Below, one piece after another: positions 1 to 64,000 of a stretch of 64,000 nucleotides of DNA. Position numbers and translations under genes: made by a program. Each line of letters starts with the position of its first letter. Position 1 is the first letter of the stretch. Under the pieces are notes generated by a model. The model was not told where the DNA came from. It did not search any database and saw nothing but the letters and a program-made list of their open reading frames with translations. Location: assembly GCF_025136295.1 (NCBI RefSeq), contig NZ_CP062788.1:558001-622000 (forward strand). Direction: 5' to 3'. The stretch comes from Aestuariispira ectoiniformans. Its GTDB lineage: Bacteria > Pseudomonadota > Alphaproteobacteria > UBA8366 > Aestuariispiraceae.

Positions 1-573
1 GCCGCGCATGTGGGTTTTGTCTTTTTCCCGCCCAGCCCGCGCAGCATCACGACCGAAGAGGCCGCCATTCTGGCCGCGCGCCTGCCGGTGGACGTGAATG
101 CCGTCGGTCTGTTTGTGGACCCGGATGATGGTCTGATCGACCGGGTGCTCGAGGCGGTTCCCCTCGACATTATCCAGTTGCATGGCAAGGAAAGCCCGGA
201 ACGGGTCGCGGCAATCAAGGCGCGCACCGGACGGGCCGTGATGAAGGCGGTTCATATCCGCGAGGCTGAAGACCTGGAACAGGTCCCGGCCTATGAAGAG
301 GTTTCCGACTGGATTCTGTTCGATGCAAAACCGCCAAAGGACGCAAAGCTGCCCGGCGGCAATGCGGTCGCCTTTGACTGGACCCTGCTTGAAAATCAAC
401 GATGGCGTCGCCCCTGGATGTTGGCAGGCGGCCTCACCCCGGACAATGTCGTTACTGCCATAAGACTGACCGGCGCACCCTGCGTCGACACCTCGTCCGG
501 CGTGGAAGACGCACCGGGGCAGAAAAGCCCCCATAAAATCCAGCTCTTCCTCGAAAAGGTAAAAAGCATCTGA
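1..573 (+). CDS. trpF: Phosphoribosylanthranilate isomerase TrpF, 5' end outside the window
   Basis: TrpF isomerises N-(5'-phosphoribosyl)anthranilate to CdRP, the third committed step of tryptophan synthesis, in the cytoplasm. The reading frame is open from base 1 (AAHVGFVFFPPSPRS...), so the start and the first strand with the catalytic Cys lie upstream. Visible hallmarks are GFVFFPPSPR, the strand with a candidate catalytic Asp (ILFDAKPPK), and the phosphate-binding loops LAGGLTPDNV and DTSSGVE. About 190 residues are present; the family is usually about 205-215. The GTG at 10 is an internal Val codon. trpB follows after 114 bases on the same strand. Confidence 0.95.
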   Translation, partial: AAHVGFVFFPPSPRSITTEEAAILAARLPVDVNAVGLFVDPDDGLIDRVLEAVPLDIIQLHGKESPERVAAIKARTGRAVMKAVHIREAEDLEQVPAYEEVSDWILFDAKPPKDAKLPGGNAVAFDWTLLENQRWRRPWMLAGGLTPDNVVTAIRLTGAPCVDTSSGVEDAPGQKSPHKIQLFLEKVKSI

Positions 574-576
574 CGC

Positions 577-604
577 GGCTGGCGTCTGGACTTGGACGCC
601 AGCC
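577..604 (+). terminator. Perfect 10-bp hairpin between trpF and trpB
   Basis: GGCTGGCGTC (577-586) and GACGCCAGCC (595-604) form a perfect stem with an 8-base loop, four bases after the trpF stop. No T-run follows, so it may be a transcript-end or processing stem rather than a classical intrinsic terminator. It separates trpF from the trpB leader. Confidence 0.5.
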
Positions 605-628
605 TGCATTAAACACGCGAACGAGTAG

Positions 629-644
629 TGTATATCGCTATACA
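629..644. promoter_or_regulatory. Palindrome TGTATA-N4-TATACA upstream of trpB
   Basis: TGTATA and TATACA flank TCGC, 44 bases before the trpB start, in an AT-rich stretch within an otherwise GC-rich region. It could be an operator or part of a promoter for trpBA-accD-folC. No known regulator is assigned. Confidence 0.4.
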
Positions 645-687
645 TTAATAACGAATACTCTGCTCCGCGCCTGACAGGGGAAATGTG

Positions 688-1899
688 ATGAGCCAAGTAA
701 ACAGCTATCGTACCGGCCCGGATGAAGGGGGTCATTTCGGTATCTTCGGCGGCCGCTTTGTGGCCGAAACCCTGATGCCGCTGATCCTGGATGTGGAAAA
801 GGCCTATAACGACGCCAAGAACGATCCCGGCTTCGACCAGGAATTCCGCAGCTATCTGAAGCAATATGCCGGTCGCCCCAATCCGCTTTATTTCGCCGAA
901 CGCCTGACCGAACATTTTGGCGGCGCGAAAGTCTATCTGAAGCGTGAAGAGCTGAACCACACCGGCAGCCACAAGATCAACAACGTGCTGGGCCAGATCC
1001 TGCTGGCGCGGCGCATGGGCAAGAAACGCATCATTGCCGAAACCGGCGCAGGACAGCACGGCGTGGCGGTTGCCACCGTCTGTGCGCTGTTCGACCTGCC
1101 CTGCAAGATCTACATGGGCAAGACCGATGTGGAACGCCAGGCCCCCAACGTCTTCCGTATGAAGCTGCTGGGTGCGGAGGTTGAAGCCGTCACCTCTGGG
1201 TCCATGACGCTCAAGGACGCGATGAACGAAGGCCTGCGCGACTGGGTCGCCAATGTGGAAGACACTTTCTACATCATCGGCACCGTCGCAGGCCCGCATC
1301 CCTATCCGGAAATGGTCCGCGATTTCCAATGCGTGATCGGCGACGAGACCAAGACGCAGATCATGGAGGCCGAAGGCCGTCTGCCGGATGTGGTCACCGC
1401 CTGCATTGGCGGCGGGTCCAACGCCATGGGCCTGTTCCATCCCTTCCTGGACGACAAATCGGTACGCATCATCGGGGTAGAGGCCGCTGGCAGCGGCATT
1501 GAAACCGGCGAACACGCCGCCTCGCTGACCGGCGGGCGTCCGGGCGTGCTGCACGGAAACCGCACCTATCTGCTGCAGGATGACGACGGCCAGATCACCG
1601 AGGCCCATTCCATTTCCGCCGGTCTCGACTATCCCGGCATCGGGCCCGAACATTCGTGGCTAAAGGATATCGGGCGGGCGGAATATGTCTCCGCCACCGA
1701 CGCAGAGGCCCTGGAAGCCTTCCAGCTTTGCTCCAAGAAAGAGGGCATTATTCCGGCCCTGGAATCCAGCCATGCACTGGCCTATGTCGCCAAGCTGGCG
1801 CCGAGCATGAAAAAAGACGACATCATCGTCGCCTGCCTGTCGGGTCGTGGTGACAAGGACGTCTCAACGGTTGCCGCACATCTGGGGGTGGAACTATGA
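688..1899 (+). CDS. trpB: Tryptophan synthase beta chain
   Basis: This PLP enzyme condenses indole, channelled from TrpA, with serine to give tryptophan in the alpha2beta2 synthase complex. The PLP lysine is K96 in HTGSHKIN, and the phosphate-binding loop GGGSNAMG lies near residue 240. The length of about 403 residues is normal. I chose ATG 688, since AGGGGAA at 676-682 sits at proper spacing; a GTG at 685 directly precedes it in frame. The stop overlaps the trpA start in an ATGA junction, indicating translational coupling. Confidence 0.98.
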
Positions 1900-2741
1900 C
1901 CGCACAATCCTTCGCGCCCGACAGCGGCCGTATCAAAGCCCGTTTCGACGCCCTGAAAAAGGAAGGTCGTAGCGGTCTCGTGACCTTCATCACCGCCGGT
2001 GACCCCAACTACGACACCGGCCTGGAAATCCTGAAAGGCCTGCCGAAGGCGGGTGCCGACCTGATTGAAATCGGCATGCCCTTCACCGATCCGATGGCCG
2101 ACGGCCCCGCGATCCAGGCAGCCGGTCTTCGTGCGCTGGCAGGCGGCCAGACGCTGGCCAGGACACTGGACATGGTGGGCGAGTTCCGCGCGGACAATCA
2201 GGATACGCCGGTCATCCTGATGGGCTATTACAACCCGATCTATTCCTATGGCGTCGAACGCTTCCTGAAGGAAGCCCGCGATGCCGGTGTGGACGGCCTG
2301 ATTGTGGTCGACCTGCCGCCGGAAGAGGATGCGGAATTGTGCATTCCCTCCGCCAAGGCCGGGGTCAACTTCATTCGCCTGACCACACCGACGACAGTGG
2401 GCGAACGCCTGCCGGTGGTTCTGAACGAATATACCTCCGGCTTTGTCTATTATGTTTCGATCCTGGGGATCACCGGCACGAAATCCGCAACGGATGCGCA
2501 GATCAACGAGGCCATGAGCCGCCTGCGCGCCCATACGGATTTGCCGATCGCGGTCGGTTTCGGCATCAAGACGCCGGACCATGCCAAGGCGGTTGCCGAT
2601 GTCGCGGATGCCGCCGTTGTCGGTTCCGCCATTGTCGACAAAATCAAAGAAAACCTTGATGAAAACGGCCAGGCGACGCCCGGCCTTGTGGATGCGGTCC
2701 TAAGCTATGTTTCGGACCTGGCGCAAGGTGTGCGCGGCTGA
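1896..2741 (+). CDS. trpA: Tryptophan synthase alpha chain
   Basis: TrpA cleaves indole-3-glycerol phosphate to indole and glyceraldehyde 3-phosphate and passes indole to TrpB. The 281-residue TIM barrel shows the catalytic pair E58 (LIEIG) and D69 (PMADGPAIQ), and a late glycine-rich phosphate site ([10 protein letters not shown], then VVGSAIVD). Its start overlaps the trpB stop by four bases. accD follows after 34 bases, the usual alphaproteobacterial arrangement, so the genes are probably co-transcribed. Confidence 0.98.
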
Positions 2742-2775
2742 CGCCTGACAGAAAACTGTTGGAAAGAGAAGATCA

Positions 2776-3774
2776 ATGAACTGGCTCACCAATTTCGTAC
2801 GCCCGCGCATCAAGGCGCTGGTCGCTTCCAAGCCGGATATCCCCGATGATATGTGGCATAAATGCGGTGGCTGCGGGCAGATGATTTTCTATCGCGACCT
2901 GAAGGCCAACTGGCATGTCTGCACCCATTGCAATCATCACATGCGCCTGCCTGTCAACGATCGCCTGGAAATGCTGTTCGACGACGGTGCCTATAACCGT
3001 ATCGAGCTGCCGAAGGTACAGCAGGACCCGCTCAAGTTCCGGGACCGCAAGCGTTACACGGACCGCCTGAAGGAAGCCCGTCACCTGACCGACGAGCAGG
3101 ACGCCATCATTGTCGCCCATGGCAAGCTGACCGGCGAGAATGTTGTGGTTGCGGCCTTCAACTTTGACTTCATGGCAGGGTCCATGGGCACCGCCGTGGG
3201 CGAGGGCATTGTCGCCGCCGCCCATCTGGCTGTGGTCCAGAATGCACCGCTGATCGTCATCCCGGCCTCCGGCGGGGCGCGGATGCAGGAAAGCATCCTG
3301 TCGCTGATGCAGATGCCGCGCACCACCATCGCCATCCAGGAACTGAAGGAAGCGGGCCTGCCCTATATCGTGCTGCTGTCCGACCCGACCACCGGGGGTG
3401 TCACCGCCAGCTTTGCCATGCTGGGCGACATTCATCTGGCCGAACCGGGCTGCATGATCGGCTTCGCCGGTCGCCGCGTGATCGAACAGACCGTGCGCGA
3501 GGTCCTGCCGGAAGGTTTCCAGACGGCGGAATACCTGCTGGACCATGGCATGGTCGATATGGTGGTGCCGCGCGGCGAGCTGAAACAGACGCTGGGCACG
3601 CTCGTCGACCTGATCATGAACAAGAAGGCATCCGGCGAAGTCGTACCCTTGAACAAGGAAGCCGTCGCCGAACAGTTGGACATTCCGGAACCGGAACAAG
3701 GTGAAGAGGAAGAGGTGGTCACCCCGCCGATCCCCGACGATCCCAAGCCGCGTCCGGTTAAAAAAGAAGACTGA
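2776..3774 (+). CDS. accD: Acetyl-CoA carboxylase carboxyltransferase subunit beta
   Basis: AccD with AccA transfers the carboxyl group from carboxybiotin to acetyl-CoA, giving malonyl-CoA for fatty acid synthesis. The N-terminus carries the four-cysteine zinc finger typical of bacterial AccD (C30, C33, C49, C52). The crotonase-like core includes the GGARMQES and GCMIGFAGRRVIEQT segments. The last 40 or so residues are acidic and proline-rich, a common variable tail. The start is ATG 2776 behind GGAAAGAG. folC begins 10 bases downstream. Confidence 0.97.
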   Translation: MNWLTNFVRPRIKALVASKPDIPDDMWHKCGGCGQMIFYRDLKANWHVCTHCNHHMRLPVNDRLEMLFDDGAYNRIELPKVQQDPLKFRDRKRYTDRLKEARHLTDEQDAIIVAHGKLTGENVVVAAFNFDFMAGSMGTAVGEGIVAAAHLAVVQNAPLIVIPASGGARMQESILSLMQMPRTTIAIQELKEAGLPYIVLLSDPTTGGVTASFAMLGDIHLAEPGCMIGFAGRRVIEQTVREVLPEGFQTAEYLLDHGMVDMVVPRGELKQTLGTLVDLIMNKKASGEVVPLNKEAVAEQLDIPEPEQGEEEEVVTPPIPDDPKPRPVKKED

Positions 3775-3784
3775 GTAGCAGACC

Positions 3785-5074
3785 ATGGTGACCCGCCGCA
3801 GTGACGCCATCCTGGCGCGGTTGATGCAGTTGCACCCCAAGGTGATCGACCTGTCCCTGGGGCGCACGCTGGAGCTTTTGGAAAAACTGGGCCGTCCGCA
3901 GGACAAGCTGCCACCCGTGGTGCATGTCGCCGGGACCAACGGCAAAGGATCGACCATTGCCTATCTGCGCTGCATGCTGGAAGAGGCGGGTTATCGGGTC
4001 CATGTCTATACCTCACCGCATCTGGTGACCTTTGCCGAACGCATCCGTCTGGCGGGGGAACAGATCTCCGAAGCGGCGTTGAGCGCACTGCTCGAAGACT
4101 GCGAGAAGGTCAATGGCGGTGAGCCGATCACCTTCTTTGAAATCACCACCTGCGCGGCAATGAAGGCCTTTGCGGATACGCCGGGCGATATCGTGTTGCT
4201 GGAAACCGGACTGGGCGGGCGGCTTGACAGCACAAATGTGGTGGAAAGCCCGGCCTGCACCATCCTGACGCCGATTTCGATGGACCACACCCAGTTCCTG
4301 GGCGACACGCTGGAGGCGATCACCCGTGAAAAGGCCGCCATCCAGAAGGCGGATGTGCCCTCCGTGGTCGGTCCACAGCCGGACAGCGCCATGGAAGTGA
4401 TCGAGGAACGCGCCCGCGAGGTAAACGCGCCGCTGGCCCGCGCCGGGGCCGAATGGTCGATCACCGAAACGGAGAACGGCCTGCGCTTCACCAGCGTGCC
4501 GGTCACGCTGGACCTGCCGAAACCGGGCCTGCCGGGACGCCACCAGACCCCCAATGCGGGGGCGGCGGTCGCCGCGGCGCTGGAACTGCGCGACCAGGGG
4601 TTCGAGATTTCCGACGAACACATCCGGGCCGGGATCGCCAATGCAACCTGGCCCGCGCGCCTGCAACGCCTGACCACCGGCCCGATCGTGGACGCCATGG
4701 GCGAGACTTCCGAAGTCTGGCTGGACGGCGGCCATAATGCCGCGGCCGGCGAGGCCCTGGCCGACATGGCACAGACCTGGTCTGACAAGCCGCTCTACAT
4801 CATATTCGGCATGCTTAATACCAAGGCGGCCGGTGACTTCCTGCGCCCTTTGGCACCCCATGTCACGCAGGCCTGGTCCATCGCCATTCCGGGTGAGGAA
4901 AACAGCCTGACAGCCGGTGAATCCGAAGCCTTCGCCAAAGGGCAGGGCATCGACTGCACGGCGATGGAGACGGTCGAAGACGCCCTGTCACAGATCCCCA
5001 AGGACAAGCCCGCGCGGCTTTTGATCTGCGGCTCGCTGTATCTTGCCGGTGTGATCCTGTCCGAGAACGGCTAG
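3785..5074 (+). CDS. folC: Bifunctional dihydrofolate/folylpolyglutamate synthase
   Basis: FolC adds glutamate to dihydropteroate and to reduced folates, using ATP. The 429-residue protein has the Mur-ligase-like P-loop G50TNGKGS56, the TSPHLV segment shortly after, a DHTQFLG motif in the central domain and LDGGHNAAAG in the C-terminal domain. It lies 10 bases after accD and is likely the last gene of trpBA-accD-folC. The next gene, murJ, converges from the other strand with only 28 bases between, and I see no clear terminator there. Confidence 0.96.
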   Translation: MVTRRSDAILARLMQLHPKVIDLSLGRTLELLEKLGRPQDKLPPVVHVAGTNGKGSTIAYLRCMLEEAGYRVHVYTSPHLVTFAERIRLAGEQISEAALSALLEDCEKVNGGEPITFFEITTCAAMKAFADTPGDIVLLETGLGGRLDSTNVVESPACTILTPISMDHTQFLGDTLEAITREKAAIQKADVPSVVGPQPDSAMEVIEERAREVNAPLARAGAEWSITETENGLRFTSVPVTLDLPKPGLPGRHQTPNAGAAVAAALELRDQGFEISDEHIRAGIANATWPARLQRLTTGPIVDAMGETSEVWLDGGHNAAAGEALADMAQTWSDKPLYIIFGMLNTKAAGDFLRPLAPHVTQAWSIAIPGEENSLTAGESEAFAKGQGIDCTAMETVEDALSQIPKDKPARLLICGSLYLAGVILSENG

Positions 5075-5102
5075 ACCTTCAAATCGGCACCCGTGGGCTA
5101 TA

Positions 5103-6659
5103 TCAACCCCGCTGACGCCTCAACCGCCCTTTCAATTCGCCCAGTTTCGCCGCACCCGTCACATGGGCCAGACCGAAATAGACGATGGCACCCCCGCCGA
5201 CCAGTCCACCCAGAATGGCGGCGCGCAGGGGAAACAGCATGCCGGTCATGACCGGTTGCAGTTCCATGGCCGCATAGGCCAGCAGGGCGCCCATGATCAC
5301 CGCACTGACGATCAGGCGGGGCAGGACGCGTTTCATCCGCGCGTCCAGACGGAAATGGCCGCGCCGATAGAGGATCACCGCCAGGACGAAGACATTAACC
5401 CAGGCGGTGATCGCAGTCGCCAGCGCGATGCCCACATGGGCGAGGACCTGCATCAGCCCGAAGGCCAATGCGATATTCAGCACCACATTGACGGACGCAA
5501 CCTTCACCGGGGTTTTGGTATCCTCACGGGCAAAGAAACCGGGACTGAGCGCCTTGATCAGAACATAGGCGGGCAGGCCGATGGCAAAGGCCTGCAGCGC
5601 GCCGGATGTGGCAAGCGTCGTCTCTGCCGTGAAAGCGCCGCGCTGAAACAGGACATTGATGATCGGCCAGGGCATGGCGATCAGGGCAATCGCCGCAGGC
5701 AGGGTCAGGACAAGGGAGATTTCCAGCGCGCGGTTCATGGAATGCAGGGCCTGTTCCCCCTGACCGGCGCGCAACTGGCGGGTCAGCAGCGGCAACAGCG
5801 CCACCCCGACGGCAACACCGACCACACCCAGGGGCAACTGGTTCACGCGGTCCGCATAATAGAGGTAGGAGACGGAGCCCTCGGGCAGCAGGGACGCCAG
5901 GATATCCCCCATCATCACATTGATCTGCACGACCCCGGCCCCCAGGACACCCGGCCCCATCAGCATCAGCAGACGCTTTACCCCCGCAGTCATCCGCGGG
6001 CGCGGCAACCGCACCATGATACCCGCCTTGTGACAGGCATAGGCCAGGAAGAGGAATTGCACGGCACCCGCAATCGCCACGCCGCTTGCCATGGCATGGC
6101 CGGGCATCTGCAGGATACCGCTGCTGACCAGGACCAGAACGGTAATCATCACAATATTCAGCAGGACCGGTGCAGCCGCGGCGGCGGCAAATCGACCGGT
6201 CGAGTTCAGCATTCCTGAGAATTGCGCGCACAACACCATGAACAGCAGATAGGGAAAGGTAATCTGGGCGAGCGCCACGGTCAGGGCGAATTTCTCCGTA
6301 TCCGCCACAAAGCCGGGGGCCACCACCCGCATCAGCCAGGGCATTCCCGCGAGGGACACCACGGTGAGCAACAGCATGCCAAAGGTCAGGACCGCAGCCA
6401 CCTCACCCCCGAAGGCGCGGGCGGCCTGTTTGCCATCCGTTTCCAGACGACCGGCGTAGAGCGGCACGAAAGCCGCATTCATCGCGCCTTCGCCAAAGAG
6501 ACGGCGGAACAGGTTCGGGAATTTGAAGGCAATGAAAAAGGCGTCGGCCACCATGCCTGCGCCCACCACATTGGCGATCAACACATCCCGGATGAAGCCC
6601 AGAACACGGCTCATCATGGTCCACCCGCCAATGGTGGCCACCGAACGCAGCAAACTCAT
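5103..6659 (-). CDS. murJ: Lipid II flippase MurJ
   Basis: MurJ flips the peptidoglycan precursor lipid II across the inner membrane. The 518-residue sequence begins SVATIGGWTMMSRVLGFIRDVLIA, the diagnostic MviN/MurJ start, continues with FPNLFRRLFGEGAMNAAFVPLY, and has about 14 hydrophobic segments. The charged positions expected in the first helices are present (R in SRVLGFIRD). It is not beside glnD, its partner in many alphaproteobacteria, and seems to be a single-gene unit. The start is ATG 6659 behind a weak AGGG site. Confidence 0.96.
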   Translation of the reverse strand: MSLLRSVATIGGWTMMSRVLGFIRDVLIANVVGAGMVADAFFIAFKFPNLFRRLFGEGAMNAAFVPLYAGRLETDGKQAARAFGGEVAAVLTFGMLLLTVVSLAGMPWLMRVVAPGFVADTEKFALTVALAQITFPYLLFMVLCAQFSGMLNSTGRFAAAAAAPVLLNIVMITVLVLVSSGILQMPGHAMASGVAIAGAVQFLFLAYACHKAGIMVRLPRPRMTAGVKRLLMLMGPGVLGAGVVQINVMMGDILASLLPEGSVSYLYYADRVNQLPLGVVGVAVGVALLPLLTRQLRAGQGEQALHSMNRALEISLVLTLPAAIALIAMPWPIINVLFQRGAFTAETTLATSGALQAFAIGLPAYVLIKALSPGFFAREDTKTPVKVASVNVVLNIALAFGLMQVLAHVGIALATAITAWVNVFVLAVILYRRGHFRLDARMKRVLPRLIVSAVIMGALLAYAAMELQPVMTGMLFPLRAAILGGLVGGGAIVYFGLAHVTGAAKLGELKGRLRRQRG

Positions 6660-6843
6660 AAACCCTAGTCCCTTTGGGAGCGTCCCATCCGGGACACCCT
6701 GATTGTTTCCCCCTGTTTAGCGGAGAATTGCGCCGGAAAGAAGGCCCGATTTCATTACATTGACAGGCCGCATATCCTTGTAAGACCCTGCAAACCCGAC
6801 TACATAGAATTTCAATTATGCATAGCAAAGGGGAAGAAGGCCC

Positions 6844-7596
6844 ATGATTTCCGCATTGACCAAAGCCCTCGGCCAGATGGGGGATCCCAAACTGCAGGCG
6901 GTCTTCTGGAAAGGTGTCATCGGGTCGATCGTTGCCTTCATCCTGCTTTATGCCGTGCTCTGGGGCCTGCTGAGCCAGGTGGCCTGGACCGAACTGCCCT
7001 TCTACATCGGCGATTTCTTTGCCTGGATGGGCGACAGTTTCGATGTTTTCGGCGGTGTTTTCTTCGGTGGAACGATCCTGATCGCCACCTATTTCCTCTT
7101 CCCCGCCGTGATGATCGCGGTCGTCGGCATCTTTCTGGACGATGTCTGCGAGGCGGTTGAGGACAAACACTATCCGCATCTCGGCAAGGCCCGCAAAATC
7201 ACCATTGTCGACAGCCTGTGGAACGCGTTGAAATTCGTCGGTGTCATGGCGCTGGTCAACATTGTCGCCGCGCCCTTTTACATCCTCACTTTCTGGGTCA
7301 TCGGACTGGGTCTGGTCCTTTACTACCTGATCAACGGCTATCTGATCGGCCGGGAATATTACGAACTGGTCGCCTTCCGCCGGATGTCGCCGAAAAACGC
7401 CCACAGATTGCGCCGTGCCCATCGCGGACAGATCATGCTGGCGGGGGCCGCGGTTGCTTTCGCCATGACCATCCCCATCGTCAACATCCTGACGCCGATC
7501 ATCGCCGCCGCCATGATGGACCATCTGTTCATGCGCCTGCCGCGCCGCGCCGAATTCATGGATGCGGAACCGGTAAGCGACCTGGCGAAGTCCTGA
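6844..7596 (+). CDS. EI24-like inner membrane protein
   Basis: This 250-residue protein resembles the EI24/CysZ-type membrane family. It has hydrophobic segments near residues 25-47, 70-100, 128-165 and 195-225. The family-like region is ALKFVGVMALVNIVAAPFYIL followed by LINGYLIGREYYELVAFRRM. The NGYLIGREYYE-type stretch is typical of this family. A ribosome site (AAGGGGAAGAAGG) precedes ATG 6844. A lipoprotein gene starts three bases after its stop, so the two are probably co-transcribed. Its substrate or role is not known; CysZ relatives transport sulfate, but nothing nearby supports that here. Confidence 0.75.
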   Translation: MISALTKALGQMGDPKLQAVFWKGVIGSIVAFILLYAVLWGLLSQVAWTELPFYIGDFFAWMGDSFDVFGGVFFGGTILIATYFLFPAVMIAVVGIFLDDVCEAVEDKHYPHLGKARKITIVDSLWNALKFVGVMALVNIVAAPFYILTFWVIGLGLVLYYLINGYLIGREYYELVAFRRMSPKNAHRLRRAHRGQIMLAGAAVAFAMTIPIVNILTPIIAAAMMDHLFMRLPRRAEFMDAEPVSDLAKS

Positions 7597-7599
7597 TCC

Positions 7600-8046
7600 A
7601 TGACGGTCTTGCGCCTCGCCCTCGTTGCGGCAATTGCGGTTGGACTGGCGGCCTGCGGATCCGGCAGGCCGAAGACCCCGCCACAGCAGGCCCCCCAAAG
7701 CCAGCAAACTGCCAAAATGGAGAAGTCCGAACCGCGGGAGCAGGCCGCAATCGCGCCTGCCAGACCGCAGGAGCCGGTCAATGACGATCCGCAGCAGTTC
7801 ATGGGGCTGGACCAGCCCGGCGTGACCGCCATCATCGGCAAGCCCGCCATGATCCGCCGCGACGGCCCGGCGGAAGTCTGGCAATACCGGGGACGGGGCT
7901 GCGTGTTCGATATCTTCATGTATCGCAAGGAAAACGACGTTTTCGAAGTGAAATACGTCGACCTCCGCGCACCGGACCTGGCCGAGGACCAGCACCGCGC
8001 CTGCCTCGCCAATATCATCCGCAGCAACCGGCCCGCAACCAGCTAA
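7600..8046 (+). CDS. Small lipoprotein of unknown function
   Basis: The 148-residue product starts with a lipoprotein signal (MTVLRLALVAAIAVGLAAC), placing the acylated Cys at residue 19. A Pro/Gln/Lys-rich linker follows to about residue 65. The folded part (LGLDQPGVTAIIGKPAM, then EVWQYRGRGCVFDIFMY) resembles small BamE-like or SmpA-like domains in layout: a short helix, then strands with WQY. I have seen similar proteins in other alphaproteobacteria, but I cannot name it. It is immediately downstream of the EI24-like gene. Confidence 0.75.
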   Translation: MTVLRLALVAAIAVGLAACGSGRPKTPPQQAPQSQQTAKMEKSEPREQAAIAPARPQEPVNDDPQQFMGLDQPGVTAIIGKPAMIRRDGPAEVWQYRGRGCVFDIFMYRKENDVFEVKYVDLRAPDLAEDQHRACLANIIRSNRPATS

Positions 8047-8125
8047 CCTGCGTCATCCGGACCAGCCTCCCGCGAAACGCGTTGTGCTACAATAAGCCCT
8101 CGCGCGATACTGACGGGAGGCAATC

Positions 8126-8755
8126 ATGCAGTGGATCAAACCGGGCTTCGGCGTATTTCTGGCGGCACTGACCATGTCGCTTTGGTCGATCAGTTTCTGG
8201 GGCGGCGATCTGGCCACTTCCATCTTCGACACGGCATCCCCCTCCGGGGATAGCGCGATCCTGCAGACCCTGGACCAAAATCTGGCGGCAAGTGGCGTCT
8301 ATCGCTTTCCCGGCCAGCCGCAGGACGATCCGCTCGCCCTATACCAACAGGCAAAACAGGGCCCTGCGGGGTTGTTGTTTTTCGTGAAAGAGGGCATCGA
8401 CCCGCTTTCCATACGCGCCATCATCAGCGGCTTTCTGCATATGCTGATCACCGCGCTGGGGCTTGGCGTCGCGCTGTGCCTTTTCACAAAGCCCGGACAG
8501 CGTTACCGGCAGCGGATGGGTATTGTCGTCCTGATCGGTCTGGTCGCCGTCTTCTTCAGCCGTCTGGGGGGCGTCGTCTGGTATGTGGAAAACCTGTCCT
8601 ATTACCTCTGGACCGCCTTTCACGACATGGGTGTCTATCTACTGGCGGGCGCAATCCTGGCGATGTTTATCAAGCATGACGGGCAGCCGTCCAAAGCACC
8701 GGAATTCGACATGCAAGATGACGTTCGATTAAACGATCACCACAGAAGCCCTTGA
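8126..8755 (+). CDS. Integral membrane protein of unknown function
   Basis: The 209-residue protein starts behind a strong GGGAGG site. It has a hydrophobic N-terminal segment (residues 7-27), a periplasmic-looking region to about residue 90, then three hydrophobic segments near 97-120, 131-148 and 165-188, and a charged cytoplasmic tail. No catalytic motif is visible. It follows the lipoprotein by 79 bases and may belong to the same transcript. Function unknown. Confidence 0.7.
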   Translation: MQWIKPGFGVFLAALTMSLWSISFWGGDLATSIFDTASPSGDSAILQTLDQNLAASGVYRFPGQPQDDPLALYQQAKQGPAGLLFFVKEGIDPLSIRAIISGFLHMLITALGLGVALCLFTKPGQRYRQRMGIVVLIGLVAVFFSRLGGVVWYVENLSYYLWTAFHDMGVYLLAGAILAMFIKHDGQPSKAPEFDMQDDVRLNDHHRSP

Positions 8756-8998
8756 AGGGTGTTCGGCCCAGATAACGGAGGTGCGTCACAAAAAAATTTT
8801 ATTACCGTCAAAAACCTCAAGGCTATCCTTGAGAAGCGCAGGATTCCGCCTTTCCAGTTATCCACAGCTTGGGAAAAATGAGCCATCAAACCGGTTCGGT
8901 ATAAAAAATTGAAAATTTATCCTTGCGTCGAAAATCGAATGGCCTTATCACCCGCGCTCACAAATTGACATCTGGGTCATCTACTGGTGGAGGGGACA
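8756..8998. promoter_or_regulatory. AT-rich speD leader with one perfect DnaA box
   Basis: This 243-base gap is more AT-rich than its surroundings (A7T4 run at about 8789-8800). It contains a perfect TTATCCACA DnaA box at 8858-8866 and a looser TTATCCTTG about 50 bases later. A TTGACA hexamer is close to the speD ribosome site, too close to act alone as a -35 for speD. It is probably the speDE promoter region; a role in DnaA binding is possible. Confidence 0.4.
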
Positions 8999-9499
8999 AT
9001 GCCGCAAGACATGTCTCTCATCCAACTGGGGACGGCAACCGGGCGCGAGCAACCGAGCACCAACCAGACGGAAGAGAATACAACCGTAATCGAATTTCAT
9101 CCTACAAACGATCAGGGCGACGACCGTCTGGATCATTTTATTGAACAGGACGGCGTGCATTACGCAGGCAATCACCTGATCATTGATTTGTGGGATGCTT
9201 CCCGATTGGACGAAATCGACCATATCGAGAATACCTTCCGTGAGTGCATCGAAGAGGCGGGTGCAACGCTTCTGCATATGCATTTTCATCACTTCACCCC
9301 GAATGGGGGCGTCTCCGGCGTGGCTGTTCTGGCGGAAAGCCATATCAGCATCCACACCTGGCCGGAATGCGGTTATGCCGCGCTGGACATTTTCATGTGC
9401 GGCGACGCCAAGCCTCATAAGGCGATCCCGGTCCTGAAGCGTGCCTTCGGACCGAAATCGGTCCAGTTGGGCGACCATAAACGGGGCATGATGGGCTAA
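8999..9499 (+). CDS. speD: S-adenosylmethionine decarboxylase proenzyme
   Basis: SpeD makes decarboxylated SAM, the aminopropyl donor for spermidine. The 166-residue proenzyme contains the self-cleavage site [12 protein letters not shown]: cleavage before S114 creates the pyruvoyl cofactor. The active-site Cys is in MCGD near residue 134. About 40 residues of polar sequence precede the conserved core, longer than in short class 1B enzymes. Start ATG 8999 is set by GGAGGGG at 8989-8995; the in-frame GTG at 8987 overlaps this site. The stop overlaps the speE start (TAATG). Confidence 0.95.
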
Positions 9500-10353
9500 T
9501 GGAAAATCCGGAATACTTTGATGAGGTGCTGCACGGTGATTACGGGCAGCGCCTGAAGGTCGAACGCGTGCTTTATCGCGACAAGACCGAGCATCAGGAC
9601 CTGATTATCTTCGAAAATGCCCGCTTTGGCCGGGTCATGGCGCTGGACGGGATCGTCCAGACCACCGAAGGCGACGAGCATATCTATCACGAGATGATGG
9701 CGCATGTGCCGATCCTGGCCCATGGGCAGGCGTCTCGTGTGCTGATTGTCGGCGGCGGCGATGGCGGCATGGCCCGCGAAGTGTTGAAGCATAAATCCGT
9801 CGAAGAACTGACCATGGTCGAAATCGACGGCGGCGTTGTGGATTTCTGCCGGGAATACCTGCCGAACCACAATGCGGGGGCCTTTGACGACCCGCGGTTC
9901 AACCTGGTGATCACCGATGGCTGCAAATTCGTCAAGGAAACGGACAAGCGTTTCGACGTGATCATCATCGACAGCACCGACCCCATCGGTCCGGGCGCGG
10001 TCCTGTTCACCGAAGAATTCTATGCCGATTGCAAATCCTGCCTGACGGAAAACGGCATTCTCGTCACCCAGAACGGCGTTCCGGCCGTCCAGGGCTTTGA
10101 GGTGACCAATAGCTGGGAGCGGATGGGCCCGCATTACAAGGATGTGGCCTTTTACCTGGCAACTGTTCCGACCTATCAGGGCGGCCCGATGGCCTTCGGC
10201 TGGGCGACGGATGATGTGACGGCGCGTCTGTTGCCGGTTGCGGAAATCGAAAAACGCTTCCAGGAGGCCGATTTCGAAACCCGTTATTACACACCGGCGG
10301 TGCATGTGGCGGCATTCGCGCTACCCAGATATGTAAGCGATCTGCTGGTCTAA
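9499..10353 (+). CDS. speE: Spermidine synthase
   Basis: SpeE transfers the aminopropyl group from decarboxylated SAM to putrescine. The 284-residue protein has the N-terminal beta domain ([32 protein letters not shown]), the nucleotide motif [14 protein letters not shown] from about residue 85, and the catalytic [12 protein letters not shown]. It shares one base with the speD stop, so the pair is coupled. A good terminator lies 28 bases after its stop. Confidence 0.97.
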
Positions 10354-10380
10354 TCCAGCCGGAGTGCATAGCATTCGAGG

Positions 10381-10408
10381 AACAGCGGGCTTTGTCCCGC
10401 TGTTTTTC
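10381..10408 (+). terminator. Intrinsic terminator of speDE
   Basis: AACAGCGGG and CCCGCTGTT form a 9-bp stem (10381-10389 with 10396-10404) around a 6-base loop, followed by a short T-run. The A-rich start on the other side is weak, so it mainly serves the plus strand. Confidence 0.85.
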
Positions 10409-10446
10409 ATGTGACCGTCATAGAGTTTTGGCCTTACGTTTCGGCG

Positions 10447-10689
10447 TTAATGCGTGATGCTTTTGACGATCAGCCCGGCGCTGCTCTTGAAGGATTTGAA
10501 ACCCTTCGGGCGCAAGACCGTATTCATGCGATCAATATAGAAATCAGTCACATAAGCACCTTCATCACCGATCTGTTGATAAAAATCGTCCCAGGACACC
10601 AACAGCTTATGGGCGCTGGCCTCCTCGACATCGTGCAACAGTTTTTCGCCGACAGTCACCGGGTTTTTCATCGCGGTAACCTCTCCCAT
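10447..10689 (-). CDS. Small protein of unknown function (80 aa)
   Basis: This short frame is kept because a strong ribosome site (GGGGGGAGGA) stands about seven bases before ATG 10689. It also fills the gap between the speE terminator and the tetR gene, and its composition is protein-like (LLVSWDDFYQQIGDEGAYVTDFYIDRM). It has no membrane segment and no motif I recognise. A 116-residue open frame on the opposite strand (10411-10761) has no comparable start. It lies 75 bases downstream of, and on the same strand as, the TetR gene. Confidence 0.5.
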   Translation of the reverse strand: MGEVTAMKNPVTVGEKLLHDVEEASAHKLLVSWDDFYQQIGDEGAYVTDFYIDRMNTVLRPKGFKSFKSSAGLIVKSITH

Positions 10690-10764
10690 CCAGGTTCCTC
10701 CCCCCTGAATGCCCGGTGTCTAATATACGTGAAAAACCCAGTTCAGTACCTAGACACCTAATCA

Positions 10765-11352
10765 CTAAGCTGTGATCAGGGTTGCGGCAAGCCGCCGTGC
10801 GCTGGCGCGGGCGGCATGGCTGAACCGCTGGGGCAGGGCGAGGGGAACCATGGCGTCATTGGTGAAATAAAGCCCCACAAGACCATAGGCGACGGTCCAG
10901 CAATCGCCTTGTCCGGCATGGGGATTGTCTTCGGCCAGAACCCGCGCGATCACATCGACGAACTCCGTTATCCAGACGGAAAAGCACTCCCGGATCACCG
11001 GATACCGGCCCGCCGCGCCCAGCAGGGCTTCCGCCACGGCGCGCTCATCCGCACTTTCTCCATTGTCTTGCGCAAACAGCATGTCGATCAGGGCATCGGT
11101 CTTGTTTGTCTTGGGCAGCGCCGCCAGCAGCAATCGTGTTTCCTGGCGATAACGATCGGTGATCCGGCCGATCATGGCCGCAATGATCGCATCCCGGTTG
11201 CCGATGAAATGGCGTAGGATGCTGCGTTTCATCCCGGCTTCTTCGGCGATCGCCTCCAGACTGCTCGCCTCCAGCCCCAGCCGTGCCACACAACGCTCAA
11301 AAGCATCCAAAATTTCCTCTGTTCGTTCTTTTTTCAGGCTGGGACGGGCCAT
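10765..11352 (-). CDS. TetR-family transcriptional regulator
   Basis: The 195-residue protein has a TetR-type N-terminal DNA-binding domain. The helix-turn-helix covers about residues 29-50 (SLEAIAEEAGMKRSILRHFIGNRD). The C-terminal half is a helical ligand-binding domain of the usual size. It is transcribed away from a sterol-desaturase-family gene, and the 165-base gap between them contains three related dyads, the classical layout for a repressor that controls its neighbour and itself. The ligand is unknown; a lipid or hydrophobic compound would fit the neighbour. Confidence 0.92.
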   Translation of the reverse strand: MARPSLKKERTEEILDAFERCVARLGLEASSLEAIAEEAGMKRSILRHFIGNRDAIIAAMIGRITDRYRQETRLLLAALPKTNKTDALIDMLFAQDNGESADERAVAEALLGAAGRYPVIRECFSVWITEFVDVIARVLAEDNPHAGQGDCWTVAYGLVGLYFTNDAMVPLALPQRFSHAARASARRLAATLITA

Positions 11353-11372
11353 GTCTTTTCCAGTAAATACAG

Positions 11373-11390
11373 TTTGTTATGGTTGATACT
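11373..11390. promoter_or_regulatory. Putative TetR operator 1 (weakest copy)
   Basis: TTTGTTA-TGGT-TGATACT matches the dyad pattern ATTRTCA-N4-TGAYAAT in about 11 of 14 positions. Its centre is 21-30 bases upstream of the tetR start, a position suited to autoregulation. Confidence 0.5.
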
Positions 11391-11420
11391 TCATAGAGAA
11401 TTATAGCTTCTCCAAAAGTA

Positions 11421-11446
11421 GTAAATTATCATAGTTGACAATTTAC
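11421..11446. promoter_or_regulatory. Putative TetR operator 2
   Basis: A 26-base imperfect palindrome with arms GTAAATTATCA and TGACAATTTAC around a four-base centre. It shares the ATTRTCA-N4-TGAYAAT core with operator 3. It lies midway between the divergent genes. Confidence 0.65.
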
Positions 11447-11466
11447 AAAAGTCACCTCATTTATTT

Positions 11467-11484
11467 ATTGTCAGATATGACAAT
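11467..11484. promoter_or_regulatory. Putative TetR operator 3 (perfect dyad)
   Basis: ATTGTCA-GATA-TGACAAT is a perfect 7+4+7 dyad, 33 bases before the start of the sterol-desaturase-family gene. Its centre is 42 bases from operator 2; operator 2 is 52 bases from operator 1. Both distances are near whole helical turns. Confidence 0.7.
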
Positions 11485-11517
11485 TTATTAATTCGGCACT
11501 TTTGGGGAAGACCTGCC

Positions 11518-12390
11518 ATGCCAGAAAACCTGGAATCCGCCCTGAACTGGGTCGCCGCCTTTGACCTGATCGTTTTCGGCACGCTGCTGTTGCTCGATCT
11601 GGGGCGCGATGTCCTTATCCACCGCATGAGCCGCCTGCGGTTCCTGGACACAATCGCCAGCCTCAGCACCCAAATCCCCTATCTCCTGGTGGAAATACTC
11701 ACTTTCAATGCGGTCGTGATTGCCTATTACACCACGCAAGCCATCGCCCCCGTCGGGATTGAGACAACCATCGCAAGCTTCGCGATCCTCCTCATGCTCG
11801 CGGATTTCACCTATTATTGGGAGCATCGCTGCAGCCATCGCATCCGACTGCTATGGACCAGCCATGCGGTTCACCACAGCGCGCCGATCATGAATATCGC
11901 CGTGGCCTATCGTTTCGGCTATCTGGACCCGTTGATTTCCGTGCCCTTCCACCTGCCGCTGGTCCTGATCGGCTATGACCCCATGGCGGTGTTCCTGGCG
12001 GAGGTCATCGTGCTGGTCTATCAGACCTGGCTGCATAACGATTTCATCGGGAAACTGGGAATCCTGGAGCGTTTTCTCAACACCCCGTCGAACCATCGCG
12101 TCCATCATGGCAGCAACCCGCACTATCTGGACCGGAACTATGGCGGCATCCTGATCATCTGGGACCGGCTTTTCGGCAGCTACGCCGCAGAGGAGGAACC
12201 GGTCGTCTATGGCCTTACCGCCCCGATCAATACGGTAAACCCCGTCAAAGTCTGGTTTTCAGAACTACCAAAATTGGTACGAGACCTAATTTCGGCCCAA
12301 GGCATCGCCAACTACTGCGGCTATCTCTTCAGGGGACCTGATTGGCAGCCGGAGAAGGGCCATACCCCTGCAGGCAAAACCTTAAAATAG
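11518..12390 (+). CDS. Sterol desaturase/fatty acid hydroxylase family protein
   Basis: The 290-residue membrane protein has the three histidine clusters of the diiron hydroxylase family: H103RCSH107, H116AVHH120 and H193RVHH197. About four hydrophobic segments surround them. The family uses a diiron centre and O2 to hydroxylate or desaturate lipids; the substrate here cannot be read from sequence. A GGGGAAGA site precedes ATG 11518. It is divergent from the TetR gene and probably its target. A 62-residue membrane protein follows after 13 bases. Confidence 0.9.
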   Translation: MPENLESALNWVAAFDLIVFGTLLLLDLGRDVLIHRMSRLRFLDTIASLSTQIPYLLVEILTFNAVVIAYYTTQAIAPVGIETTIASFAILLMLADFTYYWEHRCSHRIRLLWTSHAVHHSAPIMNIAVAYRFGYLDPLISVPFHLPLVLIGYDPMAVFLAEVIVLVYQTWLHNDFIGKLGILERFLNTPSNHRVHHGSNPHYLDRNYGGILIIWDRLFGSYAAEEEPVVYGLTAPINTVNPVKVWFSELPKLVRDLISAQGIANYCGYLFRGPDWQPEKGHTPAGKTLK

Positions 12391-12403
12391 AAAGACTAAC
12401 CCG

Positions 12404-12592
12404 ATGAAAATGCGGAAATACTGGTATCTCGGTCTCCTCGGATTGATCGGCTTTTACCGCCTGCCGCTGGTCATTGACTATCTACAGGGCGCCGACAATA
12501 GCTGGTTGGTCCTCACCAATCTGCTTTGGTTTCTCTGGTTCCTGGACTTTATCCCCGAAGAAACCGATGGCACAAAGCCCAACGAGACTTAG
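12404..12592 (+). CDS. Small membrane protein downstream of the desaturase-family gene
   Basis: The 62-residue product has two hydrophobic stretches (YWYLGLLGLIGFYRLPLVI and SWLVLTNLLWFLWFLDFI) and polar ends. Thirteen bases separate it from the hydroxylase-family gene, so it is probably part of that TetR-controlled unit. The ribosome site is weak. No family recognised. Its stop overlaps the stop of the convergent next gene by about three bases. Confidence 0.6.
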   Translation: MKMRKYWYLGLLGLIGFYRLPLVIDYLQGADNSWLVLTNLLWFLWFLDFIPEETDGTKPNET

Positions 12593-12930
12593 TTATCCCC
12601 GCTGCCGCCTTCACTTGCCGCCTTCAGGATTGAACCGTAGAGCGTTTCTGCGCGTTCGCGGTTGAGCTGTCCAAGATCGGAAGGCGGCGTCAGGTGGTCC
12701 AGCATATTCTGGACTTCCGCGTTGCTGACCGGCATTTTCTGGACCAGAGAGGCGACAATCGCCGCCAGCCCCAGGGTCGCGGCCGTGCTTTCATGGGTCA
12801 GCGTTTCCAGGCTGCGGATCGAGGTTTTGATCTTTTCCAGATCCTGCTTTGCAGCCAGATTATCCGCCAGTGCCGCTTCCACACGTTCAAGCGCGGCGGC
12901 CACATGGGTAATGCTCACACCTTGGGTCAT
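12589..12930 (-). CDS. Hypothetical protein, 113 aa
   Basis: This is a soluble, mainly helical protein: heptad-like LERVEAALADNLAAKQDLEKI at residues 14-34, then a hydrophobic helix (TAATLGLAAIVASLVQKM) and a C-terminal segment with LNRERAETLYGSILKAASE. AAAGGTAAGAG stands at good distance before ATG 12930. I do not recognise it. It converges on the small membrane protein gene and reads in the same direction as, and 75 bases upstream of, the UbiH-type gene end. Confidence 0.65.
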   Translation of the reverse strand: MTQGVSITHVAAALERVEAALADNLAAKQDLEKIKTSIRSLETLTHESTAATLGLAAIVASLVQKMPVSNAEVQNMLDHLTPPSDLGQLNRERAETLYGSILKAASEGGSGDN

Positions 12931-13005
12931 TTTCTCTTACCTTTGCTGAATAGATCCGGCGCGCCTTTTAGGCCCTGCCGCCCGTCAGGTCAAAATCTCT
13001 GCGGA

Positions 13006-14232
13006 CTACAGCGCCTCACCACGGACCAGCCGCGGCAACTCGCCAACCACACCCATGGCATGATGCATGAGGAATTTCTTCACCGGCGGCAGTTTGTCCA
13101 CTGCGGCAAGCCCCAGGTCACGCACAGTGCGCAAGGCATCGATATCATTGGAAAAGAGACGCAGCAGCCCGTCGCAGACGGAAGCCAGCAGTACATTGTC
13201 GAAACGCCGCCACTTCTCGTAATTCTCCAACGTCATCCGGGAGCCCAGGTCCATACCGACCCGGCGCGCATCCACCAGAACCTCCGCCAGGGCCGCCACA
13301 TCGCGGATACCCATATTATAGCCCTGACCTGCAATCGGGTGGATCGCATGACCGGCATCGCCCGCCAAGGCCAGGCGGTCGTCGATATAGGTGGAGGCCA
13401 TGCTCAGACTCAAGGGATAGGCAAAACGCGGCCCGACCAGTTTGATCTCACCCAGCCAGTCACCGAAACGGGTGGACAGTTCCGCCAGAAAGGCCTCGTC
13501 GTCCAGTTTCAAATAGTCCTGCACCAGCGCCTTGTTTTCCGACCAGACGATGTTGGACCGGCCTTCGGTCATGGGCAGCATGGCAAAGGGGCCGCCGGGC
13601 AGGAACAACTCCACCGCCGTGCCCTGATGGTCGCGTTCATGGGCAACCGTGCAGACAATGGCCGTCTGGTCGTATTTCCATTCGGTCTGTTTGATGCCCG
13701 CCGCATCGCGGATGGGGGAGAACTTGCCGTCGCAGGCCACCGCCAGTTCCGCGCGGATCGTCTCGCCATTGTCCAGCACAGCCTCGGCATAGCCGGGCAG
13801 GCGGTCGAGACGCTCCACCGCATGCGGGGCAACAAGGGTCAGGTTGGGCAGGGTCTCCGCCAGTTTGTGAAGCGCCACACGGGTCATCCGGTTCTCAATG
13901 ATATAGCCGAAGGCCTCCTCACCGATATCGGTATGGTCATAATGCAGAAACAGCGGAGACACCCCGCGCAGGGGATGACCGTCCGCCACGCGGATATCCC
14001 AGATAGGCGACGCATCCTTCTCCAGATAGGACCACAGGCCGATGCCCTTGAAGACCTGCGCGGAGCCAAAGGAAATCGCCGAAGCACGCCCGTCATATTC
14101 ACCCGCAAGCTGGGTCACGGCCTTTTCACGGTCGATCACCGCCACGTCCAGACCGGCACTGGCCAGGGCACAGCCCAAAGTCATGCCCACCAGACCGCCG
14201 CCGGCGATCAATACGTCATATCGTTTCTGCAT
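13006..14232 (-). CDS. UbiH/UbiF-type FAD-dependent ubiquinone hydroxylase
   Basis: The 408-residue flavoprotein has an N-terminal dinucleotide fold (VLIAGGGLVGMTLG, residues 7-20), a DGKFSPIRDAAGI segment near residue 165, and the FAD/substrate motif LAGDAGHAIHPIAGQGYNMG near 288. It belongs to the family that hydroxylates the ubiquinone ring at C5, C6 or C1. Alphaproteobacteria carry differing sets (UbiH, UbiF, UbiL, UbiM), so I do not assign the position. AAAGG precedes the ATG; a 16-bp tandem duplication lies just upstream. Confidence 0.9.
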   Translation of the reverse strand: MQKRYDVLIAGGGLVGMTLGCALASAGLDVAVIDREKAVTQLAGEYDGRASAISFGSAQVFKGIGLWSYLEKDASPIWDIRVADGHPLRGVSPLFLHYDHTDIGEEAFGYIIENRMTRVALHKLAETLPNLTLVAPHAVERLDRLPGYAEAVLDNGETIRAELAVACDGKFSPIRDAAGIKQTEWKYDQTAIVCTVAHERDHQGTAVELFLPGGPFAMLPMTEGRSNIVWSENKALVQDYLKLDDEAFLAELSTRFGDWLGEIKLVGPRFAYPLSLSMASTYIDDRLALAGDAGHAIHPIAGQGYNMGIRDVAALAEVLVDARRVGMDLGSRMTLENYEKWRRFDNVLLASVCDGLLRLFSNDIDALRTVRDLGLAAVDKLPPVKKFLMHHAMGVVGELPRLVRGEAL

Positions 14233-14247
14233 CTGGCCTTTGACCTA

Positions 14248-14279
14248 TCTTTGTATTCGCGGGTCTTTGTATTCGCGGG
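14248..14279. repeat. Perfect 16-bp tandem duplication in the leader of the UbiH-type gene
   Basis: TCTTTGTATTCGCGGG occurs twice without a gap (14248-14263 and 14264-14279), 16 bases upstream of the hydroxylase start codon. It lengthens the leader by 16 bases and could be polymorphic by slippage. Confidence 0.8.
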
Positions 14280-14947
<668 letters not shown>

Positions 14948-14962
14948 AGGAGGACCGATCCA

Positions 14963-16318
14963 ATGATGAATTTTAAGAAAAGCATTAAACTTCTGGCCCT
15001 GGGCGGGTTGTTGACGCTCGCGACCCAGGGGGCGGCACAGGCCGCGGTAAGCGATGAAACCGCTTATGTTTTCAATACCTTCCAGTTTCTGATCAACGGC
15101 GCTCTGGTGATGTGGATGGCGGCGGGTTTCGCCATGCTCGAATCCGGTCTGGTTCGCGCCAAGAACACGGCAACCATCTGCCTGAAGAATATCGTGCTCT
15201 ATGCCGTGGCGGGTCTGATGTTCTACGTCGTCGGCTACAGCCTGATGTATGTGGATGTTTCCGGCTGGATCGGCAGCCTCGGCGGCGCATTCTACGGCCC
15301 GTCCGATGCCGAAGTCGCCCTGCTGACCGCAGATGAGGCCACCGCCGAACAGGTTGCCGCCGTTGTCGGCAACGGCTATTCGGTTGCCTCCGACTGGTTC
15401 TTCCAGATGGTCTTCGTGGCAACGGCTGCTTCCATCGTATCCGGCACCGTGGCGGAACGAATCAAATTCTGGCCCTTCATGATCTTTGTGACGGTCCTGA
15501 CGGCAGTCGTTTATCCGATCCAGGGTAGCTGGAGCTGGGGCGGCGGCTGGTTGTCCGAACTGGGCTTCTCCGACTTTGCCGGTTCCTCCATCGTACACTC
15601 CGTCGGTGGTTGGGCAGCCCTTGTCGGCGCCATCATCCTGGGTCCGCGTAAGGGTAAATATGTCGGCGGCGGCGTCCACCCGATGCCGGGTTCCAACCTG
15701 ACGCTTGCAACATTGGGCACCTTCATCCTGTGGCTCGGCTGGTTCGGCTTCAACGGCGGTTCCGTCCTGGCGCTGGGCGATGCGGCTTCGGCCACCTGGA
15801 TGGCAATCGTCTTCACCAACACCAACCTGGCCGCAGCAGCCGGTGTGGTTGCAGCCAGCCTGCTGACCCAGATCCTCTACAAGAAGATCGACCTGACGCT
15901 GGCGCTGAACGGTGCCATCGGCGGCCTGGTTTCCATCACTGCCGGTCCGGACCTGCTGTTCCACTTCTGGTCGATCGTGATCGGCGCCATCGGCGGCATC
16001 ATCGTTGTCGTTGCCGTACCGCTGCTGGACAAGCTGAAGATCGACGACGTGGTCGGCGCAATCCCGGCGCACCTGCTGTGCGGTATCTGGGGTACATTGG
16101 CCGTCGGTATCTTCGGCAGCGCCAGCCTGGGTGCACAGATTACCGGCATCGTCGCCATCGGCGCCTTCACCATCGTCTGCAGCACCATCATCTGGTTCGC
16201 CCTCAAATACACCATCGGCATCCGTGCCGGCGAGGAAGAAGAGATGATCGGTCTCGACAAGGTCGAACTTGGCCTGGAGGCCTATCCGGAATTCGGGAAA
16301 GGATCGCAGACACTGTAA
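14963..16318 (+). CDS. amtB: Ammonium transporter AmtB
   Basis: AmtB is a trimeric inner-membrane ammonium channel. The 451-residue protein has a cleavable signal (to about AQA at residue 25), then DETAYVFNTFQFLINGALVMWMAAGFAMLESGLVRAKN, the family start. Eleven hydrophobic segments follow, with pore histidines in IVHSVGGWAALVGA and AIPAHLLCGIWGTLAVGIF. The strong site AAAGGAGGA precedes ATG 14963. It forms the glnK-amtB unit and ends before a strong terminator. Confidence 0.97.
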   Translation: MMNFKKSIKLLALGGLLTLATQGAAQAAVSDETAYVFNTFQFLINGALVMWMAAGFAMLESGLVRAKNTATICLKNIVLYAVAGLMFYVVGYSLMYVDVSGWIGSLGGAFYGPSDAEVALLTADEATAEQVAAVVGNGYSVASDWFFQMVFVATAASIVSGTVAERIKFWPFMIFVTVLTAVVYPIQGSWSWGGGWLSELGFSDFAGSSIVHSVGGWAALVGAIILGPRKGKYVGGGVHPMPGSNLTLATLGTFILWLGWFGFNGGSVLALGDAASATWMAIVFTNTNLAAAAGVVAASLLTQILYKKIDLTLALNGAIGGLVSITAGPDLLFHFWSIVIGAIGGIIVVVAVPLLDKLKIDDVVGAIPAHLLCGIWGTLAVGIFGSASLGAQITGIVAIGAFTIVCSTIIWFALKYTIGIRAGEEEEMIGLDKVELGLEAYPEFGKGSQTL

Positions 16319-16385
16319 TCCACCCATCCAAGACAACGCGGGAGGCTCCAACCTGAACCTCCATAGCAGAATCCCGCGGAAACTT

Positions 16386-16415
16386 AGCCCCGGTACAGAT
16401 GTGCCGGGGCTCTTT
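16386..16415 (+). terminator. Intrinsic terminator of glnK-amtB
   Basis: AGCCCCGG (16386-16393) pairs with CCGGGGCT (16404-16411); the inner TAC/GTG extends the stem to a four-base loop. A CTTTTT tract follows. It is 67 bases after the amtB stop. Confidence 0.9.
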
Positions 16416-16571
16416 TTATGTGACCCCGGCTGTCACCGGAACCACCATCTTTCCGCCTCATTGTTTAATTACAGCAGACAGAACTGGCTTGCGGGTGGTG
16501 AATCGGGCCGGTATTTTGGTGTTCATTCACCAACCCTCATCGCCCATTTCCTCATCAACGGTATTTCATTC

Positions 16572-17786
16572 ATGTCGCGCGCCGAACTCGACCAGCTACA
16601 CGACTTTCCCTACCGCCGTCTGGCGGCGCTTTTCGGCGACGACCAGCCGGGCAAATCGCCGCTGCTGACCCATATCGGCGAACCGCAGGGCAATCCGCCT
16701 GCACTGCTGGAAGAGGCGGTTGCGAAGAACAGTCACCTCTGGTCGAAATATCCGCCGATCAACGGCACGCCCGACTATCGGAAAACCGTGGCCGACTGGG
16801 CGACAAAGCGTTTTGGCCTGGATGACGGCTATATCGATCCCGACAGCATGATCCTGCCCGCCTGCGGCACGCGCGAGGCATTGTTCCTCGCAGCCCTGAT
16901 GGCCGCCGCGCGCAAAAGGGCCATGCTGAAAGAGGGGACACGCCCGGTGATCTGCCTGCCGAACCCGCTTTATCACGTCTATTTCGGCGGCGCGCTGATG
17001 GCGCAGGCGGATATTGTTGCAGTCGATGCAACGGCAGAAAACAATTTCGTGCCGGATTACGAATCCCTCTCACCGGAAATACTCGACCGCACGGCCCTGG
17101 TCTTCCTGTGCAGCCCGGGCAACCCGACCGGAACGGTCGCCAGCCTGGCGCGCCTCAAGACCATGATCGAGGCCGCCCGCCGCCATGATTTCATTCTGGC
17201 CGTGGACGAATGCTATTCCGAAATATGGTTCGACAATCCGCCGCCGGGCGGCCTGGAGGCCTGCGCCGCCTTAGGGGGCGGGCTGGACAATGTGATGGTA
17301 TTCAATTCACTGTCGAAACGATCCAGTGCGCCGGGTCTGCGGAATGGCGTCATTATTGGCCCGCCGGACCTGATGGCAGACTTCCAGATGCTGCGCGGCT
17401 ACGGCGGTGCACAGGTGCCGGGGCCATTGCTGGCAGCCGCCACGGCGCTTTGGGCAGACAACGGCCATGCCGACGAAAACCGCAGGCTTTACAACCGTCT
17501 GGTCGACATCGCGACAGAGGAACTGGGCAACCTGCCGGGCTTCTCACGACCGGAAGCTGCATTTTTCCTGTGGTATGATGTGGCCAAATGCGGCATGACA
17601 GGGGAAGAAGCGGCCAAACGCCTCTGGGCGGAACAAGGGGTCAAGGTCATGCCGGGGCGTTATATGTCGCGCGCGGACGAGACCGGCAAAACCCCGGGCG
17701 ACGATTTCATTCGTATCGCCCTGGTCCATGATGAAGAAACAACGCGGGACCTCTGCGACCGCATCAGGCAAGTAGTAGCCGGGTAA
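16572..17786 (+). CDS. Class I/II PLP aminotransferase, DapC-like
   Basis: The 404-residue fold-type I aminotransferase shows [13 protein letters not shown], the [12 protein letters not shown] segment, DECYSEIW and the PLP lysine in [15 protein letters not shown]. In alphaproteobacteria the homologue beside ftsK is usually annotated as a succinyldiaminopimelate aminotransferase (lysine and peptidoglycan precursor). The substrate is inferred from that, not seen. I start at ATG 16572, since the frame upstream (from 16269) crosses the amtB terminator and has no family match. No strong ribosome site is visible. ftsK follows after 8 bases. Confidence 0.85.
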
Positions 17787-17794
17787 AAGAAAGA

Positions 17795-20188
17795 ATGGCA
17801 CGGGCGAAGGGTAAACAGAAATCCACTTTTCTGCCGCAAGGCGTTGCGGATTCACTTAAAAAGAAGGCGCTTGAAGCGTTCGGCATCCTGTTGATCGCCG
17901 CAGCCTTGGGCTATGCCGTAATATTGCTGACCTATTCCGCGTCCGATCCGTCGCTGAACCGGGCGGCACCGGGGCCGGTATCCAACCTGCTCGGCGAACC
18001 GGGAGCAGTCCTCGCGGATCTGATGCTGCAATCGCTGGGGCTCAGCGCCGTCTTCTTTGTGCCGATCCTGGCCGCCTGGGGTTGGCGTTTCCTTGTTGAA
18101 CGGCGGCTGAAGTCGCCCTGGCTGCGCCTGTCCCTGACGCCGATCGTGATCCTGCTGGCCGCCATCGGCCTGTCGGGTTTCGCCGCTTTCGAAAGCTGGC
18201 CGTTGAGCGCCGGTCTGGGCGGCTTCACCGGCGACCTGATCATCGCACAGCTTGGCGCCTGGCTTGCCGGGTTCGAAATGCTCCCGATTGCGCTTGGCCT
18301 GTTTGCCGCAAGCCTGCTCTGCCTGCTTTATATCCTCGGCATTTCCGCCCATGAGTGGTGGGCCGGTGCCAAGGGCCTGCTGGGCCTGGGCCGTCAGGCG
18401 GGCGAGGCGGTCCGCAAGGCCGGTTCGGTCAAGGCCGTCGTCAGCGACGCCGCACAGGCCGCTCAGGACACCATAGCCCGGGTGAAAGGGGAACGCGTCG
18501 AACCCACGCTGGCCCCCGCACCGGTCAAGCGGGAAAAGGTTCAGGACGCCCCCAAACCGCGTCCTGTCCGCGAAGACCGTGTTGCAACGCCCGAGAAAAA
18601 GGCAAAGCCCAGCAAACGCGCCGTGGCCGAACGCCAGATCACTCTGGATTTGCCCAACGACGGGCAATATCACCTGCCGCCGCTGGACCTGCTGGACGAT
18701 CATGCCGACAAGGTGTCCGCGGTCCACGACAAGGACAGCCTGGAACAGAATGCGCGGATGCTGGAAGGCGTGCTGGAGGACTTCGGCGTCAAAGGCGAGA
18801 TCGTCAAGGTCCGCCCCGGCCCCGTGGTCACCCTTTATGAGTTGGAACCGGCCCCCGGCACCAAGACAAGCCGCGTGATCGGTCTCGCGGATGATATCGC
18901 ACGGTCCATGAGCGCAGTATCGGTGCGTATTGCGACCGTACCGGGGCGCAGCGTGATCGGCATCGAATTGCCGAATGCCTCCCGCGACATGGTCCACCTG
19001 CGCGAATTGCTGTCGTCCAGCGAATACGAAAAGGCCAAAAACAAGCTGCCCATGGTGCTGGGTAAGGATATCGGCGGCGCGCCGGAAATCGTCGACCTCG
19101 CCACCATGCCGCATCTGCTGATTGCGGGCACGACCGGTTCCGGTAAATCGGTGGGCCTGAACGCAATGATCCTGTCGCTGCTCTACAAGCTGCCGCCGGA
19201 ACGCTGTAAATTCATCATGATCGACCCGAAGATGCTGGAACTGTCCGTCTATGACGACATCCCGCATCTGCTGGCGCCGGTGGTGACCGACCCGAAAAAG
19301 GCTGTCGTTGCCCTGAAATGGACCGTGCGCGAGATGGAAAACCGCTATCGCGCCATGTCCAAACTCTCGGTGCGTAACATCGAAGGCTATAACAAGCGCG
19401 TCAAGGAAGCCGCCGACAGGGGCGAGGAGATCATGCGCCGCGTCCAGACCGGCTTTGACCCGGAAACCGGCGAGGCGATCTTCGAGGAAGAACCGCAGGA
19501 CCTGACGCCCTTCCCCTATATCGTCGTCGTGGTCGACGAGATGGCGGATTTGATGCTGGTCGCGGGCAAGGATATCGAGGCCTCGATCCAGCGTCTGGCA
19601 CAGATGGCCCGTGCCGCAGGCATCCATATCATCATGGCGACCCAGCGTCCGTCGGTCGACGTGATCACCGGTACCATCAAGGCAAACTTCCCGACCCGGA
19701 TCAGCTTCATGGTCACCTCCAAGATCGACAGCCGCACGATCCTGGGCGAACAGGGCGCGGAACAGCTTCTGGGCCGGGGCGACATGCTTTATATGGCTGG
19801 CGGCGGGCGGATCACCCGTATCCACGGCCCCTTTGTAGACGACACGGAAGTGGAAGCGGTCTGCGAATTCCTGAAGTCCCAGTCCGAACCCCAATATGTG
19901 GAATCAGTCACCGACGAGGACGATACCTCCGGTGGTTTTGACACCGATGTCCTGGGCGCAGCCATCGGCGGCGGCGAGGGCGGCGGCAGCGGCGACGAAC
20001 TTTACGATCAGGCCGTGGCCCTTGTGGCGCGCGAGAAAAAGGCCTCTACAAGTTTCATACAAAGACATCTGCAGATCGGTTATAACCGCGCAGCACGCAT
20101 CATCGAAAAGATGGAAAAAGAAGGAGTGGTCAGTGCAGCAAACCATGTGGGTAAACGCGAAGTCCTGGTCGGAGACCACAGTGGCTAG
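17795..20188 (+). CDS. ftsK: DNA translocase FtsK
   Basis: FtsK anchors at the septum and pumps chromosome ends apart during division. The 797-residue protein has four to five N-terminal membrane segments (about residues 27-180), a Lys/Pro-rich linker shorter than in E. coli, and the motor with Walker A GTTGSGKS near residue 446 and Walker [13 protein letters not shown] near 575. The C-terminal gamma domain ([24 protein letters not shown]) reads KOPS motifs. The lolA start lies inside its last codons. Confidence 0.97.
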
Positions 20189-20819
20189 ACGACTGCTGAA
20201 ACCCGCCGGTGCTTTCCTGCTGTGCCTGGGGCTGTTGCTCCTGGCCGGGACCCATGCCCGCGCCCAGGACCTCAAGGACCCGGAAACCATCGGGACGCTG
20301 AACCGGATCGAAAGTTACCTGACCGACCTCACCACGCTGAAATCCCGCTTCATACAGGCCAATCCGGACGGCTCCTACATGGAAGGGACGATCTATCTGA
20401 ACCGGCCCGGCCAGATGCGCGTGGAATATGACGAGCCCGTGCCGATCCTGCTGGTTGCGGACGGACGGTTCTTCATCCATGTGGACAAGCGGCTGAAGAA
20501 TGTCTCCCATATCCCGCTCAGTTCCACACCGGCCTATCTGATCCTGCAGGAAAAAATCGACTTCGACAAAGGCGTGAAAGTGATTGATTTCAGCCGCGAA
20601 GCAGGGCTGATCCGTGTGGGCCTGACGCAAAAGGATAATCCGGATCTCGGCTCCATCGAGCTGACCTTCACACAGGAGCCTCTAACGCTCAAACAATGGA
20701 CCATCACCGACGCCCAACAGGCCCGCACCACGGTCACCCTGTTGAACCCGCGCCGGGATGTGAAACTGGATGAAGAGCTTTTCTACTTCTACAACCCCTG
20801 GAATGGCCGGCAAAAGTAA
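20181..20819 (+). CDS. lolA: LolA-family outer-membrane lipoprotein carrier
   Basis: LolA ferries lipoproteins through the periplasm. The product has a signal peptide ([27 protein letters not shown]) and the LolA core: [42 protein letters not shown], then [16 protein letters not shown] start at GTG 20181, which has a GGAG site 8-11 bases before it and overlaps ftsK by 8 bases. An in-frame ATG at 20145 is possible. The product is about 212 residues. Gene order ftsK-lolA-(xth) supports it, although two inserted units separate xth here. Confidence 0.88.
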
Positions 20820-20824
20820 TCCGC

Positions 20825-21616
20825 TTATCTGAACGGCCGCGCCAATAGCCGCGCCAGCGACAGATCACGGACGACATTCTCCAGCCCGATGGGCATGGTC
20901 AGGCGGCGCTTGTGCCCGCATTTGCTGCCGAAAAGCCTGTCCCAGATCGTAAGCGTATTCGCATAGTTGGAATCCGTATCCTCGCGGATCGCATGGTGGT
21001 GCATCCAGTGCCATCCGGGCGTTACGATCACATAAGCCAAGACGCGGTCCAATCGGGGGCCAAGGCGGATATTGGAATGCTGGAAGATCGAGGACAGCAG
21101 GACCAGCCCTTCGAAAACCAGCACACTCAACAGCGGAATGCCCAGCAGCCAGATATAGACCCCGCGAAAGACCGCGGACAGCATCACCTCCCCGATATGG
21201 AAACGCACGGCAGAGGTGGTGTCGAGAAACTCATCATAATGATGCACCTGATGGAACCGCCACAGGACGGGGACCACATGGTTTGCTCGGTGCCACCAGT
21301 AGATGAAGAAGTCCAGCAGGAACAGGTCGATCAACAGGCCCGGCACGCCACCCCACCAGTCCGGCCGCCAGGTCAGGCTGTAGAATGCCGCCAACCCCGT
21401 GACCGGGATCACAAACAGCCGGGACGCCACCGCGTTCAGCAGGAACAACAACAGATTGCGCCCCACGCGATAAAGGCGCTGGTTGACGGGTATCGGATTG
21501 GGGGAGGCGGGTGCGACCCGCTCCACGACAAAAAAGACCGCCATCCAGATCAGGATGACCAGCCCCTTGAACGTCAGGATCGTCGTGACAAACTCTTGTT
21601 CCATGGCGGCGATCAT
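20825..21616 (-). CDS. Second sterol desaturase/fatty acid hydroxylase family protein
   Basis: The 263-residue membrane protein shows all three histidine clusters: H109RANH113, H122QVHH126 and H203WMHH207. It has about four hydrophobic segments. It differs clearly in sequence from the copy at 11.5 kb, so it is not a recent duplicate. The start is uncertain: ATG 21616 is chosen, with ATG 21604 and TTG 21643 as alternatives. It converges on lolA with five bases between. The substrate is unknown. Confidence 0.88.
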   Translation of the reverse strand: MIAAMEQEFVTTILTFKGLVILIWMAVFFVVERVAPASPNPIPVNQRLYRVGRNLLLFLLNAVASRLFVIPVTGLAAFYSLTWRPDWWGGVPGLLIDLFLLDFFIYWWHRANHVVPVLWRFHQVHHYDEFLDTTSAVRFHIGEVMLSAVFRGVYIWLLGIPLLSVLVFEGLVLLSSIFQHSNIRLGPRLDRVLAYVIVTPGWHWMHHHAIREDTDSNYANTLTIWDRLFGSKCGHKRRLTMPIGLENVVRDLSLARLLARPFR

Positions 21617-21724
21617 GACCCGCTTGTCTGGAATGGGCAACAAGCCTATGATAAAAAGTGATCACATTTACGCCAGGTCGGAAGAACCGGGGCGGAACAC
21701 AAGAATTGGACGGACAGTAGGACC

Positions 21725-22513
21725 ATGAGCGCAAAACAGCTTCCCCTGATCGGTGTCACCGGCGATACCCACCCGGACAAGGACGCGGATTATTACAAGG
21801 TCGGCGACAAATACATCCTGTCGGTGGTGCGCGCCGCCAATTGCCTGGCGCTGATGATCCCGCCAATCGGCGACGAACTGCAGACCGATGCGCTGCTGGA
21901 ACACCTGGACGGTGTCTTTTTCACCGGCAGCCCGTCCGACCTGGAGCCCCATCACTATGGCGAGACCAATGTGAAGGAAACCTCCCACCGCGATCCGGGC
22001 CGGGATGCCACCAACCTGCCGATGATCGCCAAGGTGTTGGACCGGGGCCTGCCCCTTTTCTGCGTCTGCCGTGGCCATCAGGAATTGAATGTGGTCATGG
22101 GCGGCACCCTGCATCAGGCTGTCCACGAAATCGAAGGCAACCGCGACCACCGCGCCGACAACGAAAAACCCTATGATGTGCGCTATGGTCCGCAGCACCC
22201 GATCCATATCCAGCCGGGCGGCCTGCTGGAACAGATCAACGGCGGGCTGGACGATGTTATCGTAAACACCGTCCACGGCCAGGCCATCGACAAGGTCGGC
22301 GACGGCCTGCGTGTCGAGGCCGTCGCCGATGACGGCGTGATCGAGGCGGTCAGCGTGGAAGGTGCCAAGGATTTCGCACTGTCCCTGCAGTGGCATCCGG
22401 AACATCACGTGGCGCTGGAAACCCCGCTCAACCGCAAGATTTTCGAAGCCTTCGGCGACGCCGCCCGCGCCCATATGCGCAAACGCCTGGGGATTGCAGA
22501 GCAGGCGGCGTAG
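21725..22513 (+). CDS. Gamma-glutamyl-gamma-aminobutyrate hydrolase family (class I GATase-like)
   Basis: The 262-residue protein has the PuuD-type peptidase C26 layout: IGVTGDTHPDKDADYY at the start, FFTGSPSDLEPHHYGE, the nucleophile elbow FCVCRGHQE with C115, and QWHPEH with H224 and E226. PuuD cleaves gamma-Glu-GABA in putrescine breakdown, but other family members act on different gamma-glutamyl amides, and no other puu gene is here. It reads alone between two minus-strand genes. Confidence 0.85.
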   Translation: MSAKQLPLIGVTGDTHPDKDADYYKVGDKYILSVVRAANCLALMIPPIGDELQTDALLEHLDGVFFTGSPSDLEPHHYGETNVKETSHRDPGRDATNLPMIAKVLDRGLPLFCVCRGHQELNVVMGGTLHQAVHEIEGNRDHRADNEKPYDVRYGPQHPIHIQPGGLLEQINGGLDDVIVNTVHGQAIDKVGDGLRVEAVADDGVIEAVSVEGAKDFALSLQWHPEHHVALETPLNRKIFEAFGDAARAHMRKRLGIAEQAA

Positions 22514-22535
22514 CTCTTATATCCGGCCCGGTGGC

Positions 22536-23300
<765 letters not shown>

Positions 23301-23344
23301 TCACGATGTATGACGACATCCCGCCCCACCGTCCACGTGGCTTG

Positions 23345-23515
23345 GGAACATCCTTCCGGCCGGTCTTCTGACTTGGATTCATCCCCGCAAACCCCTTCCC
23401 AGCCTCCCGGCCAGTGGTATCTCGTTTGCGAATCCTCTTCACAGCGTTGGGCACGTTGCGGATTTCCACCGCATTCCCGATTATCCCGCCTGGGCGGGCA
23501 CCGAAGGGAGAGTTT
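23345..23515 (-). ncRNA. Cobalamin (AdoCbl) riboswitch upstream of bluB
   Basis: Read on the minus strand, the conserved elements occur in order: GGTGCCCGCC, GGGAATGCGGTG with AAATCCGCAACGTGCCC, the B12-box stretch TACCACTGGCCGGGAGGCTGGGAAGG, and AAGTCAGAAGACCGGCC. The 3' edge is about 55 bases before the bluB start. The intervening sequence contains a CCACGTGG self-complement and the ribosome site, so the switch probably acts on translation. This explains most of the 351-base gap before xth. Confidence 0.93.
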
Positions 23516-23639
23516 GTTTATATGATCCGTCCTTTAAACGGATTGATTGTCGTCAACTTCGGTTGACAGGCCTTGCCCGTACAGGGGATAAAAGGAGAAC
23601 AAATAAATCTCCTTCCCGGTTAGAACAGGATCTTTCCCC

Positions 23640-24431
23640 ATGCGTCTCGTCACGTGGAATATCAATTCCGTCCGCCAGCGCCTGCATCTGATTGAACAAC
23701 TGACCAAGGACTATGCGCCGGACGTCATCTGCCTGCAGGAAATCAAGGCGCAGAACAAGGACTTCCCCTTGGCTGAGATTGAGGCCATGGGATACACCCA
23801 CAACGAAGTCCGGGGCATGAAGGGCTACAACGGGGTGGCGATCCTGTCGCGTGTGCCGCTGGAAAACGGGCAGAGCCGCGACTGGGTCGGCAAGGATGAC
23901 AGCCGTCATGTCTTTGCAACCCTGCCCGGCGGGATCGAAGTGCATAACTTCTACGTACCTGCGGGCGGCGATGTACCGGACCGGGACCAGAACGACAAAT
24001 TCGGTCATAAGCTGGACTTTGTCGACGAGATGAAGGCCTGGTTCCCGGAAATGTATTCCAACGACCGGCCGATGATCCTGGTGGGGGATTTGAATATCGC
24101 GCCCATGGAACATGATGTCTGGTCTCACAAAAAGCTGCTGAAGATCGTCAGCCACACACCGATCGAGGTGGAAAAGCTGAACGACGCACAGAACGCCTTC
24201 GGCTGGGTCGACACCATGCGCCATTTCGTGCCCGACGAGGAAAAGCTCTATAGCTGGTGGAGCTATCGCGCCCGCGACTGGCGCGCCGCCAACAAGGGCC
24301 GCCGTCTGGACCATATCTGGGCAACGCCCGTCCTGACGCCGCGCCTGAAGCACATGGAAGTCATCGTGGACGCCCGTGGCTGGGAAAAACCGTCAGACCA
24401 CGCGCCGGTGCTGCTGGACCTGGAAGACTAG
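23640..24431 (+). CDS. xth: Exodeoxyribonuclease III
   Basis: This AP endonuclease and 3'-5' exonuclease acts in base excision repair. The 263-residue EEP-fold protein starts MRLVTWNINSVRQRL, has the metal-binding E in CLQEIKAQ, GYNGVAILSR, VGDLNIAP with the conserved D and N, WWSYRARDWRAANKGRRLDHIW, and the catalytic SDHAPV. The start is ATG 23640. The stop overlaps the end of the next, convergent gene by four bases. Confidence 0.96.
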   Translation: MRLVTWNINSVRQRLHLIEQLTKDYAPDVICLQEIKAQNKDFPLAEIEAMGYTHNEVRGMKGYNGVAILSRVPLENGQSRDWVGKDDSRHVFATLPGGIEVHNFYVPAGGDVPDRDQNDKFGHKLDFVDEMKAWFPEMYSNDRPMILVGDLNIAPMEHDVWSHKKLLKIVSHTPIEVEKLNDAQNAFGWVDTMRHFVPDEEKLYSWWSYRARDWRAANKGRRLDHIWATPVLTPRLKHMEVIVDARGWEKPSDHAPVLLDLED

Positions 24432-24916
24432 GCCCGGCGATAGAAGAAATAGCGGCCTTCCTGGACACCAGGCGGCAGAGGTTGGCGATAGTCATCCAGT
24501 GCCGTCAGGTCCTGGTCGCTCAAGACAATGGCGCCGGGGGCAAGAAGAGGGGCTATGGCCTCGCCCAGCCAGGCGGCAAAACGGGCATTGCGGTCCGGGT
24601 CCCCGGTGCCGATATCCGAATGGATCATCGCCACCTGTCCGGCAAACCGCCCTGTCGCCTGGGCCAGCGTTTCCTTCAAGTCGCCCAGAAACAGATGATC
24701 GTCATCCGGGATACAGTCGGGATGGGCATTGACGCAGCGCTCAAAGACAAAAATCTCCCTATCCGGGAGTTGCTGACGCAAATGGTCATAGGTGCGCCCG
24801 TTTCCCAACCCCAGTTCCAGGACCACACCAGGATGTCCGGCGATGGCCTCGCAGGCCCTGTTCAGGCAGGCGCGCTGTGCCTCAAGGCGGCGGATCACAC
24901 TATCCAGACGAGACAT
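24428..24916 (-). CDS. Class I SAM-dependent methyltransferase
   Basis: The 162-residue Rossmann protein has motif I VLELGLGNGRTYDHLRQ near residue 31, an acidic strand end (EIFVFER), and a motif IV-like VAMIHSDIGTGDP. AGGGGTAAGGAT precedes ATG 24916. The acceptor is unknown. It follows the cyclic-nucleotide-binding gene by four bases, and the two form an operon. A similar small methyltransferase next to xth occurs in other alphaproteobacteria as far as I recall. Confidence 0.75.
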   Translation of the reverse strand: MSRLDSVIRRLEAQRACLNRACEAIAGHPGVVLELGLGNGRTYDHLRQQLPDREIFVFERCVNAHPDCIPDDDHLFLGDLKETLAQATGRFAGQVAMIHSDIGTGDPDRNARFAAWLGEAIAPLLAPGAIVLSDQDLTALDDYRQPLPPGVQEGRYFFYRRA

Positions 24917-24920
24917 ATCC

Positions 24921-25385
24921 TTACCCCTGTTCGTTACCGGTTTCGCCGCCGCCGTCGCGCAGGCGCCTTGTGGTCTGTACCAGTTTCATCCCCAACTCCC
25001 GCATCAGTTCCAGGCCAATGGACGGAAACTCCTGGATCAGACGCAGGAAAAGCTCCCGGGAAATCACAAGGGCGGTCACATCGGTGCGCGCTGTTACCGT
25101 CGCGGTGCGCGGAACATCGCATAGAACGGCAATTTCGCCAATAATATCATTGGGATGGCAATCATTGACTTTGATGTCGCCGCGCGGCGTCTTCACCGTC
25201 ACGTCGGCATGCCCTTTCACGATGACGAAAGCCGCCTCGCCATCCTCTCCCTCGCGGCAGATAACCGTTCCTGCGGAAAACAGCTTCCGTTCGCTGGTAA
25301 ACGCAATCAGCTTCAGCTTGGACGTCTCGATTTTGGAGAAAAGCGGGATGTTGCGTAGGAGATCGACTTCTTCCTGCAGGGTCAT
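24921..25385 (-). CDS. Single-domain cyclic-nucleotide-binding protein
   Basis: The 154-residue protein is a CRP-type beta-roll without a DNA-binding domain. The core is FSAGTVICREGEDGEAAFVIVKGHADVTV, followed by the phosphate cassette IIGEIAVLCDVPRTATVTA with the conserved E and R that contact cAMP or cGMP. It ends in a helix (LMRELGMKLVQTTRRL). Lacking an output domain, it probably acts by protein contact. Upstream gene of a two-gene operon with the methyltransferase. A class III cyclase lies 13 kb away. Confidence 0.85.
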   Translation of the reverse strand: MTLQEEVDLLRNIPLFSKIETSKLKLIAFTSERKLFSAGTVICREGEDGEAAFVIVKGHADVTVKTPRGDIKVNDCHPNDIIGEIAVLCDVPRTATVTARTDVTALVISRELFLRLIQEFPSIGLELMRELGMKLVQTTRRLRDGGGETGNEQG

Positions 25386-25610
25386 GGGCGTCCGGCGCGT
25401 CGCTTCGAAAATTTGTTGTCTCCCGCGACTATGCCTAAATCATGAACCAAATCAAGCGGGATAAGACGTCGCCGGCCCCGGACCGTTTCCGAAGTCCTTA
25501 TACAATTATGGGTTTCTCCGACGGCCTAAAAGACATAAATTAGCGGTTCGATAGTAACCGGCCTGATCGACACGGTCAGAAGCAGGTTTGGCAAAGGGCG
25601 GAGGAATACC

Positions 25611-26843
25611 GTGGCGAAAAGACAAGATCACGCACGTGTGCTGATGTATAGCCACGACACCTTTGGCCTGGGCCACTTGCGCCGGACCCGCGCCATCGCC
25701 CACGCCCTGGTGGAACAGAACAAGGAGATGTCCGTCCTGATCCTGACGGGTTCCCCCATCATCGGCAGCTTCGATTTCCGCTCACGCGTGGATTTCGTGC
25801 GTATTCCGGGTGTCATCAAATTGCGTAACGGCAATTACACCCCCCTGAAGCTGCATATCGACATCGAAGAAACGCTGGCGATGCGGGCCTCGATCATCAA
25901 ACATACCGCAGAAGCCTTCGATCCGGACCTGTTCATTGTGGACAAGGAGCCGCTGGGCCTGCGCGGCGAGGTCGCCGATACCCTGGTCAGCCTCAAGGAA
26001 AAGGGCACGCCCCTTGTCATGGGCCTGCGCGATGTTATGGACGACCCCGACCTGCTGGCGCCCGAATGGGAACGCAAGAACGTCCTGCCTGCGCTGCGCG
26101 ATCTCTATGACCAGATCTGGGTCTATGGCCTGCCGCAGATCTGCGACCCGCTGGAAGGCATTGCCATTCCCGAATCCGTCCGCCGCAAGATGACCTACAC
26201 CGGTTATCTGAAGCGCGGCCTGCCCAACGAAACAATCCCCCAACACAATCTGAACAAGATCGAAGCCCCCTACATCCTGGTAACGCCCGGCGGCGGCGGC
26301 GATGGCGAGGCGATGGTGGACTGGGTGCTGCGGGCCTATGAGGCGGACCGCGACCTGCCTTATCCGGCGCTTCTGGTTCTGGGGCCGTTTATGAATTCCG
26401 AACCGCAGGCCGATTTCATGGAACGGGCCGACAAGCTGGATAATGTGGAGGTCATCACCTTCGACGCCCATATCGAGGCCCTGATGAACAATGCCGTCGC
26501 CGTGGTTGCCATGGGCGGTTACAACACCTTCTGTGAAATCCTGTCGTTCAACAAGCGCGCCCTGATCATCCCGCGCACCCGCCCGCGCATGGAACAGTAT
26601 ATCCGCGCCAGCCACGCCCAGGATCTGGGCCTTGTGGTCATGATGGAAGACGACAATGACAGGGATGCAGGCCGGATGGCCACCGCATTGCGCCAGCTTC
26701 CGCAACAGCACCGGCCGGGTGACGTGGTGGTACCGGGACTGCTGGACGGGCTTGAAAGCGTCAACAAACTGGCCCTGGCCCAGATATGCAACGCCAATCC
26801 CGGCTATTCCGTTCTGGCGCATGGCGGCCAGCATTCGACCTGA
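25611..26843 (+). CDS. Glycosyltransferase, COG4671 type (first copy)
   Basis: The 410-residue protein begins ARVLMYSHDTFGLGHLRRTRAIAHAL, a signature of the GT-B, MurG-like predicted glycosyltransferases of COG4671. The C-terminal donor site includes ILVTPGGGGDGEAMVDW and the AMGGYNTFCEILSFNKRALIIPR segment. The start is GTG 25611 behind a strong GGAGG. It opens a six-gene run on the plus strand that ends at 31795. Donor and acceptor cannot be inferred from sequence. Confidence 0.85.
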   Translation: MAKRQDHARVLMYSHDTFGLGHLRRTRAIAHALVEQNKEMSVLILTGSPIIGSFDFRSRVDFVRIPGVIKLRNGNYTPLKLHIDIEETLAMRASIIKHTAEAFDPDLFIVDKEPLGLRGEVADTLVSLKEKGTPLVMGLRDVMDDPDLLAPEWERKNVLPALRDLYDQIWVYGLPQICDPLEGIAIPESVRRKMTYTGYLKRGLPNETIPQHNLNKIEAPYILVTPGGGGDGEAMVDWVLRAYEADRDLPYPALLVLGPFMNSEPQADFMERADKLDNVEVITFDAHIEALMNNAVAVVAMGGYNTFCEILSFNKRALIIPRTRPRMEQYIRASHAQDLGLVVMMEDDNDRDAGRMATALRQLPQQHRPGDVVVPGLLDGLESVNKLALAQICNANPGYSVLAHGGQHST

Positions 26844-26907
26844 TACCCCCTGACAGAAACGCCTTTCCGTCCCATATACTTATCAAAACAACGAGTGAAT
26901 TTTCTCC

Positions 26908-28176
26908 ATGGCCGTTGCATTCATCCTGAAAGGCTATCCAAGGCTTTCGGAAACATTCATCGCCCAGGAAATCCGGGGGCTGGAGCGGCGCGGGCTGGAT
27001 ATTCGCATCTATTCCATGCGCCATCCCACCGATAAGGCGCGCCATCCGATCCACAGTGAAATCACCGCACCGGTCAGCTATCTGCCGGAATATCTGCATG
27101 ACGACCCGCTGCGGGTTTTCCGGGCCTGGCGCAAGGTCCGCCGCCTGCCGGGCTATGGCCGGGCCTTCTGGACCTTTGTCGAGGACCTGAAACGCGACCG
27201 CACGCGCAACCGCATCCGCCGTTTCGGGCAGGCCTGCGTGCTTGCCGCCGAACTGCCGGACGATGTGGACCGCCTGCATTTCCATTTCCTGCATACCCCG
27301 GCCTCGGTGGTCCGTTATGCGGCGTTGATGACCAAACTGCCGTGGAGCGGCTCCGCCCATGCCAAGGATATCTGGACCAGCCCGGAATGGGAGCTGCGGG
27401 AAAAACTGATAGAACTGGACTGGGTCAGCACCTGCACCTCCTATGGCGCAGACTACCTGCGCAAACTGGCAGGCAGGGCGGACAAGGTTTCGCTGGACTA
27501 TCACGGGCTGGACCTGGCGCGTTTCGATGATCCGGACAAGACCTATTCCCCCGCAGACGGCAGTGATCCTGACCACGCCGTCACACTCTTGTCCGTTGGC
27601 CGCGCCGTGCCGAAAAAGGGCTATGACGACCTGATGGCCGCCCTGGCGAAACTACCCGGCGACCTGAACTGGAAATTTATTCATATCGGTGGCGGAACGT
27701 TATCCAGCGATCTAAAAGACTGGGCATCCACCCATGGGGTTGCCGACCGCATCACCTGGATGGGGGCGCAGCCGCAGGAAGTAGTGCTGGAACAGTTGCG
27801 CCAGAGCGATATTTTCGTGTTGGCGAGCAAGATTTCCGGCGACGGCGACCGGGACGGCCTGCCCAATGTCCTGATGGAAGCCCAAAGCCAGGGTGTGACG
27901 GTCGCGGCCACACAGGTCTCGGCCATCCCGGAACTGATCCTCGACGGCGAAACCGGGTTGCTTTGCCAGCCTGAAGACCCCGAGGGTCTGGCGGAAATCC
28001 TGCAGCGGCTGATTACCGATCCCGAATTACGTAAACGCCTTGGCCGGGCCGGCAACGCGCGCGTCCGCGAGAGGTTTGAGGCGCAAAGCTGCCTGACCGG
28101 TATCGCCGCACGCTTTGGACTGAACAGCGCCAAGGGGCAAGAAAAGCAGGACGGGAAGGGGGTCAAAGTGGCATGA
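26908..28176 (+). CDS. Glycosyltransferase family 4 (first copy)
   Basis: The 422-residue GT-B enzyme starts VAFILKGYPRLSETFIAQEIRGLERRG, a motif of exopolysaccharide and colanic-acid type GT4 enzymes. It has SVGRAVPKKGYDDLMAAL near residue 230 and the nucleotide-sugar site SKISGDGDRDGLPNVLMEAQSQG near 320, with the conserved E. The gene ends in an ATGA overlap with the next GT4. A retaining mechanism is typical of the family. Confidence 0.9.
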   Translation: MAVAFILKGYPRLSETFIAQEIRGLERRGLDIRIYSMRHPTDKARHPIHSEITAPVSYLPEYLHDDPLRVFRAWRKVRRLPGYGRAFWTFVEDLKRDRTRNRIRRFGQACVLAAELPDDVDRLHFHFLHTPASVVRYAALMTKLPWSGSAHAKDIWTSPEWELREKLIELDWVSTCTSYGADYLRKLAGRADKVSLDYHGLDLARFDDPDKTYSPADGSDPDHAVTLLSVGRAVPKKGYDDLMAALAKLPGDLNWKFIHIGGGTLSSDLKDWASTHGVADRITWMGAQPQEVVLEQLRQSDIFVLASKISGDGDRDGLPNVLMEAQSQGVTVAATQVSAIPELILDGETGLLCQPEDPEGLAEILQRLITDPELRKRLGRAGNARVRERFEAQSCLTGIAARFGLNSAKGQEKQDGKGVKVA

Positions 28177-29282
28177 CGGTGGCCTTTTACGCGCCTCTGA
28201 AATCCCATGACCATCCGGTGCCATCCGGTGACCGCCGTATGGCGGGCCTGTTGTTGAAAGCCCTGCAAAGCATTGATCCGAATACGGAAGTGGCAAGCCA
28301 CCTGCGCGCCTATGAAGGCAAGGGCGACAAGGATGCACAGATCGCCATCCGCGACGCAGCCCTGGCAGAGGCCCATCGTTATGTCGACCAGGGGCACAGG
28401 CCCAAACTGTGGTTCACCTATCACCTGTACCACAAGGCACCCGACTGGATCGGCCCGGCGGTCTCGCGGATGCTGGGCATCCCCTATTGGGTGGCCGAAG
28501 CCAGTTTCGCACCCAAACAGGCCAATGGCCCCTGGGATTTGGGACATAATGCGGTGGAACATGCCCTGCGCGAGGCCGATGGTGTGATCCAGTTGAACCC
28601 CACCGACCGAGGCTGTGTGGAGCCCCTGCTGAAGCCGGGCGCGTCCATCGTCAACCTGCCGCCCTTCCTGGACCCGGCCCCATATTTTCGCGCTGTTCGC
28701 CATCGCGACAGCCTGCGCCGAACGGTGGCGGCGGACCATGGCATCCCGACGGACCGGCCCTGGTTGATCACGGTCGCCATGATGCGGCCCGGCGACAAGG
28801 AAGCTTCTTACCTTCTGTTAGCCGATGCCCTCAACCAATTGTCCGACCGATCCTTTTGCCATTTGATCATCGGGGACGGTCCGGCGGAAAGCAATGTGCG
28901 AAATGCCTTTCAAAATAGGCCTGAAACCTATTTTATCGGGGCCAAGGACAAAACGGATATTCGACGTTATCTGGCCTCGGCCGATCTGTTCGTCTGGCCC
29001 GGCCTGAATGAGGCCTTTGGCCTCGCCCTGCTGGAGGCCCAGGCCAGTGGCCTGCCGGTGATCAGCGCAAGCCGACCGGGCATTGCCGCCATGATCCGCG
29101 ATGAAGCAACCGGCTTGCTGGTCCATGAGGGCGATGCCACCGCCTTTGCCCATGCGGTCGGGCATTTGCTGGACACGCCGGTCCTTTTGACCCGTTTCGG
29201 CAGAGACGCCCTGGACAATATCGCCGACCGGCACAGCCTGGACCAGGCCGCCGCCATTCTTCGGAAGGAATTGGGACTATGA
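28173..29282 (+). CDS. Glycosyltransferase family 4 (second copy)
   Basis: The 369-residue GT-B protein starts VAFYAPLKSHDHPVPSGDRRMAGLL, characteristic of a GT4 subset that often sits beside other GT4 genes. The donor site reads LFVWPGLNEAFGLALLEAQASGLPV near residue 270, with the conserved glutamates. Its start overlaps the upstream stop by four bases, and its stop overlaps the phosphatase start by four. Tight coupling suggests a fixed stoichiometric pathway. Confidence 0.9.
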   Translation: MTVAFYAPLKSHDHPVPSGDRRMAGLLLKALQSIDPNTEVASHLRAYEGKGDKDAQIAIRDAALAEAHRYVDQGHRPKLWFTYHLYHKAPDWIGPAVSRMLGIPYWVAEASFAPKQANGPWDLGHNAVEHALREADGVIQLNPTDRGCVEPLLKPGASIVNLPPFLDPAPYFRAVRHRDSLRRTVAADHGIPTDRPWLITVAMMRPGDKEASYLLLADALNQLSDRSFCHLIIGDGPAESNVRNAFQNRPETYFIGAKDKTDIRRYLASADLFVWPGLNEAFGLALLEAQASGLPVISASRPGIAAMIRDEATGLLVHEGDATAFAHAVGHLLDTPVLLTRFGRDALDNIADRHSLDQAAAILRKELGL

Positions 29283-29875
29283 CCGATCTCGTGATGATCC
29301 GGCATGCGCCTACCGCCTGGAATGCGGAAAAACGCCTGCAAGGCCATACGGATATTCCGCTGACACCGGAAAGCGAGGCAATGGTTCGGCAATGGAGCAT
29401 CCCCCGTAAATTCAGCGACTTTGACTGGCTGACCAGCCCGTTGAGCCGCGCGGCACGCACGGCGGAGCTGCTATATGGCCGCCCCGTCCCCATCGACGAA
29501 CGCCTGTCCGAGATGCGCTATGGTGATTGGGAAGGCGAGGTTCTGCCCGACCTCAGGGCGCGGCTGGGCGAGGAAATGCAGGATAACGAGGACAAGGGGC
29601 TGGACTTCCTGCCGCCCGGCGGGGAAAGCCCCCGGATGGTACAGGATCGCCTGGCCTCGCTGTTGCAGGAAATCGCCGAACGGGAACGGTCGACGGTGGT
29701 GGTTACCCATTTCGGGGTGATCCGCGCGATTTTCGCCAAGGCGGTCGACTGGCCCATGCTGGGCAAGCCGCCGGTCAAGATTTTGCAGGCGAGGGCCCAT
29801 CATTTCCGCCTGGACCCGGACGGCTTTCCGCGTGTGGAAAGCATGAATATTCCTCTGGGGCCGATTGATGTCTGA
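29279..29875 (+). CDS. Histidine phosphatase family protein
   Basis: The 198-residue protein has the RHG-like motif VMIRHAPTAWNAEKRLQGHTDIPLT with the phospho-accepting His (H10), an SPLSRAARTAELL arginine and the second catalytic His in VVVTHFGVIRAIF near residue 143. Relatives include CobC and phosphoglycerate mutase types. Inside a glycosyltransferase run it may remove a phosphate from a sugar phosphate or lipid-linked intermediate; that is inference. Confidence 0.85.
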   Translation: MTDLVMIRHAPTAWNAEKRLQGHTDIPLTPESEAMVRQWSIPRKFSDFDWLTSPLSRAARTAELLYGRPVPIDERLSEMRYGDWEGEVLPDLRARLGEEMQDNEDKGLDFLPPGGESPRMVQDRLASLLQEIAERERSTVVVTHFGVIRAIFAKAVDWPMLGKPPVKILQARAHHFRLDPDGFPRVESMNIPLGPIDV

Positions 29876-31034
29876 CCAACCGGTCCTGTTCTTTCATGTC
29901 CAGCATCTTCTGGGGATCGGCCACCAGATGCGCGCCGCCGCCCTGGCGCGCGCCTGCGCGGTGCGGGGGTTTGACGTGCATTACGCCAGTGGCGGCTTCC
30001 CCGACCGGGAATTCGATCTGGGCGCATCACATTATCATCAGCTTCCCCCGGTCCGGGTGAAAGAAGCGGATTTTTCCAATCTGGTCGACGATGAAGGCCG
30101 TGCAATCAATGAGGACTGGTGGAACAAGCGGCGGGACGCAACACTCGCCCTGTTTGACCGGCTGGCACCGGATATCCTGCTGCTGGAAGGGTTTCCCTTT
30201 GCCCGGCGCAAATTCGCCGCCGAACTGATCCCGCTGATCGACAGGGCGCGGGAGCGCGGCATTCCGGTCGTCACCTCGGTCCGCGATATCCTCGTCACCC
30301 CGTCGAAGGTGGAAAAGCGGGAAAAGGCGCTGGCAATTGCAGAAGATAAACTGGACGCGGTGCTAGTTCACGGCGACCCGGCCCTGATCCGCCTGGAACA
30401 AAGCTTTCCCGGGGCCGACCGCCTTGGCAGCAAGCTTTACTACACGGGTTATGTGGATGGTGGCGAGACCGCCCACCCCGCAGAAGACCGCAGCATGGGC
30501 GAGATCGTCGTTTCCGTGGGCGGTGGCGCCGTGGGCCGGACGCTGATTGATACGGCACTCGCCGCACAATCCACCTATTCGGCAAAGGATAACCGTCCCT
30601 GGCGTATCCTCCTGGGCCCCAATCTCCCTGAAAATTATGTGTCAGACCTAAAATCAAAGGTATTGGACAAAAATATCACCGTGGAACCCGCCCGGCCGGA
30701 CTTCCGTGACCTGCTGGCAAAGGCCGCCCTGTCGATCAGCCAGGCCGGTTACAATACGGTCATGGATATCCTGGCGGCGCATTGTCCGGCCATTCTGGTG
30801 CCCTTTGCCAAAGATAACGAAAATGAACAGAGCCTGCGCGCCCGCCTTCTGGCCGACCACGGGCTGGCACAGATCCTGTCCGAACAGCACTACGGGCCGG
30901 AAGACCTTGCAAAGGCAGTCGAAAAGGCCCTAACACAGGACCGGTCCGCCGATTTCCCCTATGCATTGACCGGTGCCGGGGCAAGCGCGACATTGCTCTA
31001 CCATATGGTTCAGAAAGCACGAGGCCGTTCATGA
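29868..31034 (+). CDS. Glycosyltransferase, COG4671-like (second copy)
   Basis: The 388-residue protein starts VLFFHVQHLLGIGHQMRAAALARA, the same N-terminal plan as the gene at 25.6 kb (G-x-GH and an arginine), and its donor site reads VSVGGGAVG then ISQAGYNTVMDILAAHCPAILVPF. It is clearly diverged from that gene. ATG 29868 is preferred over TTG 29865; it overlaps the phosphatase end by eight bases. It overlaps the deacetylase-like gene by four. Confidence 0.82.
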   Translation: MSDQPVLFFHVQHLLGIGHQMRAAALARACAVRGFDVHYASGGFPDREFDLGASHYHQLPPVRVKEADFSNLVDDEGRAINEDWWNKRRDATLALFDRLAPDILLLEGFPFARRKFAAELIPLIDRARERGIPVVTSVRDILVTPSKVEKREKALAIAEDKLDAVLVHGDPALIRLEQSFPGADRLGSKLYYTGYVDGGETAHPAEDRSMGEIVVSVGGGAVGRTLIDTALAAQSTYSAKDNRPWRILLGPNLPENYVSDLKSKVLDKNITVEPARPDFRDLLAKAALSISQAGYNTVMDILAAHCPAILVPFAKDNENEQSLRARLLADHGLAQILSEQHYGPEDLAKAVEKALTQDRSADFPYALTGAGASATLLYHMVQKARGRS

Positions 31035-31795
31035 TACGCCAAAGCTCTTTTGCCCCCCTGATTGCGGAGCTGGACGCCTGGGCCGATGCCGGCAAGATGG
31101 CCGAATTCTGGTGGCGCGACGACGATGCCATCCGTCAGGGGCCCATTCTGGACCGGCTGTTGCTGACGGCGGGGAAATCCCCGCTGGCGCTGGCGGTGAT
31201 CCCCGGATTGCTGGAAGCCTCGCTGGTTGACTGTCTTGCTCGCCACCCAAACGTTTCGGTTCTGCAACATGGTTGGGTTCATGAAAACCACGCCGGTCCC
31301 GGTGAGAAGAAGGCAGAGTTTCGCCTGAACCGTCCGATCGAGGTGATGCTGGACGAGATAGGCCAAGGATATCAAAAGCTTGAAATGGCATTTGGACCCC
31401 GTTTCGCACCGGTTTTCGTGCCCCCCTGGAACCGGGTGGCGGAAGAGCTGGCCGCACGCCTGCCGGATGTCGGCCTGACGTGGCTTTCGGTCTTCACGCC
31501 GCGCACCGGACGGGAGTTGCCGCCACCACGGATCAATACCCATGTCGACCCCATAGACTGGCACGGCACCCGTGGTTTCCTGGGGATGGAGCAGACCTTG
31601 AACCAGGCGATCGCTCATCTGCGTATGAAACGTCTGGGCCTGCCCGATATCGACATCACCGAACCGACCGGCCTTTTGACTCATCACACCGTCCATGACG
31701 GCGAATGCTGGGCCTTCCTGAATAATTTCAATATGTTGGTTCGCGATCATCCGGCCGCCCGATGGGTGGATATCCGCGACCTCGTCCAAAACTGA
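31031..31795 (+). CDS. Divergent polysaccharide deacetylase-like protein
   Basis: The 254-residue protein has the order expected for carbohydrate esterase 4: an aspartate-rich EFWWRDDDAIRQ near residue 28 (motif 1), LQHGWVHENH near 78-87 with spaced histidines (motif 2), VFVPPWNRV near 125 (motif 3), and a late TGLLTHHTVHD with histidines. No signal peptide is visible. It could deacetylate a glycan intermediate in the cytoplasm, or be an inactive relative. It is the last gene of the glycosyltransferase run. Confidence 0.72.
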   Translation: MIRQSSFAPLIAELDAWADAGKMAEFWWRDDDAIRQGPILDRLLLTAGKSPLALAVIPGLLEASLVDCLARHPNVSVLQHGWVHENHAGPGEKKAEFRLNRPIEVMLDEIGQGYQKLEMAFGPRFAPVFVPPWNRVAEELAARLPDVGLTWLSVFTPRTGRELPPPRINTHVDPIDWHGTRGFLGMEQTLNQAIAHLRMKRLGLPDIDITEPTGLLTHHTVHDGECWAFLNNFNMLVRDHPAARWVDIRDLVQN

Positions 31796-31824
31796 CCCTG
31801 TCCTTGCCGCATCCGGGAATTGCC

Positions 31825-32334
31825 ATGCCATCTGCCGCGCCCTCAACCGTCCTGACCTATGACCGGCCGTCTATCGTGACCGACTATCTGCGCTCCGGCG
31901 TCGGACTGGTGGCAAGCGGTGCGCCGCTCGCCCTGACCAAACCGATGCCCTGGCTGACCTGGGTTCTGGTCGTCACATTTATTTTATTCCTACTCTTCGC
32001 CCTGCGCTCTGTCTTGCGGCATGTCTCGCGCTATCAACTGGACGACGATGGCTTTGAAAGGCTTTCTCCCCGGCCATTGCGGGTGAAATGGTCTGAAATA
32101 GAGGGCATGAAATTGCGTTATTATGCGACCCGGCGCAACCGGGACCAGGATCAGAACAATGGCTGGTTTCAGTTGCAATTGCGCGGAAATAAAGGAAAAA
32201 TCATAATAGATTCAAATCTTGGTAACTTTGATCAGGTTTTGAAATCAACTGCAAGGGCCGCAGGGGTGCGGGGTTTGGCCCTTGATAAGGTGACGCGGGA
32301 CAACCTGTCGGCAATGGGCGTCGCCACACAATAA
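31825..32334 (+). CDS. Membrane protein with a PH-like domain, unknown function
   Basis: The 169-residue protein starts at ATG 31825; the frame extends upstream into the deacetylase gene. A hydrophobic stretch near residues 46-65 (TWVLVVTFILFLLFALRSVLRHV) is followed by YQLDDDGFERLSPRPLRVKWSEIEGMKLRYY, which looks like a small bacterial PH-type domain (W-x-E-I pattern). Whether it belongs with the upstream glycan run or the downstream importer is not clear. Gaps are 29 and 43 bases. Confidence 0.68.
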   Translation: MPSAAPSTVLTYDRPSIVTDYLRSGVGLVASGAPLALTKPMPWLTWVLVVTFILFLLFALRSVLRHVSRYQLDDDGFERLSPRPLRVKWSEIEGMKLRYYATRRNRDQDQNNGWFQLQLRGNKGKIIIDSNLGNFDQVLKSTARAAGVRGLALDKVTRDNLSAMGVATQ

Positions 32335-32377
32335 CCAGTCCGGTCATGCAAACCGGGCTAACTGCGCGGGGAGCAAC

Positions 32378-34288
32378 ATGGACGGACAAGTCCATAACAA
32401 TCTGCTGGAGGTGCGTGACCTCCGCGTCAACTTCGATCTGCCGGAAGGCGTGATCGAAGCCGTCAAAGGCGTGTCATTCCGAATTCCCCATGGCGGCACC
32501 GTCGCCCTTGTGGGCGAAAGCGGTTCCGGCAAATCGGTGGTCAGTCAGGCAATCATGGGCATCCTGCCCAAAGCAGCCTCCATCGTCAGCGGTGAAATCC
32601 TGTTTTGCGATGACATCGCCCGCGCCAAGGGGCGGCCAGTCGATATCTCCCACCTGAATGTGGACAGCCAGCAGATGCGCGACATTCGTGGCGGGCGCAT
32701 CTCCATCATCTTCCAGGAGCCGATGACCTCGCTGTCGCCGCTGCATACCGTGGGCAACCAGATTATCGAGGCGCTTGAACTGCACCAGCCGGTCAAAGGC
32801 GCGCAAGCCGTGGAAATGGCGCGTGATATGTTGCGGATGGTCGGTTTCCCCGATCCCGAGCGGGCGCTGAGAACCTATCCTTTTGAGCTTTCCGGCGGGT
32901 TGCGCCAACGCGCCATGATCGCCATGGCGCTGGTCTGCAAGCCCTCCCTGCTGATCGCGGACGAGCCGACAACCGCACTTGACGTGACAATCCAGGCGCA
33001 GATCCTGAAGCTGATCAAGGACCTGCAGCACGAACTCGGCATGGCGGTCCTCATGATCACCCACGACCTGGGTGTCGTCGCCAATATGGCAGAGGAAATC
33101 GTCGTCATGTATCACGGCGAGGTCATGGAGCATGGCACGCTGGATCATATCTTCCGCGATCCGCGCCATCCCTATCTCAAGGCGCTGCTGCACGCGGTGC
33201 CTCGCTTTGACATGAAGCCGGGGGAGAGGCTGCAGCCGATCCGCTCCATCGAGGCAAAGACCGGCCATCTCATGAAGGAGAGCGCCGCCCCGATTAAGGT
33301 CGCTGATCCTGACAGGCCAATCCTGTCTGTCTCGCATCTGAACAAGACCTATTCGACCCGCAAGACAAGCTGGTTCAGGAAAGGTGAAACGAACCTTGTC
33401 CGCGCGGTCAATGATGTCAGTTTTTCGATCAAACGGGGAAGCTGCCTCGGGCTTGTGGGGGAAAGCGGCTGCGGCAAGACCACGCTCAGCAAAATCCTGA
33501 TGCGCGCACTCACCCCCGACCGCGGGGAAATCCATTTTTACGACGGTCAGCAGGATATGGATGTCCTGGGCCTGAACGAAGGAGAGCTGATCAAATTCCG
33601 CCAGAAGATGCAGTTCATTTTCCAGGACCCGTTTTCGTCGCTGAACCCGCGCATGTCGGTGCAGGACATCATCACCGAACCCCTGCTGATCCACAAAATC
33701 GGTAGCCCGGCGGAACGGAAGGAAATGGCCTCCGAACTGATGGAACTGGTCGGGTTGGACAATCGCCACCTCAACCGCTATCCGCACAGTTTCTCCGGCG
33801 GTCAGCGCCAGCGTATCGGCATCGCCCGCGCGCTTGCCCTGAAACCTGAACTACTGATCTGCGACGAACCGGTTTCGGCCCTGGATGTTTCAATCCAGGC
33901 GCAAATCCTGAACCTTCTCAAGGACCTGCAGGAAAAACTGGGCCTGACCTATCTGTTCATCAGCCATAACCTGGCCGTGGTGGATTATATTGCCGACGAT
34001 ATCGCGGTGATGTGCCAGGGGCGGCTGGTGGAAATGGCGCCGCGCGAGGTTCTGTTCAAGAACCCTCTGCATCCCTATACGCAGGGCCTGTTGACTGCCG
34101 TGCCGGAACCCAACCCGGATAATCCCCTGGACTTCCAGCAGTTGATGACCGGCAAGGCCTCCGATCCCGCCGCATGGCCACATCCTTTCACTGACGACGG
34201 CAGATTTCCGCTTCGTCTTGCCGATGCCGGTGAGGGACATCTGGTGCGGATTACCGAAGGCGCAGACATCAAGGGGGTGGCCGCATGA
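32378..34288 (+). CDS. ABC importer, fused dual ATP-binding protein (oligopeptide type)
   Basis: Two complete ABC domains lie in one 636-residue chain. The first has GESGSGKS, signature LSGGLRQR and [12 protein letters not shown]; the second has [16 protein letters not shown] and [12 protein letters not shown]. Each is followed by the C-terminal extension typical of peptide importers ([13 protein letters not shown] and [14 protein letters not shown]). Fused DppD-DppF types are common in alphaproteobacteria. It is the first gene of a four-gene importer whose genes overlap by one to four bases. Confidence 0.93.
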
Positions 34289-36213
34289 TCCCGATCGTCC
34301 GCCTCAAGACCGTCCTGACGGCTGCTGCCCTGTCGATGATCGTCCTGGCCGCTCCCGCCCGCGCACAGCATTATGTGGACAGTCCCTATTTCATTGATGC
34401 GATCGAGGATGGAAGCCTGCCACGGCTGTCGGACCGCCTGCCTGATGAGCCACTTGTCATGGACGTCACGAAAGACGGCCTGACCCCGGGCCGTCACGGC
34501 GGTGTCATCCGCACGGCCATGCGCCGGTCCAAGGACACCCGCCAGATGGTGGTTTACGGCTATGCCCGGCTTGTCCGTTACGACCGCAATCTGGACATCG
34601 TGCCCGATATCCTGAAATCCGTGGATGTGGAAAAGGGCCGGGTCTTCACGATGCATCTGCGCAAGGGGCATCGCTGGTCCGACGGCGCGCCTTTCACCAC
34701 CGAAGACTTCCGCTATTGGTGGGAGGATATCGCCAATAACGAAAGTCTCTATCCGGTTGGTCCGCCCGCCGCCCTGAAGGTCAACGGCGAACTACCCCAG
34801 GTGCAGATTCTGGACGACTATACCGTTCGCTATTCCTGGTCCGTGCCCAACCCGAATTTCCTGCCCAAACTGGCCGGGGCCTCACCGCTTTATATCTATG
34901 CGCCCGCCCATTACCTCAAACAGTTCCACGCGAAATACCAGTCCCCGGAAAAACTGGAGGACCTGGTGGAAGAGGCCGGGGCAAAAAGCTGGAGTGCGCT
35001 GCACACCAAAATGTCCAAGGCCTATCACAACCAGAACCCCGACCTGCCCAGCCTGCAGCCCTGGACCCTGAAGACCGCACCGCCCAGCCAGCGGTTTGAA
35101 TTTGTCCGAAATCCCTATTTCCATCGCGTTGATTCAAACGGCCTGCAACTGCCCTATGTGGACAAATGGGTGGTGATCGTCACCGAACGCAAGCTGATCC
35201 CGCTCAAAGCCGCCACGGGCGAGGTCGACCTGCAGTCGCGCTATTTGAAGATGGAAGACATTTCGCTTCTGAAACAAAGTGAAGACGAATACGGCTTCAG
35301 CACCAAATTATGGCGCAACGGCAAGGGCGCGCATATGGCGCTGTTCCCGAACCTGACCCATCGCGACCCGAAATGGCGCAAACTGTTGCGGGACGTCCGT
35401 TTCCGGCGGGCGCTGTCGCTCGCGATCAATCGTTATGAGTTGAACCGGGTGATCTATTTCGGGCTGGCGGTGGAAGGGCAGAACACCCTGTTACCGGAAA
35501 GCCCGCTTTATCGCCCGGAATATCGCGAGAAATGGGCCAAATTCGACCTGGACCGGGCGAATAGACTGCTGGATGAAATAGGCCTCACCAAAAAGGACGG
35601 CCGCGGTATCCGCCTGATGCCCGACGGCGAGCCGCTGGAAATCATCGTTGAAACCGCCGACGCCGGTACGGAACAGCCGGATGTGCTGCAGCTTATTTCG
35701 GATTCCTGGGCCGAGGCAGGCGTCAAACTGCATATCAAGCCGACCAGCAACGACATCCTGATGCAGCGGATCTTTTCAGGCGACACGGTCATGACCATCG
35801 CGTCGGGTTGGGAAAACGGCATGGCCACCGCCGACATGGCGCCCGACGCACTCGCCCCGATCCACCAGGACCAGTATCAATGGCCCAAATGGGGGCAATA
35901 TGTGGAAACCGGTGGTGAATCCGGCGAAGCTGTCGACATGGATTCCGCCCGTGAACTGGAACAGCTCTACAAGGCCTGGTATCTGGCGGAAAATGTCGAG
36001 GAAAAGCGCCTGATCTGGCAGCGCATGCTGGACATTCACATGGAAAATGTCTTCACGATCGGGATCATTGCGGGCACGCTGCAGCCCGTGGTGGTCCGCA
36101 ACGGTTTGCATAATGTGCCGGATACCGGCATCTGGAACTGGGACCCCGGCGCCCATTTCGGCGTCTACAGCCCGGACCTGTTCTGGTTTGACGAAGGGGT
36201 GGGAGAAAGCTGA
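34285..36213 (+). CDS. ABC importer, periplasmic substrate-binding protein (SBP family 5)
   Basis: The 642-residue protein has a signal peptide (LTAAALSMIVLAAPARAQ, cleavage after residue 28 or so) and an SBP_bac_5 fold: FTMHLRKGHRWSDGAPFTTEDFRYWWEDI, RRALSLAINRYELNRVIYFG, and a late AEEKRLIW-type helix. It belongs to an alphaproteobacterial subfamily longer than DppA (about 535). Its ligand, likely a peptide, opine or similar compound, cannot be inferred. The start overlaps the ATPase stop (ATGA). Confidence 0.92.
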   Translation: MIPIVRLKTVLTAAALSMIVLAAPARAQHYVDSPYFIDAIEDGSLPRLSDRLPDEPLVMDVTKDGLTPGRHGGVIRTAMRRSKDTRQMVVYGYARLVRYDRNLDIVPDILKSVDVEKGRVFTMHLRKGHRWSDGAPFTTEDFRYWWEDIANNESLYPVGPPAALKVNGELPQVQILDDYTVRYSWSVPNPNFLPKLAGASPLYIYAPAHYLKQFHAKYQSPEKLEDLVEEAGAKSWSALHTKMSKAYHNQNPDLPSLQPWTLKTAPPSQRFEFVRNPYFHRVDSNGLQLPYVDKWVVIVTERKLIPLKAATGEVDLQSRYLKMEDISLLKQSEDEYGFSTKLWRNGKGAHMALFPNLTHRDPKWRKLLRDVRFRRALSLAINRYELNRVIYFGLAVEGQNTLLPESPLYRPEYREKWAKFDLDRANRLLDEIGLTKKDGRGIRLMPDGEPLEIIVETADAGTEQPDVLQLISDSWAEAGVKLHIKPTSNDILMQRIFSGDTVMTIASGWENGMATADMAPDALAPIHQDQYQWPKWGQYVETGGESGEAVDMDSARELEQLYKAWYLAENVEEKRLIWQRMLDIHMENVFTIGIIAGTLQPVVVRNGLHNVPDTGIWNWDPGAHFGVYSPDLFWFDEGVGES

Positions 36214-37208
36214 TGTTCGGATATCTTTTCCACCGCCTGTTCGTGATGATCCCGACGTTGCTGGTGATCTCCGCCCTGGTTTTCATCATCATCCAGTTGC
36301 CGCCGGGTGATTATCTCACGACCATGATCAACGAATTGCGTGCGCAAGGGGAGGTCGGTCAGGAGAAAATCATCTATTACCGGGAGCTTTACGGCCTGGA
36401 TCAGCCCATGATCGTCCAGTATTTCAACTGGCTGTGGGGAATGATCCGCGGCGATTTCGGGCATAGCTTCGAATATGACATGCCGGTCAGGGACGTTATC
36501 GGCGACCGGATGATGCTGACCTTTGTGCTGAATTTCTTCACCATCCTGTTCATCTATATTGTCGCCTTCCCGATCGGCGTCTATTCCGCCGTCCGGCAAT
36601 ACAGCGTCGGTGACTATTCCCTGACCTTTATCGGATATCTGGGCCTTGCCACCCCCAACTTCCTGCTTGCGCTGATCCTGCTTTATATCGCCAAGGCCTA
36701 TTTCGGAACGGATGTCGGCGGGCTGATGGATGAAGACTTTATCGGCCAGCCCTGGAGCGTGGCAAAGGCCGTATCCGTGCTGGAACATCTCTGGGTGCCG
36801 GTGGTGGTGATCGGTACCTCCGGCACGGCTTCCATGATCCGCCGCCTGCGGGCCAACCTGCTGGACGAGCTGCACAAGCAATATGTGATCACGGCCAAGG
36901 CCAAGGGCCTGCCGGCCAGCAAGGCGCTGGTCAAATATCCGCTGCGTATGGCGTTGAACCCGTTTATCGCCGATATCGGCAATCTCATCCCGGATGTGAT
37001 TTCCGGGTCCGCCATCGTCTCCGTCGTCCTGGGACTGCAAACCACGGGGCCGATGCTGCTGAATGCGCTGTTGACGCAGGATATCTATCTCGCGGGCAGT
37101 TTCCTGATGTTCGTCTCATTCCTGACGGTGATCGGCATGCTGGTTTCCGACCTTGCCCTGGCAGCCCTCGATCCCCGAATACGTCTTGGTGCGGAGGCCA
37201 CGAAATGA
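36213..37208 (+). CDS. ABC importer, permease subunit 1 (DppB type)
   Basis: The 331-residue permease begins MFGYLFHRLFVMIPTLLVISALVFIIIQLPPGDYL, the usual DppB N-terminus. It has six hydrophobic segments and an EAA-type loop (RRLRANLLDELHKQYVITAKAKGLPASKAL). Its first base overlaps the last base of the binding-protein stop (TGATG). It pairs with the permease downstream. Confidence 0.93.
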   Translation: MFGYLFHRLFVMIPTLLVISALVFIIIQLPPGDYLTTMINELRAQGEVGQEKIIYYRELYGLDQPMIVQYFNWLWGMIRGDFGHSFEYDMPVRDVIGDRMMLTFVLNFFTILFIYIVAFPIGVYSAVRQYSVGDYSLTFIGYLGLATPNFLLALILLYIAKAYFGTDVGGLMDEDFIGQPWSVAKAVSVLEHLWVPVVVIGTSGTASMIRRLRANLLDELHKQYVITAKAKGLPASKALVKYPLRMALNPFIADIGNLIPDVISGSAIVSVVLGLQTTGPMLLNALLTQDIYLAGSFLMFVSFLTVIGMLVSDLALAALDPRIRLGAEATK

Positions 37209-38389
37209 GCGATACGCCCCGGACAGAACCGCTGGACCATTACGTCAACGACGGTGCATTCGATCCCGACCGCGCCGTGGAACTGACGCCCCAGCAGGAA
37301 AAATACTATCGCGCCTCCCAATGGCAGTTGATGTGGTGGAAATTGAAACGCCACCGCCTGGCCACGGCCAGCGGCATCATCCTGCTCGCCATCTATGTAT
37401 CGCTGCTGGTTTCGGAATTCATCAACCCCTACAACCCCAATTTCCGAAATACGGATTATCTCTATATGCCGCCGCAGGAAGTCCATCTCTTCCACGAGGG
37501 CGACTTTGTCGGTCCCTTCGTCTATGGGGTAATCGTGGAACGGGATATGAAGAACTGGCAGTGGGTCTATAAGGAGAATAAGGCCGACGTCCAGAAAATC
37601 CGCTTTTTCTGCACGGGCAATGACTACGCCGGCGCAGAATACGAATTCTGGGGCCTGTTCAAGGGCGACAGTCACCTGTTCTGCCCGGCCAAGGGCGGCC
37701 ATCTCTTCCTGGCCGGAACCGATCGTCTGGGCCGGGACATGCTGTCGCGGATGGGTTATGGCGGGCGGATTTCACTGACCGTCGGGATCATCGGCATCGT
37801 GATCAGCTTTACGCTCGGCATCGTGATCGGGGGTATTGCGGGCTATTACGGCGGCTTTGTCGATGCCGTGATCCAGCGAGTGATCGAGATTATCCGGTCT
37901 TTCCCGCATCTGCCCTTGTGGATGGCCCTGTCAGCGGCCCTGCCGGTCACCTGGAGCCCGATCTGGGTCTTCTTTGGCCTGACGATCATTCTGGGTATTC
38001 TGGACTGGCCGGGCCTGGCGCGCGCGGTAAGGTCCAAACTGCTCAGCCTTCGTGAGGAAGATTTCGCCGTTGCCGCCCAGTTGATGGGCGCCCGACCGCA
38101 ACGCATCATCATGCGGCACCTGATGCCAAGCTTTACCAGCCACCTGATCGCCTCCGCCAGCCTGTCGATTCCCGCCATGATCCTGGGGGAGACGGCGTTG
38201 AGCTATCTCGGACTGGGCCTGCGCCCGCCGGTGATCAGTTGGGGCGTGTTGCTGAACGAGGTGCAGAACATCAACGACGTGGTCCTGCACCATTGGCTGA
38301 TCTACCCGATGCTGTCGGTGATCCTGGTGGTGCTGGCCTTCAATTTCCTGGGCGACGGCCTGCGCGACGCCGCAGACCCGTATAAGTAG
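37205..38389 (+). CDS. ABC importer, permease subunit 2 (DppC type) with a periplasmic insertion
   Basis: The 394-residue permease has its first membrane segment at about residues 58-76 and the rest after residue 195 (MLSRMGYGGRISLTVGIIGIVISFTLGIVIG). The roughly 100 residues between are polar and include two cysteines (FFCTGND, LFCPAKG) about 25 residues apart, which could form a disulfide. Ordinary DppC proteins have about 30 residues here and are near 300 in length. The EAA loop is EEDFAVAAQLMGARPQRIIMRHLMPS. Confidence 0.92.
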   Translation: MSDTPRTEPLDHYVNDGAFDPDRAVELTPQQEKYYRASQWQLMWWKLKRHRLATASGIILLAIYVSLLVSEFINPYNPNFRNTDYLYMPPQEVHLFHEGDFVGPFVYGVIVERDMKNWQWVYKENKADVQKIRFFCTGNDYAGAEYEFWGLFKGDSHLFCPAKGGHLFLAGTDRLGRDMLSRMGYGGRISLTVGIIGIVISFTLGIVIGGIAGYYGGFVDAVIQRVIEIIRSFPHLPLWMALSAALPVTWSPIWVFFGLTIILGILDWPGLARAVRSKLLSLREEDFAVAAQLMGARPQRIIMRHLMPSFTSHLIASASLSIPAMILGETALSYLGLGLRPPVISWGVLLNEVQNINDVVLHHWLIYPMLSVILVVLAFNFLGDGLRDAADPYK

Positions 38390-38400
38390 GTCCGATACGG

Positions 38401-39768
38401 TCAGGACAGGACAAACAATGTGATCGGGGCCGATACACCGTCGACTGCCTCATCCGGCAATTCCTTCAGGGACTTCGGCTGCGGTCTTGGCTGCCATCCC
38501 TGTTCACGGGCCAGACGGATCGTTTCCCGGTCACAAAGCGCATGCGAGCCCAGCACCTTATTGTGCTTTTCCAGTTTCGCACTGAGGTTCACCGGTGTTC
38601 CGACGACGGTGTATTCCAGCCGGTTTTCATCCCCCACGACCCCGAAGATCAGCACCCCGGACGCCGCCGACACCGCCACGTCGATCACTGGCAGGCCCTT
38701 TGCGTAGCGTTCGTCATTCCAGGCCCGCGCCGCGTCCAGCACGTCCTCCATGGCGTATAAGGCATCACGGGCGAATGTATCGCTGGGCCGGGCCGCCCCG
38801 AAACTGACCATGATGCCGTCGCCGAGGAATTTATCGACGCTGCCGCCATATTTCTGGATTACCGGCAGGATATGAGCCTGATATTCCGACAGAAGCTGCA
38901 TCACCTGTGGTGGTAACATGGTTGCCGCCAGTTTGGTGAAACCGCGAATATCCACATTGACCACACTGCCAGTGCAGGTTTCCCCCTGTCCGGCCTGCAA
39001 GTTTCCATCCGCGCCCTTGATCCGTTCCGCCACCTCGGGCGCGAAGAAACGGCTGAGGGCCTGTTTCTGGATTTCCCCTGTCACCGCCTGCAGCAGAAAG
39101 CGCCGTCCGCGCATCAGGGCAAAGGTCAGGATCACGGTAACGGTGACAATGGTGATCACCTTGTCGAATTCACCGCCCAGAAGCACGAGGTTATCCGTAA
39201 GATAGGCCACATAATCCCGCGTGATCCGCGACATCCCGTCGTCCACCGAAAAGACCGCATATCCCACCATGCCCAGCCAGCCCAACGCCGCCGCCAGACC
39301 TGTGTAAAACACATGGCGCGGGTCAAACCGCAGGGTCCGAAGGGCAATGAAGATAAAGACATAAAGCATCGTCGGTGCCTTCAGGTAGAACACCGCAGGC
39401 TGATTGTATTGAATATGAAAACTCCAGATGATCCCGAAGAGCAGGACCAGATCCACCAGACCGGACAGGCTCAGATACCAGTCAGGCAGGGAATAGCGAT
39501 AGGACAGAACCAGACGCAGGGCCGTAAAGATCAGATAGAGACAGAGGCCCCAGGGAACGGGCGATCCCCAGAAACCGGACATATGGGTCTTGGGCGAGAT
39601 GATGTAGAGCAGACCGAACAGCAGAACCACGGACAACTGGAACCAGCCGATCAGCCTCTCGCTTTGGTCCTGTTGCTGGCGGAAGGCGGCTTCAATGCGG
39701 CGGGGCAGGGCCTGAAAATCCCGAAAACCGAAAAACAGCGACCGGATAATAGCCAGGACGGAACGCAT
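38401..39768 (-). CDS. Membrane-bound class III adenylate/guanylate cyclase
   Basis: The 455-residue protein has about six N-terminal hydrophobic segments to residue 225, then a cyclase domain. The metal-binding aspartates are in VVNVDIRGFTKL and GDGIMVSFG, the base-reading lysine in GGSVDKFLGDG (K suggests ATP), and LEYTVVGTPVNLSAKLEKHNK holds the transition-state N and neighbouring residues. Ends in a short regulatory tail. It converges on the importer, with 11 bases between. A CNMP-binding protein is at 24.9 kb. Confidence 0.92.
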   Translation of the reverse strand: MRSVLAIIRSLFFGFRDFQALPRRIEAAFRQQQDQSERLIGWFQLSVVLLFGLLYIISPKTHMSGFWGSPVPWGLCLYLIFTALRLVLSYRYSLPDWYLSLSGLVDLVLLFGIIWSFHIQYNQPAVFYLKAPTMLYVFIFIALRTLRFDPRHVFYTGLAAALGWLGMVGYAVFSVDDGMSRITRDYVAYLTDNLVLLGGEFDKVITIVTVTVILTFALMRGRRFLLQAVTGEIQKQALSRFFAPEVAERIKGADGNLQAGQGETCTGSVVNVDIRGFTKLAATMLPPQVMQLLSEYQAHILPVIQKYGGSVDKFLGDGIMVSFGAARPSDTFARDALYAMEDVLDAARAWNDERYAKGLPVIDVAVSAASGVLIFGVVGDENRLEYTVVGTPVNLSAKLEKHNKVLGSHALCDRETIRLAREQGWQPRPQPKSLKELPDEAVDGVSAPITLFVLS

Positions 39769-39879
39769 GGGCCTCTCCCCGATATGCCATAGCCGCAGGC
39801 GGCCATTACAGGAGCATAGGCCTAAGATAACCGGAGTTCACGCCTTTGAAAGGCCGTTTCACCCATTGTTGAGCAACAG

Positions 39880-40731
39880 TTACTGCTTCATCAGCCAAAG
39901 GCTGGTTTCCAGCGCTCCTTCGGCAATGGGAAGACGTCCGGCCAGGCTTTCCGTAACCGCATCCTGCATGAAATGGGAGACATAATGGGACGCCCATTCC
40001 ACCCGGTAACCGCCCCCCGTGATCATGGGAACCACAGCCAGTTGTTCGTTATAACCGCGCCAGTCCCAGGTCTTCGGATAGTCCAGCGGCAGGCAGATAT
40101 CGTGGATATGCACCAGAACCCCGGTGGGGAGCATTGGCATGATGTGATTGAACAGCAAATCCACATCGCTGCCCGGCATCAAGATATGACTGGAATCCAC
40201 AAACAGGATATCACCCGCACACAGCGCCTCGAAGCAGGACAGGTCTACCTGCTGCACCGGTTTGTTGATGATCTGAACGGAGGCCAGCTTGCGGATATCG
40301 GCGCGCGGTGCGGGATCAATCGCGGTGATTTCCGTTTTCAGTCCTTCGTCGGCAACCGCCTGCGCCATGAAGCGCGTGGAATGGCCGGAGCCAACCTCGA
40401 TAATACGTGCGGGCTTGAAACGACGCACGAAACTGTAGGCCATTGCGCCGTCCAGACGCGGGAACCAGTCCTGCTGCCAGCGCGGCCGGGGTGGCTCTGC
40501 CTGACTGAACCCGTTCAGCGCAACGTCATACGCCTGCAAAGCATCCAGATGTGCCTCAAACCGCGGACGCGCAACCTCCATCACCGAATGCACCGCGGCA
40601 TAGGCCGGGCGTGCGCCCGCCTTCAGGTCACTGCCTGCATAGCGGTAGGGAATGAAATAGCCTTTGGATGACAGGCCAAGAAGGGTTGGCAGGCCAAGTT
40701 GCAGCCGCCGCCGGAAATGTCTGAAACTCAT
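39880..40731 (-). CDS. Class I SAM-dependent methyltransferase (Methyltransf_24 type)
   Basis: The 283-residue protein has RIIEVGSGHSTRFMAQAV near residue 125 as motif I, ITAIDPAPRADIRKL with the acidic ribose ligand, and DILFVDSSHILMPGSDVD as motif IV. The C-terminal LVHIHDICLPLDYPKTWDWRGYNE with IHDI is typical of methyltransferases found in polysaccharide and secondary-metabolite loci. The N-terminal 60 residues are less conserved. The acceptor is unknown. Confidence 0.82.
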   Translation of the reverse strand: MSFRHFRRRLQLGLPTLLGLSSKGYFIPYRYAGSDLKAGARPAYAAVHSVMEVARPRFEAHLDALQAYDVALNGFSQAEPPRPRWQQDWFPRLDGAMAYSFVRRFKPARIIEVGSGHSTRFMAQAVADEGLKTEITAIDPAPRADIRKLASVQIINKPVQQVDLSCFEALCAGDILFVDSSHILMPGSDVDLLFNHIMPMLPTGVLVHIHDICLPLDYPKTWDWRGYNEQLAVVPMITGGGYRVEWASHYVSHFMQDAVTESLAGRLPIAEGALETSLWLMKQ

Positions 40732-40760
40732 TAATGAAACTACCTGCCGAAAAACATGTT

Positions 40761-41603
40761 TCAGATAATAATCGTATGGCCTTCTTGGGCAACCGCCGTA
40801 CCGGGCCGCGCCGCCGCCGCATCCTGGCCGACCTTGTCCATGAAATCATCGTCATGGGTGGGATCGTGGTGGAACAGAAACAAGCGGTCCGCACCGGCGG
40901 CCTCGACCAGGCGCACGCCTTCCGCCCAGGTGGAATGGCCATAGCCGATAAAACGGGGGAATTCCTCCTCCGTATAGGTGCTGTCATAGACGACAACATC
41001 AGCCTTATCGATCAGGGCCAGAATCCGCTCGTCCGGCGTGCCCGGAATATGCTCTGTATCGGTAACGTAGCAAAAGACCTTGCCGGCATATTCAACGCGA
41101 TAGCCGGTGGCCCCGTTCGGATGGTTCAGCGGCGCCGTACGTACCGTGATATCGGGGCTGACCGCGACGTCTTCACCCGCGTTGAAATCGTCGAAGTCCA
41201 CATCCGCCTGAAAAATCTCCGGCGGGATCGGAAACAGTGGTGCCGCCATCATATCCTTCAGCGTCTGCTTTAAGGTGCGGTTCGGCAATAGATGGCCTGC
41301 ATGCAGGCACAATTTCATTCCCGGCACATGGAACGGCGCGAAGAAGGGAATGCCAACGATATGATCCAGATGGGTGTGGGTCAGAAACAGGTCCAGTTCC
41401 TGGGGCTTGCCATTCGTTTCCGCCAGAATCCGGCGACCCAGGTTGGGCAGGCCGGTGCCACCGTCGAAAATCAGACGCCGGTCACCACATCTGACCTCCA
41501 GACAGGAGGTATTCCCGCCATAGCGAAGCGTCGCGGGACCCGGGCAGGCAATACTGCCCCGCGTCCCCCAGAAGGTCACTGAAAACTCACCCTGTACTGT
41601 CAT
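40761..41603 (-). CDS. Metallo-beta-lactamase-fold hydrolase
   Basis: The 280-residue protein has the family motif THTHLDH (H76, H78, D80, H81) and start VTFWGTRGSIACPGPATLRYGGNTSCLEV. GTRGSI and YGGNTSC mark a subset related to PhnP and to some cyclic-nucleotide phosphodiesterases. Later ligands are in NHPNGATGYRV and YVTDTEH and VYDSTYTEEEF. It lies 29 bases upstream of the methyltransferase on the same strand. A role in degrading the product of the nearby cyclase is a guess. Confidence 0.85.
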   Translation of the reverse strand: MTVQGEFSVTFWGTRGSIACPGPATLRYGGNTSCLEVRCGDRRLIFDGGTGLPNLGRRILAETNGKPQELDLFLTHTHLDHIVGIPFFAPFHVPGMKLCLHAGHLLPNRTLKQTLKDMMAAPLFPIPPEIFQADVDFDDFNAGEDVAVSPDITVRTAPLNHPNGATGYRVEYAGKVFCYVTDTEHIPGTPDERILALIDKADVVVYDSTYTEEEFPRFIGYGHSTWAEGVRLVEAAGADRLFLFHHDPTHDDDFMDKVGQDAAAARPGTAVAQEGHTIII

Positions 41604-41746
41604 TATGTATTTCGCGATATGCCGCTTTGTTGACCCGAATAATTTGACGAGACTATAGCATTGATATTTAAAACCGCTAAAGCATTCTTATTGCCACCTC
41701 ATTTCCATCCCCTTTCTCCTTCATCACGCGGGCCCGGCTGTATCCC

Positions 41747-42952
41747 ATGCGCATGACGACCAATTGGACCGGAATTTTTTTCGGTTTTGCAATCGCCGTT
41801 CTGGCTGCCTTTCACCAGTTCAAATTGCCGCCGGTTCTGCCGGAAATGACCGGCCTGTATGGCTATGACACGATTTTGGCCGGTGGCTTCATGTCGATCT
41901 ACGCCGTGGCCGGTTTTCTACTGGCAGCCCCTTTCGGCAACCGGATGCAGCGACATGGGACGTTGCCATTCATCTATCTGGCGCTCGCCCTGTTCCTGCT
42001 GGGAACGCTGGTGACGCAGTTGTTCCCGGAAAACGGAACTGTTGTTCTCACCGCGCGGGGTATTGAAGGGATTGCGGCCTGCATCCTCTCCATCTCCGGT
42101 CCTGCACTTGCCACCCAGCATGCCAGCGCCCGTGACCAGCATCTGGCAGCCGCGATAACGGCCACCTGGGTGCCGCTGGGGGCGATCATGGGGGCAGGTC
42201 TCGCCTTCGCCAGCGGCACAGCCGGCTTTGATCCTAAATGGTCTCCCATCTGGTCCTTCAGCCTGGTCCTGACCGTACTTCTGGCGCTTTTGACGGCCTG
42301 GTACAGGAAATCGGAAAGGGTGGAATTCAACCTGCCAAAACCGGCCCGGCGGGCAGAGGGCGATCACGACCCGTGGGACGTCGCCAAAAACCGCCTTCTG
42401 ATGCGCCTGACGGCAACGGTTTTCCTGTTCTGGGCCTGGCAGAACCTGGCCTTCATGACCTGGATGCCAAGCTATCTGGTGAGCGCATTGGACCTGAGCC
42501 AGGACCGCGCTGCCCTGGTCTTCCTGTTGCCCATTACCTTCATCGGTATTTTCAACCTGCTTGCCGTTCCCCTGCTGCGAACCGGCCTTTCCATCACGGG
42601 GTTGATGGTTCTGGCCGTCACCGGCCAACTCACGATGCTTCTCCTGATGCCTGTGGTCGGGACAGGGGCCGTGGGATTGTTCTGCCTGATTGTCTATGGC
42701 GCCTGCGCGGGGATCACCCCAACCTGCCTGTTTAATCTGCCCGGCAGCATTTTCGCCAACAGGGGCGGAACGCGCGCCTTCGGCTGGTTGATCACCGGGC
42801 GAAATTTCGGGGTATTCTGCGGCCCTCTATCGGCAGCAGCCATCGTGGATCTAACCGGAAGCTGGCAGGCCGTCCCCTGGCTGGTAACCGCCATAATGGC
42901 CGTTTCGGTGCTGCTGTCGGTCTCTTTGCATATCCTGCACCGGCCAAAATAA
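41747..42952 (+). CDS. Major facilitator superfamily transporter (CynX/NimT-like)
   Basis: The 401-residue protein has 12 hydrophobic segments, a PPVLPEMTGLYGYDTILAGGFMSIYAVAGFLLAAPFG first repeat, a central cytoplasmic loop, and a GRNFGVFCGPLSAA segment near the end. The layout resembles cyanate/nitrate-type MFS carriers, but the substrate is not assigned. No clear ribosome site precedes ATG 41747; ATG 41753 is an alternative. A terminator follows immediately. Confidence 0.85.
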   Translation: MRMTTNWTGIFFGFAIAVLAAFHQFKLPPVLPEMTGLYGYDTILAGGFMSIYAVAGFLLAAPFGNRMQRHGTLPFIYLALALFLLGTLVTQLFPENGTVVLTARGIEGIAACILSISGPALATQHASARDQHLAAAITATWVPLGAIMGAGLAFASGTAGFDPKWSPIWSFSLVLTVLLALLTAWYRKSERVEFNLPKPARRAEGDHDPWDVAKNRLLMRLTATVFLFWAWQNLAFMTWMPSYLVSALDLSQDRAALVFLLPITFIGIFNLLAVPLLRTGLSITGLMVLAVTGQLTMLLLMPVVGTGAVGLFCLIVYGACAGITPTCLFNLPGSIFANRGGTRAFGWLITGRNFGVFCGPLSAAAIVDLTGSWQAVPWLVTAIMAVSVLLSVSLHILHRPK

Positions 42953-42953
42953 T

Positions 42954-42978
42954 AAAGCCGCCCGGGCAGGGCGGCTTT
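42954..42978. terminator. Bidirectional terminator between the MFS gene and the response regulator
   Basis: AAAGCCGCCC (42954-42963) and GGGCGGCTTT (42969-42978) form a perfect 10-bp stem with a 5-base loop. It lies between two convergent genes. T-runs are short on both sides, slightly better on the minus strand. Confidence 0.8.
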
Positions 42979-43004
42979 CGGTCAGGCCTGACGCTTTAAG
43001 GAAA

Positions 43005-43691
43005 TCACGGAACCAGTTTATATCCGCCGGGCTCCGTCACCAGTATCTGGGCATTGCCGGGGTCCCGTTCGATTTTCTGGCGCAGGCGATAGACGTGGGT
43101 TTCCAGGGTATGGGTCGTCACTCCGGCATTATACCCCCAGACCTCACCCAGCAGCGTATCGCGGGCAATAACCTTGTCCCCGGCGCGATACAGATATTTC
43201 AGGATCGCTGTTTCCTTTTCCGTCAGACGGATTTTCTGGCCGTTTTCATCATCAAGCAGGATTTTTGCCGACGGTTGAAACGTGTAGGGCCCGATGGTGA
43301 AAACCGCATCCTCGCTTTGCTCATGCTGCCGCAGTTGCGCGCGCAGGCGGGCGAGCAGCACATTCAGGCGGAACGGCTTGGAAATATAATCATTTGCCCC
43401 GGAATCCAGTCCCAGAATCTGGTCGCTGTCGGTGCTATGCGCCGTCAGCATGATGATCGGGCATTTGACTTCGTTCCGGCGCAACAGGCGACAGGCCTCG
43501 CGGCCATCCATATCCGGCAGTTCAACATCCAGCAGGATCGCATCGAAATGTTCTGTCTTGGCCCGTTCGACCCCTTCGGTGGCGGTTGCTTCTTCGACCG
43601 TATCGAATTCCTCATGCAACCGAAGCTGTTCTGCCAGGGATTGGCGCAGCGCATTGTCATCGTCTACCAGAAGTATCTTCTTGCCCGTCAT
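43005..43691 (-). CDS. OmpR/PhoB-family response regulator (orphan)
   Basis: The 228-residue protein has a receiver domain (LLVDDDNALRQSL, phospho-acceptor D55 in AILLDVELPDMDG, LTAHS and SKPFR) and a winged-helix effector domain from about residue 130 (KIRLTEKETAILKYLYRAGDKVIARDTLLGEVWGYN and TLETHVYRLRQKI). The gap between the domains is short. No sensor kinase gene lies nearby, so its partner is elsewhere. Single-gene unit. Confidence 0.92.
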   Translation of the reverse strand: MTGKKILLVDDDNALRQSLAEQLRLHEEFDTVEEATATEGVERAKTEHFDAILLDVELPDMDGREACRLLRRNEVKCPIIMLTAHSTDSDQILGLDSGANDYISKPFRLNVLLARLRAQLRQHEQSEDAVFTIGPYTFQPSAKILLDDENGQKIRLTEKETAILKYLYRAGDKVIARDTLLGEVWGYNAGVTTHTLETHVYRLRQKIERDPGNAQILVTEPGGYKLVP

Positions 43692-43876
43692 CTCTCAAAC
43701 AGCTTTTTGTGGAAGTTCTTGTTCCGCTTCGACTTTCCGCGCCACTTTACCATGATAACGCTTGAAGGCGAGACAAAATTCATCACCCGATCATAACATC
43801 GCTGTGTGGAAATTGTGTTCGATGAAAACTGGCATTTTATTTGCGTGGGACCATGGGAGGAGAAGAGGACAGACCC

Positions 43877-44944
43877 ATGCAAACAGCCAGCCCAGATGCC
43901 GGATTTGCCCCCTGGTCCCTGATGGTGCCAGAGCCGCCGAAAGCCGCGGCAACCAAGGCAAATGACAGCAATGAAACGACCCGGACGGCCCGGAACGATA
44001 AGGACGCGCCCAAGGAAAATCCGGATTTCTTCGGCAAGGATGGTCTGACCTTCGGGGATTTCCTGGACATCGTGAATCCCCTGCAACATCTGCCCGTTAT
44101 CGGCACAATTTACCGGGAACTGACAGGCGACGACATCAGCCCCGGCGCCCGGCTGGCCGGCGACACCTTGTATGGCGGTCCCCTGGGGATGGCCAGCGCG
44201 GTCGTCAACAACGCCATGGAAGAGCATTCCGGCAAGGATATGGGCGAAACGGTGTTGGCCTATTTCACCGGGGATGAAACGGACGATGGCGCGGGCGATA
44301 CGCAGGTTGCCGAAGCCCCCGCTGGTAAGGGCACGGAAGACAAAACCGCCGGGCCGGTAGCCGACACCGCCGCACAGCCGGTTGTGCAGCAGGCCGCCGC
44401 TGCTGACCCGCAGGCTCCTGTTCTGCCTCTTGCAGCGTCAACGCCACGGATCGGCAAACCGTTGTTTGGACCGCATAATCCTCTCGTCAATCCTCTGCCA
44501 GAAGCACCGGAAGCAAAGGCCTCTGCTGAAGAACCGGTCCAAACCGCCCAGGTAGCCTTGGGAACGCCAACGGTCTCATCCGGAAAGCCGAAACATCTTT
44601 CCGCCGACGTGGCCCGCCAGTTGGAACATATGGCTGCCCTGTCCCAGGAACGGCTGGCGATCCAGGCCCAGACCAACCGGGCGATCCTGAAACAGGGCAA
44701 CAAGCGGGAAAAGGCCGAGGCCGCCACCGCCGCGCCAACGCCGACACCAGCCAACGATATCGCGGCCGCACAACAGCCGCCAAAGGCCAAATCAGTTCCT
44801 CCAGCCAAGGCCAGTGCGGCCAGCAGGGCCTATGAAACCGCCGCCATGCCCGCCCCGGTAACGCCGGACAATCTTCCTGAGGCCATGCTGTCGGCTTTGA
44901 AGAAATACGAGATTATGCTTAAAAAGGACCCTAAACAGGGTTAA
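43877..44944 (+). CDS. Ala/Pro-rich protein of unknown function with a conserved NPLQHLPV core
   Basis: The 355-residue product starts at ATG 43877, behind a GGAGGAGAAGAGG stretch; ATG 43853 is possible. The core at about residues 65-110 (FLDIVNPLQHLPVIGTIYRELTGDDISPG, then TLYGGPLGMASAVVN) looks conserved from what I recall of other alphaproteobacteria. The rest is low-complexity, Ala/Pro/Lys-rich and probably disordered, with a short helix near the C-terminus (LPEAMLSALKKYEIML). No signal peptide or membrane segment. Function unknown. Confidence 0.72.
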   Translation: MQTASPDAGFAPWSLMVPEPPKAAATKANDSNETTRTARNDKDAPKENPDFFGKDGLTFGDFLDIVNPLQHLPVIGTIYRELTGDDISPGARLAGDTLYGGPLGMASAVVNNAMEEHSGKDMGETVLAYFTGDETDDGAGDTQVAEAPAGKGTEDKTAGPVADTAAQPVVQQAAAADPQAPVLPLAASTPRIGKPLFGPHNPLVNPLPEAPEAKASAEEPVQTAQVALGTPTVSSGKPKHLSADVARQLEHMAALSQERLAIQAQTNRAILKQGNKREKAEAATAAPTPTPANDIAAAQQPPKAKSVPPAKASAASRAYETAAMPAPVTPDNLPEAMLSALKKYEIMLKKDPKQG

Positions 44945-44963
44945 TTGAGCAAAGAGACAGTCC

Positions 44964-45479
44964 ATGGATATCAATGTCAGCGAACAGGGCCTGACCATGC
45001 CGGACGGACGGGTGGTCAAATGCGCCATCGGCCGCGGTGGCATTCACAAGACAAAACGGGAAGGGGATGGCGTAACCCCTGTCGGTGACTGGCCTCTGCG
45101 TTACGGCTATTATCGCGCCGACCGTCTGGGTACGGCCCCGCAGACCCACCTGTCCATGACCCCGATCCAACCCGATGACGGCTGGTGCGATGCCCCGCAC
45201 GACGCCAATTACAACAAGGCGGTCAAAAAACCCTATGCTGCCAGCCATGAAGACATGTGGCGCGAGGACGAGCTTTACGACATCGTTGTGGTATTGGGAC
45301 ATAACGACGACCCGCCGGTGCCGGGAAACGGCAGCGCCATCTTCCTGCATGTGGCCCGACCCGGCTACAAACCGACAGAGGGATGCGTCGCACTGCCCCG
45401 CGAAACGCTGGTGGAACTTCTGAATGCCTGCAAGGCCGGGGACCGGATGGCGATCCGCTCACTTGAGAATGACGACTAG
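44964..45479 (+). CDS. L,D-transpeptidase (YkuD) family protein, no signal peptide
   Basis: The 171-residue protein has the YkuD active site: H129 in IFLHV and C141 in TEGCVALPRETL. It also has GRGGIHKTKREGDGVTPVGDWPL at the start, typical of the short alphaproteobacterial YkuD proteins. No signal peptide is visible, unlike enzymes that make 3-3 crosslinks in the periplasm. It could act in the cytoplasm or be exported by another way. It lies 19 bases after the NPLQ-core gene. Confidence 0.85.
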   Translation: MDINVSEQGLTMPDGRVVKCAIGRGGIHKTKREGDGVTPVGDWPLRYGYYRADRLGTAPQTHLSMTPIQPDDGWCDAPHDANYNKAVKKPYAASHEDMWREDELYDIVVVLGHNDDPPVPGNGSAIFLHVARPGYKPTEGCVALPRETLVELLNACKAGDRMAIRSLENDD

Positions 45480-45483
45480 AAAA

Positions 45484-45497
45484 ACCGCCTAGGCGGG
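45484..45497 (-). terminator. Short palindrome with T-run downstream of yggS
   Basis: CCGCCTAGGCGG overlaps the yggS stop codon and is followed on the minus strand by TTTTT. The stem is only four base pairs around a CTAG loop, so termination is probably weak. Confidence 0.35.
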
Positions 45498-46172
45498 ATA
45501 ATCGCGCTTACCGAAAATGGCAGACCCGACGCGGACATAGGTTGCGCCGAATTGGACGGCGACTTCAAAATCGCCACTCATGCCCATGCTCAACTCGCTC
45601 AACCCGTTGCGCTCGGCAATTTTCTTCAAAAGTGCGAAATGCAGGGAAGGTTCCGCATCCACCGGCGGAATGCACATCAGGCCGACGACAGGCAGCCCAA
45701 GGTCGTCCCGGCATTCCTTGATAAAGGCGTCCGCATCCTTGGGCAGGACCCCGGCTTTCTGTTCCTCTTCACCGGTATTGACCTGGATGAAGCATTTCGG
45801 GTGCTTGTCCAGCTTTTCCATTTCCTTTGCCAGGGCTTTGGCCAGCTTGGGCCGGTCAACAGTCTGAATGACGTCGAAAAGCTCCAGCGCCTGTTTGACC
45901 TTGTTGGTCTGCAGCGGCCCGATCAGGTGAAGCTCGATATCGGGATAATCCTCGCGCAGGCCCGGCCATTTCCCGGCTGCTTCCTGAACCCGGTTTTCGC
46001 CGAAGACCCGCTGGCCCAAATCCAGCGCCGGGCGCATATGATCCGCATCGAAGGTCTTGCCTACGGCGACAAGCCGCACCGACGCCGGGTCCCGTTCACT
46101 GCTTTCCGCCGTCTGTGCAATCGTATCGCGCACCGACTGGAGAGAATCGCGAATGCTCTGTTCTGCAGACAT
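45489..46172 (-). CDS. YggS-family PLP-binding protein
   Basis: YggS/PROSC proteins keep PLP homeostasis and show no own catalytic turnover. The 227-residue TIM-barrel protein has the PLP lysine K39 in VRLVAVGKTF, ALDLGQRVFGENRVQEAAGKW, HLIGPLQTNKVKQAL and LSMGMSGDFEVAVQFGATYVRVGSAIFG at the end. ATG 46172 with GAGG upstream is preferred over TTG 46184, which overlaps that site. Confidence 0.94.
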   Translation of the reverse strand: MSAEQSIRDSLQSVRDTIAQTAESSERDPASVRLVAVGKTFDADHMRPALDLGQRVFGENRVQEAAGKWPGLREDYPDIELHLIGPLQTNKVKQALELFDVIQTVDRPKLAKALAKEMEKLDKHPKCFIQVNTGEEEQKAGVLPKDADAFIKECRDDLGLPVVGLMCIPPVDAEPSLHFALLKKIAERNGLSELSMGMSGDFEVAVQFGATYVRVGSAIFGKRDYPA

Positions 46173-46277
46173 GCTAACGCCCAACCTCGTTTTCCAAATC
46201 CCGTCCCACGTATTTAGAGAATTAACAGGCTCTTGAAAATCCCCGGCTTAGCGGGAACCGGAATGAAATAACGGCGA

Positions 46278-46961
46278 TCAGTTGTCGACCGGAAGAGGAT
46301 CGCGGGCAGGATCCCAGCCCTTGGCCCAGACCGTCTCGTCCAGAATATAGGGCGCATCCCCATTGTTGCCAAACCAGGAATCCACCACAAAGAGACGCCC
46401 GGTCTCCTTTTCACGCACGGTGGCAGAAGTGTGGGGCCAGCCGGCAAGCAGGTTGCCGCGATTGGCCTGACCATAAACGCTGTGATAGCGAAGCAGCCCC
46501 ATTTCTTCTAGCAACAGCAGGGTCGTGGTGGAATTGATGGCTTCATCGACACAGTCCAACTGGCCCGATTTGAACATGCCCGTGAAGGACCCGCCGACGT
46601 CCTGTTCAGTACCGGCATAGGGCGCATTGACCTTTTCCATATAGGCAACGGCTCTTCCGATCGATCGGCGTTCATCCACAGCGTTCGACGCCATTTTGCC
46701 AAACGCCCCTTGCAGGCCCGCCGTCTCCTGCGCAGTCAACCGGCGAACAATGCGCGAATGGCAACCATGCCCGTAACAATATACGTAGGAGTCATTGGTG
46801 GGCACCGGTAGGTCTTTTGCCGTCAGAAGGGCCATAGGCTGAACTTCCTGCGGCTTGGTGCAGGCAGAAAGGACAACAATGGCAAACAACATAACGACGG
46901 CAGAAGACAATCTGCCACCCCACCCGAAATGTAATGAAAACCGCCGCAGCGACACTGGCAA
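46278..46961 (-). CDS. Lipoprotein with a possible Cys-His-Asp catalytic triad
   Basis: The 227-residue protein has a lipoprotein signal (FAIVVLSAC, acylated C34). A YCYGHGCHSR segment near 61-70 follows, then KSGQLDCVDEAINSTT (C137), AGWPHTSATVRE (H177) and LFVVDSWFGNNGD (D194). The order and spacing of Cys, His and Asp match transglutaminase or papain-like enzymes. I cannot name the family. The start is uncertain: TTG 46961 or GTG 46955, both after AAGGA; the ORF is otherwise clear. Confidence 0.72.
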   Translation of the reverse strand: MPVSLRRFSLHFGWGGRLSSAVVMLFAIVVLSACTKPQEVQPMALLTAKDLPVPTNDSYVYCYGHGCHSRIVRRLTAQETAGLQGAFGKMASNAVDERRSIGRAVAYMEKVNAPYAGTEQDVGGSFTGMFKSGQLDCVDEAINSTTTLLLLEEMGLLRYHSVYGQANRGNLLAGWPHTSATVREKETGRLFVVDSWFGNNGDAPYILDETVWAKGWDPARDPLPVDN

Positions 46962-47059
46962 TGCGTCCTTGTAAAATCAGTATCCGAGAATGCGGTAGGT
47001 TGATACGCCTTAATTCCTGAAAGTCAAACCTGCAGTAGACTGGAAGTGAGAAACGCCGG

Positions 47060-47833
47060 TTACCTGGCGCGCAGCCGCAGTTCAAAGAAATTTCCATGCC
47101 GCGTCCCCCAGTCGGGCCGGGACCGGGTCGTCACCAGACGACTGTGCAAATCGGCCTGGGTCAGCGCCTGCCCACGATCATCCCATATTTCATAGCCTGC
47201 CAGGGCATGCGCCAATGCTTCCGGGTGACTGTCCCGGGGCCAGAAAGGCCGGTGGATGGACAAATGGATATTCTGCCCCGGACGCTTGCCAAGCTGGTGA
47301 AAATCCTCGGCCAGCAGGATTTCACTTCCCTCCACATCAATCTTGATCAGCGAAATCTCCTTCAGCCCCTGCCGTTCGATAAGGTCAATGATGGACAGGC
47401 AGTCCACGACAATATCCCGCCCTCCAATGCCGAACAGACTGCTGTCGCTATCCCCCTGGGGCTGCCCGAGATGCAGATAGCCTGGACCGTTGCAAACGGC
47501 CATTGGCACAACCGTCACCTTTTTCCCCATGCCGGGGTTGAGATTTATCAAGCGTTCCAGCATGGCCCTGCTGGCCGGGTTGGGTTCCACGGCAATCACA
47601 CGGTCCGCGCCTGCGCTCAACGCAAACAGAACTGTCGGCCCGATCCACGCGCCGATATCCAGAACCGTATCGCCGCCTTTTACAATCTGCCGGAATATCT
47701 TCCGGGTCTCCGGCTCCCAAGAATCGAAGCGGTCCCAAAAGCCATGATCGGGCACCTGATAGTCACGGCCCTCGACAGTGACCGTCCTTACTTTGTTTCC
47801 AACACCGTTTTCCGCGTAATTGATCTGGCACAT
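47060..47833 (-). CDS. FkbM-family methyltransferase
   Basis: The 257-residue protein has FkbM features: TVLDIGAWIGPTVLFALSAGADRVIAVEPNP near residue 58 as motif I, and LIKIDVEGSEILLAED further on. These enzymes O-methylate sugars, lipids or natural products. I start at ATG 47833, with AGGA six bases upstream; ATG 47845 and TTG 47860 are alternatives. It is divergent from the JmjC-type gene across 119 bases. Confidence 0.85.
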   Translation of the reverse strand: MCQINYAENGVGNKVRTVTVEGRDYQVPDHGFWDRFDSWEPETRKIFRQIVKGGDTVLDIGAWIGPTVLFALSAGADRVIAVEPNPASRAMLERLINLNPGMGKKVTVVPMAVCNGPGYLHLGQPQGDSDSSLFGIGGRDIVVDCLSIIDLIERQGLKEISLIKIDVEGSEILLAEDFHQLGKRPGQNIHLSIHRPFWPRDSHPEALAHALAGYEIWDDRGQALTQADLHSRLVTTRSRPDWGTRHGNFFELRLRAR

Positions 47834-47952
47834 GGCATCCTGCATCCGCGATGGGATCAATAGGCCTGTTTTGTCTTGGCCTCGCGCCTATGATCGTTAA
47901 GATCACGACCGAAGCCTTTAACTTATGTTGCCCTCCGTCGACGGATATCAAT

Positions 47953-49134
47953 ATGATTACATTTGCCGATATCATTGCCCCCATCAGCGAAGAGGAATTT
48001 TTCGCGTCTTATTACGACAAGAAGCCTCTCTACATTCCGGGGCAGTTGGAAAAATTCGGCCATATCATGAACTGGGATGCATTGAACCGTATCCTGAATA
48101 TGTCCGCCTATTGGTCGACGGCCACCCTGCAACTGGTCAAGGACCGGGAGCGCATTCCGGCGGCGGCATACTGTGAAACGGCTTTGGGCTCCACCGGCCA
48201 GTCAACCATGCGTCCCAATGCAAAGAAGGTCACCGATCATTTGCACGCCGGGGCCTCGCTGGTGCTGAATGACATCGATACCCTGACCCCGGAAGTGGCC
48301 GCCGTTGCCGACGCATTGGAAAAAACCCTGAACGGCAAGGCGCAGAGCAACCTTTATTGTTCCTGGAAACAGCGGCAGGCTTTCTTTAGTCATTTCGACA
48401 CCCACGATGTCTATGCCCTGCATTTCGAAGGGGAGAAGACCTGGCGCATCTATGAAAACCGGATGCCGCATCCGATCCGCCATAGCCGCTTTACCTCAAC
48501 CGGCCCGGACTTTGACCGTGAAAACCGGGGAGAGGTGATGATGGAAATTACCATGAAACCCGGTGATTTTCTCTATCTGCCCCGTGGCTGGTATCACGAT
48601 GCGCTGGCAAGCAGCAGCGGCACGGTGCATATCGCCTTTGGTGTTACCCAGGTCATCGGCCTGGATTTTGTGCAGGCCATGACCGATGTCGTCGTGAATG
48701 ACGAATTGTTCCGGAAGAACTTCCCCCGGCTGGAAGATGGCCGCAATGCCGTCAAGAAACGGATCGCCGCACTTGCGGAGAAATTTGCAAAGATGGCCAA
48801 GGACGATCAGATCATCGACGCCATGACCCAGTTTATCACCGACTATCATTATGATCGGGGCGGTTTTGCCCTTCCCATCGAAAGCCGGGAAATTCATTTC
48901 AAGACGACGGATTCCAGTTTTAACGTCCAGAAGAACGGGCCGCAGAAGATTTTGGTCGGACGCAAAGGCGCCGTTCCCATCCCGCCGGCCATTCAGGACC
49001 CGGTGCTGTGGATCGTTGAGAAAGGCAATTTCGCCCGAAGCGACTTCACAATGGCCTTTTCGTCGCTGGGCATCGACGCATTGGACAATATTCTGGCCGA
49101 TATGAAGAACATGGGAATCATTGCCGAAGTGTGA
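47953..49134 (+). CDS. JmjC/cupin-type Fe(II)/2-oxoglutarate oxygenase (YcfD-like)
   Basis: The 393-residue protein has the JmjC iron triad H147-F-D149 (FFSHFDTHDVY) and H215 (YLPRGWYHDAL), and an FASYYDKKPLYIPG start found in YcfD/MINA53 proteins, which hydroxylate ribosomal protein residues. A C-terminal winged-helix-like part follows (residues 260 on). It is longer than the 2-domain core, and the target is not known. ATG 47953 is used; the upstream extension lies in the divergent leader. Confidence 0.88.
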   Translation: MITFADIIAPISEEEFFASYYDKKPLYIPGQLEKFGHIMNWDALNRILNMSAYWSTATLQLVKDRERIPAAAYCETALGSTGQSTMRPNAKKVTDHLHAGASLVLNDIDTLTPEVAAVADALEKTLNGKAQSNLYCSWKQRQAFFSHFDTHDVYALHFEGEKTWRIYENRMPHPIRHSRFTSTGPDFDRENRGEVMMEITMKPGDFLYLPRGWYHDALASSSGTVHIAFGVTQVIGLDFVQAMTDVVVNDELFRKNFPRLEDGRNAVKKRIAALAEKFAKMAKDDQIIDAMTQFITDYHYDRGGFALPIESREIHFKTTDSSFNVQKNGPQKILVGRKGAVPIPPAIQDPVLWIVEKGNFARSDFTMAFSSLGIDALDNILADMKNMGIIAEV

Positions 49135-49473
49135 CCCATTTCGCCTTTCCCGCAGTTTCAGCGCGCAACGGGAAAGTCGCCTTCAATACAGGAGAAGCGG
49201 GATAGCCTCTATCCCGCTTCTCCTGTATCAGCGCTGATATCCATCGCTTCCGCTGCCGGACGGCCAGGGCAACCGCCGGTGTTGCAATCTTGTCACAACC
49301 CCTGAACAACCGTCAGACGGGATGGTTTTTCCCATTGCACGTGGAGGCCGGTCTCTGTTTTATTCTCGCCATGCTCTTTGATCGAAGTGGTTCAAGCCAA
49401 CTAAGACAGGGGCAATTGGGAAAGGGAGGCCATACCGGACCTTCCGGACATGGTCTCAATTTGGAGGTAGATT
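49135..49473. promoter_or_regulatory. Intergenic region before the porin: strong hairpin, then porin leader
   Basis: The first 105 bases hold the hairpin described separately. The remainder (49240-49460) is probably the porin promoter and leader. It contains CCGTCAGACGG near 49309 and TTGGAGGT as the porin ribosome site. A TTGCAC hexamer near 49335 is followed after 17 bases by TTTTAT, a weak -35/-10 candidate. No coding frame is convincing here. Confidence 0.45.
49186..49228. repeat. Perfect 19-bp inverted repeat with five-base loop
   Basis: The left arm at 49186-49204 (starts ATACAGGAGA, ends GCGGGATA) is perfectly complementary to the right arm at 49210-49228. The right arm overlaps a second palindrome, TATCAGCGCTGATA (49226-49239). 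No T-run follows on either strand, so it is not a typical intrinsic terminator. It lies 51 bases after the JmjC-type gene. Confidence 0.9.
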
Positions 49474-50592
49474 ATGAAAAAGATTCTGTTGGGCACCTCT
49501 GCCCTCGCACTGGCAGCTCTCGCTGCTGCTCCGGCAGTTGCAGACTCCAACGTGGACGGCGCTAAATTCAAAGTAAGCGGTTCCATGGACTACTACTGGC
49601 GTACGTCTGACAACGACGGTGCAAACGTTGGTGGTAAAGGCAACGAAATCAAGCTGCACACGCCGGCTTCCGAAATCCACTTCGATTTCAACGATGTGGC
49701 TGACAACGGCCTGGAATATGGCGCACGCGTTGAATGGCGTTACAGCAGCGGCGTTGACGAAGCTTGGATGGAATTCGGCGGCAACTGGGGTACCGTATAC
49801 TTCGGTGACCAGGACGGCGCTGTTGACGGTCGTCAGATCGCTGGTGCTTCCGTTCTCGCCAAAGGCCTGCACGACACCGGCCGTTGGATGTCCGGCCTGA
49901 ACCTGAGCAGCAACGACAACGACTACGACAACGTTGACTCCGTTGGTCTCGTTGGTGAATCCGGCGACGCTTCCAAAATCTACTATGAAACCCCGTCCTT
50001 CAGCGGCTTCAGCGTAGCTGCGTCCTACACCCCGGACACCTCCTCCTCCTTCGGCGCTGGTTCCAGCGACGACAGCGGTTTCCAGAACGTTGTTGAAGCA
50101 AGCGCTCGTTACGACGCTGAATTCAACGGCGTTGGCCTGGGCCTGATGGTTGGCGCGCTGCACGGCGATGCACAGTCCTTCGACGGCAACAGCGCTACTG
50201 CTGGTGCTGACCTGGAAAGCGACGTTGCATGGTTGGCTGGTGCCAAAGTTGACTTCGCTGGTTTCGAAGTTGCTGCTGGCTACGGTGACCGTGGCGACAA
50301 CGGTTGCCTGAAAAACACCAACTGCGACATGGGTAAATTCTACGACCTGGGTGTTGCTTACAACTTCGACGCTCTGAAAGTCGGCGCCGCTTACTTCCAC
50401 TCCGAACTGAACCAGGACGGTCTGGGTAGCGACGACGAGCTGGACACCTTCGGTGTTGAAGCCAACTACACCGTTGCAGAAGGCCTGAGCACCTACGCTG
50501 GTGTTATGTGGGCTAACAGCGACGATGGCGATACCGCTAACGACGACAACGACTCCACCGTGTTCGTCATCGGTACGGCTATGAGCTTCTAA
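49474..50592 (+). CDS. Outer-membrane porin
   Basis: The 372-residue protein has a signal peptide ending near APAVA-DS (residue 24), then a beta-barrel with alternating hydrophobics and acidic loops (SNDNDYDNVDSV, GDTANDDNDST) and a C-terminal aromatic residue (TAMSF), required for outer-membrane assembly. Its layout matches the porins of Rhodospirillales. It uses GCT, GTT, GGT and AAA heavily, unlike its GCC/GTC-rich neighbours, which suggests very high expression. A strong terminator follows. Confidence 0.93.
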   Translation: MKKILLGTSALALAALAAAPAVADSNVDGAKFKVSGSMDYYWRTSDNDGANVGGKGNEIKLHTPASEIHFDFNDVADNGLEYGARVEWRYSSGVDEAWMEFGGNWGTVYFGDQDGAVDGRQIAGASVLAKGLHDTGRWMSGLNLSSNDNDYDNVDSVGLVGESGDASKIYYETPSFSGFSVAASYTPDTSSSFGAGSSDDSGFQNVVEASARYDAEFNGVGLGLMVGALHGDAQSFDGNSATAGADLESDVAWLAGAKVDFAGFEVAAGYGDRGDNGCLKNTNCDMGKFYDLGVAYNFDALKVGAAYFHSELNQDGLGSDDELDTFGVEANYTVAEGLSTYAGVMWANSDDGDTANDDNDSTVFVIGTAMSF

Positions 50593-50619
50593 TCCAAATT
50601 TTGGATTTAGTTGCCTGGA

Positions 50620-50654
50620 AAGAGGGAAGCGCTTGCTTCCCTCTTTTTTTTTTC
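50620..50654 (+). terminator. Strong intrinsic terminator of the porin gene
   Basis: AGAGGGAAGC (50621-50630) and GCTTCCCTCT (50635-50644) form a perfect 10-bp stem with a GCTT loop and a T9 tract. A smaller stem AATCCAA/TTGGATT at 50591-50607 precedes it. Confidence 0.95.
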
Positions 50655-50692
50655 TAAGATGCAGCATTACGCGTATGTCACTAGGGATCGTC

Positions 50693-51205
50693 ATGAGAAA
50701 GCTGCTTCTCCTCATAATCATATCTGTAATTGTTGCCTCATGCGGTAGCGGCAAGGAAGCCCCTCCCTTGGAGGACCGCAATGATCGGCTTGTCAGAGAA
50801 CAAGGTTCTTTCCTTGGCGGGGACGGTTTATCCCTTGATCTTGGCGGCAAGAAAGGCGGCTCAGATGCAGGCGGCGTTGCCGTAAACAGCTTCCTCTGGC
50901 GGGCGTCTCTGGACACCCTGTCCTTTGTCCCCCTGTCTCAGGTTGATCCTTTCGGTGGCGTGATCATCAGCGACTGGTACAGTCCGCCGGAAACCCCGGA
51001 AGAGCGCTTTAAACTGACCGTCTATGTATTGACCCGCCAGCTTCGGTCCGACGGGATTCGTGTTGCAGTGTTCAAGCAGGCACGGCAGTTCAGCGGCGAA
51101 TGGCGCAATGTAAAGATTGACGACAAGACCGCCACCCAGTTGGAGAACGCAATTCTGACCCGCGCACGCCAGATGCGGATCAGCTATGAAAAGGCACCGG
51201 ATTAA
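50693..51205 (+). CDS. DUF3576 lipoprotein
   Basis: The 170-residue protein has a lipoprotein signal (MRKLLLLIIISVIVASC, acylated Cys 17). The core (GVAVNSFLWRASLDTLSFVPLSQVDPFGGVIISDWYSPPETPEERFKLTVYVLTRQLRSDGIRVAVFKQ) is DUF3576 as I recall it, a family usually located just before leuS in alphaproteobacteria. I start at ATG 50693; an upstream ATG at 50675 precedes the signal. Probably an outer-membrane or periplasmic lipoprotein; role unknown. Confidence 0.88.
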   Translation: MRKLLLLIIISVIVASCGSGKEAPPLEDRNDRLVREQGSFLGGDGLSLDLGGKKGGSDAGGVAVNSFLWRASLDTLSFVPLSQVDPFGGVIISDWYSPPETPEERFKLTVYVLTRQLRSDGIRVAVFKQARQFSGEWRNVKIDDKTATQLENAILTRARQMRISYEKAPD

Positions 51206-51293
51206 ATCCGCTGCTTTCCGTGTTTTCCAGCAACTGTAGAAATGTTAGAAGCGGTGCAGTTTAGCACCAGTTTTACCAGGGTATATTCGAGAG

Positions 51294-53855
51294 ATGAGTC
51301 ACTATAATTTCGCCGACGTGGAAGCGAAATGGCAGGATATTTGGGCCGAAGATAAAAGCTTTGAGGTCGAAGTCGACCGGAACAAGCCCAAATATTATGT
51401 CCTGGAAATGTTCCCCTATCCGTCGGGGCGCATTCACATGGGCCATGTCCGCAACTATACCCTGGGCGATGTGATCGCGCGTTACAAGAATGCCAAGGGC
51501 TTCAATGTCCTGCATCCCATGGGCTGGGATGCCTTCGGCCTGCCGGCGGAAAATGCGGCAATCGACAATAATGTTCATCCCGCCAAATGGACCCGCGAAA
51601 ACGTGAAGGCCATGCGCAGCCAGCTCAGCAAGCTGGGCCTTTCACTGGACTGGTCGCGCGAAATTGCGACCTGCGAGCCGAATTACTACAAACACGAACA
51701 GAAGATGTTCCTGGATTTCCTCAAGGCGGACCTCGCTTATCGTAAGGAATCCTGGGTCAACTGGGATCCTGTTGAGAATACCGTACTTGCCAACGAGCAG
51801 GTGATTGACGGCAAGGGCTGGCGCTCCGGTGCGCCGGTGGAAAAGCGCCGCCTGTCCCAATGGTTCCTGAAAATCACGGACTATGCTGACGAACTGCTGC
51901 AGGGCATTGAAACCCTGGAACGCTGGCCGGACAAGGTCCGGATCATGCAGCGCAACTGGATCAACCGGTCCGAAGGCGCACGCGTATTTTTTGAAATCGT
52001 CGGCCGTGATGACAGACTGGAAGTCTTCACTACCCGCCCGGACACTCTCTTCGGGGCGTCTTTCTGTGCTGTTTCCGCCAACCATCCCCTGGCGGAGGAA
52101 TTGTCCAAGGATAATGCGGACCTCCAGGACTTCATTGCGGAATGCAACCGCCTGGGGACCAGTGAGGAAGCCATCGAGAAGGCCGAAAAACTGGGTTATG
52201 ATACGGGCCTGAAGGTCAAGCACCCCTTCATCGAAGGCCATGAACTGCCGGTCTATGTGGCTAACTTCGTGCTGATGGAATATGGCACAGGCGCGGTTTT
52301 CGCCTGCCCGGGCCACGACCAGCGCGACTTGGACTTTGCCCGCAAATATGACTTGCCCGTCATTCCGGTGGTCCTGCCCAAAGACGCCGATGCAGACAGC
52401 TTTGTCATTGAGGACGAGGCCTATACCGGCGAAGGCTCTATCTTCAATTCGGACTTCCTGAACGGTCTGGGCGTTGATGAGGCAAAGTCCGCCGCCATCG
52501 CCAAGCTCAAGGAGCTTGGGGCGGGTGAGGGAACTATCACCTACCGCCTGCGCGACTGGGGCGTCTCGCGTCAACGCTATTGGGGCTGCCCGATCCCGAT
52601 CATTCACTGCGAAAACTGCGGCGACGTTCCGGTTCCGGATGATCAATTGCCGGTCGAACTGCCGGAAGACGTCAGTTTTGATAAACCTGGCAATCCACTG
52701 GATCACCATCCAACCTGGAAGCATGTGGACTGCCCGAAATGCGGCAAAGCGGCCCAGCGCGAGACGGATACTTTCGACACATTCTTCGAATCCTCCTGGT
52801 ATTTCGCCCGTTTCTGCGATGCCAATAATGCGGACGCTGCTTTCGACCGGGACAAGGCGGACTATTGGCTGCCGGTAGACCAGTATATCGGCGGGATCGA
52901 ACATGCGGTTCTGCATCTGCTGTATTCGCGCTTTTTCACACGCGCCTTGAAAAAATGCGGTTATCTGAGCGCTGAAGAACCATTCGCCGGTCTCTTCACC
53001 CAGGGTATGATCTGTCACGAGACCTATCAGGATGAGAACGGCAAATGGCTGTTCCCCGCTGATGTAGTGAAAGATGGTGACAAGGCCACTCACACCGACA
53101 CTGGCGCGCCGGTTATGGTCGGTCGGTCCATCAAGATGTCCAAATCCAAGAAAAACGTGGTTGATCCGGAAGACATCGTACAAACCTATGGTGCCGATAC
53201 GGCCCGTCTTTTCATGCTGTCTGACAGCCCGCCGGATCGTGACCTGGAATGGACCGAAGCCGGTGTGGAAGGGGCATGGCGCTATGTTAACCGCCTGTGG
53301 CGTATGATTACCGAGCCCAACGGGCCGGTGGCACCCGCCGGTGCGGAAAAACCCGAGTTGAGCAAAGACGAAGACGCCATTCTTCGCCTGGTCCATAAGA
53401 CCATCGACGGCATTTCCCAGGATCTGGAGAAATTCCATTTCAACCGGGCCGTTGCGCGTATTCGCGAATTCACAAACGCCTTGGGTGATGTGAAGGGCGA
53501 CAGTGACGGCAGCGCCTGGATTCGTCGTATCGGTTTCGAAACGCTGGTGCAGATTCTGGCGCCCATGGTCCCTCATCTGGCCGAGGAACTCTGGCATCAG
53601 CTCGACCATGAAACCAAGCTGACCGACCAGCCATGGCCGGAAGCGGATAAATCTCTGATCGTGGACGACATGGTCACGATTGGCGTTCAGGTAAACGGCA
53701 AGCTTCGCGCAACCATTGAACTTCCACGCGATATAGACAAGCAGGAAGCGGAGAAGGTGGCACTGGCCGAAGAAAACGTTATCCGTGCCCTGGATGGTAA
53801 AGAACCGCGCAAAGTCATCGTTGTGCCGAACAGGATCGTCAATGTGGTGGCGTAA
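51294..53855 (+). CDS. leuS: Leucyl-tRNA synthetase
   Basis: The 853-residue class I synthetase charges tRNA-Leu. It has the HIGH region [15 protein letters not shown] (residues 41-55), the editing domain ([12 protein letters not shown] near 248 and later), and KMSKS as KMSKSKKN near residue 615. [10 protein letters not shown] and the C-terminal zinc-free anticodon part follow. The lptE start overlaps its last codons, giving the classic leuS-lptE-holA unit. Confidence 0.98.
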
Positions 53856-54354
53856 ACTCCTTGCCTCATTCGTTATTGCTGCAGGTCTCACGGCCTGCGG
53901 CTTTGAGCCCCTTTATGGGACTTCCGGGGACGGTGGTGTTGGACAGTCGACGGAAGTCCTGCTCAGCCAGGTGAAGATCGAAACCATCGAGAATCGGGAC
54001 GGGCAGATTCTGCACAACTATCTTCTTGATCGCCTTAATCCGCGCGGTCGACCGGAAAAACCGCGTTATTTTCTGTCAACAGCACTTAAAACCTCTACCA
54101 GGAGCTACGGCATTCGCCGTGACGATACTACGACACGCGCAGGCCTGACCGTTGTTGCGAAATTCAGATTGAAGAACGCAGAGGGCAAATCAATCACCTT
54201 CTCCGCACGTCGTCTATCCGGCTACAGCAAAACGGATTCGGAATATTCAACCCTTGTGGCGGAAAAGGATGCCCTGGACCGCTCGCTTCGGGAAATTGCC
54301 AACGATGTCCGGCTCAGGGTTGGTACGTATCTGAAATCCGGCATTCTGAACTGA
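53842..54354 (+). CDS. lptE: LPS-assembly lipoprotein LptE
   Basis: LptE plugs the LptD barrel that delivers LPS to the outer leaflet. The 170-residue protein has a lipoprotein signal ([20 protein letters not shown]19) and FEPLYG directly after, a typical alphaproteobacterial LptE hallmark, then [21 protein letters not shown]. The start ATG 53842 overlaps leuS by 14 bases. Sequence conservation is low in this family, so gene order carries much of the weight. Confidence 0.9.
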
Positions 54355-54367
54355 TCGGGCGGCGGCT

Positions 54368-55402
54368 ATGAAGATCGCGCCCAGGCAAATAGCCTCTTTC
54401 CTGAAAAATCCTGATCCTGCTGTCCAGTGCATCCTGTTATACGGGCCTGATAACGGGCTTGTTAAGGAACGCGCAGATCAATTGACACAGCAGGTCGTTG
54501 CCGATCCTAAGGACCCTTTTCTGGTCGCAGATCTGGGCAATGACGTGGTCAAAGGTGATCCTGCGCGGCTGGGCGACGAGGCCGCGGCCATGGCGCTGAC
54601 CGGGGGACGGCGGGTCGTCAGGATCTATGATGCCGATGACGGCATAGCTGCTACCTTCAAGGATTTCCTGAAAGAGCCGGTCGGGGATGCCCTGATCGTC
54701 GTGTCCGCAGGTGACCTTGCCGCGAAATCCAAGCTGCGGCAGGCGTTTGAAAGCGCCAAAACAGCCGGCGCTGCCATTCCCTGTTATGCCGATGACAATA
54801 TGTCATTGGATGGGCTGATCCGGTCCGTCTTCAAGGAACGCAATATCCGCATCGACGAAGATGCCGTCCAGTTCCTGAATGCCCATCTGGGGGCGGACAG
54901 GGGACTGAGTCGGGGTGAGTTGGAGAAGTTGGCGCTCTACGCCGGGGAGGGTGGTAAAATAGCCCTGGAAGACGCTGTAGAGAGCGTCGGGGATAGTTCC
55001 GCCTATTCGATCGACACCGTTGTCTACGCCGCTGCAGAGGGTGATTCTGAGGTCCTGGACCGCACCCTGGGTAAGCTTTGGGAGGACGGGACCAATGCCG
55101 TTGCCCTGCTGCGAAGCATGACCAACCATGTCATCCGCCTGCAGCAGGTCATGGCCCAGCGCGAGGCGGGTAAACCGCTGGAAGCAGCTATAAAGGGATT
55201 GCGGCCGCCGATCTTCTGGAAACTCGAGAGCCGCTTCAAGAACCAGCTATCCCTTTGGAACAAGCCGCTGTCGGCAATGGCGTTAAAGTTATTGTTGCAG
55301 GCGGAAGTGGACTGCAAGCGAACCGGCATTCCCGACCGGATTACCTGTGCACGCTGCCTACAGCAAATCGCCGCCGTTGCACGGCGGCAACGACGGCGAT
55401 AG
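54368..55402 (+). CDS. holA: DNA polymerase III subunit delta
   Basis: Delta opens the sliding clamp in the clamp loader. The 344-residue protein starts AIAPRQIASFLKNPDPAVQCILLYGPDNGLVKERA, the usual delta start, with ALTGGRRVVRIYDADD, AVQFLNAHLGADRGLSRGELEKLALY and the C-terminal helical domain (LLRSMTNHVIRLQQVM). It lies 13 bases after lptE and ends 39 bases before the convergent parB. A weak hairpin (AGACCG/CGGTCT near 55406-55424) lies between. Confidence 0.95.
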   Translation: MKIAPRQIASFLKNPDPAVQCILLYGPDNGLVKERADQLTQQVVADPKDPFLVADLGNDVVKGDPARLGDEAAAMALTGGRRVVRIYDADDGIAATFKDFLKEPVGDALIVVSAGDLAAKSKLRQAFESAKTAGAAIPCYADDNMSLDGLIRSVFKERNIRIDEDAVQFLNAHLGADRGLSRGELEKLALYAGEGGKIALEDAVESVGDSSAYSIDTVVYAAAEGDSEVLDRTLGKLWEDGTNAVALLRSMTNHVIRLQQVMAQREAGKPLEAAIKGLRPPIFWKLESRFKNQLSLWNKPLSAMALKLLLQAEVDCKRTGIPDRITCARCLQQIAAVARRQRRR

Positions 55403-55441
55403 CCAAGACCGGAAAGGGCGGTCTCTCCTTGGAGGGTCTCT

Positions 55442-56401
55442 TTACATCTCTACGACGTTACCGGTCGCGCCCATCTCTTCATTCAGGCGCTCTATGATAT
55501 CGTCCAACTGATCCAGATTTTCATACTGGATCGTCAATTTGCCTTTTTCGCCCTTGGATGCAATCTGAACTTTCATGCCCAGGTTATTGGAAAGGCTTTG
55601 TTCCAGCGCTTCGACATTGGGATCGCGGTTAAGCTTTTTGCCAATCTTTTTGAGGGCCTTCTTATCGCCCTTCTTGCCTTCCTGGGCCAATTGTTCCGTT
55701 TGCCGAACGTTTAATCCCCTGGCGATGACCTCATGCGCCAGTTCTTCTGCATTGGGCACACCGATCAGGGCACGGCCATGCCCGGCGGACAACAGGCCAT
55801 CATCCAGCATGCTCTTGATTTCATCGGACAGGCCAAGCAGGCGCATGGAGTTGGCGATATGACTGCGGCTCTTGCCCAGAACCTTGGCCAGCGCCTCCTG
55901 GGTATGCTGGAATTCATCAATCAACCGCTGATAGCCTTCCGCCTCCTCAAGCGGGGTGAGGTCTTCACGGTGAATATTTTCAATCAGCGCCAGTTCGAGC
56001 GTATCGGAATCCGACAAATCCTTGACGATAACCGGCACTTCATGAAGCTGCGCCCGCTGTGCCGCACGCCAGCGGCGTTCGCCGGCAACGATTTCATAGG
56101 CATTCGGCTCGCTCGGGTGCTGACGCACCAGAATCGGCTGCAGGATACCCTTTTCCTGGATCGAATTGACCAGTCCGTCGATCGCACTGTCGTCAAAGCG
56201 TTTACGCGGCTGATCCGGATTGGGTTTCAGAAATTCAATCGGAATGGTCTTCGACTGCCTGAGGGCCTCTGCCGAAAGGGCTTCATCAACAGTATCTTCA
56301 CCGGTCGGCGTAGCCGCGGCGGCGGCGATATCATCCCCGAGGAGGGCGGATAGCCCACGTCCCAAACTTGCTCTCCGTTTACCTTCGTCTGCTGCCATCA
56401 T
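55442..56401 (-). CDS. parB: Chromosome-partitioning protein ParB
   Basis: ParB binds parS, spreads with CTP, and loads SMC. The 319-residue protein has RRASLGRGLSALLGD, IVAGERRWRAAQRA (the CTP-linked GERRxRA motif), IENIHREDLTPLEEAEGYQRL and the helix-turn-helix TQEALAKVLGKSRSHIANSMRLL, then a C-terminal dimer helix. Its start overlaps the parA stop (ATGA). Three parS-like sites are within 4 kb. Confidence 0.97.
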   Translation of the reverse strand: MMAADEGKRRASLGRGLSALLGDDIAAAAATPTGEDTVDEALSAEALRQSKTIPIEFLKPNPDQPRKRFDDSAIDGLVNSIQEKGILQPILVRQHPSEPNAYEIVAGERRWRAAQRAQLHEVPVIVKDLSDSDTLELALIENIHREDLTPLEEAEGYQRLIDEFQHTQEALAKVLGKSRSHIANSMRLLGLSDEIKSMLDDGLLSAGHGRALIGVPNAEELAHEVIARGLNVRQTEQLAQEGKKGDKKALKKIGKKLNRDPNVEALEQSLSNNLGMKVQIASKGEKGKLTIQYENLDQLDDIIERLNEEMGATGNVVEM

Positions 56402-57222
56402 GCCGAGAGCCTCCGCTCACGCTTCAGAATTTCGCTGGCCAGATGGATATAGGCCTGCGATCCGCGGCAATTGACGTCGTAAAGCAGAACCGGTTTGCCA
56501 TGGCTCGGCGCTTCGGAAACACGCACATTGCGCGGAATAACCGTTTCATAAACCTTGTCACCGAAATAGTCGCGCACGTCGGCAGCCACCATATCAGACA
56601 AGTTGTTGCGTTTATCATACATGGTCAACACAACACCTTGTATTTCCAGGCGTGGATTGAAGGCCCGCTTGACCCGCTCGATCGTGCGGATCAGATGGCT
56701 CAGCCCTTCCAACGCATAGAATTCACACTGCAGCGGAACCAGAACTGCGTCGGACGCGCAGAAGGCGTTCAATGTCAGCAGGCCGAGAGCAGGGGGGCAA
56801 TCAATCAGAATATAATCAAAGTCATGAAGGATGGTCTTAATCGTATCCTTCAAGCGATATTCCCGGCGGTCGGCATCGATCAGCTCAATTTCCGCGCCGG
56901 AGAGGTCGACGGAACTGGGGATGAGCGACAGATTGGGAATAGACGTTTTTACAACGGCTTCGCTCGCATTGTTACGACCAATTAGCAAGTCATAGGATGT
57001 GATCTTGCGATTGGGCGCTTCAAGGCCAAGCCCCGTGCTGGCGTTGCCCTGCGCATCAATGTCGATGATCAGGACCCGCTTGTCACAGGCCGCCATGGCG
57101 GTTGCAAGGTTTACCGCCGTTGTCGTCTTGCCGACACCACCTTTTTGGTTGGCAATGGCCAGAACCCGGGCGCTGCCGTCCTTATTCGGTGTTACTATCT
57201 TGTCTGGTAGTTTCGCGAACAT
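56398..57222 (-). CDS. parA: Chromosome-partitioning ATPase ParA
   Basis: ParA is a deviant Walker ATPase whose gradient pulls ParB-parS apart. The 274-residue protein has KGGVGKTTTAVNLA (K27 to T34), IDIDAQGNASTGLG, and IDCPPALGLLTLNA. The start at ATG 57222 is set by AAGGGA six bases upstream; the frame also opens at TTG 57237. Its start lies inside the end of rsmG, so the two are translationally coupled. No N-terminal DNA-binding extension, as in chromosomal Soj-type ParA. Confidence 0.97.
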   Translation of the reverse strand: MFAKLPDKIVTPNKDGSARVLAIANQKGGVGKTTTAVNLATAMAACDKRVLIIDIDAQGNASTGLGLEAPNRKITSYDLLIGRNNASEAVVKTSIPNLSLIPSSVDLSGAEIELIDADRREYRLKDTIKTILHDFDYILIDCPPALGLLTLNAFCASDAVLVPLQCEFYALEGLSHLIRTIERVKRAFNPRLEIQGVVLTMYDKRNNLSDMVAADVRDYFGDKVYETVIPRNVRVSEAPSHGKPVLLYDVNCRGSQAYIHLASEILKRERRLSA

Positions 57223-57820
57223 CGGAAATCCCTTCAATTAAGAGAATCGCGCCATCCGGATCGGTCTGGCTGGGTACACGACGTTCTTTTATATGCCACA
57301 AATAATTTGCTTCCGTCAATTCCTCATCAGTTCGTTTTCCCTTTGGAAAAATACAAACTGACTCTGTTTTTAGAAATGGAATCGCATAAGCCACTAAGTC
57401 ATTGAGAGAGGCCAAAGCTCTGGAGGTGACCACATCCGCCTTCAGGTTTTCTACAGCCTCAATCCGTTTATTGTGCACTGTCACAGGAGCCTGTGTCTGG
57501 CGGATGACCTCCCGCATGAAGGCACATTTTCGACCATCTGATTCGATCACATGCACGTCCGGCACGCCCATAATGGCCAAAACCACACCCGGAAATCCGG
57601 CGCCGCTGCCCAGGTCCACCAGGGTGTGGCAGTTTTCCGGGAGCAGGGGATAGATTTGCGCGGAATCCAGGAAATGCCGCTCCCAGGAGTCCGGCAGGGT
57701 CTTGGGCCCGACGAGATTGATCTTGCGCTGCCATTTCTTCAGCAACGCATCATAGGTTTCCAGGCGTTCCAGTGTTTCACGTGAAACGCCTGTTAATTTC
57801 TGAAAATCTGATGGCGTCAT
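57182..57820 (-). CDS. rsmG: 16S rRNA (guanine-N7) methyltransferase RsmG
   Basis: RsmG methylates G527 (E. coli numbering) in 16S rRNA. The 212-residue protein has DLGSGAGFPGVVLAIMG as SAM motif, HVIESDGRKCAFMREV and VVTSRALASLNDLVAYA. A parS site lies inside its first codons (57773-57788) and encodes VSRET. It follows mnmG after 21 bases and overlaps parA. Loss of RsmG gives streptomycin tolerance in other species. Confidence 0.96.
   Translation of the reverse strand: MTPSDFQKLTGVSRETLERLETYDALLKKWQRKINLVGPKTLPDSWERHFLDSAQIYPLLPENCHTLVDLGSGAGFPGVVLAIMGVPDVHVIESDGRKCAFMREVIRQTQAPVTVHNKRIEAVENLKADVVTSRALASLNDLVAYAIPFLKTESVCIFPKGKRTDEELTEANYLWHIKERRVPSQTDPDGAILLIEGISDVRETTRQDSNTE
57773..57788. 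promoter_or_regulatory. parS: parS site 1, within rsmG
   Basis: TGTTTCACGTGAAACG, a parS match with the last base G instead of A. It lies in rsmG codons 11-16, so partition-site and protein sequence are both constrained there. Confidence 0.85.
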
Positions 57821-57841
57821 AAGAACCTGAGAAATAAGGGT

Positions 57842-59707
57842 TTAGGCAGCTTCGTCCCGGCGACGCTTCACATGGCGGAGCAGGGCAACCAATGCCGCGG
57901 GCGTAACACCGGGAATACGAGCCGCCGCACCAAGGGTCGCAGGACGGTTATCGGACAGCTTCTGCCGGATCTCATTGGAAAGGCTTCCCACGGTGGCATA
58001 ATCCAGATCCGTCGGCAGCACCAAATTTTCATCACGCTTGAAGGCCCTGATATCAGCCTCCTGGCGATCGAGATATCCAGCATAGCGCGCATCGATTTCA
58101 AGCTGCTCGACAATATCGGCCCGCAAGTCATTCAGCTCCGGCCAGAATTCCGCCAGCCGCGTCATATCAACATCAGGCAGGGACAGAAGATTATGAACAG
58201 AACGCACATGGCCGTCCTTGTTCACAGACAGCCCCCGTTTCTCCAATTCATTGGGGCTTGCCTTCAACGCGCGGGCGAGGGCACGGCCAGCGTCAAGGGC
58301 CGCGGATTTATCCGCCCAATGTTTCTGGCGCGCACTGCCAATGCAACCAACCTTCAAGCCGATATCCGTCAGACGCTGATCGGCATTATCGGCCCGCAGG
58401 CGTAAACGATATTCCGCCCGCGAAGTGAACATGCGATAGGGCTCGTTCGTGCCCCGGGTGATCAGGTCATCAATAAGAACACCGATATAGGCATCCGACC
58501 GGTCGAGAACAAAATGCTCCCCATGGTCAACAGCGAGAGCAGCATTAATCCCGGCCATCAACCCCTGGGCGGCCGCTTCCTCATACCCGGTGGTGCCATT
58601 GATCTGACCGGCGAAATAGAGACCCGTTACTTTGTGGGTTTCCAGGGTTGCCTTCAGTTCGCGCGGGTCAACATAGTCATATTCGATGGCATAGCCCGGC
58701 TGCAGCATGGTAACATTTTCCAGACCGGGGATGGTCTTCAGAAAATCGAGCTGCGCATCCTCGGGCAGGGAGGTGGAGATACCATTGGGGTAGACCGTGT
58801 GATCGTCCAGGCCTTCCGGCTCCAGGAAAATCTGGTGACGTTCTTTATCGGCAAAGCGAACAATCTTGTCTTCAATCGACGGGCAGTAGCGCGGCCCGGT
58901 CCCTTCGATCTGTCCGGAATACATGGCCGAGCGACCCAGATTATTCCGGATCACTTCATGGCCTGCCATATTGGTGAAAGTAATATGGCAACTGATCTGC
59001 GGCACCGTGATCCGGTCGGTCAGATCGGAGAAGGGACGGGGGGTCGCATCCCCCATCTGCTCATCCAGACTGCTATAGTCGATCGTGCGACTGTCCAGTC
59101 GAGGCGGTGTCCCCGTCTTCAATCGACCCAGCGAAAATCCGAAACGGTCGAGGGTCGCGGACAGACCATAAGAGGCATCGTCACCGACACGCCCTGCCGG
59201 AATTTTCTTGTCCCCAAGATGGATCAATCCGCGCAGGAAGGTGCCGGTCGTCAGCACGACTTTCGGCGCCAGCAGCTCCTCGCCGTCGCCCGTCACCACG
59301 CCACGAATGGCATTGGCGTCATCCAGCAACAGGTCTTCAACCGCCGCGGCCTTGATATCGAGATTCTCCTGTTCGGCCAGAACCGACTGCATGGCTTCGC
59401 GATAAAGTTTCCGGTCGGCCTGTGCACGCGGCCCCTGCACGGCAGGTCCCTTGCTGCGGTTCAGCATACGGAACTGGATTCCGGCACGGTCAATGACCCG
59501 GCCCATGATGCCGTCCAGGGCGTCAATTTCACGCACAAGATGCCCTTTGCCCAGACCACCAATGGCCGGATTGCACGACATCTCACCAATCGTTTCCAGT
59601 TTATGTGTGACCAAAAGCGTCGACGCGCCCGTCCGGGCGGCGGCGGCAGCGGCTTCGCAGCCGGCGTGTCCGGCGCCAACTACGATCACATCCCATTTTG
59701 TCTTCAT
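57842..59707 (-). CDS. mnmG: tRNA uridine-5-carboxymethylaminomethyl modification enzyme MnmG (GidA)
   Basis: MnmG with MnmE makes (c)mnm5U at the wobble position of several tRNAs. The 621-residue FAD protein starts [27 protein letters not shown], has [38 protein letters not shown], the [17 protein letters not shown] core and a helical C-terminal part. I set the start at ATG 59707; the longer frame would add 33 residues without family support. mnmE and mnmG flank a 180-base gap with two parS sites. Confidence 0.97.
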
Positions 59708-59814
59708 GGCGCGGAATGTACTGTCAAACGGGTCCGAATTCAAGACTATCCACAGGGCCAGGACCGCGGGAATACTACTCTTCCGGCGAACGTCGCCCGA
59801 ATGCAACAGAGCGG

Positions 59815-59830
59815 TGTTTCACGTGAAACA
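59815..59830. promoter_or_regulatory. parS: parS site 2, between mnmE and mnmG
   Basis: TGTTTCACGTGAAACA, a perfect match to the parS consensus. It is 56 bases from site 3 and 2042 bases from site 1 (start to start). Confidence 0.92.
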
Positions 59831-59870
59831 TCACGATATCGATCCGATCCTTTAGCAGTCTAACTTTCTG

Positions 59871-59886
59871 TGTTTCACGTGAAACA
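59871..59886. promoter_or_regulatory. parS: parS site 3, at the 3' end of mnmE
   Basis: TGTTTCACGTGAAACA, identical to site 2, ending one base before the mnmE stop codon (59888-59890). Confidence 0.92.
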
Positions 59887-59887
59887 C

Positions 59888-61216
59888 TCACTTGCCGATA
59901 CAGAAGTCCTTGAAGATCACGTCCAGCAAATCTTCCACATCCACACGGCCCGTGATCCGGCCCAGCGCCCGAACTGAAAGCCGCAAATCTTCGGCGGCAA
60001 GTACCACCTCATAAGCGTCAAAGGAGCGCTCGATATGTCCGAGGCACTCCTGCAGGGCCTCACGGTGACGCTGCCGGGTAATGGCCGGTGCTTCCTTCAA
60101 CCCGAAGCGGCTTTCGACCATCTCGCCCACGGAGGAGAGCAGGGCACCGATCCCGTCGCCGGATTTCACCGAAACGGCAAAGCGACCATCGCCCAGGAAT
60201 CTATCATCAACCTTGTTGGTCTGGTCGGCCTTGTTCAGGATCACAAGGTCGGCCTTTTTCCCAAACTCATCCAATGTGGCACTTGCCTCTTCCGGTTTGG
60301 AAACATCCACCACCAGGATAATCAGGTCCGCTTCCTCTGCCCGGGCAAGCGCGCGGCGCACGCCTTCCTGTTCGATTACGTCATCAGTCTCGCGCAGGCC
60401 GGCGGTATCAGAGACGATCACCGGATAACCACGCAGGTCCAGATGAACCTCCACCACATCCCGGGTGGTTCCCGCGATGTCGGAAACGATGGCTGCCTCA
60501 CGCTGTGCCAACAGATTCAACAAGCTGCTTTTGCCTGCATTGGGCGGACCGATAATGGCAATATGCACACCTTCACGCAGCCGTTCGCCGCGTCTGTTGT
60601 CGTCCAGATGGCTGCGGATTTCGACACAGATCTCGTCTAATTGCGGCCGGGTTTTCTGGCCCAGATCCTCCGGCAAATCCTCATCGGCAAAATCTATTTC
60701 GGCTTCGTAATATGCTAATATTCGTGTCAGGCGATCCGCCCAACCCATATATATAGTACCCAGAGCCCCCCTGGACTGTTGAAGGGCCTGAAGCCGCTGT
60801 GCTTCCGTTTCGGCATCGATCAGGTCGATCAGCCCCTCTGCCTCGGTCAAATCCATCTTGCCGTTTTGGAATGCACGCCGGGTGAATTCACCGGGTTCCG
60901 CCATGCGGGCCTTGCCCAGTTTACGGATCGCATCAAAGACCGCATTGCGCACCGCCGTGCCGCCATGGATATGCAATTCAACCAGGTCTTCGCCGGTATA
61001 ACTGGCCGGGGTGGCGAACCACAGGATCAACCCGTCATCCAGCAGGGCCTGCGTTTCCGGGTCCCTGATCCAGGCGCGTTTGGCAAGCCGGGCAGGGGGC
61101 ACCGGTTGGCCTGACAGCGCCTCGGTAACGGCCTTGGTTTCCGGCCCTGAAATACGGATGATTGCCACCCCCGCGCGGCCTTTGCCGCTGGCGAGTGCAT
61201 AAATGGTCTCAGTCAC
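59888..61216 (-). CDS. mnmE: tRNA modification GTPase MnmE (TrmE)
   Basis: MnmE is the GTPase partner of MnmG. The 442-residue protein starts METIYALASGKGRAGVAIIRISGP-like (here TETIYALASG), has the GTPase motifs GPPNAGKSSLLN, DIAGTTRDVVEVHLD, VSDTAGLRE and NKAD, and ends with the catalytic C-I-G-K. A GTG start (61216) has only a weak ribosome site. The potassium-activating Asn is in GPPNAGKS. Confidence 0.97.
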   Translation of the reverse strand: MTETIYALASGKGRAGVAIIRISGPETKAVTEALSGQPVPPARLAKRAWIRDPETQALLDDGLILWFATPASYTGEDLVELHIHGGTAVRNAVFDAIRKLGKARMAEPGEFTRRAFQNGKMDLTEAEGLIDLIDAETEAQRLQALQQSRGALGTIYMGWADRLTRILAYYEAEIDFADEDLPEDLGQKTRPQLDEICVEIRSHLDDNRRGERLREGVHIAIIGPPNAGKSSLLNLLAQREAAIVSDIAGTTRDVVEVHLDLRGYPVIVSDTAGLRETDDVIEQEGVRRALARAEEADLIILVVDVSKPEEASATLDEFGKKADLVILNKADQTNKVDDRFLGDGRFAVSVKSGDGIGALLSSVGEMVESRFGLKEAPAITRQRHREALQECLGHIERSFDAYEVVLAAEDLRLSVRALGRITGRVDVEDLLDVIFKDFCIGK

Positions 61217-61231
61217 GGTGAGCGTTTCTTT

Positions 61232-61489
61232 CTACTTCTTGTCCTTGTCGGCGGTTCCGCCGCCCATGCCCATCTGGTTCCAGAAAGCCTTCTGCATTTG
61301 TTCAAAGCCCTGCATGGCACCTGGCATCCACTGTTTCAACAGGCTTTCCGGGTCTATATTATTCATGGCTTCGCGCATCTTCTCTTCCATTTCCGCCACC
61401 ATGCGGTCCTGAACAGCGCTGACATCCGGCAATCCCATGAAACGACGGGCTTCTTCCGGGGTACAATCCACTTCGATGGTTACTTTCAT
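61232..61489 (-). CDS. DUF6489-type small protein
   Basis: The 85-residue protein starts MKVTIEVDCTPEEARRFMGLPDVSAVQDRMVAEMEEKM and has QWMPGAMQGFEQMQKAFWNQM, which I recognise as DUF6489 in alphaproteobacteria. ATG 61489 lies behind GGGAGAACAGG; the in-frame GTG 61492 is adjacent. It is 15 bases upstream of mnmE on the same strand, so probably co-transcribed. Acidic and helical; no catalytic motif. The Gly-rich tail is MGMGGGTADKDKK. Confidence 0.85.
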   Translation of the reverse strand: MKVTIEVDCTPEEARRFMGLPDVSAVQDRMVAEMEEKMREAMNNIDPESLLKQWMPGAMQGFEQMQKAFWNQMGMGGGTADKDKK

Positions 61490-61651
61490 CACCTGTTCTC
61501 CCGTTCCTGGATGCCCTTTTCTGGGTCAAAATTAAGTTATTGTCAGATCGGCAGTTTTGACGATGCCCGTCCTTGGCACCACCTTCAACCTTACCTATAG
61601 TCATTGTATAAAATGACAAGCGGCAAGTCCGCAACGACGATGGGTAATTTG

Positions 61652-63688
61652 ATGACAGACAGCACACCGGACGGGAACCGTCTCGGCGCGGAAACCAGTC
61701 CCTATCTTTTGCAACACAAGGATAACCCGGTCCATTGGCAGCCCTGGGATAAACAATCCCTGGCGCAGGCCCGGGCAGAAAATAAACCAATCCTGCTGTC
61801 AGTCGGTTATGCGGCCTGTCACTGGTGCCACGTCATGGCGCATGAAAGCTTTGAAAATGACGCTATCGCCGCGGTCATGAACGAGCTTTTTATCAATATC
61901 AAGGTCGACCGGGAGGAACGCCCGGATATCGATAATATCTACCAGAACGCGCTGGCCATGCTGGGCCAGCAGGGCGGCTGGCCGTTGACCATGTTCCTGA
62001 CACCGGAAGGAAAACCCTTCTGGGGCGGTACTTATTTTCCCCCGGAAGGGCGATGGGGCCGACCGGGATTTGTGGATGTGCTGCATGGTATTTCCCAGAC
62101 CTACGCGCAGGAATATGACAAGGTCGAAAAGAATGTCACCGCGCTGATGGACGGGCTTTCCCGTCTGTCCCAATCCCAACCGGGGGAGGGGATCAGCACC
62201 GATGACCTGAACCAGGTTGCCTATCGCCTGCTTGCCGAGGTGGACAAGGACCATGGCGGTATCGGCGGTGCGCCCAAATTCCCGCAGGTCAGTATCCTGA
62301 AACAGCTTTGGCTCGCCTGGCGGCGTTTGGGCGACAGCCAGTTCCGCTTTGCCGTTACCCATGCATTGGACAATATCTGCCAGGGCGGGATTTACGACCA
62401 TCTGGCGGGCGGTTTTGCCCGCTATGCCGTAGACGAACGCTGGCTTGTGCCGCATTTCGAAAAGATGCTTTACGACAATGCACAGCTTGTCGACCTCATG
62501 ACGCAGGTCTGGAAAGAAACCAAAAGCCCGCTTTACAAGGCCCGCATCAGCGAGACCATTACCTTCCTGATCAGCGATATGCAGGAAAAAGAGGGCGGAT
62601 TTGCCAGCAGCTTCGATGCCGACAGCGAAGGCGAAGAAGGAAAATATTACGTCTGGTCGGAAAGCGAAGTCGACCGGCTTCTTGGTGAGGACAGCACCTT
62701 TTTCAAGCAGGTCTATGACGTCAGCGCCGAGGGTAATTGGGAAGGGAAGACAATCCTGAACCGCCTGTCGTCTCTCTCCCTCCAGAACGCGGAAGACGAA
62801 GGCCGGCTGCATCAGGCCCGCGAGACGCTTCTGGCCGAGCGGGTGAAGCGCATTCCTCCCGGTAAGGACGACAAGGTTCTGGCCGATTGGAACGGTATGA
62901 CCATTCACGCCCTGGCGCAGGCCGGGATCGTCTTCGAACGCAATGACTGGGTCGCGGCTGCGCGGCGGGCCTATGACTTCGTCGTCAGTAATATGACCAG
63001 TGACGACCGCCTGTTGCATAGCTGGCGTGATGGCCGGGTACAGCATGCGGCAACCCTCGACGACTATGCCCATATGATGCGCGCCGCCCTGGCACTTTTT
63101 GAGACAGGTTTCGACCGGGCCTATGTCGAACAGGCAGAAGGTTGGGCCGAAACCGTGAACCGCCATTTTACCGATGAGGCCGCCGGCGGATATTTCTTCA
63201 CCGCCGACGACAGCAGCGACCTGGTCACGCGAACCAAGTCCGCGATGGACAATGCAGTGCCATCGGGCAACGGAATCCTGATCGATGTCTTCACCCGTCT
63301 TCACATCCTGACCGGCAACGACGGCTATCGCGAAAATGCCGAAAGCATCATCAAAACCTTCGCCGGGGAACTGCAACGTAATTTCTTCCCACTCTCAACA
63401 GTCATGATCAACGCTCACAGCGCGATGAAACCTATACAGATAGCGGTCATCGAGGCTGAGCACGACGAGAGCAAAAACGGGCTTTTCGAAATTATCGTTA
63501 AGTCCCCGATTTCAAACGCAATTCTTCAAATTGTAAAAAGAGGTGAAACATTGCCGGAAAGTCATCCGGCCGCAAACAAGGAATCCGTGGACGGAAAAAC
63601 CACGGTCTACATCTGCGAGGGTCCGGTCTGCGGCCTGCCCATCACGGAACGGTCCGATCTTGAAAAGGCGCTGTCCCACCTCAAGTAA
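61652..63688 (+). CDS. YyaL-type thioredoxin-domain protein (DUF255)
   Basis: The product, about 678 residues, has a thioredoxin-like N-domain (C56HWC59 in [20 protein letters not shown]) followed by an alpha/alpha toroid domain typical of glycoside-hydrolase-like proteins ([52 protein letters not shown]). This is the family of human SPATA20; its reaction is not known. The start is uncertain: ATG 61652 ([12 protein letters not shown]) is chosen, ATG 61640 is possible, and no clear ribosome site is seen. Confidence 0.88.
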
Positions 63689-63728
63689 AAATGATGCAAA
63701 TTCTTCTTTGAACGGGGAGACCAATAAA

Positions 63729-64000
63729 ATGACCCAGTCGGCAAAGGCCATCCGCATCCATGAACATGGCGGACCGGAAGTAATGAAATATGAGGAGGTC
63801 AGCGTTGGTGACCCCGGACCGGGCGAGGTCCGCCTGCGGCAATCCGCCGTCGGTCTCAATTTCATCGATGTTTATCACCGCACCGGGCTTTACCCGCTGG
63901 ATCTGCCCTCAACCCTGGGCCTGGAAGCCGCCGGAACCATCGATGCAGTCGGCGAGGGGGTAACGGCCTTCAAGCCCGGTGACCGGGTTGCCTATGGGGC
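63729..64000 (+). CDS. NADPH:quinone oxidoreductase (QorA/zeta-crystallin type), 3' end outside the window
   Basis: The frame runs to the window edge, giving 90 residues: [24 protein letters not shown], then [44 protein letters not shown]. These are the N-terminal GroES-like domain motifs of zinc-independent quinone reductases, which reduce quinones with NADPH one electron at a time. The [13 protein letters not shown] stretch is typical of QorA. GGGGAGA precedes ATG 63729. The NADPH-binding domain lies outside the window. Confidence 0.9.

Follow-up and report, generated by a model that had tools for sequence, protein, structure and literature searches.

A conserved glycosyltransferase, phosphatase and deacetylase gene cluster of Aestuariispira ectoiniformans, a candidate for surface-glycan assembly, and its association with a degenerate ABC exporter-like protein

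We lean toward the view that the six genes A to F at 25611-31795 of the 64-kb window (the whole stretch of DNA that was analysed) supply the biosynthetic half of a system for a surface glycan, and that this system is conserved. Its product would be assembled in the cytoplasm and exported, under cyclic-nucleotide control, by c10, an exporter-like protein encoded elsewhere in the genome; the chemistry we infer. If true, this adds a new surface glycan beside the known set of EPS, KPS, LPS and cyclic glucans. The most novel point is the degeneracy of the c10 ATPase motifs.

The six-gene core

All six open reading frames are present in the window and all lie on the plus strand:

A, 25611-26843, plus strand: 410 aa, GT28-type (COG4671-like) glycosyltransferase (PF04101 Glyco_tran_28_C, 32.8 bits)
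B, 26908-28176, plus strand: 422 aa, EpsE/WcaL-like GT4 glycosyltransferase (PF00534, 111 bits)
C, 28173-29282, plus strand: 369 aa, GT4 glycosyltransferase (PF13692, 91 bits)
D, 29279-29875, plus strand: 198 aa, branch-1 histidine phosphatase (PF00300, 135 bits)
E, 29868-31034, plus strand: 388 aa from ATG, or 389 from the upstream TTG at 29865, GT28-type glycosyltransferase (PF04101, 63.5 bits)
F, 31031-31795, plus strand: 254 aa, divergent NodB/CE4-type polysaccharide deacetylase (AlphaFold model, Foldseek and motif residues)

The predicted functions thus agree with the first-pass annotation, which had listed four glycosyltransferases, a phosphatase and a deacetylase, based on Pfam and, for F, on fold and motif residues. 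The tight packing described there, with overlaps of 4-8 bases, is seen at four of the five junctions (4 bp at B/C, C/D and E/F, 8 bp at D/E), the A/B junction being a 64-bp gap. GC3 values of 0.69-0.77 are consistent with all six being coding sequence. In-frame fusions join A to B in two loci (L069, L161) and D to E in two (L151, L174). An apparent 'BC' fusion in L085, where C matches B, was taken as an artefact.

The best conserved of the six is A, with a mean pairwise identity of 67% among 84 sequences; within its residues 301-309, M-G-G-Y-N and C-E are invariant in 16 sequences. A PDB profile search with A gave no match at E<=0.01. E is a distant paralogue of A, with 25% identity over 17-371. 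In D, the catalytic residues R8, H9, R57, E78 and H144 are invariant in 19 sequences, and we take R-H, R, E and H to have the catalytic roles they hold in histidine phosphatases. F matched no Pfam or NCBIfam family at E<=0.1, deacetylase models included. However, its AlphaFold model (pLDDT 96.2) has a NodB fold, Foldseek found 3rxz as the best match (E 4.6e-8) with deacetylases as the majority of top matches, and D30-D32, H80, H84, P131/P132, N134/R135 and H218/H219 are invariant in 47 sequences. The Asp and His-xxx-His residues among these presumably serve in metal binding or catalysis. Inspection of F by eye revealed no signal peptide.

All NCBIfam scores shown for A to F fall under the respective cut-offs (EpsE, MshA, BshA, CobC, MJ1255, MurG and others; for B and C, the best 25 families). 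A reaches 46 bits against the MJ1255/VC2487 subfamily (cut-off 195.9). Among the equivalogs, B scores 137.7 bits against EpsE (cut-off 400) and 77.2 against WcaL (537.6), B and C score 66.3 and 60.1 against MshA (462.5) and 59.6 and 73.6 against BshA (273.7), and D scores 108 against the alpha-ribazole phosphatase CobC (162.9). A mycothiol/bacillithiol thiol or a cobalamin-type pathway was rejected on these profile scores. The earlier statement that no characterised pathway is known to have this combination of genes holds for the NCBIfam scores shown and for the matches listed by our narrow literature searches, among which we found no description of the gene set.

The wider unit and its flanks

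The genes adjoining the core are the following:

MT17 methyltransferase, 24428-24916, minus strand: habitual neighbour of the cyclic-nucleotide-binding (cNMP) gene (PF12692, 190.8 bits)
Stand-alone cyclic-nucleotide-binding protein, 24921-25385, minus strand: divergent from A (PF00027, 73.6 bits)
h9, 31825-32334, plus strand: 169-aa membrane protein with two long helices and a PH-like beta domain
Importer ATPase, 32378-34288, plus strand: dual nucleotide-binding domain (NBD), peptide/oligosaccharide-type ABC importer (PF00005 twice, oligo_HPY)
Importer solute-binding protein, 34285-36213, plus strand: family 5 (PF00496, 190.7 bits)
Importer permease 1, 36213-37208, plus strand (PF00528)
Importer permease 2, 37205-38389, plus strand: assigned from its location and from homologues that carry the annotation 'ABC transporter permease'
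Class III adenylate/guanylate cyclase, 38401-39768, minus strand: adjoins the importer, convergent (PF00211, 34.6 bits, cut-off 21.9)

The unit is larger than six genes. Probably it comprises A to F, h9 and the four importer genes, i.e., 11 genes spanning 25611-38389, and it is retained across alphaproteobacteria. The gene for h9 occurs in 45 of 58 loci, after F in most relatives, and that for the dual-NBD importer ATPase in 51 of 58. The structure model of h9 (pLDDT 94) gave no Foldseek match at E<=0.001. With its dual-NBD ATPase, family-5 binding protein and two permeases, the stretch 32378-38389 resembles YejABEF and oligopeptide importers, but scores lie below the YejF (522 bits, cut-off 834) and GsiA (606, cut-off 1077) cut-offs. 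The view of the six genes as a stand-alone unit without an exporter is not supported: h9 and the importer follow downstream, and the unit is tied to c10.

Genes related to cyclic nucleotides recur around the unit. Ten more loci have a relative of the cyclase (at least 45% identity), which lies at the importer end of the available stretch in nine of them and upstream of A in the tenth (L195), and a cyclase adjoins the unit or c10 in several arrangements. In other families, c10 sits between the cNMP gene and A, or the cNMP domain is fused to c10. Of 59 cNMP domain sequences, taken from named loci and from plasmids, 57 show the phosphate-binding-cassette pattern; the set includes three domains that are part of c10 fusions and three whose similarity is weak. 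The position of MT17 next to the unit is probably synteny only.

Among the Pfam-scanned unit genes (all but the permease at 37205-38389), no flippase, polymerase or Wzz was detected, and none of them encodes Wzx, Wzy, KpsMT or a GT2 synthase. Promoter-like sites (1, shuffle mean 4.9) and terminator-like sites (9, shuffle mean 11.3) did not exceed shuffled sequence.

Distribution and co-occurrence with c10

To gauge distribution, we used 240 alphaproteobacterial genomes drawn evenly across the class, the genome under study included. A is present in 77 of them, about one third. That the genes travel together, as the first-pass annotation had supposed, is borne out: 68 genomes contain both A and F, nine only A and two only F. 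The association of A with c10 is similar (both 75, A only 2, c10 only 4, neither 159), while Fisher tests on such co-occurrence counts ignore phylogeny. In 50 of the 77 genomes with A, c10 lies within 3 kb of it. The earlier remark that no export ABC is among the genes is right for the six genes themselves and for this window, but misleading as to the pathway, c10 being adjacent to A in other families.

Within the own family (14 genomes), neither the genome under study nor 12 more have a c10 copy adjoining A. Because c10 is not beside A there, the link between the two in this genome rests on co-occurrence. Two relatives from another genus (G024 and G033) possess c10 and lack A.

The linkage of A and B to c10 and the importer genes persists across differing gene orders, and was seen on Rhizobium/Sinorhizobium plasmids, Azospirillum contigs and plasmid p4 of A. 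lipoferum; a low-GC MAG (L182) has them in a single uninterrupted run. From at least 588 loci, the locus set keeps the 80 that rank highest by A and is thus biased to close relatives of A, the 240-genome draw being less biased; in addition, 30 long stretches were hand-picked from genomes in which A or F was matched. D is absent from four loci labelled betaproteobacterial. Most 'recurrent neighbour' clusters were dropped by eye, as they resemble antisense frames.

Distance correlations among the unit genes range from 0.36 to 0.79 (E and cNMP excluded), while the control MT17 gave 0.22-0.58 against A, B, C, D and F. Since the control reaches 0.58, this measure has no discriminating power. The E values cannot be relied on, as A may be picked as the best match in loci that have no E.

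An exporter-like protein with degenerate ATPase motifs

In other families, the protein adjoining A, c10, is MsbA-like and about 870-1190 aa long, with a cyclic-nucleotide-binding domain alongside or fused. The copy of the genome under study is a 1042-aa open frame (C1:1899939-1902554) with such a domain at its C-terminus, 1.3 Mb from the unit. The transmembrane domain of c10 is of the ordinary ABC exporter type (PF00664, 80 bits).

The ATPase motifs, in contrast, are systematically degenerate. Among 79 sequences (81 open reading frames before identical ones were removed), 3 have the Walker B Asp, 24 the H-loop His and 8 the Ser/Thr that follows the Walker A Lys, while 51 retain the Walker A Lys itself and 55 the Glu following Walker B. 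The own copy reads GTGRD, IVND and ITDS at the motif sites. Furthermore, the NBD is split by about 300 inserted residues with repeated N-x-x-F-G segments. Active transport by c10 is doubtful because its NBD motifs are degenerate.

Compared to the exporters MsbA, NdvA-ChvA and PglK, c10 shares the exporter transmembrane domain, and MsbA is the top NCBIfam profile of the L071 protein (213.7 bits). This score is, however, far under the cut-off of 602, and the degenerate NBD, the insertion and the cNMP domain set c10 apart. As in ABC-dependent glycan export, the exporter gene is linked to transferase genes in other genomes, but c10 is unlinked in the own genome and lacks the intact ATPase motifs of such exporters.

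Related loci and composition of the glycan

Legume symbionts carry a shorter version of the system on plasmids, for which no function is recorded among the literature matches listed. On plasmid pA of Rhizobium etli CIAT 652, the locus annotated redA-redB has an orthologue of A (53%) and one of B (54%); behind them are encoded a transferase resembling E, c10 and a cNMP protein. Its importer, which lies upstream, is the same, but C, D, F and h9 are absent. The locus is known from annotation only. The literature matches listed include no paper on redA/redB; in the accessible part of PMC6200981, 'redA' occurs as an author's name only. C, D, F and h9 are likewise not in line in Rhizobiaceae, where Shinella has relatives of C and F nearby. 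Plasmid pDSM109990_b of Sulfitobacter dubius keeps A to F in the same order, followed by a c10 fusion, with importer permeases upstream, but a dehydrogenase heads this locus. More distant is a cluster on E. coli plasmid pCFSAN004179G with adjacent A and B relatives (33% and 34% identity) in the order GT28, GT4, GT4, ABC, phosphotransferases, 'alginate export family' protein and dehydrogenase. It differs in its canonical 604-aa ABC exporter and alginate-export-annotated protein, and D, E and F are absent.

In Nod-factor assembly (NodC/NodB/NodIJ), a cytoplasmic transferase and a NodB-fold deacetylase act before ABC export. The parallel is one of working scheme only, and the scanned unit genes include neither a GT2 synthase nor an acyltransferase.

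Nucleotide-sugar dehydrogenases are encoded close to the unit in R. etli, R. johnstonii, S. meliloti, Shinella, Sulfitobacter and one genome of the same order (L070), and one is part of the E. coli cluster; in S. meliloti, a PF14099 polysaccharide lyase is nearby as well. Together with the alginate-export-annotated protein of E. coli, these fit a uronic-acid glycan, which is possibly a polymer. The S. meliloti dehydrogenase has no match anywhere in the 64-kb window; of 130 records, no more than 8 gave a match, and six of these are from Rhizobiaceae. ManC was found near c10 in 2 records only. The glycan probably contains hexuronic acid and, by its inferred chemistry, probably a de-N-acetylated residue; mannose is less certain than hexuronic acid.

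According to the accessible part of PMC5539429, SMb20804/SMb20805 of S. meliloti are tied to KPS with kdsB2. As inspection by eye of 25 kb surrounding the S. meliloti locus revealed no gene resembling kdsB, these two genes were not equated with genes of that locus.

Proposed function and alternative explanations

In the proposed scheme, A and B would make a core linkage on the cytoplasmic face, and C and E would add further residues. D might take phosphate off an intermediate or by-product, while F, by analogy to NodB, would de-N-acetylate an amino sugar ahead of export. The product would then be moved across the inner membrane by c10, whose traffic might be set by cyclic nucleotide from the cyclases adjoining the locus. 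h9 may assist assembly or anchoring of the membrane machinery, and the importer may recover fragments. More tentatively, one might speculate on a hitherto undescribed alphaproteobacterial system of glycan secretion that is switched by the cyclic nucleotide itself: delivery of the A to F product would be gated by binding of the signal and not by the usual hydrolysis of ATP. Equally tentative, and joined to that idea, c10 would have lost canonical ATPase chemistry, gained the NBD insertion, and would carry or neighbour a cAMP/cGMP sensor. The system lends itself to a direct test of cyclic-nucleotide control on a transporter, not on transcription, and is likewise a test case of an ABC protein with retained architecture but lost catalytic motifs.

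Two other readings concern the role of c10. The product might instead be, as the first-pass annotation suggested, a short glycan whose composition is fixed and which is built in the cytoplasm on a lipid, a protein or a small molecule; it would need no dedicated exporter, and c10 would co-occur for another reason. The unit in the window has no flippase, polymerase or exporter, four soluble-looking GT-B enzymes with a phosphatase and a deacetylase suit a short defined product, and Rhizobiaceae retain only three transferases in line. However, A and c10 occur together in 75 of the 81 genomes with either, c10 is within 3 kb of A in most A genomes, and both are linked in differing gene orders; we thus regard this reading as unlikely. 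Alternatively, c10 could be no transporter but, in response to cyclic nucleotides, regulate the glycosyltransferases at the membrane or serve as their scaffold, the product being exported by another, general ABC protein or retained in the membrane. The losses at Walker B, the H-loop and after the Walker A Lys, the NBD insertion and the fused sensor domain all suit this idea, whereas the ordinary exporter transmembrane domain, the Walker A Lys and the Glu after Walker B retained in most sequences, and the canonical exporter at the same place in the E. coli cluster speak for transport, and we consider a purely regulatory c10 quite improbable.

Export through c10 remains our preferred reading also against two more general explanations. 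That the locus is a divergent form of a known capsule, LPS-core or EPS pathway could be read from the resemblance of B to EpsE/WcaL and from the dehydrogenases of relatives, but is very improbable given the NCBIfam scores under cut-off, the scanned unit genes without Wzx, Wzy, Wzz, KpsMT or GT2 synthase, and the literature matches listed. Hardly credible is the idea that the neighbours are relics of ancestral chromosome order without joint action: MT17 and xthA-like neighbours keep gene order around the unit as well, and MT17 correlations overlap those within it, but the linkage survives plasmid transfer, local rearrangement and a shift to low GC, and the A-B and D-E fusions and the 4-8 bp overlaps stand against this idea. 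In addition, among sister genera of one family (f19), one genome (G189) contains both A and c10 and another (G057) neither.

Gene content and conservation of the unit

The first-pass annotation had proposed a glycan assembly unit of six plus-strand genes, most of them overlapping, here called A to F (25611-31795). In the 4.36-Mb, single-contig genome of Aestuariispira ectoiniformans (window at G000:C1:558001-622000), an ORF and junction check bore out the six ORFs, their position and their overlaps, and Pfam backs the claimed enzymes with two GT28-type transferases (A and E), two GT4 transferases (B and C) and one branch-1 histidine phosphatase (D). The catalytic set of D (R8, H9, R57, E78, H144) is kept in 19 of 19 aligned phosphatase sequences. 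F had been read as a divergent deacetylase, and this reading stands: Pfam and NCBIfam searches gave no match at E ≤ 0.1, and the predicted structure (pLDDT 96, pTM 0.93) matches polysaccharide deacetylases in a structure search (3rxz, E 4.6e-8), while 47 aligned sequences share, without exception, an Asp triad, the two histidines of HxxxH and a His-His pair further on. Inspection of F by eye revealed no signal peptide.

Neighbourhood comparison agrees with the expectation that the genes travel together. A search of 59 genomes (own plus 58 relatives) at E ≤ 0.001 gave F in 37 and A in 43, 40 of those with A matching at E ≤ 1e-100. Among 30 long stretches, chosen from 27 genomes with A or F matches, 20 contain the complete set of six, and h9, a 169-aa protein, mostly follows the unit together with a four-gene peptide-type ABC importer. 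One stretch stops inside the unit, the genomes G021, G030 and G045 lack F, and G037, G039 and G041, all from a single genus, have the unit divided between two places. Named loci were the best 80 of at least 588 from GTDB genomes, ranked by A and so biased to its close relatives; of the 58 with at least 8 kb after A, 36 show the order ABCDEF, 45 carry h9 and 51 the importer ATPase.

Exceptions to this order include four Azospirillum-type loci, where the importer genes, F and h9 lie across c10, an MsbA-like ABC-exporter-like protein, from A (E, F, h9 and importer in three; F, h9 and importer in one). D is missing from four loci with betaproteobacterial labels (L152, L167, L172, L186); L177, likewise labelled, has all six genes. 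Two Kiloniella loci have an additional E-like gene and no match to F, and in L131 and L194 little was found past A (in L131 also B). On the L182 contig, at about 30% GC3, F is missing and A-B-C-D-E-c10-h9-importer ATPase run along a single strand.

Features of the unit, its relatives and its surroundings
Window 31825-32334: h9, conserved in the unit
Window 38401-39768: cyclase, adjoining the importer
L069:6362-8818 and L161:147-2627: in-frame A-B fusions
L151:4266-6098 and L174:13612-15444: in-frame D-E fusions
C1:1899939-1902554: own-genome c10, ending in a CRP-like domain
L071:13134-15797: c10 of a named locus

Pfam gave no match for h9 at E ≤ 0.1. Its model (pLDDT 94) comprises two helices and a PH-like beta domain, and Foldseek placed a chain of the NOX2-p22phox-EROS complex first, though only as a weak match (E 3.2e-3, TM 0.34). 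That h9 might be an assembly factor is no more than a guess.

Across the class, 240 evenly drawn genomes (own included) contained A in 77 (E ≤ 1e-70), F in 70 (E ≤ 1e-20) and both in 68, with a Fisher p of 5e-47 that takes no account of shared ancestry. Nine had A without F (G045, G070, G098, G112, G164, G165, G180, G267, G278) and two F without A (G106, G113). Where both lie on one contig, they are at most 8 kb apart in 51 of 54 genomes.

An exporter-like protein linked to the unit

The earlier statement that the unit has no export ABC holds for the six genes themselves, but not for what accompanies them: at E ≤ 1e-70, c10 occurs in 79 of the 240 genomes, 75 of which have A, and in 50 of the 77 A genomes the two are no more than 3 kb apart. 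Four genomes have c10 without A (G086, G113, G210, G251) and two A without c10 (G067, G112). G024 and G033, of one genus (g16) in the relatives' draw, have c10 and lack A; within one family (f19), G189 has both and G057, from another genus, neither. Of the 64 named loci that extend far enough (from the best 80 of at least 588), 45 have c10 upstream of A; of the 19 others, L182 and L189 have it downstream of E. Outside the window's family, c10 is mostly about 870-1000 aa long and usually lies between A and a cyclic-nucleotide-binding (cNMP) gene, oriented opposite to A. All 14 genomes of the window's family have c10, with frames 1042-1097 aa long, either distant from A or on a separate contig; only G008 has an extra copy beside A.

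The protein matches PF00664 and PF00005, and for the L071 copy MsbA is the best NCBIfam profile, with a score far under the cut-off. When one c10 is aligned to ABCB4, its residues 461 and 784 correspond to ABCB4 residues 496 and 523, so that the NBD is split, by an insertion of about 300 residues. A single MAFFT alignment of 79 sequences gave the motif columns. At the Walker A Lys position 51 sequences have K and 19 have R, and 8 have Ser/Thr next to it. At the Walker B Asp position 59 have N, 12 have S and 3 have D; 55 retain the Glu after it. The H-loop His is present in 24, and few sequences have the Gly residues of the signature pair (8 and 7). Two N-x-x-F-G segments in the inserted part hardly vary. 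The own-genome copy reads GASGTGRD, LLIVND and WITDS at the motif places. We observe an ABC-exporter-like family whose NBD is split and systematically degenerate, with a cyclic-nucleotide-binding domain adjoining or fused.

In a tree of the 79 c10 sequences, a single branch (SH-aLRT 98) has the 15 of at least 1020 aa, all fusions, together on one side; two plasmid sequences have long, meeting branches and their placement is unsure. The phosphate-binding pattern known from CRP is present in 57 of 59 cNMP domains taken from named and plasmid loci (three within fusions) and in 13 of 15 c10 fusions. The kept pattern and the fusions suggest direct cyclic-nucleotide control of c10. Relatives of the window's cyclase (at least 45% identity) occur in nine further stretches at the importer end and, in L195, upstream of A; two own-family genomes have a cyclase, presumably CHASE2-like, next to c10. 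Cyclase relatives of 31-34% identity were also seen no more than about 1.5 kb upstream of A in L141 and L152 (unspecific or betaproteobacterial titles), and ManC-like genes near the fused c10 of two own-family genomes (L112:13968-15413, L113:11140-12567).

Proposed pathway and distant versions

The first-pass annotation knew of no characterised pathway with this combination, and curated profiles likewise gave no match to one; narrow literature searches of open-licence papers showed no description of the locus among the papers listed. We file A to F with c10 under ABC-linked glycan assembly, a known kind. A and B would add the first sugars, a placement made because they are widely present, adjacent and fused in two loci. 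C and E would extend the glycan, D may act on a phosphate, F would take off an acetyl group prior to export, and c10 is the putative export step.

The order importer-A-B-E-c10-cNMP recurs on Rhizobium etli pA (A and B annotated redA and redB), R. phaseoli, R. johnstonii pRL11 and S. meliloti pSymB, adjoining a class III cyclase and a UDP-glucose-type dehydrogenase. The pSymB locus includes a PF14099 polysaccharide lyase (L203:4669-5646), for which a search of 130 records gave matches only in the two from S. meliloti; for the S. meliloti gene before c10, annotated as methyltransferase, Pfam gave no match at E ≤ 0.001. Relatives of C and F are nearby in Shinella. A. lipoferum 4B p4 has c10-importer-A to F, and Sulfitobacter dubius two importer permeases, then dehydrogenase-A to F-c10. 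The E. coli plasmid pCFSAN004179G (L208:12010-22188) has distant versions of A and B, at 33 and 34% identity. Their cluster also contains a GT4, a dehydrogenase, an ABC exporter of canonical type and a protein annotated 'alginate export family'; two further genes are annotated as phosphotransferases, one confirmed by PF01636. Because of the dehydrogenase, lyase and alginate-export-annotated neighbours in these other lineages, the glycan probably contains uronic acid; this reading draws on nothing in the window itself, where the S. meliloti dehydrogenase had no match.

The E. coli plasmid also bears an annotated enterotoxin gene. Finally, alphaproteobacterial-type loci are found in L138 and L120, titled Mycobacterium sp. 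KBS0706 and Mesoflavibacter sp. ih5; these titles look misassigned, since L138 and Inquilinus have almost the same c10.
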